This document shows positions 1 through 64,000 of a stretch of DNA of 64,000 bases, piece by piece; position 1 is the first letter of the stretch; each line of letters opens with the position of its first letter. Below the pieces are notes generated by a model. The model saw only the letters and a program-made list of their open reading frames with translations, searched no databases and was not told the origin of the DNA. Origin of the DNA: Aliiroseovarius sp. F47248L (GTDB taxonomy: Bacteria > Pseudomonadota > Alphaproteobacteria > Rhodobacterales > Rhodobacteraceae); contig NZ_JALKBF010000002.1 of the NCBI RefSeq assembly GCF_023016085.1, forward strand, positions 117,797 to 181,796, read 5' to 3'. The translations under genes and the position numbers were made by a program.

Positions 1-2382
1 ATGGCCCCGAAATTGTTGGGCGGAGAGTTGTTGAACCGCCTGTTGCCTTCAGGCACGCTGGATGTGTTCGCAACGATTTCATCCACCTCGGTCGAGGTTG
101 GGCCACCGGGACAGGTGGCCTATGTCGGGGGCAATGCTGCGGTGGATGCATTGGCCGCCTCACGTCCGGACGGACTATCAATCGCTTGGGGCACTTGGCG
201 TGATAGCGGTATGGCCGCTCGGGCATATGGGCACGAGATGATCGGCGATGATAAAGGAATTCTGGGCCAACGCCACGAGGGTGAAGGGAAGTCTGTCGTT
301 TTCCAGCGCGTGCTGGATCCTGAACAGAATTGGGAGCTGTCCGAACATGTCGTGGCCGGTCATCCCGTTCTGCCCGGCACTGCCTATATCGAACTGGCCC
401 ATGAGGCGGCGCGTCAGGTTCTGAACGGAAAGCCTTACGAAATCAACGCATTGTCGCTGGCCCAGCCGATGGTATTCAGTGAGGGATTGCCGCGTGTGAT
501 GCAAATCTCGCTGCGCCCCGTGCTGGATGGGTATGACCTGACGGTTGAAAGCCGTTTGGGCAGCGATGCGCAGATGACGGATCATGCGCAGATGCGGATC
601 AGGATCGTGCGTGCGCAGGACCAATCTTTGCCGGAAGATTTGGTGCGCACCGCCGAGCTGTTGCCAATTGCGCGCGACACACGCAGCACCCAAGAGGATC
701 TGATCGGGTTTGGACCGCGCTGGGACAGCGTGACCGATACCCGTCGCAATGCAGATGTGATCGAGGGGCATTTTCAGCTGCCCGATACGTTTGCCGATGA
801 TCTTGTGATTCACCCTTTGCATCCCGCCCTCTTGGATATGGCGGCGACATTCGGGCTTGGTCTGTTGGAGTTATCTGCGGACCACTCGATCTATGCCCCT
901 ATGTCAGCAGATCGTGTGCGCGTTTTCGCACCCCTGCCGGATCGGGTGATCAGTCGGGCGCGCAAAGTGGCCGAGACGCCGGGTTCATTTGTTGCTTTCG
1001 ATGTGCTGATCACTTCTGAGGATGGCGCGCCATTGATGGTGATTGAACATTTGGCGTTGCGCGCGATTGATCGGGCGCAACTGTCCGTCGCCCCCAAGGC
1101 GGCGCGTCTGACCGATCAGCTTTTGGCGACCGGTATTCGGGATCACGAAGCACCAGCGGTCTTTGCCCGTGCCTTTACCCATCCGGCAAAGCATCTGGTT
1201 GTTTCGCCCACATCGCTGGACCTTGTGGCGCTGGCAATGGCTGAGGCGAACAAACCAGCCAAAGCGGGCGAAAAACGCAGTGGATCAGGTGGTAGGATTG
1301 CCGATCCGGTAGCGGCAAAGCTGGCAGGGATCTGGGCTGAGATTCTTGGGGTCGATGGGATCGGGTTGGATGATGATTTCTTTGACCTTGGCGGTCATTC
1401 GCTAAGCGCCGTGCGCATGTTCGGACGCATACGAAAGGAATACGAGGTTTCGTTGCCGCTGGCGACCTTGTTCGAAGCGCCGTCGGTTGCGACACTTGCA
1501 GCATTGGTGCGCGACAAGGCAGGGATCGAGGCGGTCGAGGGCACTGCTCCGGACACATCCGATGCGCAACGCAAGCCAAGTACCAAATCGTGGAGCCCGC
1601 TTGTCGTGATCACCAAAGGGTCCGAATACGTGCGGCCTTTCTATTGTATTCATGGGGCAGGGGGGAACATCCTGAATTTCCGGCCTCTGGCAGGCTTTTT
1701 GGACCCAAGCATCCCATTTGTGGGCTTGCGCGCGCTTGGATCCGACGGTGGATCCGAGGTCGACGAGACGATTGAGGCAATGGCCGAGCGCTATATTCGC
1801 GCGATGAGGGATTATCAACCGATCGGCCCCTACCGACTGTCTGGATATTCCGGAGGCGGCGTTGTGGCGTATGAGATGATGCGGCAATTGCGTGCAGCGG
1901 GCGACGAGGTTGAGACGCTGGTCTATTTCGACACTATCGCACCGCATATGTCGCACAAGCCCTTGTCGTTGGTGCAGAAACTGTGGGCAGCGCGCAAATG
2001 GGATATAGAGTTTGCTTTGGGTTGGCGCGAGCGCAGGCAGGGCCGCGACCAAGATCGCCGCAACGCCGAGCTGATCCGGCAACATTTAGCCGCTGGCGAC
2101 CGTTTGCCCGACGAACTGATCGGACAGCGCATGACCGACGCCTTCGTGGACGCACAGACCCGATATGAAACACCAAGTCAGGATGCGACAGTCACATTGT
2201 TCAAGGCCCGAAAGGCGGGAACGTTGTTTATCGCCGCAGGACCAAATCTTGGCTGGGATCGCTATATTGATGGCCCAATCGACATACGCGAATTTGACTG
2301 CGACCATTTCACGATGATGACAGAGCCGGCAATTATTCAGATCGGTGATGTCTTAAATAAGTTATTGCTTCGGAAAGAGTAA
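1..2382 (+). CDS. Type I polyketide synthase, C-terminal part (KR tail-DH-ACP-TE), 5' truncated by window edge
   Basis: The reading frame is open at base 1, and the first residues already lie inside a ketoreductase, so the ATG at base 1 is not taken as the true start. Residues 1-80 match the end of a KR domain (GPPGQVAY with Tyr41 and Asn45, then a WGTW block). A dehydratase follows at about 90-370, with H116xxxG120xxxxP125 and the second active-site Asp279 in LHPALLDMA. An acyl carrier protein has its phosphopantetheine Ser467 in LGGHS. A thioesterase follows, with Ser617 in GYSGGG and His769. The gene therefore reduces, dehydrates and releases a polyketide chain. The KR lies before the DH, whereas the textbook order is DH then KR. 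KS and AT should be upstream, outside the window. Ser467 needs a PPTase, and one is encoded at 30962-31645. Domain calls are secure; the product is unknown. Confidence 0.93.
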   Translation: MAPKLLGGELLNRLLPSGTLDVFATISSTSVEVGPPGQVAYVGGNAAVDALAASRPDGLSIAWGTWRDSGMAARAYGHEMIGDDKGILGQRHEGEGKSVVFQRVLDPEQNWELSEHVVAGHPVLPGTAYIELAHEAARQVLNGKPYEINALSLAQPMVFSEGLPRVMQISLRPVLDGYDLTVESRLGSDAQMTDHAQMRIRIVRAQDQSLPEDLVRTAELLPIARDTRSTQEDLIGFGPRWDSVTDTRRNADVIEGHFQLPDTFADDLVIHPLHPALLDMAATFGLGLLELSADHSIYAPMSADRVRVFAPLPDRVISRARKVAETPGSFVAFDVLITSEDGAPLMVIEHLALRAIDRAQLSVAPKAARLTDQLLATGIRDHEAPAVFARAFTHPAKHLVVSPTSLDLVALAMAEANKPAKAGEKRSGSGGRIADPVAAKLAGIWAEILGVDGIGLDDDFFDLGGHSLSAVRMFGRIRKEYEVSLPLATLFEAPSVATLAALVRDKAGIEAVEGTAPDTSDAQRKPSTKSWSPLVVITKGSEYVRPFYCIHGAGGNILNFRPLAGFLDPSIPFVGLRALGSDGGSEVDETIEAMAERYIRAMRDYQPIGPYRLSGYSGGGVVAYEMMRQLRAAGDEVETLVYFDTIAPHMSHKPLSLVQKLWAARKWDIEFALGWRERRQGRDQDRRNAELIRQHLAAGDRLPDELIGQRMTDAFVDAQTRYETPSQDATVTLFKARKAGTLFIAAGPNLGWDRYIDGPIDIREFDCDHFTMMTEPAIIQIGDVLNKLLLRKE

Positions 2383-2430
2383 TTTCCTAAATCTGACCAA
2401 ACGGTAAAAAGTTTCCTGTCACGACGATGT

Positions 2431-2444
2431 ATGACTTAGATCAA
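2431..2444. promoter_or_regulatory. FNR/NnrR-type binding site upstream of the nos operon
   Basis: The bases read ATGAC-TTAG-ATCAA, against the FNR/NNR consensus TTGAT-N4-ATCAA. The right half is perfect and the left half keeps TGA. The site lies 59 bases before the first start codon of the nos group. Oxygen- and nitric-oxide-responsive Crp/Fnr regulators are the usual activators of nos operons, so this is the expected place for such a site. Its function is inferred from sequence only. Confidence 0.55.
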
Positions 2445-2502
2445 GGAAGCGCGGCGTTCTATCCCGCACAACCTAGGCTGAAACGCGTAGAGGGATTCGG
2501 CA

Positions 2503-2973
2503 ATGCGCCGTATGTGGCAGATGTTAAAGATTATTGTGGGGGCCGTTCGTCGGACCGTCAGCAATGCTGCTTTGACCGTGTCACTGCTGGCTTTGGTGTT
2601 GCAGCTTTTTACGTCGTCGATGGGTACTGCATCCAATGGGACATGGATCGAAATCTGTTCTGATTTTGGCACGGAATATGTGCAGGTGGATTTGTCGGAT
2701 CCGACACTGCCTTCACCGGACGATTGCCACGATTGTTTTGATTGTGTGATGTGCGCCGCGTCGATGGCCGCATTGACGGGCACCAATCAGCCGCAGTTTG
2801 CGCCGATGCGCGATGTCGCAGGGATCGTATTTCTTAAACCGCAAATCATTGGTGTTGCGCTTAGACGCGCCTGGCCTGAAACCCGTGGCCCTCCAGCCGC
2901 GAACATAGATATAGCAGACTGCGCCACGTGCGCGATCATGGCGTCAATCCAAGAAAACGGAGGTGCGCTGTGA
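2503..2973 (+). CDS. Small Cys-rich exported protein at head of nos operon (DUF2946-like)
   Basis: This 156-residue protein begins at ATG 2503 behind an AGAGGGA ribosome binding site. A hydrophobic segment at about residues 20-45 should act as a signal anchor or signal peptide. The body carries Cys52 and then a striking run C75-x2-C78-x2-C81-x2-C84, with another Cys-x2-Cys near the C-terminus (DCATC). The pattern resembles the small DUF2946-type proteins often found beside copper genes, but the assignment is tentative. It overlaps the nosR start by four bases and sits just downstream of the FNR-type site, so it is the first gene of the nos transcript. A role in copper binding or delivery for NosZ is plausible but inferred. 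A redox (Fe-S) role is the alternative. Confidence 0.75.
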   Translation: MRRMWQMLKIIVGAVRRTVSNAALTVSLLALVLQLFTSSMGTASNGTWIEICSDFGTEYVQVDLSDPTLPSPDDCHDCFDCVMCAASMAALTGTNQPQFAPMRDVAGIVFLKPQIIGVALRRAWPETRGPPAANIDIADCATCAIMASIQENGGAL

Positions 2974-5150
2974 CTGTAAAGCGCGCGATCTTTAACTGGC
3001 TCAGTGCCATTGTTGTGATCCTTTCCGGGGTCATGGCGGGCGAGGCAAACGCCGAAAGCCTTGCAAATTTCCTTCCCGACATTACGCCGTCTGAATTGGC
3101 CGAAGGCGCCGACGCGTTCGGCCCGATCCGCGAGGATGTGCCCGTTGCCCCGGTCCTTAAGGGTGGCGAGACGATCGCCTATGCCTTCCTGACCTCGGAT
3201 TTCGTTGGCACGACAGGATATTCGGGCAAACCTATCCATGTGGTCGCCGCAATTGACGCGGATGCGATTTTGACCGGTGTGAAGCTCGTCAAGCACTCGG
3301 AACCGATCGTACTGATCGGCATCCCCAACTCGAAAATGATCAAGGTGACCGAAGGCTACAAGGGTCTTGACCTGAAAGCCGAGGTTGCCGCCGGCGGCAC
3401 CGCGCATGATCTGGACATCATTTCAGGCGCGACCGTAACGATCATGGTGATTGACGATAGCCTTGTGCGCGCGGGCATCAAAGTCGCGCGCGGTCTGGGG
3501 CTTGGCGACTTGTCCCCGGCACAGGCCGAAGGGCCGAAACGCGAAGTGGACATGTCACAAGAGACCATATCTGACTGGACCACTTTGGCGGGCGACGGAT
3601 CGGTGCGCCGCATGACGCTGGACGTGGGCCAAATCAACGCTGCGTTCGAAGAAACCGGCGATGCCCGCGCCATCAAGCGCCCGGCGAAAGGCGCGCCGGA
3701 TGACACGTTCATCGACATGCATTTGGCATTGGTTTCGGTGCCGTCCATCGGCAAATCGTTGCTGGGCGAAGCGGAGTATGAGAACCTGACCGGTTGGTTG
3801 GAAGAAGGCGAACACGCAATCCTTGTGATGGGGCGCGGGACCTACAGCTTCAAAGGGTCGGGCTATGTCCGGGGCGGTATCTTTGACCGTATTCACATGA
3901 TCCAGGGTGACAAGTCGGTTCGCTTCTTTGACAAGCAACACCTTCGGGTTGGTGCTCTGGCAACTTCCGACAGTCCCAGCTTTACCGAATTGGATCTGTT
4001 CAAAATCCCGGCCGAGGTTGACTTCAACCCAGCCGAACCCTTTCGTCTGCAATTGTTGGTGCAACGCGCAGTCGGGGCAATTGACAAGGCGTTCCTGACC
4101 TTCGATCTGGACTACAAGCTACCACAGGATTATTTGCTGCCAGTGGCCGCACCGGCACCCGTTCTGAACGATGCCGATGACGAAGCCGCCGCCAAGTCGC
4201 AACTGTGGAAGCGAATCTGGAAAGACAAATCGGTCGAGATCGGTATCCTTGGCGCGATGCTTCTGGTGCTGACAGGCACATTCTTCTTCCAGTTTCAGGC
4301 CACCGCGAACGCACGCGTCTTTTTCTGGTTCCGTATGAGTTTCCTGACCTTCACGCTGTTTTTCCTTGGCTGGTATGCCAATGCACAGCTGTCGGTGGTG
4401 AACCTGTTGGCGCTGGTGAATAGTCTGCGAAGTGGCTTCACATGGGACGCATTCCTGATGGACCCGCTGGTGTTTATCCAGTGGTTTGCGGTCGCCGCCG
4501 CACTGGTGTTCTGGGGTCGAGGAGCTTACTGCGGCTGGCTGTGCCCGTTCGGCGCATTGCAAGAGCTGACGAACCGCATCGCGCGGGCGTTCAAAGTGCC
4601 GCAATGGACCTTGCCTTGGGGTCTGCATGAGCGCCTGTGGCCGATCAAATACATGATCTTCTTCGGTTTGTTCGGGCTGAGCATGGTGTCGCTTTCCATG
4701 GCTGAACACTATGCCGAGGTTGAACCGTTCAAGACCGCGATCATCCTGAAATTCGTGCGCGACTGGCCGTTTGTGGTCTTCGCTGTCGCGATTATCGTCG
4801 CGAACCTGTTCGTTGAACGGTTCTATTGCCGCTATGTCTGCCCGCTGGGCGGTGCACTGGCAATCCCGGCGCGTATCCGCATGTTTGACTGGCTGAGACG
4901 CTACAAGGAATGCGGTAATCCTTGTCAAACCTGTGCAAATGAATGCCCCGTCCAGGCCATTCACCCGACAGGTGAGATTAATCCCAACGAGTGTGTCGAC
5001 TGCCTGCATTGCCAGGTTCTGTATCAGTCGGCCGACAAATGTCCGGTCGTGATCCGCAAGCTGAAGCGACGCGAGAAGATCGGGGCGGCGGATCTGAATA
5101 TTCCGCCCAGAAATCCACCGGCTAATCACCCTAATGCCAAGACGTCATAA
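2970..5150 (+). CDS. nosR: NosR, transmembrane FMN/iron-sulfur regulator of N2O reductase
   Basis: NosR is a membrane flavoprotein needed for nosZ expression and for electron supply to periplasmic NosZ. The start is taken as GTG 2970, which has GGAGG six bases upstream and directly gives a signal peptide; a longer in-frame ORF lacks such a site. The periplasmic FMN-binding domain (about residues 60-180) has the flavinylation motif S152-G-A-T155. A polytopic membrane part follows (about 415-630) with two CxxxCP motifs, C521-C525P and C620-C624P, and then cytoplasmic 4Fe-4S ligands from C648xxxC652xxC655xxxC659 and C675xxC678xxC681. Length (726 residues) is normal. NosX, the flavin transferase that loads the FMN, is encoded in the same operon. 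Confidence 0.97.
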
Positions 5151-5173
5151 GATCCTTGAAGGAGGTAAATACG

Positions 5174-7081
5174 ATGACTGAAGAAACCAAAGACCTATCC
5201 ATGACCCGTCGGGGCATGTTGGGGGCTGCCGCTACCACTGCGGTTGTCGCTGGCACCGGCGGTATCGGTGGCTCAATGATGACGGCGACCCCTGCACGTG
5301 CGGCGTCGGCCCTGAATCTTGAGCCCGGCGAGTTGGACGAATATTACGGCTTCTGGTCGTCGGGTCAGACCGGCGAGCTGCGTATCCTGGGCTTCCCGTC
5401 GATGCGCGAGCTGATGCGCGTTCCCGTGTTCAACCGTTGTTCGGCGACCGGCTGGGGCCAGACCAACGAAAGCATCAAGATCTTTGAAGACGGCATGTTG
5501 CCCGAAACCAAGGCGTTTCTGGCGGCCAACGGCAAACGCGTGCATGACAATGGTGACCTTCACCACCCGCACATGTCGTTCACCGACGGCACCTATGACG
5601 GTCGTTACCTGTTCATGAACGACAAGGCGAACACCCGCGTGGCGCGTGTTCGTTGCGACGTGATGAAAACCGACAAGATCGTGGAAATTCCGAACGCAAA
5701 AGCCATTCACGGCCTGCGTCCGCAGAAATTCCCGCGCACCGGTTACGTGTTTGCCAATGGCGAAGATGAAACGCCGATCGTGAACGATGGTTCGATCCTG
5801 GATGATCCCAGCCAATACGTGAACTTCTTCACCGCTCTTGACGGCGACACGATGGAGATTTCGTGGCAGGTGATGGTGTCGGGCAACCTTGATAACACCG
5901 ACTGTGACTATCAGGGTAAATTTGCCTTCTCGACCTCTTACAACTCGGAAATGGGGATGAACCTTGCCGAGATGACAGAGAACGAATTGGATCACGTTGT
6001 TATCTTCAACCTTGCAGAAATCGAAGCCGGTATCGCTGCTGGTGATTTCACCGAAATGAACGGTGTGAAGGTGATCGACGGCCGGAAGGGTCAGAACAAG
6101 AAATACACACGCTACGTTCCGATCCCGAACAGCCCACACGGCATCAACACCGCACCAGATCAGCAGCACGTCGTTGTAAACGGCAAGCTGTCGCCGACAT
6201 GCTCGGTTCTGGACGTGACCAAGATGCCCGCATTGTTTGACGAAGACGCTGACCCGCGCTCCTGCGTGGTGGCCGAGCCTGAACTGGGCCTTGGGCCGCT
6301 ACACACAGCGTTTGACGGCAAAGGCATGGCCTATACCACGCTGTTCCTAGACAGCCAGATGGTTAAATGGGACATCGCGAAAGCCATCGAAGCCTATGCG
6401 GGTGCCGATGTTGATCCGATCATCTCCAAGGTTGATGTGCATTATCAACCGGGTCATAACCACACATCCATGGGTGAAACCAAGGAAGCCGATGGCAAGT
6501 GGCTGGTGTCGCTCAACAAGTTCTCGAAAGACCGGTTTATCAATGTCGGTCCTTTGAAGCCCGAGAACGAGCAGATCATCGACATCTCGACTGATGATAT
6601 GAAAGTGGTTCATGACGGCCCGACCTTCGCCGAACCGCATGACGTGATCATCGTGCGTCGTGACATCGTGAATCCGGTTGATGTCTGGGATCGTAACGAC
6701 CCGATGTGGGCCGAAACCCGTGCGCAGGCCGAAGCCGATGGCGTCGATATCGACGACTATATGGACACTGTTATTCGCGACGGCAACAAAGTGCGCGTTT
6801 ATATGTCCAGCCAAGCTCCGACTTTCGCGCTTGAGACCTTCGAAGTGAACGAGGGTGACGAAGTCACAGTGATCATCACCAACTTGGATGACATTGACGA
6901 CCTGACGCACGGCTTTACGCTGAACAACCACGGCGTCGCGATGGAGATCGGCCCGATGGCGACAGCCTCGGTCACGTTCACAGCCGCGAAACCCGGCGTT
7001 TACTGGTATTACTGCCAGTGGTTCTGCCACGCACTCCACATGGAGATGCGCGGTCGGATGTTCGTGAAACCGAAAGCCTAA
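5174..7081 (+). CDS. nosZ: Nitrous oxide reductase NosZ, clade I, Tat-exported
   Basis: NosZ reduces N2O to N2 in the periplasm using the CuA and CuZ copper centres. The ATG at 5174 is chosen because GGAGG lies eight bases before it. The N-terminus carries a twin-arginine signal (TRRGMLG, Arg12-Arg13), which marks clade I. The seven-bladed propeller region contains clustered His residues such as H130-H131-P-H133, typical CuZ ligands. The C-terminal cupredoxin domain ends with the CuA motif C614-x3-C618-x3-H622-x2-M625. At 635 residues it is full length with no obvious defect. It starts 23 bases after nosR and is followed within 4 bases by nosD. Confidence 0.98.
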
Positions 7082-7084
7082 ACC

Positions 7085-8356
7085 ATGCAAACTCTGCGCC
7101 TTCTTCTCACGGTTCTTTTCACGGTCTTGGCGGCACCTTTGGTGTCGGCAGCCGAACGGATTGTGCCAGCCGAAGATGGCGCACTTGCAAACGCCATCGC
7201 CGGGGCTGCCCCCGGCGATGTGCTGATCCTGGCACCGGGCCGCCATGCTGGCCCCGTGGTGCTCGACAAAACCATTACGCTGGACGGGCGCGGCAAGGCC
7301 GTGATCGACGCGGGTGGAACGGGGTCTGTCATCACGGTGACGGGTCCGGATATCGTCGTGCGCGGGCTTGAGCTGATTGGCTCGGGCAGCAGTCACGAAA
7401 CCATCGACAGCGGTGTGCAGCTGACCAAGACAGCACGACGCGCGATTGTCGAAGACAATAGAATTCTGGGCAACCTTTACGGCGTGGACATTCACGGCGC
7501 GCGCGACAGCATCGTGCAGCGCAATGTCATTGAAGGCCGTCAAGATCGCCATATGAATGCACGCGGCAACGGCGTTTACGTTTGGAATGCCGCAGGTGCG
7601 CAGGTGTTGAACAATGACGTCCGGTATGGCCGTGACGGCATCTTCGTCAACACCTCGAAAAAGAACCTGTTCAAGGGCAACCTGTTTCGCGATCTTCGCT
7701 TTGCGGTACATTATATGTATGCCGACCGAAGCGAAGTGTCGGACAATGTCTCAATCGGTAACCACCTTGGTTATGCGATCATGTTCACGACCCATGTGAA
7801 GGTACTAAACAACGTCTCGATCAACGACCGCGACCACGGCGTCATGCTGAACTATGCCAATGACAGCGAATTTGTCGGCAACTATGTCAAGAACGCCTCT
7901 GACCGCTGCACGTTCCTCTACAACGCTAACAAGAATGTGTTTACCGACAACTGGTTCGAGGGGTGCGATATTGGTATCCACTTCACGGCAGGGTCCGAGC
8001 GCAACCGCATCGTCGGCAACAGCTTTATCGGCAACCGCACGCAGGTGAAATACGTGTCGACCAAGTGGGTCGAGTGGTCCGAGGACGGGCGCGGCAATTA
8101 CTGGAGCGACTTTGCCGCCTTTGACGTGGATGGCGATGGCATCGCGGATGCGCCATATCGTCCCAACGACAGTATGGACCATGTGCTTTGGACCCAGCCT
8201 GCCGCAAAACTTCTTCTCGGGTCTCCGGCCGTGCAACTTGTGCGCTGGTCGCAATCCGCCTTTCCGGCACTTCTGCCCGGCGGCGTGATCGACTCGAACC
8301 CTCTTATGCAGGCCGTGAAACCGGCTGCGAGCGCAAAGGTGCCTTATGACGGATAA
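7085..8356 (+). CDS. nosD: NosD, periplasmic beta-helix maturation factor of NosZ
   Basis: NosD is the periplasmic partner of the NosFY ABC transporter and is needed to build the CuZ centre of NosZ. The 423-residue product has a Sec signal peptide (cleavage near VSA-AE) followed by repeating right-handed beta-helix (CASH-type) coils with many Asn/Asp/Gly turns, for example GNLYGVDIHGARDS and NNDVRYGRDGIFV. It starts three bases after the nosZ stop and overlaps nosF by 11 bases, consistent with translational coupling. Length and order match the classical nosDFY set. Confidence 0.97.
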   Translation: MQTLRLLLTVLFTVLAAPLVSAAERIVPAEDGALANAIAGAAPGDVLILAPGRHAGPVVLDKTITLDGRGKAVIDAGGTGSVITVTGPDIVVRGLELIGSGSSHETIDSGVQLTKTARRAIVEDNRILGNLYGVDIHGARDSIVQRNVIEGRQDRHMNARGNGVYVWNAAGAQVLNNDVRYGRDGIFVNTSKKNLFKGNLFRDLRFAVHYMYADRSEVSDNVSIGNHLGYAIMFTTHVKVLNNVSINDRDHGVMLNYANDSEFVGNYVKNASDRCTFLYNANKNVFTDNWFEGCDIGIHFTAGSERNRIVGNSFIGNRTQVKYVSTKWVEWSEDGRGNYWSDFAAFDVDGDGIADAPYRPNDSMDHVLWTQPAAKLLLGSPAVQLVRWSQSAFPALLPGGVIDSNPLMQAVKPAASAKVPYDG

Positions 8357-9242
8357 TGCCCTGACCATTGAACATGTCCGCAAGGACCGCGGCAAGACGA
8401 CCGTTCTGAATGATGTATCACTCAGCGTGTCCGCCGGCGAACGGGTGGCCTTGCTGGGTCACAACGGGGCGGGAAAATCGACCCTGATCAAAACCATTCT
8501 TGGCCTTACACCACTCACGGATGGCCAAATTCGCGTCGGTGACGCGAAGCCCGGAAGTGCGGTTGCCCGCCGCACGACCGCGTATTTGCCGGAAGCTGTC
8601 AGCTTTCATCCGGCACTGACGGGGCGCGAGCAGTTGCAACTGTTCGCCCGTCTCGATGGGCAGAAGGCCGATGTGGCCGGATTGCTGGATCGCGTTGGTC
8701 TGGGCGATGCGATGGACCGACGGATTGGCGCGTATTCCAAAGGGATGCGGCAGCGGCTGGGGCTGGCGCAGGTGCTGCTGGGCAATCCAAAAGTGGCGCT
8801 GCTTGATGAACCCACCAGTGGGCTGGATCCCATTTCGCGCCAAGATCTTTATGCAATCATTGACGAACTGGCCGCCAATGGCACCGCCGTTCTGATTGCC
8901 AGCCACGCTTTGACCGAGGTTGAGGCCCAAACCGACCGTATCGCCATTCTGCGCAAAGGTGTGAAGGTGGCAGATGACACGCTGCAGAGCCTTTCGGCGC
9001 AGGCTGGTTTGCCGACCAAGCTGCGCATTCGTGCTAGCGGTGATCATGCCGATCAGGTTGCCCAAGCCACGGGCGGAACGCGGATCAACGGCGTCGCCGT
9101 TGAAATCCTGTGCACCCCAGATCGTAAGATGGAGGCGCTGCGCCGTGTCGCCGCCATGGGCGAGGTGATCACCGATATCGAGATGACGCCGCCGCGTCTT
9201 GAAGACCTGTATCGCCATTTCGCCAAGGAGGGTGCGCAATGA
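8346..9242 (+). CDS. nosF: NosF, ABC transporter ATPase for NosZ maturation
   Basis: NosF is the cytoplasmic ATPase that powers the NosDFY complex, thought to move a sulfur species for CuZ assembly. Walker A is G38HNGAGKST46, the ABC signature is YSKGMRQRLGLAQ, and Walker B is VALLDEPTSGLD followed by the switch His in ASHAL. The 298-residue length is normal for the family. It overlaps nosD by 11 bases and nosY by 4. Confidence 0.97.
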   Translation: MTDNALTIEHVRKDRGKTTVLNDVSLSVSAGERVALLGHNGAGKSTLIKTILGLTPLTDGQIRVGDAKPGSAVARRTTAYLPEAVSFHPALTGREQLQLFARLDGQKADVAGLLDRVGLGDAMDRRIGAYSKGMRQRLGLAQVLLGNPKVALLDEPTSGLDPISRQDLYAIIDELAANGTAVLIASHALTEVEAQTDRIAILRKGVKVADDTLQSLSAQAGLPTKLRIRASGDHADQVAQATGGTRINGVAVEILCTPDRKMEALRRVAAMGEVITDIEMTPPRLEDLYRHFAKEGAQ

Positions 9243-10060
9243 CCCGCTTCCTGTCCATCGCTTCGACCGAAATGCTGATCCTGCGCCGCAACCGATGGCT
9301 GTTGATGGCGACCGTGATCATGCTTCTATTCGCACTGGCGCTGACCTTTGCGGGCAGCGCGCCGACCGGGTCGGTCGGCGTTGATATGCTGACCGTGTCC
9401 GTGACCTCGATGACCACGCTGTCGGTCTATCTGGCCCCACTTCTGGCGCTGATGATTAGCTTTGACGCCATCGCGGGTGAAGCCGAGCGCGGCAGTCTGT
9501 CGTTGCTTCTATCTTATCCTGCGGGGCGTGGGGAAATCCTTCTGGGCAAGTTCGCCGCCCATCTGGCTGCACTGGCCTTTGCCATGACCATCGGGTTTGG
9601 TGCGGCGGGTGCAATTGCCGCGTGGTTCGGCGGGGCAGGGGCAGATAGCCTGATGGCTTTGGCACGTCTGATCGGCACCTCGATCCTGCTGGGTGCGGTT
9701 TTTCTGGCTCTTGGCTATCTGGTCTCGGCCCTGTCACGCAGCGCGACCGCAGCGGCGGGCCTGTCGGCGGGGCTGTGGCTTGTGTTTGTCGTCCTATACG
9801 ACCTTGGCCTGTTGGGGGCGGTGGTGATGGATGGCAGCGGCACCTTCACGCGATCCATCTTTCCGTGGCTGATGGTCGCCAACCCGGCGGATGCGTTCCG
9901 GGTGTGGAACATCTCGGCCTCGGACGGCGTGGCGATGGCATCGGGCATGGTGGGGGCGGCACAGGCATTGCCTGCATGGGCGGCACCCTTGTCGCTGATC
10001 CTGTGGCCGCTTCTCGCCTTCGCTTTGGCGCGGGCTGCCTTTAAAAGGGTTGAGCCATGA
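9239..10060 (+). CDS. nosY: NosY, ABC-2 type permease for NosZ maturation
   Basis: NosY is the inner-membrane permease that pairs with NosF and NosD. The 273-residue protein is strongly hydrophobic with about six membrane segments, beginning with one right after the RRNRWLL stretch. It has the ABC-2 arrangement, including the conserved cytoplasmic-loop region around EAERGSLSLLLSYP and GKFAAH. The start codon overlaps the nosF stop (ATGA) and the gene overlaps nosL by 4 bases. Confidence 0.96.
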   Translation: MTRFLSIASTEMLILRRNRWLLMATVIMLLFALALTFAGSAPTGSVGVDMLTVSVTSMTTLSVYLAPLLALMISFDAIAGEAERGSLSLLLSYPAGRGEILLGKFAAHLAALAFAMTIGFGAAGAIAAWFGGAGADSLMALARLIGTSILLGAVFLALGYLVSALSRSATAAAGLSAGLWLVFVVLYDLGLLGAVVMDGSGTFTRSIFPWLMVANPADAFRVWNISASDGVAMASGMVGAAQALPAWAAPLSLILWPLLAFALARAAFKRVEP

Positions 10061-10575
10061 AGCGCCTGATCTTTCTAAGCCTTCTGGCGTTGATTGCCTG
10101 CAACGAGGAAGAGGCAAAGGCCCCGCCGCCTCCCACAGACATATCCGAACAGGCGCTGAGCTATTTCTGCCAGATGAACGTTGCCGAGCATGGCGGCCCC
10201 AAAGGGCAGATCCATCTGGACGGCCACCCGGCGCCACTGTTTTTCGCGCAGGTGCGTGACCTTGTCGCCTATCTGAAAAGCCCCGAGCGTGAGGCGGACA
10301 TCACCGCAATCTATGTCAGCGACATGGGCGTTGCGCAAAGTTGGGCCGATCCCGGCAAAGGCAACTGGATTGCCGCCGAAGATGCGATATATGTTGTTGG
10401 CGCGGATGTGGCTGGCGGTATGGGCGCACCCGAGATTGTGCCATTCGCCAACACCGACGACGCGGCTGTGTTCATTGCGCAATATGGCGGTGACACACAT
10501 AGGCTGGACACCATTCCTGACGACGCAGCCCTTGGCGCCGTTGATTTGAACAAGACGTTGGAGACACCTTCATGA
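10057..10575 (+). CDS. nosL: NosL, copper-binding lipoprotein
   Basis: NosL is an outer-membrane-facing copper chaperone that donates Cu(I) to NosZ. The first 15 residues form a lipoprotein signal ending in LIAC (Cys15). The conserved copper motif C38-x-M40 follows in FCQMNVAEHGGPKGQI, as expected for NosL. The 172-residue length is typical. Both ends overlap neighbouring genes by four bases, so expression is coupled to nosY and nosX. Confidence 0.95.
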   Translation: MKRLIFLSLLALIACNEEEAKAPPPPTDISEQALSYFCQMNVAEHGGPKGQIHLDGHPAPLFFAQVRDLVAYLKSPEREADITAIYVSDMGVAQSWADPGKGNWIAAEDAIYVVGADVAGGMGAPEIVPFANTDDAAVFIAQYGGDTHRLDTIPDDAALGAVDLNKTLETPS

Positions 10576-11474
10576 GCATCCTGAACCGCCGTCGTTTTCT
10601 GGCCATCTCGGCCGCCGCGTTGGCGGTTCCGACAGGTGCAGCCGCTTCCACACCCGTCGCCCGCTGGACGGGCTATGCGCTGGGTGGCCCAGTGTCGATG
10701 CAACTTGTCGGCGTGGCCCAACCAGATGCGGACGCGATTTTCACCAAGGTCGAAGCTGAACTGAACCGGCTTGAGGATATTTTCAGCCTGTATCGCAACA
10801 ATTCCGAACTGTCACGCCTGAACCGTTTTGGCACGCTGGGCGATCCTTCCGCCGAGTTTTTGCATGTGCTTAGCGCCTGTGCCAGCTTGCACGCGACCAG
10901 CGAAGGACAGTTTGACCCAACCGTCCAACCGCTTTGGCTGGCAATCGCGAATGATGCAGGTGATGATGCAATCGCGGCGGCAAAATCGGTTGTGGGTTGG
11001 TCGAATGTAAGTTTTGACGCCAATCAGATCAGCTTGCCGAAAGGCGGAGCGCTGACCCTGAACGGGATTGCACAAGGGGCCGTGACTGACCGCATCGCCG
11101 CCCTTCTGCGTGGCCAGGGTTTGCATGATGTGTTGGTCGATATGGGCGAGATCGCCGCGTTGGGGCAGGGGCCGAACGGGCCGTGGTCCATTGGTGTTGC
11201 CAAGACGGACGGAACGTTGGTTCATCGTCTGACTGCAACGGATCGTGCGATAGCAACTTCGGTGCCGACAGCGATGGAAATTGGCGGCGCGCAGGGGCAC
11301 ATTCTGTCGCCGACCGGCAGCGCGGCAGTGCAGGCACTTGTGTCTGTTTCGGCCCCGACTGCGATGATTGCGGATGGGCTATCAACTGCGTTGTGTCTGG
11401 TTGATGAAGCCACGGGTGAAAACATTATTGCGGCTTTCCCCGATGCCAAGATCGAGGTCATCACCAGCGCCTGA
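10572..11474 (+). CDS. nosX: NosX, FAD:protein FMN transferase (ApbE family) for NosR
   Basis: NosX belongs to the ApbE family and transfers FMN from FAD to a Thr of NosR in the periplasm. The N-terminus has a Tat-like signal (NRRRFLAISAAAL), as NosX proteins do. The ApbE core is visible: YALGGPVSMQL, EDIFSLYRNNSELSRLN, LNGIAQGAVTDRIA and VDMGEIAALG. At 300 residues it is full length. It is the last gene of the operon and ends 6 bases from the convergent tamB stop. No hairpin terminator is visible between them. Confidence 0.95.
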   Translation: MSILNRRRFLAISAAALAVPTGAAASTPVARWTGYALGGPVSMQLVGVAQPDADAIFTKVEAELNRLEDIFSLYRNNSELSRLNRFGTLGDPSAEFLHVLSACASLHATSEGQFDPTVQPLWLAIANDAGDDAIAAAKSVVGWSNVSFDANQISLPKGGALTLNGIAQGAVTDRIAALLRGQGLHDVLVDMGEIAALGQGPNGPWSIGVAKTDGTLVHRLTATDRAIATSVPTAMEIGGAQGHILSPTGSAAVQALVSVSAPTAMIADGLSTALCLVDEATGENIIAAFPDAKIEVITSA

Positions 11475-11480
11475 TTTTGG

Positions 11481-14400
11481 TCAGTAATCCCGTTCGTAGT
11501 AGATCCCGATGGTGCTTTCGCCATCGGATCCGACCGTGCCACGCGCCGTCACCGACGGACTGATGGTCAGGTTCAGGTTCACCTCGGTATCGCCATCAGC
11601 GCCGATGTTCACATCGGTATAGATGTTTTCCGAGATATATTTGCCAACACTCAACGATGCTTCACCATCTTCATTTGTGGTCAGATCAAGATCATCCAGT
11701 CCGAAGTTCTTGCGCAGGTTGCCAACGATTCCGTCACCACCCTTGCCGGCCAGTGTCCTGACCGCTGCGGCCAGCTGCAAGGCTTGCAAAGCAGAAATTT
11801 CCGAGATGCTGCGTCCGAACAGAAGCCGTGCCAGAACCTCGTCTTCGGGCAATGCAGGACTTGAAGTGAACGTGACTTCGGGGGCCGAGACCGGGCCGAT
11901 CACATTGATCGTTACAGTGATGTCGTCGGATTGGGAAACGGCCGCAAATCTTAGATAGGGGTCGAACGCACCACGCAAACTGACGTGACCCTCGGTCAGG
12001 GTCAGGCGTTTGCCAAGGATATCCAACCGTCCGCGGATCAGATCAAACTCGCCAACTGGGCGCACATCTGCACTGGTGCCGGTCAGACGTAGCTCTCCGC
12101 CCAACTCGGCGTCTAACCCGCGACCACGCACAAAAATCTGACTGGGCGCGCGCAAAGTGATGTCGATGGGATAGGGGCGGGCAGTGCCGGTCGCGGCAGG
12201 GTCCGTTTCGACAATCAAGCCCGCAAAGGCACGCGTTTGGCGTGACGCGGCAGTTTCGTTGATATGATCCAGTTCCGCTATGATCGGCACCGTGCTTGCG
12301 GGCACATCCGAGATGCGGATTTCCGTGCGTCCCAGTTCCATGTCTGCCCGCAATGTGGCCCCGCCGATTAGTGGCCCACGCAGGGTGGCCGATCCATTTA
12401 CGGTGGTGTCAAACAGATTTCCATCGGTCAGCGTCACTTGATTGACGTCGACTTCTAGATCGGCCTGATAGGGCGTTTCCAGCCCAACGGTGCCACGCGC
12501 CGTGACCTGCCCCCCGTTAACAACCGATGTGGTGATGTTCAGATCGGCACGGCCATTAGACAGAACAGCGGTCGCGCTGGTGATGTCCAGCGCTTGGCGG
12601 AACGTGGGCAGCGTCAAACGCGCACCGGTGGACTGCACCCGACCGGACACCGAGGACAACGCAAGCGGGCCGTTTAGCGTCAAATCATATGCAGCTTGTC
12701 CGGTCAGCAAGCGAGGCTGAATAAATCGGTTGGCCAATTCAAGCGGGGCAGTGCCGTTGATAGCCAGATTGGCGCTGCTGACGTCCGAACGCACAGAGCC
12801 GTTTAAGTTGCCAGTCGCGCCGCCCGGCCCGGTTGCAGAGGCTGAAAGCTGCCAGGTATCGTCCACAAGTGTCGCAGTGCCGTTGGCCGAACCGGGCCCG
12901 GATATCCCGTTTGCCACAACTCCGACATCACGCAAATTAACCTGAAATGTTAAAGTGTTGCGCCCATCAATGTCTTGCCCCGTCGCTTGTGCGGTCAGCT
13001 CTGGGGTGTTGATCGACAGGGTATCCACGAACACAACCTTGCCGGGGTTACCATGAGCGCGGGCCATGAAAGTGCTGGCCCCACGGGTCAGGCCATCCAG
13101 CACCTCAACGCCCAGCCCAAGATTGGCGGTGGACCCTTCCACTTCGCCCTCAAAATAGCCTGTCGCCAGGTTGTAACTGCCCGAGGTCGTCGCCGAGATC
13201 GCGCCTGAGATCGGGTGGCCTGCCAGTTGTGCATAAGGGGCGAGTGACGCGGCTTTGGCGATCAGTGAGCCCTTGACCAGCCCTGGCCCGTCCTTGGTCA
13301 CATTAATTGTTCCATCGACCGAAGCAGCAACGCCACCCGGCGCTGTTACATCAGCCTGCACCGCCCAGACATCCTTGGTCTGAATGGCAGAGCCTTTTGC
13401 AGTCGCAGGGCCGGACAGACCGGGGTCGATAGCGGCTGCGTCCTTGATCCTCAGATCAAACTGAACGGCCGAGGCATCGGTTTTCAAGTCAGCCGTCACC
13501 GCAGCGACAGTTTGGTCGGTGGTGATGTTCAGCCGCTCCAGGCGCGTACCGGTTTCGTCACGTACGGCTTTCACGTCCAACCGGCTGGCCCCGGCAATCA
13601 GCGGATCAAACCGGGGCTGACCGATGCCAAGATCCGTGCCGTTGCCGGAAATTGTCAGGTCGAACGAACCGCCCAGCAGGTTGGCCTTGCCCTTGACCGT
13701 GACGGTTGCCGCACCCGTCAGCGGAGTGCCAGCCATCCCGGTAAATTGCGACAGGTCGCGTGCAGCCAGAACAAAATCCTTGTTGGTTGTGACCGTGATT
13801 CCGTTTTCCAGATCGTCGGCAGACAGGCTACCGGTGAGTTGATAATCCGTTCCTTCAAGGTCGATGTCTGTAACTTGAAAAGGTGCATCTTCACGCCAGT
13901 CAAACGACAGTTTCCCGGCTAACGCTGGACCGATGGCACGGGCAAGATCGACAGAGGAGGGCGCGATACCCAACACATCCAACGTTACATCTCCGTCCAT
14001 CCGACCCACCGTCGTGCCTTCACCGCGCACCAGCGCGCCGTTGGCGGTGATCTTTGCGTTCTCAAGCGCCAGATCGTCGCGGATCATGTTGTTCAGCGCG
14101 AAGACCGCCTGCCAAGCTTCACCATTTTCGGCGTCATAGCCGATGGCAATGTCAGCCGTCTGAACTTGCGTCTTGGTCCCTCCGACCGGCAACACGACCG
14201 GCGCGCCGTCTTCATGGGCCACCTTGCCTTGCAGCTTGAACCGCTCGGGCCAGCCACCTGCGGAAAGAGCAAGATCACCCTGAAGGGTCAGGGCTTCAGT
14301 CGTCAACTCAAGGGTTTCCAAATCCAGCGCACCGTCGGCAAATCGCCGTCCAGAGGCGGTTAGCGAAACATTTTCACCGAAGAAATCGCGATAGTCGGGC

Positions 14401-15278
14401 AGGAATACCGGCGCGATGTCGCCTGACAACTGCGCGGCGAACCGTGTCAGCGTGACCGGATTGTCCGGGGTTGAGGCAGCGGCGTCGAGCTCGTCCTGCA
14501 CAGTGATCTGTCCGGTCAAACGTTGCGCTCCGTCGGTGGACAGATCTATTTCGGCGATGAAATCGGACAGCGGGCCAGTGCCCGCGACAGTCAGGCCGAT
14601 GGAGGGACGTCCCGGCAGGTCAAGTATGTTTGCCGCGATGCCATCGTCGCCTTCTTCAACAGCAAGGACCAGATCAAGCACTTCCGTGGCGTTGCTGAAG
14701 CTTCCGTCGAATTGCAACGCACCGCTTGGTCCGTCGGTGCGGGTGATGCTCAGCTGGGCTGTGCCTTCGCCACCTGACAAGCTGGCCGAGCCTTCCAAAC
14801 GCACCACGGCAGCTTCGCCAATCACGGGTTGTGCAATCTCGACCCGGTCAGCCTTGATCACGCCGATCTCGACCGATACAGGAAGTTCTGGCAATGAAAA
14901 CCCTGAAGCCTCGGGCGTGGCTGTGCCGCCAACCGGAACAGGTCTGCGAGCAATGATGATTTCTTTTGCCTGTATCTGGTCGATATTGATCGCGCCGCGC
15001 AACAGGCTGGACCGGGTCCAGGACAGAACAAGGTCATTCAGCGTCAACCAGATCCCGTCGTCATCCGCGATGGTGATTTGTTCCACTGTGGCTTTTGAAC
15101 TGAATGCGCCCTGAAATCCGATGATGCGAATATCGCGACCCACATCCGACAGATTGTCTTCCAGAAGGGCCTGCAAATAGCCGCGGTCGTCTTTTTCATC
15201 CAATTCGGTCTGCGCCAGCGCTGGACCAATCCAGCACAAAGCCGCCAAGGAAACGAGTATTCGAAAAAGATGACTCAA
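11481..15278 (-). CDS. tamB: TamB, translocation and assembly module inner-membrane subunit
   Basis: TamB is an AsmA-like bridge protein anchored in the inner membrane. It spans the periplasm and works with TamA in outer-membrane protein insertion or lipid movement. The 1265-residue product starts with a signal anchor (LFRILVSLAALCWIGPALA), then has long beta-rich repeats typical of the family. It ends in the conserved DUF490/TamB domain (LPEDEVLARLLFGRSISEIS, GNLRKNFGLDDLDL, then a beta strand ending in YYERDY). Its start overlaps the tamA stop by four bases, so the two genes form one minus-strand operon. Confidence 0.95.
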   Translation of the reverse strand: MSHLFRILVSLAALCWIGPALAQTELDEKDDRGYLQALLEDNLSDVGRDIRIIGFQGAFSSKATVEQITIADDDGIWLTLNDLVLSWTRSSLLRGAINIDQIQAKEIIIARRPVPVGGTATPEASGFSLPELPVSVEIGVIKADRVEIAQPVIGEAAVVRLEGSASLSGGEGTAQLSITRTDGPSGALQFDGSFSNATEVLDLVLAVEEGDDGIAANILDLPGRPSIGLTVAGTGPLSDFIAEIDLSTDGAQRLTGQITVQDELDAAASTPDNPVTLTRFAAQLSGDIAPVFLPDYRDFFGENVSLTASGRRFADGALDLETLELTTEALTLQGDLALSAGGWPERFKLQGKVAHEDGAPVVLPVGGTKTQVQTADIAIGYDAENGEAWQAVFALNNMIRDDLALENAKITANGALVRGEGTTVGRMDGDVTLDVLGIAPSSVDLARAIGPALAGKLSFDWREDAPFQVTDIDLEGTDYQLTGSLSADDLENGITVTTNKDFVLAARDLSQFTGMAGTPLTGAATVTVKGKANLLGGSFDLTISGNGTDLGIGQPRFDPLIAGASRLDVKAVRDETGTRLERLNITTDQTVAAVTADLKTDASAVQFDLRIKDAAAIDPGLSGPATAKGSAIQTKDVWAVQADVTAPGGVAASVDGTINVTKDGPGLVKGSLIAKAASLAPYAQLAGHPISGAISATTSGSYNLATGYFEGEVEGSTANLGLGVEVLDGLTRGASTFMARAHGNPGKVVFVDTLSINTPELTAQATGQDIDGRNTLTFQVNLRDVGVVANGISGPGSANGTATLVDDTWQLSASATGPGGATGNLNGSVRSDVSSANLAINGTAPLELANRFIQPRLLTGQAAYDLTLNGPLALSSVSGRVQSTGARLTLPTFRQALDITSATAVLSNGRADLNITTSVVNGGQVTARGTVGLETPYQADLEVDVNQVTLTDGNLFDTTVNGSATLRGPLIGGATLRADMELGRTEIRISDVPASTVPIIAELDHINETAASRQTRAFAGLIVETDPAATGTARPYPIDITLRAPSQIFVRGRGLDAELGGELRLTGTSADVRPVGEFDLIRGRLDILGKRLTLTEGHVSLRGAFDPYLRFAAVSQSDDITVTINVIGPVSAPEVTFTSSPALPEDEVLARLLFGRSISEISALQALQLAAAVRTLAGKGGDGIVGNLRKNFGLDDLDLTTNEDGEASLSVGKYISENIYTDVNIGADGDTEVNLNLTISPSVTARGTVGSDGESTIGIYYERDY

Positions 15279-17074
15279 AACGCTTGCCCGATACCAATGT
15301 AAATCTGCACGCCGTTGCCAGTACCACCCGAAATGGGGCCAGCCACGTCCAGCCGCAAGGGACCGATGGGGGTTTTGTATCGGACACCGATGCCGCCGCC
15401 TGTGTGCCAGTTGCCTTCACCGTCAAACAGGCTACCACCAGCGACATGGCCTGCATCAACAAAGCCGACAACGCCGATCTTGTCGGTGATCTGGGCGCGC
15501 AATTCGGCGGACAAAACGGCGAAAGACTGCCCGCCTGTGATCTCACCCCCGCCTGCATCAAGACCGAGCGACTGATAGGGTTGGCCGCGCACCGTGCCGC
15601 CACCGCCCGAGTAAAACAGATAGTCAGGGGGAATGTCGCCGCTGTCACCCGCGAGTACTGATCCAACCTGAACCCGTCCGGCAACGACGAACCGATCTTC
15701 AGCCCCAAAGCCGCGATAGGCGCGCCCGTCGCCATAAAGCCATGCACCCGTGCCGCCCGTGTCGACCGAGATGAACGGGATCGCCTCGGCCTTCAGATAG
15801 GTGCCGCGGGTGGCATCAAGTTTGTCGTTGCGCCGGTCCCATGTCAGCGACGACGGCAGCGCGAACAGGAAGAAGCGGCGGTCGCCCAGCACATCCGTTG
15901 TTTCGGAATACATCAATGCCGCGCCCAGCTCTCCCTCAAGCGTGTCCGAGAAGATGCGCTTGATCCCGCCGCCAAGGCTGGCACTGCGCGAGATATAGCC
16001 CGGCTCGTCTTCATAGGCGAGGCTGCCAAACACAAAAGCGTTCGTGTCGGGCCCAAATGTGGCGGGCTGATCCAGCCGCGCATCCAGATAATAATCGACG
16101 CCGCCATGCTGGCTGCCGATGCCCGAAACTTCGCCGTCAACGCGCAACCGCTCGGCCCCGCCGAACATGTTGCGGTGCATCCAGAAAGCGGTCAGCTGCA
16201 ACCCTTCAAGCGACCCAAGTTCGGCCCCGAAGCCAAAGCGGCGAGGCTCTTCATCGACCAATGCCAGCCCGATATCCATCGTGTTGTCCGGCCCCAGCGT
16301 TTCCGCTTCGGTCAGGGTGACGGATGAAAACGCACCCGTTCGACGCAAACGTTTCGCGACCGTTTCAAGATCGTCGGGGGAGAACACGCGACCCTCGGGG
16401 AAGCCCGCGATGCGCGCGATCCGATCAGAGCGCACAGCACTTTCGGTGGTTTGGCGCAGGGTGCCGAAGCGCACTTTCGGACCCGGTGCAAACCTCAGCG
16501 ATGCGGACAATTGTGCGCTGGCATGATTGGCGGTGATTGACTGGCCTGCCAGATCGACCTTCGCATGCCCGGCCTCGCGCCAACCCAACACGGCAGCATC
16601 CACCGCCTGTTGCACAGTGACACTTTTTGCAACCTCGCCCGCGCGAAATTTGGCGGGCATATCGGTGTTTGGGGCCAGCGGCGCGGCTTTCGCGGTGCCA
16701 AACCGGAACTGGCGACCGGGATCGACCGAAACGTCAATCCGACGGATAGATTGTGGCACGTCGAAGGGTGGGATCTGGGCTGCCTCGCGTCCATCCACGC
16801 GCACACGCACAACGCCGCCATAGTATCCGTTGGCGTAAAGGGTCTGTACCAACTGGCCATATTCGGCCAGCGCGGCGGCAAAGACATCACGCGTGTCCTT
16901 GTCGGCATCATTTTCAGCAGACAGCACCAGCGAGGCAGATTTCAGCTCATCTTCCAGCGTATTATCGCTACCGGTGACCGAGAAATTGACAACGTCCAGC
17001 GCCAATGCGGGCTGTAACGACCCACAAAACGTAAAAGCTAGGAATAACAGAGCCTTATCAAAGGTGAACCGCAA
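15275..17074 (-). CDS. tamA: TamA, outer-membrane Omp85-family assembly protein
   Basis: TamA is the outer-membrane partner of TamB. The 599-residue protein has a signal peptide (ending near PALA-LD), POTRA-like domains to about residue 270, and an Omp85 barrel with the late motif YFYSGGGGTVRGQPYQSLG (position approximate) and a terminal strand ending in Phe. The start is a TTG at 17074 with GGGAG about eight bases upstream. The nearest upstream ATG is out of frame. It is transcribed away from the glycosyltransferase at 17284. Confidence 0.93.
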   Translation of the reverse strand: MRFTFDKALLFLAFTFCGSLQPALALDVVNFSVTGSDNTLEDELKSASLVLSAENDADKDTRDVFAAALAEYGQLVQTLYANGYYGGVVRVRVDGREAAQIPPFDVPQSIRRIDVSVDPGRQFRFGTAKAAPLAPNTDMPAKFRAGEVAKSVTVQQAVDAAVLGWREAGHAKVDLAGQSITANHASAQLSASLRFAPGPKVRFGTLRQTTESAVRSDRIARIAGFPEGRVFSPDDLETVAKRLRRTGAFSSVTLTEAETLGPDNTMDIGLALVDEEPRRFGFGAELGSLEGLQLTAFWMHRNMFGGAERLRVDGEVSGIGSQHGGVDYYLDARLDQPATFGPDTNAFVFGSLAYEDEPGYISRSASLGGGIKRIFSDTLEGELGAALMYSETTDVLGDRRFFLFALPSSLTWDRRNDKLDATRGTYLKAEAIPFISVDTGGTGAWLYGDGRAYRGFGAEDRFVVAGRVQVGSVLAGDSGDIPPDYLFYSGGGGTVRGQPYQSLGLDAGGGEITGGQSFAVLSAELRAQITDKIGVVGFVDAGHVAGGSLFDGEGNWHTGGGIGVRYKTPIGPLRLDVAGPISGGTGNGVQIYIGIGQAF

Positions 17075-17283
17075 TTCCCAACTCCCATCTTGTGCAAATC
17101 ACGTTGTCGTTCTGTTCCAGCCTAACGTGAAGCGATGGAAGCCTCCACCGGTTTTGCGACATCGGCGGGAAATTGCTGGATAGAAGCGGCTTGAGGTTTA
17201 CACATCGACGACGGATCCAACGATGACGGCGTCTTTTGTTTACAAGGCCTTCGCGTCTAAGCTAACTAGCGGGGAAACGCGCC
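17075..17283. promoter_or_regulatory. Divergent intergenic region between tamA and a glycosyltransferase
   Basis: This 209-base gap separates divergently transcribed genes and must hold both promoters. I see no convincing -35/-10 pair, no operator-like palindrome and no ORF with coding character. Confidence 0.4.
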
Positions 17284-18123
17284 ATGAATGGCGGAGCAGT
17301 TGGAAAGGGCACGAGTATGAGTGAACGACGAGCGGTTGCGTCCCTCTGGATTGGCGAAAAACTTCATTATCTGAACCAGCTGTGCCTGCTATCCCATGTC
17401 CGCGCCGGGCACCGGACAATCCTGTATTGTGCCGACAAGGTCGACAACGTGCCCGACGGGATCGAGGTGCGCCCTGCCTCCGAAATCATGGAACTGGATC
17501 GCGCGCTGATCGAGGCGACGAGTGCGTCGTTCCTGTCCAACGTGTTTCGCTACAAAATGATCCAGAAGATCGGCGCGATCTGGATTGACTGCGACGCTTT
17601 CTGCCACCGCCCCTTTCCCGAAGATCAGGACTATATCTTTGGCCGCCACGGCATGTCGGGCGCGCTGAACTGTGGCGTGGTCGGCTTGCCGCAGCAATGC
17701 GAGTTGATGGATCAACTGCTGGATTACTATGACAACTTGCCCGATTATCCGGCGTGGTGGAACAAGAACCAGCGCAAGAAATATGACCGGCAAGACCCGA
17801 AACTGTCCCACGCCGCGCGGATATACAACGCCGAGCGGACCGCGTTCGGCCCGCAAGCCTTCACCTATTTCGCCAAGCAAACCGGGCAGTATGATCAGGC
17901 CAGCGACCGCGATGTTCTTTATCCGGTGCCGTTCCAGCTGAACGACATTTTCTATGATCCCTATGGCCGGGTCGAAGGGCATTTCACAGAAAACACTATG
18001 TCAGTGCATCTATACACCAACGGCACGAAACCGTGGTGGCAAAAGCACGCGCCATTGCCGGGGTCTTATGCCGCGCGGATGTGCGAACAGGTGGGCATTG
18101 ATCCGAACAAGGCACTGCGCTGA
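17284..18123 (+). CDS. Glycosyltransferase with DXD sugar-binding domain
   Basis: The 279-residue protein resembles the 'glycosyltransferase sugar-binding region containing DXD motif' family. The DXD is D102-C-D104 in the segment KIGAIWIDCDAFCHRPF, preceded by a Rossmann-like N-terminus. There is no signal peptide or membrane segment, so it should act in the cytoplasm on a nucleotide sugar. ATG 17284 has GGGGAAA in front; ATG 17317 (MSERR) is a reasonable alternative. It opens a plus-strand run of glycan genes. The acceptor and sugar are unknown. Confidence 0.85.
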   Translation: MNGGAVGKGTSMSERRAVASLWIGEKLHYLNQLCLLSHVRAGHRTILYCADKVDNVPDGIEVRPASEIMELDRALIEATSASFLSNVFRYKMIQKIGAIWIDCDAFCHRPFPEDQDYIFGRHGMSGALNCGVVGLPQQCELMDQLLDYYDNLPDYPAWWNKNQRKKYDRQDPKLSHAARIYNAERTAFGPQAFTYFAKQTGQYDQASDRDVLYPVPFQLNDIFYDPYGRVEGHFTENTMSVHLYTNGTKPWWQKHAPLPGSYAARMCEQVGIDPNKALR

Positions 18124-18183
18124 GCCACGCGCGACCAAGGGTGACACATCAGACTGAAGCCACATAAAAGCCCCCACGGCGAG

Positions 18184-19941
18184 TTGCTGGCCGTGTCGAT
18201 GATGAAGGACGAAGCGCCGTTCCTGCTGGAATGGTACGCGCATCATCTGGCGGTCGGTTTCACCAAGATCTTGGTCTATACCAACGACTGCACCGACGGC
18301 ACCGACGACATGCTGATCCGGCTGGAGGAGCTGGGGCTGGGCTATCACCGCCGCAACGACATTCCCGACGGGGTGAAGCCACAGCCATCCGCCATCAACT
18401 ATGCGCAGGCCGAGCCGATCGTGCGCGCGGCCGATTGGGTATTGCTGTTCGATGCAGACGAGTTTCTGTGTATCAACTATGGCGATGGCACGCTGGATGC
18501 GATGCTGGACGCGGCGGGCGATGCCAACGGGATTGTCATCACATGGCGCATTTTCGGGTCAGGCAACATCGTGGACTGGAGCCGCGCTCCAGTGACCGAG
18601 CAATACCTCTATGCCGCGCCGCCCACCTGGAACAAGGGGTGGGGGGTCAAGACCCTGTTCAAGTTCGACCATGACAAGTGGAAACTTGGCATCCACCGCC
18701 CCTCGATCAAGAACAAGCATCTGGAAACCGATTTCCCCGACAGCATCAAATGGCTGAACGGCTCCGGTCTGCCGATGGAGGATTACTTCAAGTTTCGCGG
18801 CTGGCGGTCGATCCGGCGCACTGTTGGGTATCAGTGGGCGCAGATGAACCATTACGCGGTGAAGTCCGTCGACAGCTATGCGGTGCGCAAGTTCCGCGGC
18901 AACGTGAACAACAAGAAAGACAAATACAACGCCGACTACTGGGCGCTTCAGGATCGCAACGAAGTGCGGGACGACAAAATCCTGCGCTATTCGGAAAAGC
19001 GGCAGGCGATCATGGACGAGCTGCTGACCGACCCCGTGCTGAACAAGCTGCATTATCAGGCGTTGGAGCGGATCGAGGCGCGGCTGGACGATTATCGCAA
19101 GACGGATGCCTATGAAGCGTTGAAGCAATCGCTGATCGAGGCGTCGAAGGTGCCGATCACGCAGGTGTCCGCCAAGCCGCCCAAGGCGCGCGACCCTGCC
19201 GAAATTGCCGCCTTAATGTCGAAGGTCGAAAAACAAAACGCCGAGCGCCCGGTGGAAGAGCGACGCACCAAACCCTCGGCCGAGTTCATCGACACCCACG
19301 AAGGTGGTGACGGTTTCGTGGTGGGTGACATTGACGTGTCCGCCGACGCGGCGGTGGACTGGATCGCCAATCACGGGATCGAGATGCCGGCGGATGTGCG
19401 CATCTTCTCGCCCAGCCAGCTTGATATGGTGCTGCGCGGCAAATACCAGCGCAAGCTGGCGCGGCTGTCCGGGCGGATGGTCGAAAACGGAAACAGGGTG
19501 CTGGACCTTGGCGCGGGGGTCGGCTTTCTGTCGATCTATACCTGCACGATCTTTGACCGCGCGACGGTAATCGCGCAGGAAGACAACGCCTCGCGCCTTG
19601 TGATCGCGCGTAATATTTTGGACCGAAATGGGCTGGATTTCGGTGCACGGCTGTCCTTTGACAACACGCAGGTAAACTGGCCCGACGATCCGGGCCGGAC
19701 GGCGGATGCCGTCAACACGCTGATTTCAAGATATAAACCCGACGTCCTGCGCATCAGCTACGCCGATATTGGTGCCGGTGTGCTGGGCAAGCTGGATCTG
19801 GGCAGCATCGAACAGGTGGTACTGATCGGCGGAGCGGCACAGGGGTTTCACCACGCAGCGCACAAGGCCAAGGTCGCGGGCTTGACCCCGAACGAGGACG
19901 CCTCGGTGCCCGAGATTGTGCTGTTGGAGCAGAAAGCCTAG
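18184..19941 (+). CDS. GT2-family glycosyltransferase fused to a SAM-methyltransferase-like domain
   Basis: Residues 1-280 match the GT2-like family that opens with LLAVSMMKDEAPFLLEW, and have the metal-binding segment LLFDADEFL. Residues about 410-580 look like a class I methyltransferase (VLDLGAGVGFLS motif I, FkbM-like). The start is uncertain. The frame continues upstream of TTG 18184 to a stop at 18142, and AAGGGTGA (18137-18144) sits just before an ATC at 18148 that would begin IRLKPHKSPHGELLAV, the usual N-terminus of this family. A near-cognate start or a base error at 18148-18150 is possible. The stop overlaps the convergent gene's stop within the shared bases CTAG. Confidence 0.82.
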   Translation: MLAVSMMKDEAPFLLEWYAHHLAVGFTKILVYTNDCTDGTDDMLIRLEELGLGYHRRNDIPDGVKPQPSAINYAQAEPIVRAADWVLLFDADEFLCINYGDGTLDAMLDAAGDANGIVITWRIFGSGNIVDWSRAPVTEQYLYAAPPTWNKGWGVKTLFKFDHDKWKLGIHRPSIKNKHLETDFPDSIKWLNGSGLPMEDYFKFRGWRSIRRTVGYQWAQMNHYAVKSVDSYAVRKFRGNVNNKKDKYNADYWALQDRNEVRDDKILRYSEKRQAIMDELLTDPVLNKLHYQALERIEARLDDYRKTDAYEALKQSLIEASKVPITQVSAKPPKARDPAEIAALMSKVEKQNAERPVEERRTKPSAEFIDTHEGGDGFVVGDIDVSADAAVDWIANHGIEMPADVRIFSPSQLDMVLRGKYQRKLARLSGRMVENGNRVLDLGAGVGFLSIYTCTIFDRATVIAQEDNASRLVIARNILDRNGLDFGARLSFDNTQVNWPDDPGRTADAVNTLISRYKPDVLRISYADIGAGVLGKLDLGSIEQVVLIGGAAQGFHHAAHKAKVAGLTPNEDASVPEIVLLEQKA

Positions 19942-20945
19942 TCGTAAAAGCCGATTGCGCGGGCCAGGTTTTCACCGGATTCCGTTTTCAGGATCGCATC
20001 CAGTTGCGCCTCGCGCAGGGCAAAGGATTCCTCGTGCAGTTCGCGCAACTCGTTGTCAGACATCAGAAATTCGTACATTTCCTGCGCGCAAGGGGACAGT
20101 TTGGCGCCTGACAGGTCCGTGTCACCGGGCCGGTTGGCGTGGTTCCAATACTGTTCCGACGCCCCAAGGCGCACAGAATCGACAGCAGCGCCGCGATCCA
20201 CTTTCAACAGAAACTCGGCCGCGCTTTTGATCGAGTAATGGTTCAATTGCCCGTACTGGCGGCTGCCAATCGCGTCGATGGCTTTGTTCTGACCGTCGGT
20301 AAACTCGGGCGGCATTTGTGTGCCCGAACCGTCGATCCATTTGAATCCTTGCATCGAGAAGTTCTTTGTCACCGGCCGATGCGGGCGACGCGGACCTTCG
20401 ACCGCATTGCGGAACAGGGTTTTGACGGCGGTGATCACGGGCGTACCAGCGTCCTCGGCGGCCTGAAACTGCGACGCGGTCTGGGTGAAGCGTTCCACGA
20501 CGTTCTCCCGCCCCGCCGTCTTGTGCCCGTTGCTGTTGAACCCGACCGACGTGAATGACACCGCATCCGCCGGACCGGTCGCCTGAAAGAACTGATCCAG
20601 CGTGTCCACGTCGCCCTTCAGGTTCAGAAACTCATCCGCGTCGGTCACATACAGCCAGTCTGCTGCCTTGTAGCGCCCAAAATACCCGGCGTAGCGCAGC
20701 GCCATGATGTGCCACTTGCCGCGGTCGGGAAACATCACCTTCGGGTTCGGCTGGTGCTTGACGCGGTGGGGCATCATGACCTCAAGCCGATCCAGGATCT
20801 TGTCGGTATTGTCGTTGCATCCGTTGGTGAAAATCAGCAGATCATCCACGCCCAGCGTGAAGTGATGCGCCAGCCATTCAAGGATGTACGGCCCTTCATT
20901 GCGCATGACGCTCAGTAGAAGCACTTTTTCCTTGCCGATGGTCAT
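19938..20945 (-). CDS. GT2-like glycosyltransferase
   Basis: This 335-residue protein (from ATG 20945, MTIGKEKV) starts with the same family signature as its neighbour: VLLLSVMRNEGPYILEWLAHH, then TNGCNDNTD and the metal site YVTDADEFL. The frame is open to 21026, but the extra 27 residues have no family resemblance and AGGA precedes 20945. It is a lone minus-strand gene within plus-strand glycan genes and lacks the methyltransferase tail of the 18184 gene. Substrate unknown. Confidence 0.83.
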   Translation of the reverse strand: MTIGKEKVLLLSVMRNEGPYILEWLAHHFTLGVDDLLIFTNGCNDNTDKILDRLEVMMPHRVKHQPNPKVMFPDRGKWHIMALRYAGYFGRYKAADWLYVTDADEFLNLKGDVDTLDQFFQATGPADAVSFTSVGFNSNGHKTAGRENVVERFTQTASQFQAAEDAGTPVITAVKTLFRNAVEGPRRPHRPVTKNFSMQGFKWIDGSGTQMPPEFTDGQNKAIDAIGSRQYGQLNHYSIKSAAEFLLKVDRGAAVDSVRLGASEQYWNHANRPGDTDLSGAKLSPCAQEMYEFLMSDNELRELHEESFALREAQLDAILKTESGENLARAIGFYD

Positions 20946-21140
20946 CGCGGGGTCCTGGTTCTCTTGCAACTTAGCGCTGATCGTGCGGCGGAATGTTCCA
21001 TGATCGCTCTGTAAGATCAATGGCATATCTGGCGCACCTTGGCTGTTGTTGCGACAGCGACCTCATTGTATCGTTTCGCCACGAATGGCCACAAGCAACG
21101 ATCACAAGAGCTACCAATTCAAGTAGAGGGTCCGCGGTAA

Positions 21141-22238
21141 ATGGTGACAAAGGATGATTTCGTTGCTGCGTCGGTTCACCATCAGGTGGGCGATTTGCGC
21201 GATGTGCAGCTTGCCATGAACCATGACACGGTTGCGCACGCGCGCGCGGTGTCGTCGGGGATGCTGTTGCAATGGGATCATAAGGCAGCAGCACCCGACC
21301 CCTTCAATGGCTGGCAGGATCAAGGCGGATCGCTGCGGAAATCTGGCACCAAGGTCAACCGGTCAAAGGTGTCCGGGGCTTTATACTCGATCCTTGAAAA
21401 GCAGCCGGGTTACTCATTTTTTATCGACATGGCGGATCACCGGGCGCGCTCATTGGTAACACCTGGCGGGCAAGCCGCGCCCGTCTTTTGCTTCAACCGC
21501 AAAAAGACGAACGGGCAGGGCCGTATCCTGTGGCCTTTGGCGGGGTATCAGGATCACGGGTCAGACGAGTTTCTGGGCGGCCCCAACCTGCGTGGCGTCC
21601 CGTGGTCAGAAAAGCAACCCGTGGTGGCCTGGCGCGGGTCTGCCGGGGGCTGGGCTCGGCTTGGCAAGCACGGGCAGGGACGGATGATCCGCATGCATGC
21701 GCTTCTGAAAAGATATCAACGCCAAGAACTGTCAAAGGTTGAAGCTGAACGCGCACTGTTGACAGTGGACCGCCACAAACTTCTGGTGGCGTGTCAGGAC
21801 GATAACAGGTTTGATCTGGGCTACACGCATTTTGGGCCGTTCGACATGGATCAGATGCCCCTTATTGGTGATTTCAAGCGGGATCGAATTGCCCGTCACG
21901 ATTTCGGCCGGTTCAAGTATCTGGCTGTGCTGCCCGGCGCTGATGTCGGCTCGAACTTCTACTGGGTCATGAACAGCAATTCGCTGGGGCTGGTCATGAC
22001 ACCCGAATTTGACAGCTTTGCGTCGGTCCATTTCAAGCCTTGGGAACATTATGTGCCCTTCCGTCGTGATCTGCGCGATCTGGAGCAAAATTTAGCCTGG
22101 TGCGAGGACCATCCCGACGAGTGTCAAGCTATGGTCCAACGCGCAAACGAGATGTGCGCGTTCCTAGCTGACGGCGACTTGCGTGAAGAGATTCTCGGAC
22201 GGGTCGTTCATGGGGTGGGTGCGCAACTTGCAATGTAA
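21141..22238 (+). CDS. GT90-family (CAP10/LpsA-like) glycosyltransferase
   Basis: The 365-residue protein shows the CAP10/LPS-modification fold. VVAWRGSAGGWARLGKHGQG binds the donor, and the C-terminal block KYLAVLPGADVGSNFYWVMN followed by FKPWEHYVPFRRDL is diagnostic. Relatives add glucose or xylose to lipopolysaccharide or capsule. There is no signal peptide. The region before it (20946-21140) must hold divergent promoters; no clear elements are visible. Confidence 0.85.
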   Translation: MVTKDDFVAASVHHQVGDLRDVQLAMNHDTVAHARAVSSGMLLQWDHKAAAPDPFNGWQDQGGSLRKSGTKVNRSKVSGALYSILEKQPGYSFFIDMADHRARSLVTPGGQAAPVFCFNRKKTNGQGRILWPLAGYQDHGSDEFLGGPNLRGVPWSEKQPVVAWRGSAGGWARLGKHGQGRMIRMHALLKRYQRQELSKVEAERALLTVDRHKLLVACQDDNRFDLGYTHFGPFDMDQMPLIGDFKRDRIARHDFGRFKYLAVLPGADVGSNFYWVMNSNSLGLVMTPEFDSFASVHFKPWEHYVPFRRDLRDLEQNLAWCEDHPDECQAMVQRANEMCAFLADGDLREEILGRVVHGVGAQLAM

Positions 22239-22337
22239 CGGCATCATCAAGTTAGGACCGTCCCGTCATTCGTTGTGTATCGCAACCGATGCGGCATATG
22301 GTGCGCCAAACGGCCACAAGGATCACAGGAGCGGTGC

Positions 22338-23066
22338 GTGATTGAATCTTATGATGCGTTGATCGCCAGCAAAGACTGGCAAGACAAGCTGGACGGCTTG
22401 AATCATACTTTGCGCGATTGCCTTGTTGCGGCAGGTGAACAGCCAGTTTTGCAAGGCAATGTGTTCTATCACAGCTTTCAGGAAGAATTCTGGAAAGCCG
22501 ATCCTGATCCCGAGATGGAGGTCAAGCGCCGCAACCTGTTTATCGTCGCCCAGAACAGCTCGCACGTTTTCGAAATTGGCGTGAACGGTGGGCACAGCCT
22601 GCTATTGATGCTGATGGCGAACCCCGATTTGAAAGTCGTCGGCGTGGATCTGTGCGAACGCGTGCAGAAACAATGGGCACCGGTCGAAGTATATGTCGAC
22701 GTGGCCGGCAAGTGGCTTGAGGTCAACTTTCCCGGCCGCGTCAAGTTCATCAAGGGCCATTCCTTGATCGAAACCCCACGCTATGCGATCGAAAACCCCA
22801 AACGCCATATTGATGCGGTGCATCTGGACGGCGCGAAAGTCACCCATTTCCGCGAACTGTGCGGTATCCGACCTGTGCTGACGCCAGATGCCTTCGTGAT
22901 CCATGACGACACGGGCATCACCTCGGTAAAGAAGGCGATCCGCCATGAAACGCAGCTGCGGATGATCCGCCCGGTCGAGCCGGAACTGGGTCTGGTCGAG
23001 AATGAATTTCACCAGATCTATCGCAACTGGGACAAGAAGCGCGGGATCAGCGACCCGGCAAACTGA
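22338..23066 (+). CDS. Class I SAM-dependent methyltransferase (Methyltransf_24-like)
   Basis: The SAM site is VFEIGVNGGHSLLLMLM followed by VVGVDLCERV, and a later acidic block HIDAVHLDGAK fits the family. GTG 22338 is chosen because AGGAG lies six bases upstream, giving 242 residues. The 21 extra residues from an ATG at 22275 look non-coding. The setting, between GT90 and a GT8-like gene, suggests sugar or glycan methylation; the target is unknown. Confidence 0.8.
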   Translation: MIESYDALIASKDWQDKLDGLNHTLRDCLVAAGEQPVLQGNVFYHSFQEEFWKADPDPEMEVKRRNLFIVAQNSSHVFEIGVNGGHSLLLMLMANPDLKVVGVDLCERVQKQWAPVEVYVDVAGKWLEVNFPGRVKFIKGHSLIETPRYAIENPKRHIDAVHLDGAKVTHFRELCGIRPVLTPDAFVIHDDTGITSVKKAIRHETQLRMIRPVEPELGLVENEFHQIYRNWDKKRGISDPAN

Positions 23067-23090
23067 CGGAATGAAAAGGAATACCCTTGT

Positions 23091-23978
23091 ATGAGTGACG
23101 CCAAGCTGACGATCTTTTTTGTGGTCGAGCCGCCGAAATATCAGGATATGGCGTGTTTTCTGGCGGCCTCGATCCGGTGTCAGTTTGACGAGCCCATTGA
23201 TCTGGTGGGCTATTGCCCGGCCGACACCATCGGCGATATGGACCCAAAATCGGTCGGCATCTTAAAGGAATTGGGGGTCGATATACGTCCCATCGACACC
23301 GCTGGACGATTTGATCCGCCTTATCCGCATGGCAACAAGATGCTGTCGGCGTTAGAGCCGCGCGACACGCCCTATTCCGCCTTCATGGACTCCGACATGC
23401 TGTTCATCGGAAAGAACACGGTCGATGCGATGCTGCAGCCCGGTCATGTCTCGGTCGCGGCGGCAACGTCGATGTATTGGTCGGGGCAGAAGATCTGGAA
23501 GGACATTTACGCCGCCTGTGACATGCCGATGCCCGAGGACCGAATTTGGTTGCAACGTCAGCGTCGGCGCAAGTTGATGCCCTATTTCAACGCAGGGCTG
23601 ATCGTGTTCCCCGAAGGGCCGCTGACCAATGACGGAGAGAGCTTTGCGCAAGTCTGGATGCGGCTCGCGCAGCAGATCGACCAGATCGACATCGTGAAAA
23701 AGCGCCCCTATCTGGATCAGATGAGCCTACCACTGGCGATCCGTGCCGCGGGCCTTGATTGGAACCTTCTGCCGCCAGAACAGCACTATATTCTGGGTGG
23801 CAAACTGCGGGGCGAGCCGCTGCCGACAGATATGGACATCAAGATGATCCACTATCGCAATTTCGACATCCTGCGCGAAGTAAAGTGCCGCGGGATGGCA
23901 AAGGATATGCTTGAAAAAACGACCGGCGTGCGTCGCCTGTCCAGCTTCGACGTGGATGCTGCCGATGGCGGAAGCTGA
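23091..23978 (+). CDS. GT8-like nucleotide-sugar glycosyltransferase
   Basis: The 295-residue protein has a GT-A fold pattern. An N-terminal beta strand LTIFFVVEPP precedes a DXD-type metal site in YSAFMDSDMLFIG, and a later YFNAGLIVFPEGP block is typical of GT8-like and DUF-type sugar transferases. No signal peptide. It begins 24 bases after the methyltransferase stop and overlaps the next gene by 14 bases, so these genes probably form one operon. Confidence 0.75.
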   Translation: MSDAKLTIFFVVEPPKYQDMACFLAASIRCQFDEPIDLVGYCPADTIGDMDPKSVGILKELGVDIRPIDTAGRFDPPYPHGNKMLSALEPRDTPYSAFMDSDMLFIGKNTVDAMLQPGHVSVAAATSMYWSGQKIWKDIYAACDMPMPEDRIWLQRQRRRKLMPYFNAGLIVFPEGPLTNDGESFAQVWMRLAQQIDQIDIVKKRPYLDQMSLPLAIRAAGLDWNLLPPEQHYILGGKLRGEPLPTDMDIKMIHYRNFDILREVKCRGMAKDMLEKTTGVRRLSSFDVDAADGGS

Positions 23979-24831
23979 AGGGCCGGACTGGCCAGACCCC
24001 ATTGTAATCCATGCTTGCCCAGCACTGCGGCTGGAATATGTCGGCCCGGACCTGAACGACCCGGCCTGTCGCCCAGCCAATGTGGTCGTGGCCTTCGCAC
24101 CGGTGGACTTTCCGTTTAACCCGGAGAATGGCGGTTGGGGGTCACGATCTTTCCGCAAACGCGGGATCGCGCATGTCTGCGTTTATCACAGCGCGCCTGA
24201 CTGGTATCAGAACGACGCTTTTTTCAAGGGCATGTCACGCCTCCGCGACGTCTTAGGTGACGATATCGCGATGACCACCTATGGTTTCAGCATGGGCGGC
24301 TACGGTGCCATTCTGGCGGCCGACCACCTGAACGCACGGCGCGCGGTGGCCGTGTCGCCCCAGTTCTCTGTTGATCCGGCAGTTGTGCCATTTGAACGAC
24401 GATACAAGGCGGAATGGGCTGATATGGGGCCTTGGCTTCACAATCTTTCGGCACATCGCAAGGATAATGGTCGCGAGGTGATCGTGCTGCTCGACCCGCT
24501 ACACCGACAGGACCGACGGCAAGAGGCGTTGTTCCCAAAACCCGTTGGTCATACGCGGTGTTTGATGCATGGTGCGGGCCATGCGGGCATTCAGACCTTG
24601 GTCGAAATGGGGGTCATCGAGGCGCTGTTCGATATGCTGCGTGGTGACGCCTCGGCCAACCAACTGCGCAACGCGTATCGGCAAAACCGGCGAAATGGCT
24701 TTCGCTATTTGCGTAAAGTCGGCACACGTCTACATCAGCGTGAGCATCCAATCGCACCGCAATTTCTTGCCTGGGCCGAAGCGCGCAGGTTTCGGCGTCT
24801 GATCAAGAAATGGCAACCCTACTATGAATGA
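23965..24831 (+). CDS. Alpha/beta-hydrolase-fold protein
   Basis: A nucleophile elbow G-F-S109-M-G-G-Y-G is clear, and a late HGAGHAG block could supply the His. It is 288 residues from ATG 23965; an ATG at 23956 is also possible. The start overlaps the preceding glycosyltransferase gene by 14 bases. Its position in a glycan block suggests deacylation or acyl transfer on a glycan, but the substrate cannot be read from sequence. A basic C-terminal tail follows the fold. Confidence 0.72.
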   Translation: MAEAEGPDWPDPIVIHACPALRLEYVGPDLNDPACRPANVVVAFAPVDFPFNPENGGWGSRSFRKRGIAHVCVYHSAPDWYQNDAFFKGMSRLRDVLGDDIAMTTYGFSMGGYGAILAADHLNARRAVAVSPQFSVDPAVVPFERRYKAEWADMGPWLHNLSAHRKDNGREVIVLLDPLHRQDRRQEALFPKPVGHTRCLMHGAGHAGIQTLVEMGVIEALFDMLRGDASANQLRNAYRQNRRNGFRYLRKVGTRLHQREHPIAPQFLAWAEARRFRRLIKKWQPYYE

Positions 24832-24927
24832 TCCCCAACCACCTGCGTCAATCTGCTGTGCGAAAGGCGCTTGCGGTGTGGCGACGACCCCGACACAATC
24901 ACTGCCGAAACGGGGATGCTTATTTGC

Positions 24928-26367
24928 ATGAGTGACACGGAAAAACCAACGCGCGGGGTATTGTTGAAAGCCCGCAACGGCGACGTGATCGGCTTTGATG
25001 AAACGGGCCTGAGGATGCGCCTGTCTGATGAGGTGATGGCTGATATCAGCCGCCGTGTGTCCGTGGCCGATAGCGCAGCACCCGTGGATCCTTCCGTCTT
25101 GGGCGACATCCACGCTTGGGACGTGCGTCGGGCAGGCGACTGGTATCTGTTCTCAGCCCATCTGCCGGGCGAGCAGGGTATTTGCCAGTTCCGCAAACGG
25201 GTCGAGCCTTTGGGCGACACAGCCCCGGATATTCTAGCCAACCCATCGGGCAGTTTGTTCGCGATCCTGTCCATTGGCGGCACGCGGCGGGCAACCACTT
25301 CGGACGAGGTGTTGCGTTATCCCTATCACATCGTCACGACGGGCGACGATCTGGGACCGGCAGGGGCATCGGGCACCGAAATCGTTGTCGCCACGCCCGA
25401 TCTGCAATGCCTGTCGGAGCAATCCCGCGACAGTCTAATCGCGGATGAGGTCATCGCGCGCCGTCACAGTGATTTTCGCGCCTTACCAGTGATCTATGCC
25501 CGCAGCGAGACGGACAATTCCGCCTCGATCAGTGATTTCGGGGTAGGGCGCGCGCTTGAGAATTTCACCCTGACCGTTGCCAACCTGTGCGCGGCGGCCA
25601 ACAGTCTTGGAGTGTCGCCCAAAGTGCTGGGTGTCGGGCTGGATTTCACGCTGGAGGCTTTGGATCAAGACGGTGCCGTATGGCGTAGCGGGATCTATGA
25701 CATCATGGCGCGCGTTACAGATATCTTTGCCGATAACGGCCTGCGCAAGCCGCTGTTCGTCTCGACCTTCGATGCAGGGACGCGCGGAGTCTCGGACAAT
25801 CCAATCTTGCGGGCCCAATGGGAAATGGCGTGGAACAAGGCGGGGCATGATCACGTGTTCTCGGCCCCCGGATACATGTTTGCCCAGGATGAGTTTGGCC
25901 GTCCCACCGCCGAAGCCCGCCAGCAGATTGCCGAGATGGATGCTTTCGCAATCGAAGCCCTGAACGCCGATCAGGACTGGTCCTGCCCCGTCCTGCTGCT
26001 GGCCGAACGCGAAGATGATCCGAAACTGATCCGGTGTCGTGGGCAGGCGCTTGGCGCTTTCGTGCTGGACCCGGATGATTTGCTGAATGCCGGACCAGAA
26101 TGCGGGTTCAGGATTGAGGGTTGCGAAAACGGTGCGAAAATTACTGGCGTGATGGTCGACCGGGGCGATCCAAACGACCTGTTGATCAGCTTCGACATCG
26201 CACCCGAGGGCGACGGCCTGACGTTGTGCTATGCGTTGGGGCATCCGGCGTCCCCGGACCACATGCCCGCCAATCGAGGCGCAATGCGCGATGAATGGCA
26301 CGCGACCAGCCGCACCGGGCGCATCCTGCATCGCTGGGCCTTACCCGCAGCGCTTCCGGTGCATTGA
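24928..26367 (+). CDS. Unknown protein, first gene of sulfatase cassette
   Basis: I do not recognise the family. The protein is about 479 residues from ATG 24928; ATG 24916 and TTG 24871 are alternatives and no start has a strong ribosome site. There is no signal peptide or membrane segment. The central part (residues about 190-380) alternates predicted strands and helices (VIYARSETDNSAS, KVLGVGLDFTLEAL, KPLFVSTFDAGTRG, CPVLLLAEREDD), which suggests an SGNH- or Rossmann-like fold without a secure catalytic motif. The stop TGA shares its last base with the next ATG, so it is translationally coupled to the LamG-like gene. Confidence 0.7.
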   Translation: MSDTEKPTRGVLLKARNGDVIGFDETGLRMRLSDEVMADISRRVSVADSAAPVDPSVLGDIHAWDVRRAGDWYLFSAHLPGEQGICQFRKRVEPLGDTAPDILANPSGSLFAILSIGGTRRATTSDEVLRYPYHIVTTGDDLGPAGASGTEIVVATPDLQCLSEQSRDSLIADEVIARRHSDFRALPVIYARSETDNSASISDFGVGRALENFTLTVANLCAAANSLGVSPKVLGVGLDFTLEALDQDGAVWRSGIYDIMARVTDIFADNGLRKPLFVSTFDAGTRGVSDNPILRAQWEMAWNKAGHDHVFSAPGYMFAQDEFGRPTAEARQQIAEMDAFAIEALNADQDWSCPVLLLAEREDDPKLIRCRGQALGAFVLDPDDLLNAGPECGFRIEGCENGAKITGVMVDRGDPNDLLISFDIAPEGDGLTLCYALGHPASPDHMPANRGAMRDEWHATSRTGRILHRWALPAALPVH

Positions 26368-27140
26368 TGGGGCAGGGCGACGCATATTTCGTGGACATCG
26401 CGGTGCCAGACGCGGTGCTGCTTGACACAAAGCTTGCTGTGCAGCCGCGGCGATCTCCACTTGAATACGGGGCCGTATGGTATCGGGCACATCACGCGAG
26501 TTCCGTGATCCAGGACTGGACCCCTGAACAAGGGCTTGGCGCTGTGGCTTATCCGGTCAAGCCTAGTGAAACGGGCGCGTGTCGACATCCCGATGGAGGG
26601 ATTGCGTTCACCACCGCGAAAAACACAGGGCTGGTCGCTGAAGGCGCGCTGTCGCAAACTCAAGCGTTCACCTGCGCCGTCCGGTTTGACAGCCGGGACG
26701 GCGAGGCGCGCACGCTGGTGACCATCAATCCGACCGACGCCGACAATTATTTGTTCCTGAACGAGAAGGAAGGCGAGTTGACGTGGCAAGATCAAAAGGG
26801 ATCGGTCGCAGTTGCCATTCCATCGCCGCCCACGCCTGCATGGGTGGTCGTAGGATATGATGCGGGGCGGTTAAGCATCGCGGCATGCCAAGAGGGGCAA
26901 CGTCTTGCCCCACTGGTCACAAGTGCCGCACAGAACCCAAAGCTGAGTGCCGACCTCTCAGGCTCAAGCGATCTTTTCATCGGGTGCCGGTCACATCGCA
27001 AGGGCATCCTGAAAACACTGGGCACTTCACGGATCATGGACGTTCTATTGTGGTCCGACAGCTTTGTTCTGGCACCGGGGGCGGCGACTGAGTTGAATGC
27101 CGTTTGCCGCTATGCCGAAACCGAAGGAGCGCCGGAATGA
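26367..27140 (+). CDS. LamG/concanavalin-like domain protein, middle gene of sulfatase cassette
   Basis: The start ATG 26367 overlaps the preceding TGA (TGATG). The 257-residue product has the strand pattern of a concanavalin A-like domain at about residues 85-230: FTCAVRFDSRDGEARTLVTI, YLFLNEKEGELTWQD, WVVVGYDAGRLSIAACQEG, and LFIGCRSHRKGIL with IMDVLLWSDSF. Such domains bind glycans or proteins. No signal peptide is seen. The gene overlaps the sulfatase start by four bases, which suggests a joint function. Confidence 0.65.
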   Translation: MGQGDAYFVDIAVPDAVLLDTKLAVQPRRSPLEYGAVWYRAHHASSVIQDWTPEQGLGAVAYPVKPSETGACRHPDGGIAFTTAKNTGLVAEGALSQTQAFTCAVRFDSRDGEARTLVTINPTDADNYLFLNEKEGELTWQDQKGSVAVAIPSPPTPAWVVVGYDAGRLSIAACQEGQRLAPLVTSAAQNPKLSADLSGSSDLFIGCRSHRKGILKTLGTSRIMDVLLWSDSFVLAPGAATELNAVCRYAETEGAPE

Positions 27141-29443
27141 ACTTCACCCGCGCCGATACCAGAGGCGACAATATCTGCGTCATCTGGATTGATGACATGA
27201 TCGACATCTTCACATGGCGCACGGCCTTCGGGCTGACGATTTCGACGCCGAATATCGACCGTTTCATGGGCGAAGGGGTGCGGTTTGCCAACGCCTATGC
27301 CACCGTGCCGCTCTGTGCACCTTGTCGCGCCGAACTGGCCACCGGCCTTTCGCCCTTCCGCACCGGGCTTGTGGACCTAAACCGTTTCTGGCGCGATGTG
27401 CTGCCCCCCACAGCGGGCTGGCAGTTTGATCTGCGCCGTGCCGGCTTTCGCACATTCACGACGGGCAAGGTGGACAGCAATTACAAGCCGATGCCCGAGG
27501 AATACAAGCGCATCCTGTTCCACGAGGAACCCGAAGCGCGGGACTCGGGCAGGCGCTCGAAGGTCAAGGATTATCTGAACAAGGGGCCAGGCATTTCGGG
27601 CGTGAACCACCCCGACGATGACGGGTCGCAGGACAGCAAGTTTTACGACTACACCGTTGCGCAGAACGCGATCGAGTATCTGGACCGCGCCGACCCCGCG
27701 CGTCGTCACCTGATTCAGCTTGGCTTCAAGCACCCGCATTACAAACTGCAATGCCCGGATCGGTTTTATCAAACCTACGATCCCGCCGACATCATCTGGC
27801 CCTCAACTGCTGCGCCTGAAGATTACTTCGGTCCGCAAGACGGGATGGCTGTCTATGAAGCCGCCTATATCACCAACGGGCCATGGACGCCGGAAAAGGC
27901 GGGCGATCATGCGTGGCGCGAGGTGGTGCGCGCTTATTTCGCCGCAATCTCTCATGTGGATCACGAGATCGGGCGCTTTATGGATGCGTTGCGGTCGTCT
28001 GGTCTGGCTGACAATACGACCGTAATTCTGCTATCGGATAACGGGTTCAATCTTGGCACCCATGACAGCTTCCACAAGATGAGCCAATGGGACAGCGCCG
28101 CCCATGTGCCCTTGGGCATCTGGAGCGCGCGGCTGGACCCGAAGGTCGTGGACATGCCTGTGTCGCTGCACAACATACCGAAAACGATCCTTGATCTGGC
28201 CGGGCTGCCCTATCGCCCCGACTGGGTGTCAGGGCAAAGCCTGTTGCCGCTGATCGACGCGAGTTTTGGCGCGTATGACCGCAGCAAATCGCCCGTCACC
28301 AGCGTTTTCGGCACCTTGTCAATCCGCCCCGCGACCAAGGATCTGAGTCGCTTCCGCTATTTCCGCTATCCGAACGGGGAAGAGCATATCTATGACCTGG
28401 TGGATGACCCCGGCGAAACCACGAACATCGCTGACACCGGCCCCCTGAAAGAGCTACGCCAAGCCCTGGTCGACAACGCGTTGGAACTTGGCCTTGACCT
28501 GCGCGGGTTTGAAAACCCCGAACGCGGTATCAACGCGATGATGTCGCTGGATGGCAGTGTGGTGATGGCTGGCGGCAATGCCGATAACAGCTATTGGGCT
28601 TATGGGGCGGATGCCGAAAACATACGCGAAGATCAGGACGGTGGCGAGGATACGCTGTGGTATATGGGTGGACCGGACGATTACGTGCTGCACGCGCCCG
28701 CCTATGTAGAAAACATCCGCATCGCCACCGTCGTGTCACGCAGTGAAGACAACCCGTCAGAATCCAAGCGTCTGGACATCGTTGCCCACCCCGACACCCC
28801 GATCAATTTCGAGACCTCGGAACGGGTGACGGTGAACGTGCGTGGCAGCCGAGGGGACGACGTGATGATCGGCCCTAAATACGGCGGCGCAGAATTTCAT
28901 GGTGGTGGTGGGAATGACACGCTGATCGCAACCTCTGGGCGGCGCAAGGATGTGCACAAGTTCTATGGCGGCGCTGGCAATGACACGCTGATCGGCGGCA
29001 ACGGGCGTGATATCTTGGACGGCGGGTCCGGCCATGATGTGATCAAAGGCGGCGACGGGCACAGCACCATCTATGGCGGACCGGGCAATGACGACATCTC
29101 GGACGGCGAGGGTGGGTCGGAAATCCACACCGGGCCAGGGCGTAACACCGTGCGCTCGGCCGGAGGGGACGACAGGATGTTCATCGGCGCGGGGCACAAC
29201 CGGATCGAACCCGGACCAGGTAAATCCGTGTTCCAAATCGCCTATGGCGGCGTGACCGAGTTTTCAGAGTGGCGCGACGACTATAGCCTTGATCTCAGCA
29301 CGTGGCCGCAGCGACCCAAAATCCTGATCAACCCGAATGGCACCGCGATCATCAATCTGGGCGTAGGGTTCATCAGGATATCGACCCAAGCATCCAAAGC
29401 CAGTCTGGAAGCCCAGATCGTGCAATCCTCACCAACCACCTAA
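27137..29443 (+). CDS. Sulfatase with C-terminal RTX-like glycine-rich repeats
   Basis: The 768-residue protein starts at ATG 27137 with AAGGAG seven bases upstream. Residues 1-480 are a formylglycine-dependent sulfatase: metal Asp19-Asp20 in WIDDM, the catalytic Cys in C60-A-P-C63-R64, and the later metal site ILLSDNGFNLGTHD. The motif fits CxPxR, but the usual Ser is Cys63. Residues about 570-720 carry GGxGND-type nonapeptide repeats (HGGGGNDTL, YGGAGNDTL, DGGSGHDVI), as in calcium-binding type I secreted proteins, and there is no N-terminal signal peptide. The likely role is desulfation of an extracellular sulfated polysaccharide. A maturase and a type I exporter are not in the window. Confidence 0.88.
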   Translation: MNFTRADTRGDNICVIWIDDMIDIFTWRTAFGLTISTPNIDRFMGEGVRFANAYATVPLCAPCRAELATGLSPFRTGLVDLNRFWRDVLPPTAGWQFDLRRAGFRTFTTGKVDSNYKPMPEEYKRILFHEEPEARDSGRRSKVKDYLNKGPGISGVNHPDDDGSQDSKFYDYTVAQNAIEYLDRADPARRHLIQLGFKHPHYKLQCPDRFYQTYDPADIIWPSTAAPEDYFGPQDGMAVYEAAYITNGPWTPEKAGDHAWREVVRAYFAAISHVDHEIGRFMDALRSSGLADNTTVILLSDNGFNLGTHDSFHKMSQWDSAAHVPLGIWSARLDPKVVDMPVSLHNIPKTILDLAGLPYRPDWVSGQSLLPLIDASFGAYDRSKSPVTSVFGTLSIRPATKDLSRFRYFRYPNGEEHIYDLVDDPGETTNIADTGPLKELRQALVDNALELGLDLRGFENPERGINAMMSLDGSVVMAGGNADNSYWAYGADAENIREDQDGGEDTLWYMGGPDDYVLHAPAYVENIRIATVVSRSEDNPSESKRLDIVAHPDTPINFETSERVTVNVRGSRGDDVMIGPKYGGAEFHGGGGNDTLIATSGRRKDVHKFYGGAGNDTLIGGNGRDILDGGSGHDVIKGGDGHSTIYGGPGNDDISDGEGGSEIHTGPGRNTVRSAGGDDRMFIGAGHNRIEPGPGKSVFQIAYGGVTEFSEWRDDYSLDLSTWPQRPKILINPNGTAIINLGVGFIRISTQASKASLEAQIVQSSPTT

Positions 29444-29720
29444 CTGGGCCTTCCATGCGACTAGATTTCGACCCTGAACAGGCTCTGGTGAACGGTATCC
29501 GCGTTGTATTTCTTGACTGGGTTGATCTTGTGACCTCAGTGACCGACGATATCGTGGTGTCAGAGCAAGAAAGCGTCGGACAACATGATTTCTTTGTTCG
29601 GTCCAGTTTCCTTGGGTGTCTGCGGCCATCTGAAACACCAAGGCCGATGCGCACTAAGTAAACAATTCAACAAAGCATTATGACGAGATCACAAGCGAGC
29701 TTCCTCACAACGATCTGATC

Positions 29721-29936
29721 ATGAATATCGAAGACGGTGGTTTGTTGATGCTTGGTTGCATTCGTAGTTCAACAACTTGGGACAACCTGACCGAAACAGA
29801 GCTAGAGTAGAACCGACAACTGTTGGCAAATGATGCAGACACATATATTCGACGTGTCAGTTCAGCCCATGATACATTATCCCACTTCCCAAGCCGCAGC
29901 GACGACAAAACCCCCAGAGTGTTTATGTCGACCTGA
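29721..29936 (+). pseudogene. Possible gene remnant with an in-frame TAG
   Basis: From ATG 29721 the frame reads MNIEDGGLLMLGCIRSSTTW and on to a TAG at 29808, then continues without a stop through 42 codons (NRQLLANDADTYIRRVSSAH...) to a TGA at 29934. The amino-acid mix on both sides of the TAG looks protein-like, but I recognise no family. Chance is a real alternative. Confidence 0.22.
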
Positions 29937-29990
29937 AAAATTGCTTCTTGCGTGTGTAGAGGACAGAGTTGTTTATGGATTCGTGAATCT

Positions 29991-30006
29991 CATAATCATG
30001 ATTATG
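29991..30006. repeat. Perfect 16-base palindrome
   Basis: CATAATCATGATTATG is identical to its reverse complement. It lies in A+T-rich DNA 144 bases before the hydrolase start at 30150, where an operator for a dimeric regulator would be plausible. There is no further evidence for function. Confidence 0.45.
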
Positions 30007-30149
30007 TTAAGTAATAAATTTGGTATTCTGTACTTCTTCACAACATGACAGCCCCTTAAAAGGCTGCTCTTCCGTTGGCTTCGTAGAAAAAACCCCTAGG
30101 CTGTATCTGCGGGTGTAATCGAGTCTTTTCCTGCAGAAGGAACTATTGA

Positions 30150-30965
30150 ATGAGCATTTTCCAGGTCGGTATTATAGTCGCTATTGCTTTGGTGGGTGCT
30201 TTGATTGGCGGTGTGGCGCTGTTTCAAAACACGGCAATCTATCGGTTTTCTGCCGAGCCGGGCACACCGGGCGATTATGGCCTGACCGAAATGGAGGAGG
30301 TCACTTTCACCAATTCCGATGGTGCGCCGTTGCGGGCGTGGATTGCCCTGCCGAAAGGCGATGCGCCGATTGTGATCAGTTTTTATGGCAATTTCACGCA
30401 GTTCGGTCCCTCGGTTCAGCATTTGACGCCGTTGATCCAGCTTGGTTATGGGGTGGCGGTGATGGAGTATCGTGGTGCCGATGGCACCGGGCCTGCAGGT
30501 GAAGTTGGCTTCGCTCAGGATGCCCGCGCATTCTATGACCAACTAGACGGGCTCGCGGGTGTGCTCATTCCTGCAGATCGTCGGATCATTCACGGCTTCA
30601 GCCTTGGCAGCAGTATCGCGACCCATTTGGCGGCGACGCGGGATGCTTCGGCGCTGGTTCTGGAAAGCAGCTTCGACAGCCTGTGCCGGTTTCAAACGCG
30701 GCGATTACGCGGGGTTCCCATGTGCTGGTTGATGTGGCGCGAACGCCATGATGTGCGAGATCTGATTGGCGATGTCGATATGCCAATCCTGATTGCCCAT
30801 GGTGCGAAGGACACGTCCATCCCCTTGGATTGGGCACAGGCTTTGTATAACGCTGCACCCGACCCCAAAACATTCAAGGTTTATGAACACGGCACGCACA
30901 CCACGTTGTTCGATCTTGGTCTGGTGGACGAAATTGCCCGATTTTACGCGAATCATACCGGCTAA
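30150..30965 (+). CDS. Membrane-anchored alpha/beta hydrolase (BEM46/ABHD13-like)
   Basis: The 271-residue protein has one N-terminal membrane segment (about 5-27) and a soluble hydrolase domain with the nucleophile elbow G-F-S151-L-G-S, the acid in AHGAKDTSIP and the His in YEHGTHTTLF. The layout fits the BEM46/ABHD13-like group of membrane-bound serine hydrolases. The stop overlaps that of the convergent PPTase gene by a few bases. Being next to the synthetase genes it might process their product, but it is on the opposite strand and the link is only positional. Confidence 0.82.
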   Translation: MSIFQVGIIVAIALVGALIGGVALFQNTAIYRFSAEPGTPGDYGLTEMEEVTFTNSDGAPLRAWIALPKGDAPIVISFYGNFTQFGPSVQHLTPLIQLGYGVAVMEYRGADGTGPAGEVGFAQDARAFYDQLDGLAGVLIPADRRIIHGFSLGSSIATHLAATRDASALVLESSFDSLCRFQTRRLRGVPMCWLMWRERHDVRDLIGDVDMPILIAHGAKDTSIPLDWAQALYNAAPDPKTFKVYEHGTHTTLFDLGLVDEIARFYANHTG

Positions 30966-31645
30966 CCATCATCGGCCAGATAGCAGACACAACAGATCGA
31001 CATTTGTGATGCCAACGGCGCGAACGCCAAACGGCAATCCGGTGCAGTTGGAAGGTCATAGCGAACCGGCCAACCCTGACTCAGCCCCAGTGAAATGCTT
31101 TTAGGCGGCAAGGTCATACCAGCGCCTGTTAGTTTCATCCGCGCCTCTTTCGCGGTCCAGAACGCAAAAAATCGTTTCGCTCGGTCGCGATCATCAGCGG
31201 CGGCCAGAGCGTGCTGCTCTGCCTCGGTCATACAGCTCTCGGCCAGCCCGGAGAAGTTCAACTTCCGATCAATGTGTTCGACATCCACCCCGACCGGGCC
31301 ATCTTGAGAAACCGCAATCACCGCAAGATCGCCACTGTGCGACAAGTTGAATTCAGGTCCATCGCCAAGTAAGTGCGGCTTTCCCTGAGCGCCATAGTCG
31401 AAAACCAACGCTGCCGGGTCTTGCTTCGTGGCATTGCCCAGAACGCGGCGCAGCTGCCCCCGCGCGCGCGAATAACGCATACGGTCGCGGTCGAAATGAA
31501 ACCGGTCAGCGCGCGCAACCTCGTCGCTGGACAGCAATGACACCGCATCGTGCAATGCAATGTCTCGATCATCTCCGATTGAAAACGTATACACGGTGAT
31601 GACGTCTGGCAGTGCGGACCCAATGGCGGAATACATTGGCTGCAT
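30962..31645 (-). CDS. Sfp-type 4'-phosphopantetheinyl transferase
   Basis: The enzyme moves phosphopantetheine from CoA to the Ser of carrier domains. Motifs counted from ATG 31645: NLSHSGDLAVIAVS (100 onward), the Mg-binding G119-V-D121-V-E123, and W163-T-A-K-E167 ARMKLTG. The length of about 227 residues fits the Sfp group. Starts at 31675 (20-base overlap with the synthetase) and 31636 are possible; AGGGA precedes 31636 by eight bases. It lies immediately downstream of the hybrid NRPS/PKS on the same strand and is surely its activating enzyme. The target Ser residues are S538, S1542 and S3124 of that protein. Confidence 0.93.
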   Translation of the reverse strand: MQPMYSAIGSALPDVITVYTFSIGDDRDIALHDAVSLLSSDEVARADRFHFDRDRMRYSRARGQLRRVLGNATKQDPAALVFDYGAQGKPHLLGDGPEFNLSHSGDLAVIAVSQDGPVGVDVEHIDRKLNFSGLAESCMTEAEQHALAAADDRDRAKRFFAFWTAKEARMKLTGAGMTLPPKSISLGLSQGWPVRYDLPTAPDCRLAFAPLASQMSICCVCYLADDG

Positions 31646-31655
31646 CCCTGACGTC

Positions 31656-34600
31656 TTATCCCCCGTCCGGTCCATGCAGCCGAATTTCCTGTTCCATCAT
31701 GTCGGCAAGGTCACGCGCAGCGTCACCCCGCAAGATCTCCAAGTGGTTTGACGGATGGGTTGCAAGGCGCAAATTGCCGTTCACCAAACGTGACCAACCA
31801 AAGCCCGGATCTGCCTGCCGCGCAAGAGTTGCGGCAAAACCATCTGCTTCGGTGATCACCAGCCAGACATCATCGTCGTAGGGCTTTGGATTATACCGGG
31901 CACTGGCTTCCACCCAGCGCTGGCTCAGCACCTCAAGCCGGAACGCATCGGGTTTCACTTTGTTGGCCAAACGAACGATTTTATCGGACATCAGCTTGCT
32001 GCGCACCCGCGCCAAAAGGCGGGTGCCGAACCCGCGCGCGCCCTGTTTGCGCAGCAGATCCTGTTCCATCTTCAAGCGTTCGGCGAACGGGACGCGCAGA
32101 TCGACATGAAAGCCCGGTGCTTCAACGTCAATAATGCCAAGAAACCCAACTTCGTCCCCACCGGCGCGCAGTTGCTTTGCGATCTCGAACGCGGCAAAGC
32201 CGCCGCCGGAATACCCGGCCAGAAGATATGGGCCTTCAGGCTGATGCCGCTTGATGTTCTGAATGTGATCGGCGGCCATATCCTCGATGCTGTCATGCAT
32301 CCTGTGACCCATAACACCACGGGTTTGCAGACCGATCAGGGGACGGATTTCTCCGACAATCTGACCCAGTTCGAACAGGTTGTTTACATTGCCGCCAACA
32401 CCGCCTGCGATGAAGATCGGGCGGCGCCCGTCACCGGGGCCTGCGTGAATCACAGCGGTAGTGTCCCAAGGATCATCCTCGAACTCGCCAGCTTTCAGGA
32501 CAGGCGCGTCCGAGGATGTCACCTGTGTCGCCAGCTTGCGAATGGTCGGATAAGACAAAAGCGCCGCGATCGGCAGGTCGACACCGAACTCGCGTTTGAC
32601 CCGCGCAAACAATTTGACCGCCATCAGGGAATGGCCGCCAAGCGCGAAATAATCATCGTCAATGCCGATGTCATTCGTGCCAAGTAGCTGCGTCCAGATC
32701 TTGTGCAACTTCACCTCTTCCGGGGTGTGCGGTGTGCTGTCGCGCGGCTGTTCAGATACAAGGCTGGTCTGTGACATCTCGCCCAGCGCGGTTCGGTCGG
32801 TTTTGCCATTGGGGTTCAACGGCATCGCATCCAACACCTGAATGCGCGCGGGCACCATGTAATCCGGCAAAGACTGAGCAAGTGTCGTGCGCAAGGATTG
32901 GGCATCCAGCTCCTGCCCGTCAACGGCCGTGACGAAGGCCAGCAGCAATGTATCGCCGCCGCCGTCCATCGTGGTTGTTGCCACCGCCTCGGACACGCCG
33001 GGCTGTGCAGCCAGTGCGACCTCAACTTCGCCAAGTTCAACCCGCGAACCTCGGATTTTGACCTGATGGTCAGACCGGCCATGATACATCAGCCGGCCGT
33101 CTGGCAAGCTGCTGACCAGATCACCCGTCGCGAAATAGCGTGCATCGGGGTCGTCCATGAACGGGTCTCTCAGGAACCGCTCAGCCGTCAGGTCGGGGCG
33201 GTGCAGATAGCCCGCGGCCAGCACATCACCACCGACATAGAGTTCACCCACCGTGCCAGTCGGCACCGGTTGCCCTGCCCCGTCAAGAATATACAGACGC
33301 GCATTGTCAATCGGTCTTCCGATAGGGATCTCGTCAGTATCGGGGTCGCGCACGATCTCGCAGGTGACATCGGCGGCAACCTCGGACGAACCGTAAAGGT
33401 TTACCAGCGTCACATCCGGCGCAAGCGCCTGCAGCTGTCGCGCGAGGCTTGCGGGCAGGCGTTCGCCCGAGCAGAACAACAGCTTCAGAGACGGTATCGT
33501 GTCTTGAAGGTTGGTTTGTGTTTCCGCCAACGCTTTCAGAAGCGATGGCACGACCAACAGACGCGAAACCCTGTGGTCGGCAAGCGTATTCAGGAACGCA
33601 GCAGGGTTGCGGACGGTATCGGCAGAGATGATGACCTGCGGAACACCAGCCAGAAGCGGGCCAAAAATTTCCCACACGCTGTCCACGAATGATATCGCGG
33701 TTTTCTGGCACATCACTTCGCCGCCTTCGAAGGGGAAGGTGTTCCACATCCAGACAAAGCGGTTGATCGTTGCCCGATGGGTGCCCATCACTCCCTTCGG
33801 ATTGCCCGTAGATCCGGAAGTATAGCAGATGTAGGCTGGCGAAAGCGGGTCAATCTCGACCTCGGAAAAATCTATCGCACCGCCGTCCGCGTCCAGCGGC
33901 ACATTCTCAACAAGGAACGCCCCCGCAAGTGCAAGCCGCTTGGCCAAATCTTGATTGGTGACGACAAGCCGGGCTTGAGAGTCTTCGACAATATACTGAA
34001 TACGCGCTGCAGGGTTCGCGGGGTCCAACGGCAGGTAAGCCGCCCCAAGACGCATGATCGCCAACATGGATGCAACCATGTCGACAGACCGTTCCAGACA
34101 CACACCCACAACATCGCCGACGACGACGCCTGATTGCATCAACGCGCGTGCGATTTGATCCGATCTTTGATCGAGTTCCTGATAGCTGATCGTCTCGCCA
34201 TGGTCGATCAGCGCGGGGGCATCTGGCGTCGCACTCGTCTGCTCGGCAAAAAGACGCCCGAGATCGACGGTAACTGGGTATTCCGTCACTTCTCCGCGCC
34301 ATTGGGCAAGTAACATCTGCTTCTGTTCCTCTGAAATAAGCGGCAAATCCTTGACGTGTGTGGCTGGCTTTGCTGCCAGGGCCGCTAAAAACTCATTAAA
34401 TTGCGTATTGTGTCTTTCAATTGTTTCGACGTTAAACAAATCGGTATTGAAGGTCCATTCCGCTGTGATGGATTGGCGGTTATCCGTCACATTCAGGAAG
34501 ATTTCGAATTGTTCAAACACCCTTGGGTTGGAAATAAACTCGGTCTGCGCACCCCCGAATTGCATATCACTCAGGTCGATGCCGTTGTCGATATTGAAGA

Positions 34601-37600
34601 TCACGGGAGTCAGCGGCACACGGCTGGGATCTTGCGGCATCTTCAAGGCACGCACCAGCGCGCCGAAGCCGAAATGCTGGTGTTCGCTTGCATCAAGCAA
34701 CGCGGTTTGAGTGGCTTTCAGCACATCGCTAAACGGTACGTCGGGATCAACATGGGTATACACCGGCATCAGATTGACACAATGCCCCACAAGGCTGTCC
34801 ATTCCCCGCGACGCCTGACCCGAAGACGGCACCGCGACCGCGATGTGGTTGCTGCCGCTGATCCGCGCCAGATAGGCATTAAAGGCGGCCAGCAGCAGGT
34901 TGACCAGCGTTGACCCCTGCCCCGCCGAGGTCTTGCGAAGTTTTGCCACCAGATCAGAGTCGAAATTAGCATCAAAACGATCCGCCGCCACACTGCGGAC
35001 TGCAGGACGTGGTCGGTCGGTCGGCAGATCAAGAACCGGCGGTGTTGCGGTGTTCCGGTAGGCTTTGAAAGCCTCTAGGAAGTGATCCCGGTCCGCTTTT
35101 GCCGCATCCGAATGCGCCCAATCGGCTTCGGCCCTGGAATAGTCGATAATGCTGTGCGGTGCAGGTAGGTCCACGCGGGCATCGTCCAGAAGTGCGGTAT
35201 AAATTTTGCCGATGTCGCGGACAATCACGTCAATCGACCACCCATCGCAAACGATGTGGTGGGCGGTGATGATCAGATGGTGCAGGTCATCTCTCAGCTT
35301 CACCAACACGGCGCGGATCAGTGGCCCCTTGGCCAGATCGAAATGGGTTGTCACGTGGTCGCGCAACAATGCCTTCATCGCCGCGTCGCGATCCGCGTCA
35401 GTCTGACTCGAAAGATCCTTCTCTTCGACCGTGGCATTGCCCTTTGGCGTAATCCGCATCTCGGTCCCATCATCCGAGAAGGTCGAGCGCAGCGCATCAT
35501 GGCGTTCGAATGCCTGCTTCGTTGCTTGCACAAGTTCTGCACGATCGATCCGGCCTTGCAGCTTCAGTGTGACGCTTTCGTTATAGGCGGGCGAAACTTC
35601 CGGGTGCATCACAACAGCGCCCCAAACTTCGCGCTGCGCGTCCGTCGTGGGAACGACAAGCGGCTCCAGCGGCTTAGCCATTTCAGCCGCGATTTTTTCA
35701 GCACCCCCCGGCAAGCTCAGACGCGGTGGCACATGCGACAGGCGCGGCCCGTCATAGGCCACAGCCTCGCGCCCGGTGATCAGACCCGAAGACCGCATTT
35801 CAAGCGCGGAATCCTTGAACGCCTCGACCACATAGTCGATATCTTCGTCGTTATGCGCGGCGGTCATGTAAGACGGGAATCCTTCCAACAGGAACACGCC
35901 ACGATCACGCATATGCGCGCCCAGAAGCGCCCCGAACTTCTGATCTTCTCCAATGCGCAGATACATCAGAGAGCCGCAGTTGGGCATCTGGAACGGCATG
36001 TCGTTTTCGGCAAACCACCGATCCACGCGCCCCGCCAATCGGTCGCCCTTGGCGTTGACCGTTTTCCAGAAGAAATCAGGTTGCGACTTGAAGAAGCGCA
36101 GCATCTCGCGCAGTGACGCCATGGCCAGCGGATGACGCACAAACGTGCCGGCAAAGAAGGTGACGGGCGCTTCGGGGAAGCTGTCGTCACCGTATTGCCA
36201 TTGGCCACCGTCGAACGTGTCCATGTATCGCGCCTTGCCAGACACAACGCCCACAGGCATCCCGCCGCCGACCACCTTGCCATAGGTGACAAGGTCGGCA
36301 TCCACACCGTAATAAGCCTGCGCCCCACGCGGGCCGAAACGGAATCCGGTGACAACCTCGTCAAAAATGAACAACGCGCCTGACCGTTCTGTAACCTTGC
36401 GCACTTCTCGGATGAAATCACGCGGACGGAATTCGGGACGGCGGCTTTGCACCGGCTCGACGATCACAGCGGCAAGGCTGTCGGCATTCTTGCGAATGTA
36501 ATCCAGCGCCTGCGGCGTGCCGTAAGGCAGCACGATCACATTCTTCACCGCGTCGCGCGGAATGCCGGGGGCCAGCGGCAGCGTGCGCGGGCCGTCTTTG
36601 CCATCCACCGCACGCACCAGAACCTCGTCGAAATTGCCGTGGTAATCACGCGCAAACATCACGATCTTGTCGCGGTTTGTTACCGTGCGCGCCAGACGCA
36701 TCGCGGCATAGACAGCCTCGGACCCGGTACAAACAAAGCTGGCACGGTCATTACCAGTGACATCACAGAACAGTTGTGCGGCCTCCATCGCCACAAGGCT
36801 TTGTGGCCCGACCTCGAACCCGTCATCCAGTTGGTGATGCAACGCCTCGACCACCTTGTCGGGTGAATGGCCAAGGAAGCCGGGACCGAACCCGTTCAGG
36901 ATGTCGATATATTCGTTGCCGTCCACATCCAACAGACGTGAGCCTTTGGATTTCACCGTCACGATCTGATAGACGATTTCCTTCCACAACCGGTTGAACC
37001 CCGATGCGGTGCGCGGGTCGGCATGGGTGGCGCGGTGTTCAGCGGTCAGCGCCTTTGACTTCGCAGTCTTCGCGGTGAAGCGATCCACCAACGCGTCGAT
37101 ATGGGCCTGTTGCTGCGGCGTAAGCTCGTCAGCCTCACGTTCAATTTTGGTGACAGGCGCCGAGGATGGCGAGGCTTGCGCTTCGTCCGTTTCGATCTTG
37201 GTCAACTCAGCCGGAGCCGCCTTTTCAGCAGGTGCTGAGCCGGGCAACGTGCCGTGCGCCTCAATATGTTCTGCCAAGGCATCCACATTGGGGAAGCCGT
37301 CGATCAACTGGCGCAGGGCCACGGTGACCCCAAACTGTTCGCTCAACTCGCGTATGGCTTGGGTCAGCAGAAGACTGTCGAAACCGAGTTCAAGGAACGA
37401 CGCATCACCGTCGATCTCATCCGGCTCAAGCCCAGATAACTCCGCCAGCATGTCGCGCAATGCCTCGCCCGCGGTCAGCTGCGGCGCGTTGACATCCTCG
37501 GACACTTCGACGGTCGCTGAGGTGGCTTCCAACGCTGCATAGTCGACAGAGACATCCACAGGTTCGACCCAGAAGCGTTTGCGCTGGAACGGATAGGTGG

Positions 37601-40600
37601 GCAGCCCGGTCAGACGCGTTGCAGGCGGGCGATCATTGTCGATGCGCGACCAATCGACGGGATAGCCATTGGCCCACAACTCACCAAATGCCGATAGAAG
37701 ACTGTCATGCGAGTTGGCGTTTTCAGCCTGCGCGGCGGGCAAGGACGCAATTGCGGGCTGCGCTTTCTTCCGGTCAGGGTTCTGGCCCGATAGGGTCGCC
37801 ATTGTACGGCCCGGTCCAGCCTCAAGAAAAATGTGCCGGTTTTCGGCCCACAAAAGCTGGATCGCGTCATAAAACCGGACGGGGCGGCGCATGTGCATGG
37901 CCCAGTAATCTGGGTCGGTCGCCTCGTCATCTGTCATCCAATCACCGGTTACGGTGGACAGGATCGGAATGCGTGGGGCGTTCAGGGTCAGTCCAGCCAC
38001 AGCTTCACGGAACGGCTCAACCGCCGGGTCCATCATCTGTGAATGGAAGGCGTGGCTGGTGTGCAGGCGCGAGGCGACGATCTCGTCCTTTTCAAGCCGC
38101 TTCAGAAGGTCTTGCGCAGCGTCTTCCGGCCCGGCCACAACGCAGGCCTTGGCCCCGTTTACTGCGGCCAGATCAATGCCGTCGCCCAGATATGGCTTAA
38201 CCTCGTCCTCGCTTGCACGGACCGAAATCATGACACCTTGCGGCAGGTCCGCCATCAGACGCCCGCGCAGGGCAATCAGCTTCAACGCATCGGGCAATTC
38301 AATGACGCCTGCAATGGTCGCGGCGGCAAATTCGCCGATGGAATGGCCAACCATCACATCAGGCGTGATGCCCCAATGACGCCACTGCTGGGCCAGCGCA
38401 TAACCAATCGAAAAGATCGCGGGCTGGGCCAGTGCAGTGTTTCTTAGCTTCTCGGTCGCGCATTCGCGTTTGCGGTCTGGCGCGTGGATCACATCCAGTA
38501 AGTTCAGGCCCAGTTCATCTTCCAGTAGCTGGCCGCACAGTCCCAATGCTTCGCGAAACACAGGCTCCTGTTGATAAAGGTCACGCGCCATTCCAGCGTG
38601 CTGCGCCCCCTGCCCCGGGAACAGGAAAGCCAACGCGTCACGTTGACCGGCGGCGATCCCCTTACCGGTGAAGCCTTCCGCAACTGTTGCCAATTCAGAC
38701 AGGTTGCGCGCAACCAATGCAGTGCGTTGACCAAATTCCGTGCGGCCCGTGCGCAGGGTTGCAATCACCCGATCAGCGTCTGCATCAGGGTTCGCCGTGG
38801 CCCATGCCCCCAAATTGGCGACCGCGGCTTTCAAAGCTTCGGGAGTCGAGGCCGAGATCGGGAAGACGCGCGGCGCGTCATCCGTCGCGGGGGATACAAG
38901 TGTATCAACCTGTGGCGCTTCCTCCAACACCATATGGATGTTTGTGCCACCCACGCCAAATGCCGAGACGCCCGCCCGACGCGGTGCTTCTGTGCCGGTC
39001 CAGTCCAGCCGTTCAGCTACCGGGAAGAATGCGGAATTGTCGAAATCAATGCGCGGGTTGGGTTTCTTGTAATGCAGAAGCGGCGGGATAACCCCGTGCT
39101 TCAATGTCAGTGTGGTCTTGATCAGACCGGTTACACCAGCCGCGATATCCAAATGGCCCAGATTGGTTTTCACGCTGCCAAGTGCGCAGAAGCCCTTGTC
39201 TTCCGTGCTGGCCGAAAAGGCTGTTTGGAGGGCTGTGAATTCAATCGGGTCACCAAGTGGGGTAGCAGTGCCATGCGCCTCGATATACCCGATCGAGCGT
39301 GCATCGACGCCCGCCGCCGCATGGGCGGCGCGGATCACATCGGTCTGCGCCTTGATCGAAGGTGCGGCATAACCCGCCTTGTCATGCCCGTCATTGTTGA
39401 TCGCATATCCTTTAATCACCGCAAGGATGTTGTCGCCATCGGCCTCGGCATCCTCAAGCCGGCGCAACACGACCAACCCTGCCCCGTCACCAAAAACGGT
39501 GCCGGTTGCATCGGCATCAAAGGTCCGGCAATGCCCATCTGCCGAGGCCATGCCATCCGGCAGATACATATACGGCCGTTTGGTTGGGAAGGTGATCGAG
39601 ACTCCGCCTGCCAATGCCATATCCGCATCGCCGCGCAAAAGCGCCTGACAGGCCTGCGCCACCGCAACCAGAGAGGTCGAGCAGGCACATTGCACGGTGA
39701 CGGCAGGCCCGCGCAGGCCGAGTTTGTAAGCGATGCGTGTCGCGATGAAATCCTTGTCATTGCCAAACAGCGTGGCGAAATCTTGGACCGGATAGCCTAT
39801 AGCCAGTTCGCGAGATGCACCCGGTGCGGACAGCAAGTTGTTAAGAAGGTACGAGTTCTGGCTTGATCCGGCAAAAACGCCGATGCGCCCGTCAAATCGC
39901 GCCGGATCGTGGCCAGCGTTTTCCAACGCGGTCTGTGCGACCTCAAGCAAGATACGGTGTTGGGGATCAAGACGCTCGGCTTCTTTCGGGGGGATGCCGA
40001 AATGGCGCGCGTCAAACATGTCCGGTTCAACCATCGCGCCACGGGCCCGCACATAAGGCGCGTCCGGGTCGTCTTTTGATGGGTCAACGTCCAGTTCTTC
40101 CTCAGTAAACTGCGAAATCAGCTCGCGCCCATCCATCAGAGCCTGCCACATGTCTTCGGCGCTGTTTGCACCGGGATAACGACCGGCAAGGCCAACAATG
40201 GCAATCGGCCCGCTGTTGGACATGTCGCGCAGCTTCGCCTTTTGCGGGGCGGGCTGGGCTTTAGTCACGGGATCGGACAGATGCGCCGACAAGGACGACG
40301 CTGTGGAATGCAGAAAGAAGTCCGAAATCGGGAAATCGCGCTTCAGCTTGTCTTGCAGACGTTCATGCACCCGCGCGATATGCAACGACGACGCCCCAAG
40401 ATCGAAGAAATTGGTGTTGGGGTCGACCTCCGCCACCTCAAGCACATCGGACAGCGTGTTAAGAACCAGCGTTTTGGTCGACGCATCCCCGTCACGTTTG
40501 GCGGCTTTTTTGCGTGTTTTCGGCAGCGCGCGTTGCTCCAACGCTTTGCGGTCGACCTTGCCGTTGTTATTGATCGGCAGCGCGTCCAATGCCACCAGAT

Positions 40601-41999
40601 GCGCGGGCACAGCGTAATCTGGCAGTTGCGTTTTCAGATGCGTCCGCAGCGCGTCCACGTCACAATCGGTATCGGCCACATAGTAGCCGACCAACGTTTT
40701 GTCAGCCCCGTCAGCCCCTGCGCGCGCGATGGCCGCTGCCTGTCTGATACCGTCAAATTGCTCCAACGCCGCTTCGATGCCACCCAGTTCAACCCTGAAG
40801 CCACGCACTTTGACCTGCTTGTCGATCCGCCCCAGATAGCGAATGACACCTTTTTTATCGCGTTCGACCAGATCGCCGGTGCGATAGAGGCGCACGGACT
40901 TATCCCACGGCGCGGGAACGAAAACTTCGTTGGTCAGATCGTCCTGACCCAGATACCCCAGCGCCAGACCCAGCCCTGCGGCACACAGCTCGCCCGGGGT
41001 GCCGTCTTCGACTCGCTGCAAATCTCCATCCACAACAAACACGTCCGTGCCGTTGATCGGCTTGCCGATGGGCAAGGGCTTGCCCGCTTTTGCCTGCGTC
41101 TTGGTGATCTTGTGACAGCACGTGAAGGTCGTGTTTTCAGTCGGCCCATAACCGTTGATCACGACCAGTTTCGGACAGGCCGCCTGCACTTTGGCGACCT
41201 TGTCGGGCGATACAACATCGCCCCCGGTCAGAAGCTGGCGCAATGGTTCGAAATCCTCGGGGCGTTCGTCCGCCATTGCGTGGAACAGGCCTGCGGTCAG
41301 CCACATGCTGGTGATCTTCTGGTCGCGAATGATCTTGCCCAACCCGCGCAAGGATGTGTCGTCGCTGTCTGGCAAAACCAGCGTGCCTCCATTCAGAAGC
41401 GCTCCCCAGATTTCAAGCGTCGAAGCATCAAACGCGATGGGCGAGTTCTGCAAGATCCGTTCGTTGGGACCGAGTTTCATGAAACTCTGGTTACGCACCA
41501 ATCTGATAATCCCGCGATGCGGCACTACCACGCCCTTGGGCACTCCTGTGGTGCCAGAGGTATACATGACATAGGCCACAGCCTCGGGGTCGTGCTTAAT
41601 ATTCAGTGGCTTAACAGGCTTCAAGCCGGTATCAGCCACAGACAATTTTGGAAGCGACATGTCCTTCAGAGCTGGGATATCCCCCACAACAGCCGCCAAC
41701 CCACTGTCCTTGGCAATCATGCGGATGCGATCGTCCGAGTAATATTCCGGCAAAGGCACATAGCCCGCCCCTGCCTTCAATATCCCCAGCGCCGCAATGA
41801 TCGTGTCAACCGAGCGGTGCCCGGACATACCAACAAGACTGCCGGCTGTGACACCGGCTTCCGCAAGCCGCGCGGCCACCGCGTCAGAACGCTCCTCAAG
41901 GTCATGATAACTAAGCACATTTGCGCCCTGGCTTAGGGCTGCACGATCCCCGTGTTTGTCAGCCACGGAGCGGAATATGGAAACGACGGAATATGGCAT
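31656..41999 (-). CDS. Hybrid NRPS/PKS: A-PCP-KS-AT-ACP-AMT-C-A-PCP-TE
   Basis: This 3447-residue assembly line contains, in order: adenylation A1 (about 10-505), PCP (Ser538), ketosynthase (Cys773, His909, His949), acyltransferase (Ser1220; HAFH 1316-1319, the malonyl type), ACP (Ser1542), PLP aminotransferase (Lys1908), condensation (H2247-H2248-IVC-D2252-G), A2 (about 2570-3060), PCP (Ser3124) and thioesterase (Ser3264, His3419). No KR, DH or ER lies between AT and ACP. Aligning by eye to GrsA positions, A1 reads DALWLGGTFK, close to the valine code DAFWIGGTFK. A2 reads VDWLFSLADK, close to the beta-alanine code VDWVISLADK. The AMT position after ACP resembles MycA of mycosubtilin. Predicted chemistry: valine plus malonate, transamination of the beta-keto group, amide bond to beta-alanine, release. 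All catalytic residues are present; substrate calls are inference. Confidence 0.96.
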   Translation of the reverse strand: MPYSVVSIFRSVADKHGDRAALSQGANVLSYHDLEERSDAVAARLAEAGVTAGSLVGMSGHRSVDTIIAALGILKAGAGYVPLPEYYSDDRIRMIAKDSGLAAVVGDIPALKDMSLPKLSVADTGLKPVKPLNIKHDPEAVAYVMYTSGTTGVPKGVVVPHRGIIRLVRNQSFMKLGPNERILQNSPIAFDASTLEIWGALLNGGTLVLPDSDDTSLRGLGKIIRDQKITSMWLTAGLFHAMADERPEDFEPLRQLLTGGDVVSPDKVAKVQAACPKLVVINGYGPTENTTFTCCHKITKTQAKAGKPLPIGKPINGTDVFVVDGDLQRVEDGTPGELCAAGLGLALGYLGQDDLTNEVFVPAPWDKSVRLYRTGDLVERDKKGVIRYLGRIDKQVKVRGFRVELGGIEAALEQFDGIRQAAAIARAGADGADKTLVGYYVADTDCDVDALRTHLKTQLPDYAVPAHLVALDALPINNNGKVDRKALEQRALPKTRKKAAKRDGDASTKTLVLNTLSDVLEVAEVDPNTNFFDLGASSLHIARVHERLQDKLKRDFPISDFFLHSTASSLSAHLSDPVTKAQPAPQKAKLRDMSNSGPIAIVGLAGRYPGANSAEDMWQALMDGRELISQFTEEELDVDPSKDDPDAPYVRARGAMVEPDMFDARHFGIPPKEAERLDPQHRILLEVAQTALENAGHDPARFDGRIGVFAGSSQNSYLLNNLLSAPGASRELAIGYPVQDFATLFGNDKDFIATRIAYKLGLRGPAVTVQCACSTSLVAVAQACQALLRGDADMALAGGVSITFPTKRPYMYLPDGMASADGHCRTFDADATGTVFGDGAGLVVLRRLEDAEADGDNILAVIKGYAINNDGHDKAGYAAPSIKAQTDVIRAAHAAAGVDARSIGYIEAHGTATPLGDPIEFTALQTAFSASTEDKGFCALGSVKTNLGHLDIAAGVTGLIKTTLTLKHGVIPPLLHYKKPNPRIDFDNSAFFPVAERLDWTGTEAPRRAGVSAFGVGGTNIHMVLEEAPQVDTLVSPATDDAPRVFPISASTPEALKAAVANLGAWATANPDADADRVIATLRTGRTEFGQRTALVARNLSELATVAEGFTGKGIAAGQRDALAFLFPGQGAQHAGMARDLYQQEPVFREALGLCGQLLEDELGLNLLDVIHAPDRKRECATEKLRNTALAQPAIFSIGYALAQQWRHWGITPDVMVGHSIGEFAAATIAGVIELPDALKLIALRGRLMADLPQGVMISVRASEDEVKPYLGDGIDLAAVNGAKACVVAGPEDAAQDLLKRLEKDEIVASRLHTSHAFHSQMMDPAVEPFREAVAGLTLNAPRIPILSTVTGDWMTDDEATDPDYWAMHMRRPVRFYDAIQLLWAENRHIFLEAGPGRTMATLSGQNPDRKKAQPAIASLPAAQAENANSHDSLLSAFGELWANGYPVDWSRIDNDRPPATRLTGLPTYPFQRKRFWVEPVDVSVDYAALEATSATVEVSEDVNAPQLTAGEALRDMLAELSGLEPDEIDGDASFLELGFDSLLLTQAIRELSEQFGVTVALRQLIDGFPNVDALAEHIEAHGTLPGSAPAEKAAPAELTKIETDEAQASPSSAPVTKIEREADELTPQQQAHIDALVDRFTAKTAKSKALTAEHRATHADPRTASGFNRLWKEIVYQIVTVKSKGSRLLDVDGNEYIDILNGFGPGFLGHSPDKVVEALHHQLDDGFEVGPQSLVAMEAAQLFCDVTGNDRASFVCTGSEAVYAAMRLARTVTNRDKIVMFARDYHGNFDEVLVRAVDGKDGPRTLPLAPGIPRDAVKNVIVLPYGTPQALDYIRKNADSLAAVIVEPVQSRRPEFRPRDFIREVRKVTERSGALFIFDEVVTGFRFGPRGAQAYYGVDADLVTYGKVVGGGMPVGVVSGKARYMDTFDGGQWQYGDDSFPEAPVTFFAGTFVRHPLAMASLREMLRFFKSQPDFFWKTVNAKGDRLAGRVDRWFAENDMPFQMPNCGSLMYLRIGEDQKFGALLGAHMRDRGVFLLEGFPSYMTAAHNDEDIDYVVEAFKDSALEMRSSGLITGREAVAYDGPRLSHVPPRLSLPGGAEKIAAEMAKPLEPLVVPTTDAQREVWGAVVMHPEVSPAYNESVTLKLQGRIDRAELVQATKQAFERHDALRSTFSDDGTEMRITPKGNATVEEKDLSSQTDADRDAAMKALLRDHVTTHFDLAKGPLIRAVLVKLRDDLHHLIITAHHIVCDGWSIDVIVRDIGKIYTALLDDARVDLPAPHSIIDYSRAEADWAHSDAAKADRDHFLEAFKAYRNTATPPVLDLPTDRPRPAVRSVAADRFDANFDSDLVAKLRKTSAGQGSTLVNLLLAAFNAYLARISGSNHIAVAVPSSGQASRGMDSLVGHCVNLMPVYTHVDPDVPFSDVLKATQTALLDASEHQHFGFGALVRALKMPQDPSRVPLTPVIFNIDNGIDLSDMQFGGAQTEFISNPRVFEQFEIFLNVTDNRQSITAEWTFNTDLFNVETIERHNTQFNEFLAALAAKPATHVKDLPLISEEQKQMLLAQWRGEVTEYPVTVDLGRLFAEQTSATPDAPALIDHGETISYQELDQRSDQIARALMQSGVVVGDVVGVCLERSVDMVASMLAIMRLGAAYLPLDPANPAARIQYIVEDSQARLVVTNQDLAKRLALAGAFLVENVPLDADGGAIDFSEVEIDPLSPAYICYTSGSTGNPKGVMGTHRATINRFVWMWNTFPFEGGEVMCQKTAISFVDSVWEIFGPLLAGVPQVIISADTVRNPAAFLNTLADHRVSRLLVVPSLLKALAETQTNLQDTIPSLKLLFCSGERLPASLARQLQALAPDVTLVNLYGSSEVAADVTCEIVRDPDTDEIPIGRPIDNARLYILDGAGQPVPTGTVGELYVGGDVLAAGYLHRPDLTAERFLRDPFMDDPDARYFATGDLVSSLPDGRLMYHGRSDHQVKIRGSRVELGEVEVALAAQPGVSEAVATTTMDGGGDTLLLAFVTAVDGQELDAQSLRTTLAQSLPDYMVPARIQVLDAMPLNPNGKTDRTALGEMSQTSLVSEQPRDSTPHTPEEVKLHKIWTQLLGTNDIGIDDDYFALGGHSLMAVKLFARVKREFGVDLPIAALLSYPTIRKLATQVTSSDAPVLKAGEFEDDPWDTTAVIHAGPGDGRRPIFIAGGVGGNVNNLFELGQIVGEIRPLIGLQTRGVMGHRMHDSIEDMAADHIQNIKRHQPEGPYLLAGYSGGGFAAFEIAKQLRAGGDEVGFLGIIDVEAPGFHVDLRVPFAERLKMEQDLLRKQGARGFGTRLLARVRSKLMSDKIVRLANKVKPDAFRLEVLSQRWVEASARYNPKPYDDDVWLVITEADGFAATLARQADPGFGWSRLVNGNLRLATHPSNHLEILRGDAARDLADMMEQEIRLHGPDGG

Positions 42000-42290
42000 C
42001 TGTTAACTTTGACGATAAAGGTTAAAAACTGAAATATTGGCAACGAGAAGTATAAAACACAGAAATGATACCAGCTAGCCGCGAAAATACACGTGAATAA
42101 TCCGTTGCGTGAACAATCAAGGATGATCGACGACACTGTCCAGCGGTAGCGCCCCAATAGGCAAAGAATTGGTCAATCAGGGTCTATAACACCATGGCAA
42201 ATCTGACATAGTTCGTCAAAGTGCTGCGATGATGAGTCGTCGGGCAGACAGATGCAGTAGCGGAATAAAACAGAGACTCAGGCGATTGAC
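42000..42290. promoter_or_regulatory. Divergent gap upstream of the hybrid synthetase
   Basis: This 291-base gap lies between the divergent starts of the hybrid synthetase (minus) and a small membrane protein (plus), so both promoters should be here. The synthetase start lacks a strong Shine-Dalgarno sequence. I cannot point to a convincing promoter pair or operator. Confidence 0.4.
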
Positions 42291-42869
42291 ATGAATGTTT
42301 TTTGGACCTGCTTAACCGAAACCTGGACCCCTACGATTGGCGATCCTGATCTTCTTGGTTGGGCAACAACACTGCTGTATCTCGCTGCGGCTTACCTGTC
42401 GTTCCGCTGTGTAAGGACCGCTCGGCTCAGTTCCTCCGAGCGTCGGTTCGAGCGGTATTTCTGGGCCTCCACTGCGGTTTTGCTGGCATTGCTGGCCGTC
42501 AACAAACAGCTGGATCTGCAAACTTTTGTCACCTCTGCTGGACGCTGTGTTGCCCAAGGTCAGGGTTGGTATGGGTTGCGACGCAGTGTGCAGATGGCAT
42601 TTGCGTTGATTGTCGCGGGTGTGTTGGGATTCTGGGTGATCTGGATCTTGGTAGGTCTACGCCACGCCATGGCGCGAATGTGGCTGGAACTGCTTGGGAT
42701 CGTTGCCGTGTTTACCTTTGTCCTGCTGCGTGTGTTGCGATTTTTTCATGTCTATCACACCCATCTTCTGGGGAATAATACCTGGGTCGAACGGATATTC
42801 GAAATCACGGGGCCACTCATTCTGATTGTCGCTGCCCTGCGGTTTCTTGGGCGATACCGCAAGACCTGA
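42291..42869 (+). CDS. Small polytopic membrane protein, unknown function
   Basis: The 192-residue product has about five hydrophobic segments (about 22-40, 55-72, 95-118, 127-147 and 165-185) joined by short basic loops, and no catalytic motif I recognise. It starts the plus-strand series that leads into the exosortase locus, 98 bases before the next gene's start. Similar small membrane proteins accompany polysaccharide loci, but nothing here defines the role. Confidence 0.7.
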   Translation: MNVFWTCLTETWTPTIGDPDLLGWATTLLYLAAAYLSFRCVRTARLSSSERRFERYFWASTAVLLALLAVNKQLDLQTFVTSAGRCVAQGQGWYGLRRSVQMAFALIVAGVLGFWVIWILVGLRHAMARMWLELLGIVAVFTFVLLRVLRFFHVYHTHLLGNNTWVERIFEITGPLILIVAALRFLGRYRKT

Positions 42870-42967
42870 TCGCCGCGCCTTTAAGCAATTTGCGCACAAC
42901 GAGGCGGATTGTGATATTGTCGTAAACGGTGCGGCGATATTACGCTGCGAAGCCGGGGGTATTAGAC

Positions 42968-44581
42968 ATGCATTCGATTAAGTTTTTCGGTGGGCTGCGA
43001 CGCGTTTTGAGCATCGCTTTGATAACAGCTGCGCCCGCGGCGATGGCACAGTCTCAGGACAGCCCCCAACCGGTCGAAGTCAACGGCGGCAGTGCCTATG
43101 TCGCGCCCATCCATCTGCCACCCCCGCCTTTATCTGAACGCCCCGTCGTTCAGATAAATTTTCCGGATGCCGCACCCACCGCTGTACTTGGGCCCGAGAC
43201 TCCATTGCCCGGTCACCAACTGCTGCGCGAGCTTTACGCGCGCGGTGAGGCGGCCGGCAACTGGGGCGATTTGTATGAGAACCGGGATCGCAAGCATTCA
43301 CCACTTAATATGGCGCGTCACCCTCAGCTGACGACCTTGCTGTATCACCCCATCCTGCGGGATCAGAACATTGACTATGGCCCGGCGCTTGGATTGCTGT
43401 TCAACGCACCGGTGATCGGCAACTCATCGACTGCACTAACGGCCGGTCCGTTTGCGCGATCGCTTCCACGGATGGTTCTGACAGGGATGCAGGCCGGTGG
43501 TGCTCAGGCACTATATCAGAACTATGTGAACGGGCAGATCCATGTCTATCCGTCCTATCAGGACCATGAGCCAGGCGGCAAAGACATGTTTCCGGCCAAC
43601 ACGCCATACTATATCATTTCGCAGGGTGCTTCAGGGTCGGACCAACCGCATCTTGAGGCGCTGGCGATGATCCTTGCCGCGTTCCGCCCCGACACGAAGG
43701 CCAAACTGATCGAAACTGGCTTACTGGCCTCGACAGTGCAAATGGTGTTTCGCCGCAGCCGGGATCAGGTGGGCGAACGGGGGGCCTATCTTGCCGCTGT
43801 CGCCCATCCCACGGTGTTTCCGCCGGAAGGCATCAATCTGGAACGCATGGTTGCGCTGGCCAATTCGATCAAACCCGAGAACATTCCGCCAATGGTACAC
43901 CTGACGGTTCTGGAAGAACCCGAGGCGACGCCCGGTATTGACATGTTCGGTGATGGGTTGACCGAACGGTTATTCGATACACCCTCGGCCATCGCGCGGG
44001 TCTGGCGCAGCCCTCGGTTCAGCCGCGAGATGGTCGTTTCTGCGCGCGATACCGTTGACCCTAACGGCCTGCCGCTGACCTTCAACTGGGTGTTTCTGCG
44101 GGGTGATGACGATCAGGTCGATATCGAATTGCTGGACGAGGCCGGATCATCAGCGCGCATATCTATGGGTTGGCAAGAAGCGAACGTCATTGCTGGCTCT
44201 CCTGATGTTGTTTCTACACGCGTTGATATTGCGGTGATCGCGAACAATGGTGTGTATGACAGCGCGCCGGCGTTTATCTCAATGCAGTTCGCCGATCACG
44301 AGATCCGGTACTATGAGCCGGGACCGGACGGCGCTATGCAGATCACTCGACTGACCCGCGCGCCCCACCCGGATGTTCCGTTTGACCCTGTGTTGTTTCC
44401 TCGCACCGACTGGATCGACGAATACACCTATGAGGGCACCGAGCTGACCGGATGGGAGCGGCTGACTGACTACGGCAATCAGACCTTCAATGCACAGGGT
44501 GAAACCGCGGGGGCGATGCCCAAATACCCGGTGGTCGAAGGGGTCGATGGTCTGCCCACCGTCGCCCAGCAAACGCAGTGA
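42968..44581 (+). CDS. Secreted protein of unknown function with an Ig-like domain
   Basis: ATG 42968 is chosen because GGGGG lies about eight bases upstream and a clean signal peptide follows (cleavage near AMA-QS), giving 537 residues. The frame is open 39 bases further upstream, but that would bury the signal. The middle part is not recognisable. Residues about 355-440 resemble a PKD/Ig-like fold (VSARDTVDPNGLPLTFNWVF, then AYDSAPAFISMQF-type strands). It should be periplasmic or cell-surface. Position suggests an association with the surface polysaccharide or exosortase system. Confidence 0.75.
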   Translation: MHSIKFFGGLRRVLSIALITAAPAAMAQSQDSPQPVEVNGGSAYVAPIHLPPPPLSERPVVQINFPDAAPTAVLGPETPLPGHQLLRELYARGEAAGNWGDLYENRDRKHSPLNMARHPQLTTLLYHPILRDQNIDYGPALGLLFNAPVIGNSSTALTAGPFARSLPRMVLTGMQAGGAQALYQNYVNGQIHVYPSYQDHEPGGKDMFPANTPYYIISQGASGSDQPHLEALAMILAAFRPDTKAKLIETGLLASTVQMVFRRSRDQVGERGAYLAAVAHPTVFPPEGINLERMVALANSIKPENIPPMVHLTVLEEPEATPGIDMFGDGLTERLFDTPSAIARVWRSPRFSREMVVSARDTVDPNGLPLTFNWVFLRGDDDQVDIELLDEAGSSARISMGWQEANVIAGSPDVVSTRVDIAVIANNGVYDSAPAFISMQFADHEIRYYEPGPDGAMQITRLTRAPHPDVPFDPVLFPRTDWIDEYTYEGTELTGWERLTDYGNQTFNAQGETAGAMPKYPVVEGVDGLPTVAQQTQ

Positions 44582-44615
44582 CAATTGACCCATTGTTTCG
44601 GGTCTTTACACAATG

Positions 44616-44690
44616 CGTGCAAATCGTGAAGAAAGGCCAACTCTAACGATTTGAAAAGTCATAAAGTTGCCCTTTTTCGTGCAAATTTGC
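44616..44690. repeat. Direct repeats CGTGCAAAT and palindrome upstream of the VPLPA-CTERM gene
   Basis: CGTGCAAAT occurs at 44616-44624 and 44678-44686, 62 bases apart, and the second copy runs into the perfect palindrome GCAAATTTGC (44681-44690). They lie upstream of a TATAAT at 44748, at a distance that suits an activator site. Functional meaning is inferred from position only. Confidence 0.35.
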
Positions 44691-44747
44691 CTTAATTCGT
44701 CGTGACACATACTGGACCGCATGATAAGTTTTCCGTGGTGGTGTATG

Positions 44748-44753
44748 TATAAT
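44748..44753 (+). promoter_or_regulatory. Putative -10 element of the VPLPA-CTERM gene
   Basis: A perfect TATAAT, preceded directly by TG, lies 46 bases before ATG 44800. No good -35 is present at 16-18 bases, which would fit an activator-dependent or extended -10 promoter. The direct repeats at 44616 and 44678 are upstream. Confidence 0.4.
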
Positions 44754-44799
44754 GAGTGAGCTTGGTAATATTTAAGCTATTAATAAGAAGGGTAAGGAT

Positions 44800-45369
44800 A
44801 TGAAAAAATTCCTAGCAACCACAGCAGTCGTGGGTATGATGGCAACAGCCGCAAATGCCGCGACAGTTGTTGATCTGACAACCGGGGGCGACGTGACTTC
44901 GCTGGGCCAGATGGGGTCGTTTGACACCGTTGGCGCTCAGGGTTCCATCGACCCATGGCGCGCAGGTTCGGGCGCTGACTATCTGACACAGACCGCTGGT
45001 GGTCTTGGTGTCTGGGGTCGTGGCGATTCCAGCTCGCAGCTGGACGGTTTCGTTGACGAAGCCATTACGTTCAACTTCGACTATGCTGTCCGCCTTGTGT
45101 CGGTCACGTTCTCGTATTTCGGTCGTGGTGACGACGCCGACATCTATGTGAACGGCACCAAAGTCGCCAACGAATCCAGCAGCAACCCGTACTATTTCGG
45201 CAACGTGATCGCATCGTCGTTCACAATCGGTGCCGATGGGATCAGCGACAGTTTCCGCATCAAGGAATTCAAGGTTGCACCGGTTCCGCTGCCTGCCGCA
45301 GGCTTCCTGCTGCTTGGTGGTCTGGCCGGCCTTGGCGCTCTGTCGCGCAAGCGTAAGAAAACCGCCTGA
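44800..45369 (+). CDS. VPLPA-CTERM sorting-domain surface protein
   Basis: The 189-residue protein has an N-terminal signal peptide (MKKFLATTAVVGMMATAANA) and a C-terminal tripartite sorting signal: VPLPA, a hydrophobic glycine-rich segment (GFLLLGGLAGLGALS) and a basic tail RKRKKTA. This is the substrate signal of the exosortase XrtD, encoded at 48214. The body is beta-rich with many Gly/Asp residues and no enzyme motif. It should be exported, cleaved at the motif and attached to the cell surface or released with polysaccharide. AAGGG and AAGGA precede the start, and a terminator follows the stop. Confidence 0.93.
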   Translation: MKKFLATTAVVGMMATAANAATVVDLTTGGDVTSLGQMGSFDTVGAQGSIDPWRAGSGADYLTQTAGGLGVWGRGDSSSQLDGFVDEAITFNFDYAVRLVSVTFSYFGRGDDADIYVNGTKVANESSSNPYYFGNVIASSFTIGADGISDSFRIKEFKVAPVPLPAAGFLLLGGLAGLGALSRKRKKTA

Positions 45370-45390
45370 TCCACAGGATCAAGTGACGAA

Positions 45391-45414
45391 AAAGGGCCGG
45401 TTACGCGGCCCTTT
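45391..45414 (+). terminator. Rho-independent terminator after the VPLPA-CTERM gene
   Basis: AAAGGGCCG (45391-45399) pairs with CGGCCCTTT (45406-45414) around a six-base loop and leads into a T-rich run. It lies 22 bases after the stop, so the VPLPA-CTERM gene is probably a single-gene transcript. Confidence 0.85.
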
Positions 45415-45522
45415 TTTATTGCCGCGCCGCTTGCTTGTGGTCGCAGACAGAAATCGGGTAAATATGTGCTATGACATATTTGACGCATTTCACCGCCAAA
45501 CGGCCCCAATTATCGTGAGCTG

Positions 45523-47979
45523 ATGACACCTATGACCAACCGCATCTTTTCCGGCATCCTTCTGGCCTGTGCCCTGACCGTTTTGACAAATTGCAAGTCA
45601 TCGGAAGAACGCGCAGAAGAGCATTTCACCGCGGCACTGGAACATGTGGAAAACGGCGATGTGGCCCGCGCCACGGTTGAGTTTCAGAACGTCTTTAGCC
45701 GCAATGGGAAGCATCGCGATGCCCGTGCGACTTATGCCAAGATGCGGCGCGACCATGGTGACACGGCCGAGGCTTACAGCCAATATCTGCGCCTTGTCGA
45801 ACAGTATCCAGATGATCTGGAAGGCCGAAAGTCACTTGCGGAAATGGCGATTGAAAATGGCAACTGGGATGAATTGCGCCGTCATGGTGAATATGCGGCA
45901 AAGCTGGCCCCGGATGATCTGACATCGCGCATATCAATCGTAGCGCTCGCCTATCGAGATGCGGTCATTGGCAACAACGAAACCGGACGAAGCGAAGCAC
46001 AGAAAGCCGCGCTTGAACTGCTTGACGAAGACCCTTCACATCTGGGCCTGCGCCGGTTGGTGATTGACGATTACATCCGTCTGAAAGACTGGAAACGCGC
46101 ACTACAGGCCGTGGACGGCGCGTTGGAGTACGCGCCGGAATCGCCAGAGTTTCTTCAAAAGCGGCTGGGTGTTCTTTATGCAATCAACGATACAGACGCC
46201 ATCGAGCAACAACTGACAACAATGGTCGCGACATTTCCTGACAATCAGCAGATGCTGGCCGCCTTGGTGCAATGGTACATCTCTCACGGCAACATCGACC
46301 ACGCCGAAACCCTTCTGCGTGACCGCGTCGATCCCCAGGACGAAAACCCGGAAGCGGGCGCAACTCTAGTCCGCTTTTTGTCTGAATTTCGCGGCAACGG
46401 CGCTGCAAAAGAAGAGTTGGACAAGCTGATCGCCAGCGGCTCGCCACATCAGGCGCTTTATCGGTCGCTGCGTGCGTCGATCAATTTCGATACCGGCAGT
46501 CCACAAGAAGCGATTGCCGAAATGCAGGCCATACTGGAAGGTGCCGAGCCCTCGGCCCAGACGGACAACGTGAAAGTTGGCTTGGCCCGGATGCTGGACA
46601 CGACCGGCAACCCGGTTGGCGCGCGCGCCCTGATCGAAGAAGTGCTGGAGCGCGACAGCACCCATACCGAAGCCCTGAAGCGGCGGGCGGATTGGCTGAT
46701 CGCTGATGATCAAACCGGGGACGCGATTATGACCTTGCGCGCAGCCTTGGCCGACACACCCAACGATCCCGAAATCATGACCCTGATGGCCCGCGCCCAT
46801 GAACGAGACGGCAACAAGGAATTGATGTCCGAGATGCTGGCGCTAGCCGTCGAAAATTCGAACAATGGGGCGGCTGAAAGCCTGCGCTATGCCAGCCACC
46901 TGATGAGTCAGGGAAAACACCTGCCTGCCGAAGACGCCTTGTTGGGTGCGCTGCGAATCCAACCTCGGAATGCGCAGATCCTTGCAGCATTGGGCAGTTT
47001 GTACATCGACATGCAGGACTGGGGTCGCACCGAACATGTGGCGCAGACCCTTCGTGGGCTGGACTCAGACCAGACCACCGAACTTGCAAACACGCTGACC
47101 GCGCGCCGACTGGCCGCCCAAAATCGCGAGACCGAGCTAAATTCGTTTCTGGAATCTGTCTCGGCGGGCACCGAAGGTGTAGATACCGCAGATATCGTCA
47201 TCATTCGCCGCTTTCTGGATCAGGACGACACTGAACAGGCGCTGGATCATGTCGACAAGCTGCTATCGGTTTCGCCCGATACGCCGATGCTACATTTCGT
47301 GCGTGCGTCCATACTGGCGCAAAGCGGGCGGGTGTCAGAGGCTGAAACCATCTTCAACGACCTGTTGGAAGAGGACGATCAGCGGGCCGAGGTTTGGACC
47401 GCGCTTTACCGACTGCAACGCAGCAGCGGCAACGAAGAAGCTGCTTTGGCAACTCTGGCCACCGCACGGACAACCGTACCAGACAGCGCACAACTGGCTT
47501 GGGTCGAGGCAGGAGAGCTTGAGCTGGCGGGCGATATTGACGGTGCCATTGCCGTCTATGAAAGCCTCTATGCCAAGGATAGCAGCAACCAGATCGTCGC
47601 CAACAACCTTGCCAGCCTGCTGGCGGATCACCGCGAAGACACCGAAAGCCTTGAACGCGCCTATAAAGTTGCCCGTCGGCTGCGTGGGTCAGATGTGGCA
47701 CCGTTTCAGGACACGTATGGCTGGATCGCCTATCGCTTGCAAAACTATGACGAGGCTGTCGCCCATCTGGAACCAGCTGCTGACGTCATGGAAAACAACG
47801 TGACGGTGCAGTATCATCTGGCGATGGCCTATGCCGCCGCTTTTCGCACCGACGCCGCTCTGGCGCAGTTCGAGAAGGTCAAAGCGATGATTGATCCTGC
47901 GAACCCGCCCGCCTTCGTCGCCACGATGGACGCTGAAATCGCCCGATTGAAAGAACCACAAACCGAAGAAGCCAACTAG
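45523..47979 (+). CDS. prsT: PrsT-like TPR-repeat lipoprotein of the exosortase system
   Basis: The 818-residue protein starts with a lipoprotein signal whose lipobox ends in LTNC (Cys24; Cys21 if ATG 45532 is the start). It is otherwise made of tandem tetratricopeptide repeats, visible as recurrent A-x-Y/F...A...L...P patterns (for example VARATVEFQNVFSRNGKHRDA, ALDHVDKLLSVSPDTPM). PrsT proteins of this size and layout accompany PEP-CTERM/exosortase polysaccharide loci and are thought to scaffold export across the periplasm. The xrtD gene follows. A small hairpin (AACTGGT 48003-48009 with ACCAGTT 48019-48025) lies after the stop, but no U-run follows it. Confidence 0.88.
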   Translation: MTPMTNRIFSGILLACALTVLTNCKSSEERAEEHFTAALEHVENGDVARATVEFQNVFSRNGKHRDARATYAKMRRDHGDTAEAYSQYLRLVEQYPDDLEGRKSLAEMAIENGNWDELRRHGEYAAKLAPDDLTSRISIVALAYRDAVIGNNETGRSEAQKAALELLDEDPSHLGLRRLVIDDYIRLKDWKRALQAVDGALEYAPESPEFLQKRLGVLYAINDTDAIEQQLTTMVATFPDNQQMLAALVQWYISHGNIDHAETLLRDRVDPQDENPEAGATLVRFLSEFRGNGAAKEELDKLIASGSPHQALYRSLRASINFDTGSPQEAIAEMQAILEGAEPSAQTDNVKVGLARMLDTTGNPVGARALIEEVLERDSTHTEALKRRADWLIADDQTGDAIMTLRAALADTPNDPEIMTLMARAHERDGNKELMSEMLALAVENSNNGAAESLRYASHLMSQGKHLPAEDALLGALRIQPRNAQILAALGSLYIDMQDWGRTEHVAQTLRGLDSDQTTELANTLTARRLAAQNRETELNSFLESVSAGTEGVDTADIVIIRRFLDQDDTEQALDHVDKLLSVSPDTPMLHFVRASILAQSGRVSEAETIFNDLLEEDDQRAEVWTALYRLQRSSGNEEAALATLATARTTVPDSAQLAWVEAGELELAGDIDGAIAVYESLYAKDSSNQIVANNLASLLADHREDTESLERAYKVARRLRGSDVAPFQDTYGWIAYRLQNYDEAVAHLEPAADVMENNVTVQYHLAMAYAAAFRTDAALAQFEKVKAMIDPANPPAFVATMDAEIARLKEPQTEEAN

Positions 47980-48118
47980 TCGGTGTTTGATCGTCGGAAC
48001 GGAACTGGTAGGCGGCGAACCAGTTTCCACCGATTGGCCTGATCGTTTCGCAAACGCGAACATAGTGCTCACATTCTGGTGAAAACCGGTAGTTTTTGCC
48101 AAAAGACGAGGTTTTTCT

Positions 48119-48214
48119 ATGGGCCAAGCCCCAAAAATGCCCGATAAACACATCATTAATGTGCAGACTCTGCTAACCAAATTGCTCGCCAGTTTATTCA
48201 AGGGACAGATTTGA
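48119..48214 (+). CDS. Possible 31-residue small protein coupled to xrtD
   Basis: An ATG at 48119, with GAGG at 48108-48111 (seven-base spacing), opens a frame of 31 codons whose product ends [17 protein letters not shown]. The TGA (48212-48214) shares its last base with the xrtD ATG in the sequence TGATG. The C-terminal half would form an amphipathic or membrane-surface helix. It may be a real small protein or a leader that couples translation of xrtD. Not verified by homology. Confidence 0.4.
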
Positions 48215-49815
48215 TGTCCGTCACCAATGACAAACCGCAGCAGCCGACACACGCACTGCCAGATTTGAATCTGGCGGGCGTCTTCTGGTTTGTTGTCCTG
48301 ATTGCCAGCGCCCTGCCGATCTTCTGGATCGGGTTTCAGTCGTTGGCCGCAGCGTGGTCGACGCCGGAATACAGCCATGGCCCGCTGATCCCCATCATCT
48401 CTCTTTACCTGTTTCTGCGTGAATTGCGCAAAGCCCCCCTGCCCGATTTGACAGTGCATGATCGCTGGCCGGGCATTGTCGTCATTGTGGTGGCACTGGC
48501 GATTGCTATTCTAGGCAACCTGACACGCATCCCAGATATCGTCACCTATGCGATGATCATTTGGTTGGGTGGCGTGGTGCTGGTGGTCTTTGGCTGGAAA
48601 CGCGGGCGAACGCATCAATTGCCGGTGGTGCATCTGGTCTTCATGCTGCCCCTTCCGCAGTTCCTGTACTGGAAGCTGACGATCCTGCTGCAATACATGT
48701 CATCCGAGCTGGGCGTCTGGTTCGTTAGCCTTGCCGGTGTGTCGGTCTTCCTTGAAGGCAACATCATCGACCTTGGCGTCTATAAACTACAAGTGGCCGA
48801 GGCTTGTTCCGGCCTGCGTTACCTGTTTCCGATCCTTAGTTTCTCTTATCTGTTCGCCATTCTCTATCGTGGACCGATCTGGCACAAAGTGGTGCTTCTG
48901 GTGTCAGCCGCGCCATTGACGGTTCTGATGAACTCTGTGCGGATCGGCATCATCGGCATTCTGGTAGACCGTCAAGGGATCGAAGCGGCCGAGGGGTTTC
49001 TGCATTTCTTCGAAGGCTGGGTGATCTTTGTCATCTGCATCCTGATCCTGTTTCTGATGGCCATCATCCTGCAGCGCATGACCCGCGACCCCAAACCGCT
49101 GAGCGAAGCGATAGATCTGGACACCGAAGGGTTTGGTCCAGTGGCCGGGCGTTTTCTGGGCATTCAACCGTCCAAGGCGATGGCTGTGGCGACGTTTATG
49201 ACCATGGCCGTTTCGGTTGGCTGGGTCAGCCTGCAAGGTGGCGACGCGGTCAAGGTCGAGCGTGAACCGTTCACCCTGTTTCCCCGCCAGTTCGGCGACT
49301 GGTCTGGCACATCCTCGCGGCTGGACCCTGAGATCGAGCAGGTTCTGGGCGCGACCGACTACCTCAGCACGACCTATTCCGCACCCGGATCGCCCGACTA
49401 TATCAACATGTTCGTGGCCTTTTATGACAAGCAAACCGAAGGCAGTGGCATCCATTCCCCCGAGGTCTGCCTGCCCGTTGGCGGGTGGGAGGTGTTCAGC
49501 CTTGAACCGGTCGAGGTCAATCCCAACGTCCCCGCCTATGGCAGCTTCCACGTCAATCGCTCGGTCATCCAGAAGGGGCTGAGTAAGCAACTTGTCTATT
49601 ACTGGTTCGAACAGCGCGGCAAACGCCAGACAAATGACTTCACCGCCAAGATCGGCGTGGTGGTCGACAGCCTGACCATGGGGCGCACCGATGGGGCGCT
49701 GGTGCGTTATGTTACGCCGATCCGCCCGGACGAAAGCGAAGCAGACGCCGATGCCCGGTTGATTGACTTTATGACCCAAAGCCTGCCAAGACTGCCAAGG
49801 TTCGTGCCGATGTGA
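48214..49815 (+). CDS. xrtD: VPLPA-CTERM exosortase XrtD with C-terminal EpsI domain
   Basis: Exosortases are membrane transpeptidases that process proteins with PEP-CTERM-type tails. ATG 48214 is chosen for AGGGA at eight bases; the product is 533 residues. The N-terminal part (to about 300) has eight or so membrane segments with the catalytic Cys198 ([10 protein letters not shown]), Arg243 (LMNSVRI) and His264 (GFLHFFEGW). The C-terminal part (about 315-530) is an EpsI domain with the motif [12 protein letters not shown]. The fusion matches XrtD of VPLPA-CTERM systems, and the substrate at 44800 has exactly that tail. The neighbouring flippase and glycan genes link it to polysaccharide export. 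Confidence 0.93.
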
Positions 49816-49902
49816 GGCCCCGAAAACCTCAGCCCGGTTGTTTAAATGTTTTCGCTAACGTATTGGCTATGCCAGTGACTGGCCCCGCATAAGAGTCCCA
49901 AA

Positions 49903-51309
49903 ATGTTAAAATCCGCGATTGTACTGTTATCCGGGAACTCGTTCTTCTATCTGATGCTGTTTGCTCGGAACCTGATCGTTGCGCGCCTGATCAGTATCGA
50001 GGATTACGGCATTGCGTCGACCTTCGCGATCAGCATGGCCATTGTCGAAATGATGTCGACGCTGGGCTTGCCACAGATGATTATCCAGGACGAAGACGGT
50101 GATAACCCCCATATGCAGACCAATCTGCAAGGGTTTAACTTTCTGCGCAGTTTCATTTCTGCCGGGGCTCTTTTCATTATTGCACACCCGCTGGCGAAAT
50201 TTCTGGGCATTCCTGAACTTGCGTGGACCTATCAACTGTTGGCTGTTGTGCCGATCATCTCGGGCCTGACGCATTTCGACATCTATCGTTTGCAACGGCA
50301 GATGAAGTATTCGCCAAATATTCTGTCCCACCTTTTGCCCACCGTGATCTCGGTGATTTCGCTGTGGCCGCTACATTATATATATGGCGACTATCGCGTC
50401 ATGCTCTATGCGCTCTTGATCCAGTGGGTTCTGACCACAGTATTCTCGCATCTGCTGGCCGAACGACCGTTCCGAATGACCTTTGATCGTCAAACGATGG
50501 TACGCGCCTTCCGCTTTGGCTGGCCGATCCTGCTGGGCGGTGCGGTTCTATTTGTCATTTTCAACGGCGAAAAGCTGGTCGTCGGTCGCGAACTTGGGCT
50601 GGAGGCGCTGGCGCTGTTTTCGATGGGTTTCACGCTGACCCTGACACCGACGCTTGTGTTGGAGACCAGCGTGCAGTCTTTCTTTCTGCCCCAACTGTCG
50701 CGAAACCAGAAAGAGCCGCTTCAGTTCCAGAAACTGTCGATGACCATCATCCAATCCTATTTGCTGCTGGGGCTGATGTTTGTTCTTGGCGTCTTGTTGC
50801 TGGGCGACCCAGTGGTACATCTGCTGCTTGGACCGAAATACGAAGCGATCATTCCAATTCTGCCTTGGCTGGCCTTGTTGCAGGCGCTTCGAATGTTCAA
50901 AGCAGGTGGGAACGCCATTTCACTGGCGCGCGCCCAGACCGAAAATCCGATGATCGCCAGTCTTGCCCGCGTCGTCGCGCTGCCCGCCGCTTGGTATGCC
51001 GCTGCCACGACCGGAGAGCTTTTGCCGGTGATCTGGATCGCTGCAATCGCCGAGTTTGTCGGCTTTGGTCTGTCCTTGGGTCTGATCCATTGGCGCCTGA
51101 AAATCTCGCCCCGCCCGATCACGATATCAATTGGTTTGACCTTCTTGTGTATGTTCCTTGTCGGGCTATACACATCGCTGAAATATGCATCCATCCCGTC
51201 GCCGACATCGCAGAGCGCGATAATGGTCTGTGTCTTCGCCACATTTCTGCTGGCCCCTCTCACGATGGGGTTCCTTAGAAGATATGTCGCCGAAAAGGGA
51301 CAGGTCTGA
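49903..51309 (+). CDS. Oligosaccharide flippase, Wzx/MATE-like
   Basis: The 468-residue protein is a polytopic inner-membrane protein with 12-14 hydrophobic segments. Its N-terminus is of the polysaccharide-synthesis flippase family (SGNSFFYLMLFARNLIVARLISIEDYGIA). It should flip lipid-linked repeat units to the periplasm for polymerisation. The polymerase-like gene at 62211 could be its partner. It starts 87 bases after xrtD and precedes an acyltransferase on the same strand. Confidence 0.9.
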   Translation: MLKSAIVLLSGNSFFYLMLFARNLIVARLISIEDYGIASTFAISMAIVEMMSTLGLPQMIIQDEDGDNPHMQTNLQGFNFLRSFISAGALFIIAHPLAKFLGIPELAWTYQLLAVVPIISGLTHFDIYRLQRQMKYSPNILSHLLPTVISVISLWPLHYIYGDYRVMLYALLIQWVLTTVFSHLLAERPFRMTFDRQTMVRAFRFGWPILLGGAVLFVIFNGEKLVVGRELGLEALALFSMGFTLTLTPTLVLETSVQSFFLPQLSRNQKEPLQFQKLSMTIIQSYLLLGLMFVLGVLLLGDPVVHLLLGPKYEAIIPILPWLALLQALRMFKAGGNAISLARAQTENPMIASLARVVALPAAWYAAATTGELLPVIWIAAIAEFVGFGLSLGLIHWRLKISPRPITISIGLTFLCMFLVGLYTSLKYASIPSPTSQSAIMVCVFATFLLAPLTMGFLRRYVAEKGQV

Positions 51310-51396
51310 CGACGTGGGCAGTTCTGGTTGCGGGATTGTCGGACGACCTGCCCCGCCCTAGACTGCCGCAAAGGATTTTCGGGATACACAGATCAC

Positions 51397-51840
51397 ATGC
51401 AATACCCCATTCATCAGGTTCGCAATAATATCTACCATTACCGCACGATATTGCGGCGGGCGATCCTGACTCGGTATTTTGGCATGACGATTGGGGAAAA
51501 CACCCGGATTTCGTCCAAGGCGCGACTAGATTATACCAATCCGCGCGGCATCCACATCGGAGCACATACAAGTGTGACCTTCGATGTCGCGATCCTGACC
51601 CATGATTTCGTCAACAACAAACATGTCGACACCCATATCGGCGCCTACTGCTTTATCGGTGCGGGGTCGATCATCATGCCCGGCGTGACCATCGGCGATC
51701 ATTGTATTGTTGGGGCGGGCAGCGTGGTCACCAAGGATGTGCCGGATTGTTCGATCGTCGCAGGAAACCCGGCACGGATCATGCGTTCGGACATCATGAC
51801 GACTGAATATGGCATCCTGACACCCGAGCTCCAAAGCTAG
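51397..51840 (+). CDS. Hexapeptide-repeat acyltransferase (WcaF/LbH type)
   Basis: The 147-residue product is a left-handed beta-helix transferase with hexapeptide repeats (IGENTRISSKARLDY, IHIGAHTSVTFDVAI, IGAYCFIGAGSIIMPGVTIGDHCIVGAGSVV). The ending VAGNPARIMR is typical of sugar O-acetyltransferases. The catalytic His is likely in ILTHDFVN. ATG 51397 fits the family length, though its ribosome site is weak. It probably acetylates sugars of the exopolysaccharide in the cytoplasm. Confidence 0.88.
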   Translation: MQYPIHQVRNNIYHYRTILRRAILTRYFGMTIGENTRISSKARLDYTNPRGIHIGAHTSVTFDVAILTHDFVNNKHVDTHIGAYCFIGAGSIIMPGVTIGDHCIVGAGSVVTKDVPDCSIVAGNPARIMRSDIMTTEYGILTPELQS

Positions 51841-52237
51841 GACAAATGGTCAGTGCAACTGGAAACAATCTGCCTTGTGCCGTCCGCAGGTGATTCTTTC
51901 TTTACACTCAAGCACAACAATATAGTCCAACACTCTACTTTTCCGCGATCACCGTGTCGGTTTTGCAAACAATCGGTATGCAACGAATCGACTTTTCGCC
52001 CGTTAATGCCCGCCAATTGAGGCAGTCCATACTGAAATGTGGCGCGAAAATCGTCAATTTTTCGCTTATTCGGGGCGTTTCAGGGTTTTTTTCATTGTTT
52101 CTTTGAGCGAAAAAACACGCATCGAACACAATCTCGGCGCGTTTACGCCTCATCAACACGGATTATCCATCAACGGGGTGCACGAAGTTAGATCTCTGCC
52201 TATGGGAGGGCGGAGTATGAAATATGGCAGGTGATAA
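51841..52237. promoter_or_regulatory. 397-base leader region before the beta-helix protein
   Basis: No supported full-length gene is present. TTTTTCGCT (52058-52066) is repeated inverted as AGCGAAAAA (52106-52114), with a third GCGAAAA at 52044-52050. Just before the beta-helix gene a six-codon frame (ATG 52217 to TGA 52232-52234, peptide MKYGR) has a strong GGAGGGCGGAG in front and is followed by TAA and the gene's ATG. The region looks like a long untranslated leader with a possible mini-ORF; the mechanism is unknown. Confidence 0.4.
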
Positions 52238-55027
52238 ATGACCATCTACAACGTAAGCAATGCGTCTGAGCTTTCTGCAGCGATCAGCAGTGCGCAAGGC
52301 GGCGATACCATCAAATTGGCTTCCGGGAATTACGGTGCGCTGAACCTCAGCAAACAGTTCTCGGACACCGTGACGATTACGTCGGCTAACCCATCAAACC
52401 CTGCGACCTTCTCGTCGGTTCAGGTGAACAACGCCGAAAACGTGACCTTCGACAATCTGAAGTTTGACTACACCTATAAGAACGGTGATCCGGACTATCT
52501 GCAGGCTTTCGCGATCAACGGAAGCTCGCTGATCACGGTGCAGAACACCCAGGTCCTGGGCGATGACGACAACACTGGCTACGGCACTGCTTGGGGTTTG
52601 ACGGTTATCAATTCTGACAATGTGAACCTTCTGAACAACGAAGTGTCGAACTGGCACCGTGGTGTGAAGGTTCTTGTCAGCACCGACGTTAAGGTCATAG
52701 GCAACGACGTCCACTCGATCAGCGGTGACGGTATGAACTTCGCTGATGTGCAGCGTGTTCTGATCGAAGACAACTACATCCATGACTTTGACTCGGATCC
52801 GGCCTCGCCGTTCCACAAAGACATGCTGCAATTTTGGACAACGGGCACCGACAGCCCCAGCACCGACATCGTGATCCGTGGCAATACGCTGGACATTGGA
52901 TCGGGCGCTTGGACCCAATCGATCTTCATGCGCAACGAGCTGGTTGACCAAGGCCAAGCTGGCTCGGAAATGTACTACAAGAACGTGCTGATTGAAGATA
53001 ACACGATCTATAACGCTCACGTTCACGGCATCACGGTAGGCGAAACCAACAATCTGGCCATTCGCAACAACACGATCCTGCAAGCCGATGGCGACATGAG
53101 CAACGGCAACAACGCTGGCCGCTCGGGCAGCATCATGACACCGCGGATCATCGTTTCCGAGAATTCGAACACCGTTACGATCGAAGACAACATCACATAT
53201 GAAGTCGGCGGCTATAACGGCCAAAGCGGCTGGAACGTGAATGACAACGTGATCGTTCAATACACCAGCCCCAGCTCTGCCAACTATGTTGGTTCGTTGC
53301 TTGAAAGCCTTTCTGGCTTGCAAGGTGGCGGCGCCCACAGTGCAACGGGTGTGACAGGCGGCATCATTGATACACTGAATGCCGGCGCTTCAAAGGTTCA
53401 ACCTGAATATCAGGGTGGAGGCTCAGGCGGTGGTCAAACTGGTGGTGGTGACCAAACCGGCGGTGGCGACCAAACCGGCGGTGGTGATCAAACCGGCGGT
53501 GGTGATCAAACCGGCGGCGGCGACCAAACCGGCGGCGGCGACCAAACCGGCGGCGGCGACCAAACCGGCGGTGGCGACCAAACCGGCGGTGGCGACCAAA
53601 CCGGCGGTGATCAAACCGGCGGCGGTGACCAATCCGGCGGTGGCGACGAAACACCAGTTGTTCAAGCGAACTATGTGCTCGATATGAACAAGCTGTCCCA
53701 AGACCAATCGGCGCTTCAGGACAATGCAACAGTGAAAAATGGCGCTGTCAGCATGGACGGTGACAAAGATCACGTTTATCTCGGACGCCTGGAAGAGTTT
53801 GAAAACTCAGGGAAAATCGCATTCTCGATCACTTATAACCAAGCAGATTCGGATGGTGGCAGCCAGCGACTTGTCTGGAACCACATGAAATTTGGCGTCA
53901 CACTGAAAGACGGTGATCTGTCGATCCATGTGGCGAACGAAGACCGTCCTTTCTGGGAAGGTTTCCAGGTTGAAGGGCTTGGCCTTGATGATCACAAAGA
54001 TCACAACATTGTTGTGTTGGCTGATCAAGATACCGACCAGTTGAAAGTCTATGTCGACGGCAATCTGGTGCTTGACCAGAATGACGCTGACCTGAACTTT
54101 GTCGGCGCTGGTGGCGGCGAATGGGGTTGGTCACTCGGCACTGCCTGGGACAGCTTCTTTGAAGGCGAAGTCAGCGACTTCCGCATTGGCACCGACTTTG
54201 ACATGGTCAATGGCGAAACCGACGGTGGCAATCAAACCGGCGGTGACGATCAGACCGACGGCGGTGACCAAACCGACGGCGGTGGTCAAACCGATGGCGG
54301 TGGTCAAACCGATGGTGATGACCAAACTGACGGTGGTGACCAAACCGATGGTGATGATCAGACCGGCAACGGTGAAGGCGAAGATGACGGACCCACTTTC
54401 CCCGACGAAGGTGGTCCCGTTGTGGCCGAAGGCATCGAAGTTGACGACCACATCATCGACTTCGGGTCCCTAATTGGTGACGACTATGCTTTGGGCGACG
54501 ATGCGTCGGTCATCGGCAACGGCGAAGGTGTGCGCCTGGATGGAGACCGCGACAGCGTCTATCTGGGCCGTCTGGAAGAGTTCGAAGATACCGACCAGCT
54601 GACCTTTGCAGTCGAATACAACCGCAACTCGGTTGACGGCGACACAGAGCGTCTGGTTTGGAACCACATGAAGTTTGGTGTGGCGCTGGAAGGCGACGGA
54701 CTGCGCATTCACGTGGCCAATGAAGACCGCCCATTCTGGGAAGGCATCAAGGTCGACAATCTTAGTCTGGATGACACAGACAGCCACCAGATTGTCGTGA
54801 TGGCAGATGCAGATGCAGACCTGCTGCAAGTGTTCGTCGACGAGCAACTGGTACTGGAACGTGCCGATCTTGATCTGGAATTCGTCGGCGCTGGCGGCGG
54901 CGAGTGGGGTTGGTCGCTTGGCACAGAATGGGATCGCCACTTCGACGGTGACGTCACCCAGTTCGCGTTGGAAGCCGACGCGCAGTTCATCGACACCACA
55001 GTGCTTGAGCCCGAACTTCTGGGCTAA
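52238..55027 (+). CDS. Large extracellular beta-helix protein with Gly/Asp/Gln/Thr linkers and two LamG-like domains
   Basis: The 929-residue protein has a right-handed parallel beta-helix at about residues 1-385 (NVTFDNLKFDYT, VTIEDNITYE), similar to pectate-lyase-like or polysaccharide-modifying helices. A GGGDQT repeat linker (402-472), a concanavalin/LamG-like domain (about 478-655), a second low-complexity linker (about 660-715) and a second LamG-like domain (about 720-925) follow. The two LamG units share long near-identical blocks (RLVWNHMKFGV, HVANEDRPFWEG, FVGAGGGEWGWSLGT), so they are an internal duplication. There is no N-terminal signal peptide, which suggests non-Sec export, perhaps type I. 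It is acidic and probably extracellular. AGGTGAT precedes the start. Confidence 0.85.
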   Translation: MTIYNVSNASELSAAISSAQGGDTIKLASGNYGALNLSKQFSDTVTITSANPSNPATFSSVQVNNAENVTFDNLKFDYTYKNGDPDYLQAFAINGSSLITVQNTQVLGDDDNTGYGTAWGLTVINSDNVNLLNNEVSNWHRGVKVLVSTDVKVIGNDVHSISGDGMNFADVQRVLIEDNYIHDFDSDPASPFHKDMLQFWTTGTDSPSTDIVIRGNTLDIGSGAWTQSIFMRNELVDQGQAGSEMYYKNVLIEDNTIYNAHVHGITVGETNNLAIRNNTILQADGDMSNGNNAGRSGSIMTPRIIVSENSNTVTIEDNITYEVGGYNGQSGWNVNDNVIVQYTSPSSANYVGSLLESLSGLQGGGAHSATGVTGGIIDTLNAGASKVQPEYQGGGSGGGQTGGGDQTGGGDQTGGGDQTGGGDQTGGGDQTGGGDQTGGGDQTGGGDQTGGGDQTGGDQTGGGDQSGGGDETPVVQANYVLDMNKLSQDQSALQDNATVKNGAVSMDGDKDHVYLGRLEEFENSGKIAFSITYNQADSDGGSQRLVWNHMKFGVTLKDGDLSIHVANEDRPFWEGFQVEGLGLDDHKDHNIVVLADQDTDQLKVYVDGNLVLDQNDADLNFVGAGGGEWGWSLGTAWDSFFEGEVSDFRIGTDFDMVNGETDGGNQTGGDDQTDGGDQTDGGGQTDGGGQTDGDDQTDGGDQTDGDDQTGNGEGEDDGPTFPDEGGPVVAEGIEVDDHIIDFGSLIGDDYALGDDASVIGNGEGVRLDGDRDSVYLGRLEEFEDTDQLTFAVEYNRNSVDGDTERLVWNHMKFGVALEGDGLRIHVANEDRPFWEGIKVDNLSLDDTDSHQIVVMADADADLLQVFVDEQLVLERADLDLEFVGAGGGEWGWSLGTEWDRHFDGDVTQFALEADAQFIDTTVLEPELLG
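53441..53653 (+). repeat. Tandem 18-base coding repeat (GGGDQT)n
   Basis: Nine full GGGDQT units are followed by one GGDQT, one GGGDQS and one GGGDET, all in frame within the beta-helix protein. The units are nearly identical at DNA level (GGCGGTGGCGACCAAACC with silent changes), so the array should vary in copy number by slippage or recombination. Every unit is a multiple of three bases, so changes keep the frame. Confidence 0.95.
54224..54366 (+). repeat. Second degenerate repeat linker (DGGDQT-like)
   Basis: A low-complexity coding stretch of DGG-D/G-Q-T units separates the two LamG-like domains. It is related to the first array, but the units are more diverged, with Asp replacing Gly at several places. 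Confidence 0.8.
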
Positions 55028-55047
55028 CGCCTCCAAATAATCGCGAC

Positions 55048-55086
55048 AAAAGCGCCCCTTTCAGACCGAGAGGGGCGCTTTTTTAA
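55048..55086 (+). terminator. Strong rho-independent terminator after the beta-helix gene
   Basis: AAAAGCGCCCCT (55048-55059) pairs perfectly with AGGGGCGCTTTT (55071-55082) around an 11-base loop, followed by further T residues. It lies 20 bases after the stop. Confidence 0.92.
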
Positions 55087-55159
55087 TGTCAAACCTTGCT
55101 ATTTATCCAGTTTCCCCGCGTAATCGCGAAAATAAAAATAAGCAGTTCGGTTCACAGGC

Positions 55160-55954
55160 GTGCTTTTCAAAAGAACAACAGCGAACCCGGAATTTGATGC
55201 CCCTTTCAACACACTGCGCCGCCGCGCGCGCCTGTTGCATGTGAACATCAAGTATAACGGTGTGGCGCAGACCGGGTCGGTCCTGTTGCTGGGTGCAGCG
55301 CAGAGGATACGACTTTGGCCCGGTCCCGTGGCCAAGCTGGGCCAATGCCGGCACAGTCGCGACCTTGACGTTCAAGGGATCGTCGATGTGTCGGACCTGT
55401 TGGTCTCGGATCTGAAGCGCAGCGCGGCAAACCGTTATGAACCGACCCCTGCGCTTGAGTTTCGCCACGTTCTGCAATCCCTGAAGCTGCCGTACGAGCA
55501 GTATGACTTTGTGGATTACGGGTCTGGCAAGGGTGCGATATTGGCCGCGGCTGCGCGTTATCCGTTTCGTCAGGTAACGGGTATTGAATTTTGCGCGAAC
55601 CTGCACGCAAATGCACAACGAAACATCGCGGCCTTGAAAACCCGCGCGACAGATCAAATCGTATCGGTTCTGGCCGACGCACGGGATTATACGCCGCGCC
55701 CCGGTCCGCTTATTGTCTATCTCTATAACCCGTTCAACTATGACATCATGGGACCGGTGCTTGAGAACTGCATTCAGGCTGCGCAGCATTCTGATCGACC
55801 CTGCTACCTGATGTACAAGAACCCGTTTCTGCGCGACCGGTTGGATGCCCACCCTGCCCTTGAAAAAGTTCGCGAACCTTTCGGCGGGTCATGGGCGGTG
55901 TATCGGTTCAGTTCGGGTCGGCAGTCCCAAGCGCCGCAGTCAGTTCGGACATGA
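55160..55954 (+). CDS. Class I SAM-dependent methyltransferase-like protein
   Basis: The 264-residue protein has motif I in FVDYGSGKGAIL and an acidic second strand VTGIEFCANL, followed by VYLYNPFNYDIM where many methyltransferases have the NPPY-type motif. It starts at GTG 55160. The 3' end overlaps the convergent DegT gene by 47 bases. The product may modify a sugar or lipid of the nearby polysaccharide pathway; the substrate is unknown. Confidence 0.75.
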   Translation: MLFKRTTANPEFDAPFNTLRRRARLLHVNIKYNGVAQTGSVLLLGAAQRIRLWPGPVAKLGQCRHSRDLDVQGIVDVSDLLVSDLKRSAANRYEPTPALEFRHVLQSLKLPYEQYDFVDYGSGKGAILAAAARYPFRQVTGIEFCANLHANAQRNIAALKTRATDQIVSVLADARDYTPRPGPLIVYLYNPFNYDIMGPVLENCIQAAQHSDRPCYLMYKNPFLRDRLDAHPALEKVREPFGGSWAVYRFSSGRQSQAPQSVRT

Positions 55955-57083
55955 TCAAGCTGATGTGACCCCTGTCCAGATGCTGACCACATGGCAGTGA
56001 CAATACGTGATCTTTCAGAAATTTCGCATCATCAAAGCCATCCCAGTTCAGCTTTTGATTATAGCCTGACCACCACGGGGTGGCGGCGATCCCGCGCGCA
56101 GAAAGGCGCGCCGCCAAAGCATCGCGGTCTTCAACAAGAACAGGATAAGACAACGGGCACGCCGTTTCGGGCAGCGTCGCATAAAGCGGAGCTATACCCG
56201 CAGTATCTGACAGAAGGGTTTGATAAGTCTGGTAATTCTCGCGCCTACGCGCACGAGTCTGTGTTGGATTGAACGTCTCAAGGGCGCGTTTGGTAAAGCC
56301 GCTGATCCGACTGCTCCGCAATGCGGGGTCGAAGTAGTAACCCGGCGGCATGTCGATATGTGGGCCCGGCTCTGCAAAGGTGGTCGACACAGCTCGGCCC
56401 TTGCGCCGCCACATCGCCAGCTTTCGAAGTGTACGCGGACCCAAGACCGCCTCCAGCCCCATTCGGATATACGGTTTGCGCAGCAAAGATGCCGGTGGTG
56501 GTTGATCAAACGGGCGTTGGAAATTCAAACCATTTGCGTTCAGCACGATCGCGCCGCCCGCCAGAACAGGAAAAAGCTTGTAGAAGCAAAAGACACTGAC
56601 ATCACCGGCAAACCCCTCGGCGGGATTGTCACCACTCAGCAGGCTCAGTGCGCAATCTTCGATCAGAAACAGCCCGTGTTCATCGCAAAGCGCACGAAGC
56701 GCGGAAGTATCGGGTTGCAGCATTCCGAAATAATGGATCAGGTAAATCGCCTTGGTCTTTGGTGTGATACGACGCGCGATATCCGCCAGATCTGGGCATG
56801 TCCGGCGATCAACACGATAGAACGCGATGTCCAGCCCGGCGTCCAGCAGAGGATCAAGTTCGGACCCACAGTTATAGGCAGGGGCAAGCACCCCATCGCC
56901 CGGCTGTAGGCCCAGAATATCACAGGCTTCACGCAGGGCTGTGCGGGTGTTGAAACTATAGGCCACGCGACGCCCGTCGAACAACGGCTCCAACCCGCCA
57001 TCGGGGTCGCGCGACAACAAGGACCACGACGACGGCGTGGGGTCGGCGCAGTCCAGATGCTGGCGCGTCAGGTCAGTCATCAT
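55908..57083 (-). CDS. DegT/DnrJ/EryC1-type PLP aminotransferase
   Basis: The 391-residue protein has the DegT fold order: GVLAPAYNCGSELDPLL, the PLP-contact Asp in LFLIEDCALSL, and the Schiff-base Lys169 in FCFYKLFPVLAGGAIV. Usually a sugar aminotransferase of this family makes amino sugars from keto-sugar nucleotides. The Lys context departs from the common S-x-x-K form, so the exact substrate is uncertain. It is the second gene of a minus-strand pair, overlapping the FemAB-like gene by 11 bases. Confidence 0.85.
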   Translation of the reverse strand: MMTDLTRQHLDCADPTPSSWSLLSRDPDGGLEPLFDGRRVAYSFNTRTALREACDILGLQPGDGVLAPAYNCGSELDPLLDAGLDIAFYRVDRRTCPDLADIARRITPKTKAIYLIHYFGMLQPDTSALRALCDEHGLFLIEDCALSLLSGDNPAEGFAGDVSVFCFYKLFPVLAGGAIVLNANGLNFQRPFDQPPPASLLRKPYIRMGLEAVLGPRTLRKLAMWRRKGRAVSTTFAEPGPHIDMPPGYYFDPALRSSRISGFTKRALETFNPTQTRARRRENYQTYQTLLSDTAGIAPLYATLPETACPLSYPVLVEDRDALAARLSARGIAATPWWSGYNQKLNWDGFDDAKFLKDHVLSLPCGQHLDRGHISLIMSELTAALGTADPN

Positions 57084-58158
57084 CCAACCCTTTCAGCGCC
57101 CGATACCGGCGTCTTGCAGCAGCTTTCAGCACCTCTTTGCCATTGCCGGTCACATGCAGGAAGCGGTTTGAAATCCGACTGCGCTCACCAACCCGAATGA
57201 CCGCTTTCGGGGCGAGTTCGGATTTGTATTTATAGATGTTGTATTTCTTATCCGACTTGTCGGTCGTTTCGACATACCCTTCGACATCCATATGAACGCA
57301 TCCCTTGGACCGCGCCCAAATCATTCCCTCCAGCCATAAAAGCGGCGAAATCCTGAGGTTCTTCAGTGCGTGCAGCAGCTCGGTTTCCGTGGTGAAGTGA
57401 CGCCCATGGGCGGTATGAGTGCTGCGATACATCAACAACCCGCTGATAAAGGCGTCGTCGCTGAACGCGCCCAGCAACATTCCTATGTCACCGGCTTTAT
57501 AAATGTCATCGAAGCTCTGCAAAAAACTGTCTTCGGCCAGCGCAATCAAACCACGCCCCACACGAAGGCGGTTCAAACTGTGCAGGAACTCCGCGGCGCC
57601 ATCAACTGTGGTGATCGGTCTGATCGTGACACCGGCACGTTCTGCCCGCCGCACCTCGCGCCGTGCACTTTTTGAAAACCGCGACATGATCACATCCGGC
57701 TCAGGGTCGATGTCGATCAGCCCGGTGTCGCGGAACACGCCATCACTGGACAGGGAAAAGTGATTGCCTTCTAGCAGCTTATGAAGCGTCCGCGCGTCAT
57801 CCTCAAGCCAATAAGGCGTGATCCTGACGCGTCCGATCCGCGCAAACTCCGGATGGGCAAAAGCTGCATTCAGGAACGAGACCATCGTCGCGGCATCGTT
57901 GCAAACCGGTCCGCTCAGGAAGATGGCATCGCGATAACGGGACGCCAGATACGGGTGCCGGGTGCGTGACAACAAACCGACCCCGGTCAGCGCCCCGTCG
58001 ATACGGCCCAGCACGAACAGAACATCCGCCCCGTCGATACGTTCGGTCGCCGCAAAGCGATGGTCCTGACGTGGGTGCTGAAACGGGGACGAGGACAGGA
58101 ATGTATCCCACTCTGCCTTTTGCTCAGGCCTCAGTTCCTGCACACATTCGATGTCCAT
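57073..58158 (-). CDS. FemAB-like (GNAT-fold) acyl/aminoacyl transferase
   Basis: The 361-residue product from ATG 58158 resembles FemAB/BioF2-like transferases: FSKSARREVRRAERAGVTIRPI is the recurrent helix-strand block, and SRFLHV-type strands follow. FemAB relatives attach amino acids or acyl groups to envelope polymers, and relatives occur in PEP-CTERM/exosortase loci. It overlaps the DegT aminotransferase, so the aminotransferase may make an amino group that this enzyme acylates. An extra 15 residues upstream (to 58203) are possible but not favoured. Confidence 0.75.
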   Translation of the reverse strand: MDIECVQELRPEQKAEWDTFLSSSPFQHPRQDHRFAATERIDGADVLFVLGRIDGALTGVGLLSRTRHPYLASRYRDAIFLSGPVCNDAATMVSFLNAAFAHPEFARIGRVRITPYWLEDDARTLHKLLEGNHFSLSSDGVFRDTGLIDIDPEPDVIMSRFSKSARREVRRAERAGVTIRPITTVDGAAEFLHSLNRLRVGRGLIALAEDSFLQSFDDIYKAGDIGMLLGAFSDDAFISGLLMYRSTHTAHGRHFTTETELLHALKNLRISPLLWLEGMIWARSKGCVHMDVEGYVETTDKSDKKYNIYKYKSELAPKAVIRVGERSRISNRFLHVTGNGKEVLKAAARRRYRALKGLDDD

Positions 58159-58326
58159 AAAGGATCCCGATAATAAACGAAGATCGACGCAATATCGTCG
58201 CATTCAATTGAAATTGTAGGCCAGACAGTAGATACCAGACCCTGTAACGCGCTTTCAGATCATTATATCAGCCTATGTAGCGTAAAATAATAGATATTTG
58301 GTTGTTGTTTAAGAGATACTTTTCGA

Positions 58327-59307
58327 ATGAAGTCTGTTCAGACCCCTAGTGCCACGAATGATGGCCCGTTTGACGTTTCGGTCATCATCGTGAACTGGAA
58401 CACCTGCGATTTGTTGCGGGATTGTTTGCAGTCGATCATCGACCAGACCGAAGCCTCGTGCGAGTTGATTGTCGTCGACAATGCCAGCGCGGACGGATCG
58501 GCAGATATGGTAGCCGCAGAGTTTCCGAATGCTGTCCTGATCGCCAATACGGAAAACAACGGGTTTGCGGCGGCAAACAACCAAGGACTGGCAGTCGCGC
58601 GCGGGGCGCATGTGCTGCTTCTGAACCCGGATACGATCATTCTAGATGGTGCAATCGACAAGATGCTGGCCTGGCTTGCGCGGCACCCGGATGTGGGCTG
58701 TGTCGGCTGTCAGGTGATGGAAGGCCCGGAGGTGATTCAGCGCACGGGTTTTGCCGAACCGGGTCTGATGAACCTGTTGATCGTCAGTCTTGGCCTGATG
58801 CGGCTGGACGGCATACATCCGTTCTTTGGCCGCCCATGGTACACCGATTGGGACCGTAAGTCTGAACGCGACGTCGATGTGGTGTCGGGCATGTTCATGC
58901 TGGTCCCTCGTCATGTGCTGGACAAGGTTGGCCCGCTGGACGACGCCTATTTCGTATATTCCGAGGAAGCCGACTGGTGCTATCGCATTCGTCAGGCCGG
59001 GTGGCGGTGCGTGTTCACCCCCGAAGCACAGATTATCCATCTGGATGGTGGATCGAAAAGCACCTCGCAAATCCGGTCACGCATGTATGTGCAGATGCAG
59101 AAAAGCCATCTGATCTATTCGCGCAAGCACCACGGTAGACTAGGCTATCTGGGGGCCAAGCTGATCTATATCCTGTCGGCGGCCTTGCGGCTGGTGGTAT
59201 TTGGCGCGCTGCGACTTGTGCGCAGCGATGCCGAGACCAAAGCCAAAGTGCGCCTGTCGCTGGCTTCGTTGCAATATCTGCTTCTGGGCAAGGAGCCGAT
59301 GTCCTGA
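58327..59307 (+). CDS. GT2-family glycosyltransferase, rhamnosyltransferase-like
   Basis: The 326-residue protein starts with the GT2 strand FDVSVIIVNWNTCDLL, has VVDNASADGSADM, the metal-binding LLLNPDTIIL, and the C-terminal block DDAYFVYSEEADWCYRIRQAG typical of the rhamnosyltransferase-like subgroup. It should add one sugar to a lipid-linked repeat unit. The stop TGA shares its last base with the following ATG, so it is coupled to the FemAB-like gene. Confidence 0.9.
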   Translation: MKSVQTPSATNDGPFDVSVIIVNWNTCDLLRDCLQSIIDQTEASCELIVVDNASADGSADMVAAEFPNAVLIANTENNGFAAANNQGLAVARGAHVLLLNPDTIILDGAIDKMLAWLARHPDVGCVGCQVMEGPEVIQRTGFAEPGLMNLLIVSLGLMRLDGIHPFFGRPWYTDWDRKSERDVDVVSGMFMLVPRHVLDKVGPLDDAYFVYSEEADWCYRIRQAGWRCVFTPEAQIIHLDGGSKSTSQIRSRMYVQMQKSHLIYSRKHHGRLGYLGAKLIYILSAALRLVVFGALRLVRSDAETKAKVRLSLASLQYLLLGKEPMS

Positions 59308-60497
59308 TGGCGGGCTTCGAACACGAATGGCTGGACGACCCCGATGCGGCGCTGGCGCTGGCGGATGAATGGGAGGCGTTGGCCGACCAGACCGGCGCTG
59401 ACATCTATCTGACACCGGGGTGGTTCGGTGTCTGGTGGCGTCATTTCGGGCAGAAGCGGCGCTTTCGATGTCTTGTTCTGCGTCAAGACGGTGCGCTCGT
59501 CGGGATCCTGCCGTTCAGCATCGAACGCATTTGGGCCGGGCCCGTGCCTCTGAAGCTGGCCCGGCTGGCAGGAACCGATCCGCATTGCCTGATTTTCTCG
59601 CTGCCCGTTCAGACAGAAGCTCTGGGTGCCATTTGGACCACCGCTTGCGCGGGGCTTCTGGACACTGGACTGGCAGATGCGATCAGCCTGACACCAGTCT
59701 CTGACCTGTCGCAAATGCTGGATACTGCCCGTGCCTGCGCTGATCTGCCAAGTGTCGATGTCACCGACCAATCCGCTGGTGCGCATACAGTCTTTGACCT
59801 GCCGGGTGATTTCGACAACTACCTTGCCAGCCTGTCCAAAAAACGGCGCAGTCAGTATCGCCGCGACGTAAAAGGGTTAGAGGCTGCGTTTGACATGACC
59901 ACTCGCGTGGATGTGCCGGACGCCGACGCGTTTGCCGCATTCATCACCTTTCACAACATCCAGTGGCAGGCCATCGGCAAGGGCGGTCATTTCTACGATT
60001 GGCCCGGCAGCAGCGCGTTTTATCAGGAACTCTCCGACACGTTGGAAGACAAGGAACAGGTGCAGTTTCACACCCAGATGGGCAAAGACGGGCCGTTGGC
60101 GACGCAATTCGCCTTGGTTGCTGGGCAGACCTGCCATTGGCGCCTGCCCGCCCGAAGTCTGGACGACACTGCCGACAAGTTGAGCATTGGCAAGGTCGGT
60201 CTGGTGCAAATGATCGAAAGCATGATCAAACAAGGCGTCACTCGGATCGAAGGTGGGATGGGCAGCTATCCCTATAAGCTGTCTTATGGGGGCCGGATGG
60301 TGGATGTTCATCGCATCATCCTGTCACGCGCCGCTGGTGGCACCCGACTACGCCTGAAACTGCTTTTGAAATGGGCCGAACTGGTCAATTTCGTGTATTA
60401 CAGGCTGTGGTTCATCAAGCTGGCACCACGCATTCGGGCGCGCACCGGAATGGGGTTTCACGCCTTGTCCCGCCACTGGATCAAGACGCGGATATAG
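59307..60497 (+). CDS. FemAB/CelD-like GNAT acyltransferase
   Basis: The 396-residue protein has the Acetyltransf_6 (CelD/FemAB-like) pattern: YLTPGWFGVWWRHFGQKRRF, SLSKKRRSQYRRDVKGLEAA, and IKQGVTRIEGGMGSYPYKLSY with the conserved YPYK. It lies between a GT2 and a second FemAB-like gene, with overlapping start and stop codons, so it is part of the same operon. Acylation of a surface glycan is the likely role. Confidence 0.82.
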   Translation: MAGFEHEWLDDPDAALALADEWEALADQTGADIYLTPGWFGVWWRHFGQKRRFRCLVLRQDGALVGILPFSIERIWAGPVPLKLARLAGTDPHCLIFSLPVQTEALGAIWTTACAGLLDTGLADAISLTPVSDLSQMLDTARACADLPSVDVTDQSAGAHTVFDLPGDFDNYLASLSKKRRSQYRRDVKGLEAAFDMTTRVDVPDADAFAAFITFHNIQWQAIGKGGHFYDWPGSSAFYQELSDTLEDKEQVQFHTQMGKDGPLATQFALVAGQTCHWRLPARSLDDTADKLSIGKVGLVQMIESMIKQGVTRIEGGMGSYPYKLSYGGRMVDVHRIILSRAAGGTRLRLKLLLKWAELVNFVYYRLWFIKLAPRIRARTGMGFHALSRHWIKTRI

Positions 60498-60505
60498 GGG
60501 CTTAC

Positions 60506-61534
60506 ATGGTTACCACACGCTATATCGCGGCTGAAGACTGGCCGGACATCTCGCGCCGGTTTCGCGACCTGAGCTTCGAGCAAAGCCTGACTTATGGGCA
60601 GGCCGCCGCCAATCGGATCGGCGGGCAGTTGAAGTTTCTGGTCGTCGAAGAGGGCGCGCAGATCATCGCGGCCACCAGCGTGCGACTGAAAACCATCCCG
60701 GGTCTCGGACGCGGCATTGCATGGATCCCCTCCGGCCCGTTGGTGTTGCCGGTATCTGGTGTTGATCCGGACAACGCACGCCTGCAATCTATCCTGACCG
60801 TGCTCCGCACCCAGTTATGCGACGCGGAAGGTCACGTGCTGCGCCTGCGGTTTCCGGGGATTGCATTGCACGACAAGAACAAAATGGACCCTCTGGCCGC
60901 CACTTGCGGCTATCGCCCGACCGACAAAGTGCCTTCGTATCAATCCTTCGCAATGGATCTGCACAAAGATCACGACACGATGTTGAAGGATCTGATGGGC
61001 AAGTGGCGCACCGACCTTCGCTATGCGTGGAAATCTGATCTTTCACTGGATTCGGGTTACTCCCCTGATTTGCAAACGCGGTTTCTGCGACTGTTTGAGG
61101 ACATCCAGAAAGAAAAAGGCTTTCAACCGGATATCACGCCCGAGTTTCATTTTGCCCTGTCGGGTGATGATCTGCGGTATGACATCCTGATTGCGACAAA
61201 GGATGACGAGGATCTGGCCGGGATCGTGATCGGCTCTTCCGGCAAGGTGGCGACTTATCTGTTCGGCGCAACGGCTGATGCAGGGCGTCGTTTGCGCGCC
61301 GGGTTCTTCCTGACATGGGAAGGTATCAACCTGTCACGCACACGTGGGCTGGACTGGTATGATCTGGGCGGCGTGGATTTCGACGCAAACCCTGCTGTGG
61401 CAAGGTTCAAGGATCGAATGAACGGCACCCCCATCGATGCTGCCGGCCCGTACGAGGCCCGACCGTCACAGCCATGGTCCGCGCTGGTGCTGGGGCTTGA
61501 GGCCGCCTATGGTCGCCTGAAAGGACGTGGCTAA
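60506..61534 (+). CDS. FemX-like peptidoglycan/glycan bridge transferase homologue
   Basis: ATG 60506 has AGGGG six bases upstream and begins 9 bases after the previous stop, giving 342 residues. The pattern (EQSLTYGQAAANRIGGQLKFLVVEEG, WIPSGPLV, GLDWYDLGGVDFDANPAVARFK) is that of lipid II:glycine-type FemX transferases. The actual acceptor here is more likely a polysaccharide precursor, by context; this is inference. Confidence 0.82.
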   Translation: MVTTRYIAAEDWPDISRRFRDLSFEQSLTYGQAAANRIGGQLKFLVVEEGAQIIAATSVRLKTIPGLGRGIAWIPSGPLVLPVSGVDPDNARLQSILTVLRTQLCDAEGHVLRLRFPGIALHDKNKMDPLAATCGYRPTDKVPSYQSFAMDLHKDHDTMLKDLMGKWRTDLRYAWKSDLSLDSGYSPDLQTRFLRLFEDIQKEKGFQPDITPEFHFALSGDDLRYDILIATKDDEDLAGIVIGSSGKVATYLFGATADAGRRLRAGFFLTWEGINLSRTRGLDWYDLGGVDFDANPAVARFKDRMNGTPIDAAGPYEARPSQPWSALVLGLEAAYGRLKGRG

Positions 61535-61535
61535 C

Positions 61536-62201
61536 ATGACCGTCGGCATCATCTTTCACGGCATCGGGACCCCCAAACGCGCCCTTGAACAGGACGAGGC
61601 GCCCTATTGGATCAGCGAAGATCAGTTCTGCCGCGTGCTGGACATGATCGCCGCCCTGCCCGACCCCAACCAGATCAGAATCAGCTTTGACGATAGCAAT
61701 ATCTCGGACATTGAGGTCGGATTGCCGGAACTGACTGCGCGGGGTTTGGTGGCAGATTTCTTCGTTCTGACCGGGCGAATTGGTCAAGCCGGGTCGCTTG
61801 ACGCGTCCGACATTGTCACGCTGCAAAATCAGGGTATGACCATTGGCAGCCACGGGGTCGATCACATGAATTGGTCCACCCTGCCCGCAGACAAACTGCA
61901 CCACGAACTGACGGCTTCGCGCGCCACATTGGAACAGATTTGCGGCCAGACCGTGGCCACCGCTGGCATTCCGTTCGGCGGCTACAACGCGGCTGTTTTG
62001 AAAGCCTTGCGCCAAACCGGTTATACCTGTGCCTATTCCAGTGATTGCGGGACCATGGACCCCAACGCGTTCCTGCGGCCACGGGCGTCGGTGCAGGGCA
62101 AGATGTCTGACGCCGATTTCCGCGCGCTGATCGCGGGTCATTTGTCCATCAAACGCAGAATGCGCCGCTTCATCGGGATGACCCGCAAGCGGCTGACCTA
62201 A
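61536..62201 (+). CDS. Polysaccharide deacetylase (NodB-like)
   Basis: The 221-residue protein carries the NodB deacetylase motifs: the metal-binding Asp pair in ISFDDSNISD and the His pair in GSHGVDHMNW. It is shorter than many family members but contains the core. ATG 61536 begins right after the previous stop. Such enzymes remove N-acetyl groups from extracellular polysaccharides and occur in exosortase loci, where they change polymer charge or anchorage. No signal peptide is apparent, so the cellular location is uncertain. Confidence 0.82.
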   Translation: MTVGIIFHGIGTPKRALEQDEAPYWISEDQFCRVLDMIAALPDPNQIRISFDDSNISDIEVGLPELTARGLVADFFVLTGRIGQAGSLDASDIVTLQNQGMTIGSHGVDHMNWSTLPADKLHHELTASRATLEQICGQTVATAGIPFGGYNAAVLKALRQTGYTCAYSSDCGTMDPNAFLRPRASVQGKMSDADFRALIAGHLSIKRRMRRFIGMTRKRLT

Positions 62202-62210
62202 CCTGTCGGA

Positions 62211-63704
62211 TCAGCACCTTTTCTTGGGATCATGCCCGTTTGGAAAGCGCGTATAGGGCATGTGATCTCGGCGCGGCGATTGTGAGCCCGTGTTGATCCG
62301 GCGCGTTTTCGACGTTTCCTTGACCTTGGGTTCAACGGTAAGATCGCGGGCCAGAACCGGCGCGTCCCCGCGAATACGTGTCACCGCTGGCCTGCGCCTG
62401 CCCGGTGCTTCTTCCGCCTCGTCGGTTGCGGATGGCCCCTCGGGTTTGGTGAAAATAAACCAAACCCCGCTGCCCAACATAAAGAAGGTCCAGGAATAGA
62501 TGTTGGTCCACACATGCACAGTAGACAGCGTGAAAGTCATTCCGATGAACGAGAACATATAGGCCCGGCGCAAACGCCATGTCAGCGGGTCCGCGTCCAC
62601 CTTGGCAAACGCAATGCGCAGAATAATCTCGAAAAAACCCAGGACCAGTAGGATGAAGCCCGGAATGCCAAACTGCATGGCAATCAGAAGCCAGAAATTG
62701 TCCACGGTGCTGGCATGCATCCATCCGGGCCGCTTCCAATCATTCAGACCCAACCCGAAAACCGGGTTGTCCCAGACATTCTGAATCCCATGTTCAAAGA
62801 TCAACCCCCGCCAATAGGCGTTGTGCGGCGAGAAAGTCGCATAGCTCATAAACACCCGGATGGGCGTGCGGTTCGACAGAAGGTCAATGGTGATATAGGC
62901 CAGCACAATCAGCGACAGAAGCAACATCCACCGTGATTTGAGCTTATTGAACATCGCCGCCCAGATGATCAGCCCGATTTGTAACGCCACCGGCAACAAA
63001 GCCCCACTGGACAGTGAAAGGAAAACCCCCGCGCAGATCAGACCCGTGGTCAGATAGCGGCGAAAATTACCCCATTCACCCTTCATGCCAACTACGCAAA
63101 GCGCGAAGGCAACCGAACAAAACAAACCATAGTGAATCGGGTGGGCAAAGACGACCTGCGCCCGATCAAGTCCCATCCGCGATTCCATCACGATATTTTC
63201 AAGACTGAACAAGCCCGGCAGCTTGGCAATCATCTCGATCGCGATAGGCCGCGCGGTCTTGGCTTCGAACAGTGCAAGCGGCAGCGTCAGGATGATTATG
63301 ACAAACAACACCTTCCAGACGGCCATCAAAACCTGTGGCGACCTGACATAAGCACGGGCAAGGATATAGCCGCCCAGAAACTCAACCGCGTTGGATCCGA
63401 TGAACTGAACCGTCCGGTCCGGGTTGTTGACTTGCAAGGCAACCGCAGCCCACCCCATGTGCAAGAAGAACAGAAAATCGGCGAATACCAGACGGCCGTA
63501 TTTGCCGCTCATCAAGTTGATGGTCAGGGGGACGATCATCACCAACAAAAATGCGCGGACACCGTTCAGAAGCACCGGTCCAGCATAGAACTGAAACGGG
63601 ACGACGACCATGATCAGGTAGAACAGCACCGGCAAGGGCAGAACCCTTTTGGACTGGTTTGCGGCACTGAACGATTGCGGTGCGATTTGGTCGGCTGTGG
63701 CCAC
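62211..63704 (-). CDS. O-antigen ligase/polymerase-like polytopic membrane protein
   Basis: The 497-residue protein has about 11-12 membrane segments and a large periplasmic loop with the conserved-looking FSPHNAYWRGLIFEHGIQNVWDNPVFGLGLNDW; H-N-A-Y and GLG are hallmarks of the O-antigen ligase/polymerase superfamily. The charged, unstructured C-terminal tail (about 420-497) is unusual. Converging with the deacetylase, it likely polymerises or ligates the polysaccharide flipped by the 49903 product. Confidence 0.85.
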   Translation of the reverse strand: MATADQIAPQSFSAANQSKRVLPLPVLFYLIMVVVPFQFYAGPVLLNGVRAFLLVMIVPLTINLMSGKYGRLVFADFLFFLHMGWAAVALQVNNPDRTVQFIGSNAVEFLGGYILARAYVRSPQVLMAVWKVLFVIIILTLPLALFEAKTARPIAIEMIAKLPGLFSLENIVMESRMGLDRAQVVFAHPIHYGLFCSVAFALCVVGMKGEWGNFRRYLTTGLICAGVFLSLSSGALLPVALQIGLIIWAAMFNKLKSRWMLLLSLIVLAYITIDLLSNRTPIRVFMSYATFSPHNAYWRGLIFEHGIQNVWDNPVFGLGLNDWKRPGWMHASTVDNFWLLIAMQFGIPGFILLVLGFFEIILRIAFAKVDADPLTWRLRRAYMFSFIGMTFTLSTVHVWTNIYSWTFFMLGSGVWFIFTKPEGPSATDEAEEAPGRRRPAVTRIRGDAPVLARDLTVEPKVKETSKTRRINTGSQSPRRDHMPYTRFPNGHDPKKRC

Positions 63705-64000
63705 GGTATTGGAGCCCTGTAAAATTGACCTGCACCCTCGGTTTTGGGTGCTGACTTAAATAATTAATATAACGTTTGTGCAGGAACTACGCCACCACGG
63801 CCTGAAAAGCAAAGACCATGTGTGCATTGCAGACCGACACACAGGGAACTGGTCGCTTCGAAACAAAAACGACTCGGACCGGTTTGGGGAGGAACAGAAA
63901 GAAACGCCGCGTTGATTGCGTGCCTCTGCGGCAGCAAACGGACCAAGTAGATCATGCGATCTTTGCTAACAGTTCATTGTTTTTCTGACACTTAACGCCA
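63705..64000. other. Upstream region of the ligase-like gene, runs to window edge
   Basis: These 296 bases probably hold the promoter of the minus-strand ligase-like gene. A short open frame (63764-63955, minus) has no recognisable protein character. I see no further supported feature. Confidence 0.4.

Follow-up and report, generated by a model that had tools for sequence, protein, structure and literature searches.

In Aliiroseovarius sp. F47248L we found a hybrid NRPS/PKS that starts with an adenylation domain, carries a MycA-type aminotransferase (AMT), and belongs to a synthase family that, as judged from gene neighborhoods in several phyla, is tied to exopolysaccharide (EPS) loci. The explanation that we favor, which we hold to be close to an even call, is that the enzyme would load valine, extend it with malonyl-CoA, aminate the β-position, and couple the resulting chain to β-alanine, and that the product would most likely serve, alongside a second synthase, as a cationic amino-acyl substituent of EPS. 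Below, "the window" is the whole stretch of 64,000 nucleotides that was analyzed, and coordinates are those of the window unless a locus is named.

A hybrid NRPS/PKS with a MycA-type aminotransferase

The synthase is encoded by one open reading frame (ORF), whose coordinates and domain order, first given in a reading of the sequence alone, were found again by ORF calling, Pfam, and motif searches. The same sequence-only reading held that a reductive domain is absent, and this was borne out by Pfam searches with 14 families, in which KR, DH, ER, E, and MT domains were all absent from the synthase. Each of the ten domains that are present exceeded its Pfam cut-off (the AMT as Aminotran_3). The start codon of a phosphopantetheinyl transferase (PPTase) gene overlaps the 3′ end of the synthase gene. 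That reading mentioned neither this gene nor the EPS/exosortase surroundings, the linked second synthase, or the M344 back-module replacement described below. These features are as follows.

31656..41999, minus strand: hybrid NRPS/PKS, A-PCP-KS-AT-ACP-AMT-C-A-PCP-TE, 3447 aa (ORF with ATG start, Pfam, motifs)
40515..41999, minus strand: first adenylation domain (A1), pocket DALWLGGTFK, valine-like (Pfam and pocket extraction)
40260..40502, minus strand: PCP1, motif DLGASSL (Pfam)
38895..40226, minus strand: ketosynthase (KS), motif QCACSTS (Pfam and motif)
37710..38648, minus strand: acyltransferase (AT), motifs GHSIGE and HAFH (Pfam and motif)
37245..37487, minus strand: ACP (Pfam)
35685..37112, minus strand: MycA-type class III aminotransferase (AMT), PLP lysine in TYGK (Pfam, 6kfm match, alignment)
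34290..35672, minus strand: condensation (C) domain, motif HHIVCDG, first domain of the half exchanged in strain M344 (Pfam and motif)
32760..34268, minus strand: second adenylation domain (A2), pocket VDWLFSLADK, presumably β-alanine-like (Pfam and pocket extraction)
32505..32747, minus strand: PCP2 (Pfam)
31659..32417, minus strand: thioesterase (TE), motif GYSGGG (Pfam and motif)
30962..31675, minus strand: PPTase (Pfam, similarity)

The AMT matched that of the mycosubtilin synthase MycA (PDB code 6kfm) with an E value of 3e-117 over 445 aligned residues, and the TYGK motif with its PLP lysine was invariant in an alignment of AMTs (n = 13). The domain lies directly after KS-AT-ACP and before C-A, as in MycA-type β-aminating hybrids, and the domain set and motifs together point to a working assembly line. 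In the mycosubtilin and iturin synthases (MycA and BamA), the homologous AMT likewise follows a KS and an ACP, precedes C-A, and aminates a β-ketoacyl chain; those synthases are primed with a fatty acid and yield lipopeptides. Our synthase differs from them in its starter, which is an amino acid loaded by an A domain with a valine-like pocket and not the acyl-ligase-loaded fatty-acyl starter of the iturin group. The flavipulchrins, reported in PMC12819058, are a fatty-acid-primed AMT lipopeptide.

The synthase belongs to an amino-acid-primed AMT family

A scan of genome contigs returned at least 584 AMT relatives, from which 80 loci were kept. The AMT was missed in the ORF pass at 4 of these and another 9 end before the KS, which leaves 67; an A domain precedes the KS in 58 of them (with a C domain before that A at L083), and C-A comes straight after the AMT in 49 of the 58 A-primed loci. 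Having an A domain before KS-AT-ACP-AMT and C-A after it, our synthase falls within this family. Readable A2 pockets at 61 loci were D..Q glycine-like (47), valine-like (6), proline-like (3), or other (5), where the D..Q class is broad and takes its name from DILQLGLIWK, which we take to be a glycine code. Readable A1 pockets (n = 56) were valine-like in 21 cases, proline-like in 14, threonine-like in 4, and other in 17. The arrangement had initially been called unusual. What stands of that claim is the β-alanine-like A2, found in 0 of the 61 pockets, and the complete single polypeptide, found in 1 of the 80 loci (L088); the order A-PCP-KS-AT-ACP-AMT-C-A, by contrast, is common across phyla, usually divided over 2 to 3 genes and with a glycine-like A2. 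That the enzyme might be unique was set aside in view of the spread of the same architecture over phyla.

A quick tree of 106 AMT sequences, from whose input short, stop-containing, and identical matches had been removed, placed ours with four Rhodobacteraceae and two Verrucomicrobiales (support, 99) and gathered BamA, Paenibacillus, Planktothrix, Nostoc, and G067 in a separate lipopeptide-type group (support, 95). The two Verrucomicrobiales AMTs (L046 and L047) are the nearest seen outside the Rhodobacteraceae, and their identities to ours of about 70 and 64% suggest transfer between phyla. The L046 AMT adjoins PPTase, GT2-like, and sugar-transferase-like genes. Within the Rhodobacteraceae, AMT matches at an E value of 1e-60 occurred in 16 of 295 and 22 of 394 genomes (overlapping samples), some of them only ~40% identical to ours.

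Local setting of the synthase

The window reaches the end of its 181,796-base contig, which is probably a plasmid; the plasmid of Aliiroseovarius M344 (NZ_CP081154.1, 178,736 bases), similar in size and content, supports this. The following genes surround the synthase.

30150..30965, plus strand: α/β hydrolase, acetylxylan-esterase-like, kept next to the synthase in G359 and G360
42291..42869, plus strand: small protein, divergent from the synthase, of membrane-like appearance by eye, matching no family
42929..44581, plus strand: 550-aa protein that matches no known family, found with XrtD in G351, G357, G359, G360, and G364
44800..45369, plus strand: VPLPA-CTERM protein (exosortase substrate)
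45523..47979, plus strand: TPR protein, PrsT-like, of the kind found at exosortase/EPS loci (211 bits, short of the 312 bits that NCBIfam sets as its cut-off)
48211..49815, plus strand: exosortase XrtD (NCBIfam, 703 bits; cut-off, 400)
49903..51309, plus strand: polysaccharide flippase
55908..57083, minus strand: DegT-family sugar aminotransferase
62211..63704, minus strand: O-antigen ligase/polymerase (Wzy_C)

Glycosyltransferases, a sulfatase, FemAB/GNAT proteins, and a deacetylase are also found around the synthase. An XrtD above its NCBIfam cut-off together with a VPLPA-CTERM protein identifies an XrtD/VPLPA-CTERM system. Upstream of the window lie a PF02397 sugar transferase, a Wza-like gene (by eye), and homologs of the M344 chain-length, CpsD-like, glycosyltransferase, and rhomboid genes. 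A polysaccharide neighborhood is present on our contig, yet its sugar transferase, 53 kb from the synthase, is beyond the 30-kb limit of the linkage comparison described below. The M344 homolog of the α/β hydrolase (45%) adjoins the second synthase there. In G360, no match was found for the genes outside the hydrolase within the compared set.

XrtD was present in 4 of 4 genomes of the genus that have the synthase and in 3 of the 17 others (p about 0.006, calculated by hand with no correction for relatedness). Where XrtD occurs without the synthase (three genomes), the block of XrtD, TPR protein, VPLPA-CTERM protein, and 550-aa protein is intact, and because this block can stand alone, the synthase looks like an inserted cassette. 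A flippase of our own type (96%) occurs within the genus only alongside a β-alanine-type synthase. As support for a shared function this covariation has two points against it: it comes from four genomes only and may be plain linkage, and it fails outside the genus, where G120 has the same A2 pocket and a flippase at only 47%.

Other parts of the window hold nitrous oxide reductase genes (2928-11474; NosR-like, NosZ, NosD, and neighbors), which have the order of the M344 nos genes, lie directly after the second synthase, and share the contig with the EPS genes. A TamB-/TamA-like outer membrane assembly pair (11481-17074) is also carried on the presumed plasmid, and one ORF (27104-29443) combines a sulfatase domain with RTX-type calcium-binding repeats.

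Linkage of the family to EPS loci

To compare neighborhoods, we used 62 genomes, made up of 12 of the 16 Rhodobacteraceae AMT genomes and those behind 50 of the 80 loci. Short contigs were excluded, as were some near relatives, and the sample was chosen before the flanking genes of the 80 loci were compared. The initiating sugar transferase PF02397 lay within 10, 15, 20, and 30 kb of the AMT in at least 12, 20, 24, and 29 of the 62 genomes, respectively, against chance expectations of 0.8, 1.2, 1.6, and 2.4 genomes; the observed counts are lower bounds drawn from 150 of 203 matches. Among the matches listed, 33 of the 62 genomes, our own included, had none within 30 kb. Controls were 59 other C domains, taken from the best 150 C-domain matches and falling into 23 clusters in 13 genomes. 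Only 1 of these 23 clusters had PF02397 within 30 kb among the matches listed (Fisher p = 1.2e-4 for AMT genomes versus control clusters, in a test that ignores relatedness).

The flanking genes of 95 loci, 90 of which had a usable flank ORF, were also compared. The recurrent families were PPTase (36 loci), sugar transferase (13), flippase (12), GT2 (11), DegT (11), two unnamed families (11 each), Wzc-like kinase (8), SAM methyltransferase (8), pyruvyl transferase (8), GH16 (7), and TIGR04325 methyltransferase (7). Families were named by similarity to annotated genes, with recurring names checked; ORFs picked by length were partly antisense, and their names were kept only where similarity agreed.

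Twelve of 50 matching plasmid records were examined, and in 6 of them, from Aliiroseovarius, Rhodobacter, Rhizobium (two), Loktanella, and Jannaschia, the synthase lies among annotated polysaccharide genes. The NRPS/PKS lines of Rhizobium, Loktanella, Rhodobacter, and Jannaschia resemble ours in having AMT relatives and a PPTase gene, and they differ in that their AMTs are only 43 to 49% identical to ours. Two of them (L042 and L044) have the order A-T, KS-AT-T-AMT-C-A-T with a glycine-like A2, and several are split over 2 to 3 genes, the last protein being separate and C-containing. The Nostoc record has no polysaccharide genes in a 25-kb stretch; the BamA, Planktothrix, and Paenibacillus stretches, at ~13 kb, are too short for EPS neighbors to be judged.

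Relatives in several phyla often stand beside EPS genes, and the compound may accordingly be a component of the sugar coat. We infer that the product would be attached, as a cationic amino-acyl substituent, to the polysaccharide whose genes share its contig; that no enzyme moving the product onto the sugar was identified counts against such attachment. The product could instead be a free secreted small molecule (a signal, an antibiotic, or a metal-binding vicinal diamine) that is merely coregulated with the coat or carried on the same plasmid, which we consider somewhat unlikely. Consistent with a free molecule, the AMT line ends in its own TE, and in G144 a line of this kind stands apart from any recognized EPS gene over the 40 kb compared, its contig having no sugar transferase among the matches listed. 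In addition, the Spirosoma and Variovorax records show no polysaccharide genes around the synthase and have copper-related genes instead (copper ATPase, multicopper oxidase, copper oxidase, or RND efflux genes; L045 23271-31347, and L043 1-5334 and 28499-31335). Vicinal diamines bind copper, and a copper or iron metallophore, prompted by these neighbors, is kept merely as a rival. A free molecule is harder to reconcile with an EPS linkage that is found across several phyla yet seldom among control NRPS clusters drawn from the same genome set. Moreover, a Pfam scan of 32 window ORFs showed no TonB receptor, which would be expected of a siderophore cluster.

A second synthase accompanies the AMT line

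The contig encodes a second synthase, composed of two proteins.

L009 11820-16265, upstream of the window: formyltransferase-like, A, luciferase-like monooxygenase, PCP
L009 16311-20000 into window 1..2382 (KR-DH-ACP-TE part), plus strand: PKS, KS-AT-KR-DH-ACP-TE

The formyltransferase-like part is a weak match (1fmt; E = 7e-8), and the luciferase-like monooxygenase exceeds its cut-off (TIGR04020, 489 bits; cut-off, 244). The A-monooxygenase part of this synthase and the AMT line have one distribution in the genus, both occurring in the identical 4 of 21 genomes, a coincidence of 1 in 5985 by hand calculation if the two were independent, although independence is doubtful given the plasmid linkage. 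At an E value of 1e-60, this part was present in 13 of 74 genomes, including G144 and G022, and missing from the other 61, including G120 and the two Verrucomicrobiales. In M344, the second synthase lies by the esterase and XrtD and the AMT line by Rce1-like and methyltransferase genes; in our contig these places are exchanged. A SAM methyltransferase and an Rce1-like membrane protease homolog are encoded at L009 10034-11676, and relatives of the two accompany AMT synthases in M344, G120, and flavobacteria. Planctomycete G319 carries, 14 kb from its AMT line, a relative (53%) of the A-monooxygenase part (contig C29, 217977-219509 and 233060-234406), which hints that the two synthases may also be paired outside the Rhodobacteraceae.

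This pairing raises the possibility, which we regard as unlikely, that the AMT line makes one half of a larger molecule and that the second synthase, taken as the A-monooxygenase protein together with its PKS or PKS-NRPS, would supply or attach the other half. The shared distribution within the genus, the presence of both lines in G144, where they adjoin, and in G022, the proximity in G319, and the exchange of places between M344 and our contig would all fit such a division of labor. The absence of the second synthase from most of the 74 genomes does not fit it, and each line has its own TE; the two lie 29 kb apart end to end here, and plasmid linkage alone could explain their co-occurrence in the genus. 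In the explanation that we favor, the AMT line would work beside the second, linked synthase.

Purifying selection and replacement of the back module

The synthase is present in 4 of 21 genomes of the genus, its own genome included. The orthologs in G359 and G360 are each 3447 aa long, have both pockets unchanged, and share the block of exosortase, flippase, and DegT genes; they differ from ours in sequence, with 87 to 99% identity by domain and 7 to 13% divergence in the A domains. Overall dN/dS was 0.060 against G359 and 0.066 against G360. Among the large domains it was lowest in the AMT (0.024 and 0.021, respectively) and the KS (0.031 and 0.024) and highest in A2 (0.120 and 0.103), and C, A2, PCP2, and TE are under purifying selection. 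Orthologs of the same length with unchanged pockets and low dN/dS indicate that the synthase is not a product of chance.

The plasmid synthase of M344 (WP_260519409.1) resembles ours in its adjoining PPTase gene, its EPS plasmid, and its front half (A1, 85%; PCP1, 75%; KS, 92%; AT, 94%; ACP, 90%; AMT, 93% identity) and is unlike ours in its back half (C, 49%; A2, 36%; PCP2, 53%; TE, 40%), where the A2 pocket is valine-like. From this drop in identity, the back module C-A-PCP-TE is read as replaced in M344, with the joint between AMT and C. Pockets vary further afield as well: G120, of another genus, has the same β-alanine-like A2 pocket as ours and DAFFLGCTFK as its A1 pocket, and G144, whose AMT is 80% identical to ours, has a different A2 pocket again.

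Substrate pockets and the predicted product

Both pockets were derived again, by motif and by alignment, and the two routes reproduced the strings DALWLGGTFK and VDWLFSLADK that the sequence-only reading had extracted and proposed for checking. The closely similar DALWMGGTFK and DAFWLGGTFK are reported as valine codes in PMC3943440 and PMC9113097. DALWLGGTFK itself had no match in the literature listings searched. The A2 pocket resembles VDWVISLADK, which we take to be a β-alanine code, and no β-alanine code was found in those listings either. The HAFH motif of the AT is presumably of the malonyl type.

From these features we infer the exact substrates. A1 would activate valine, KS-AT-ACP would extend it once with malonyl-CoA, and the MycA-type AMT would convert the β-ketone to an amine; the resulting 3,4-diamino-5-methylhexanoyl unit would then be coupled to β-alanine and released by the TE. 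The domains and pockets support this assembly-line logic as originally proposed: a valine-like starter, one malonyl extension, unreduced β-transamination, an amide to a β-alanine-like residue, and TE release. Since no reduction precedes the AMT, the simplest predicted product is 3,4-diamino-5-methylhexanoyl-β-alanine (C10H21N3O3), a reasonable prediction because two orthologs keep both pockets at a dN/dS of about 0.06. We know of no described natural product in which this diamino acid is joined to β-alanine. A search of titles and abstracts, with most subscription journals outside its scope, gave, among the entries listed, no match for a vicinal-diamine assembly line or for a link of NRPS/PKS to EPS, Roseobacter, or Aliiroseovarius.

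It is improbable, in our view, that the domain order is right and the chemistry different, with A1 taking leucine or isoleucine, A2 taking another β-amino acid, or the AMT being inactive on the chain. Pocket codes are rules of thumb, and A1 varies within the clade (as in G120) while A2 differs in M344 and G144; set against this, both codes are unchanged in two orthologs despite the divergence of their A domains, and the AMT is the most constrained large domain. Attack of the starter amine on the thioester at the β-keto or β-amino stage, giving a tetramic acid or 4-amino-5-isopropyl-pyrrolidinone and leaving the back module little used, is conceivable on chemical grounds given a first module without anything masking the amine, but purifying selection on C, A2, PCP2, and TE and the C-A directly after the AMT in most A-primed relatives make such early lactamization very unlikely as the main fate.

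Implications for the AMT family

NRPS/PKS lines are normally thought to yield free metabolites. We suggest, more tentatively than for our own synthase, that the AMT family, across several phyla, produces vicinal-diamino acyl units for incorporation into EPS, so that its members would be polysaccharide-decorating NRPS/PKS lines whose exchangeable back module (β-alanine or valine here, glycine in most relatives) would vary surface chemistry. The β-alanine form offers a clear prediction that can be searched for by mass. If true, the cross-phylum tie between the family and EPS would add a new role to those of assembly lines and, in one stroke, account for many orphan clusters.
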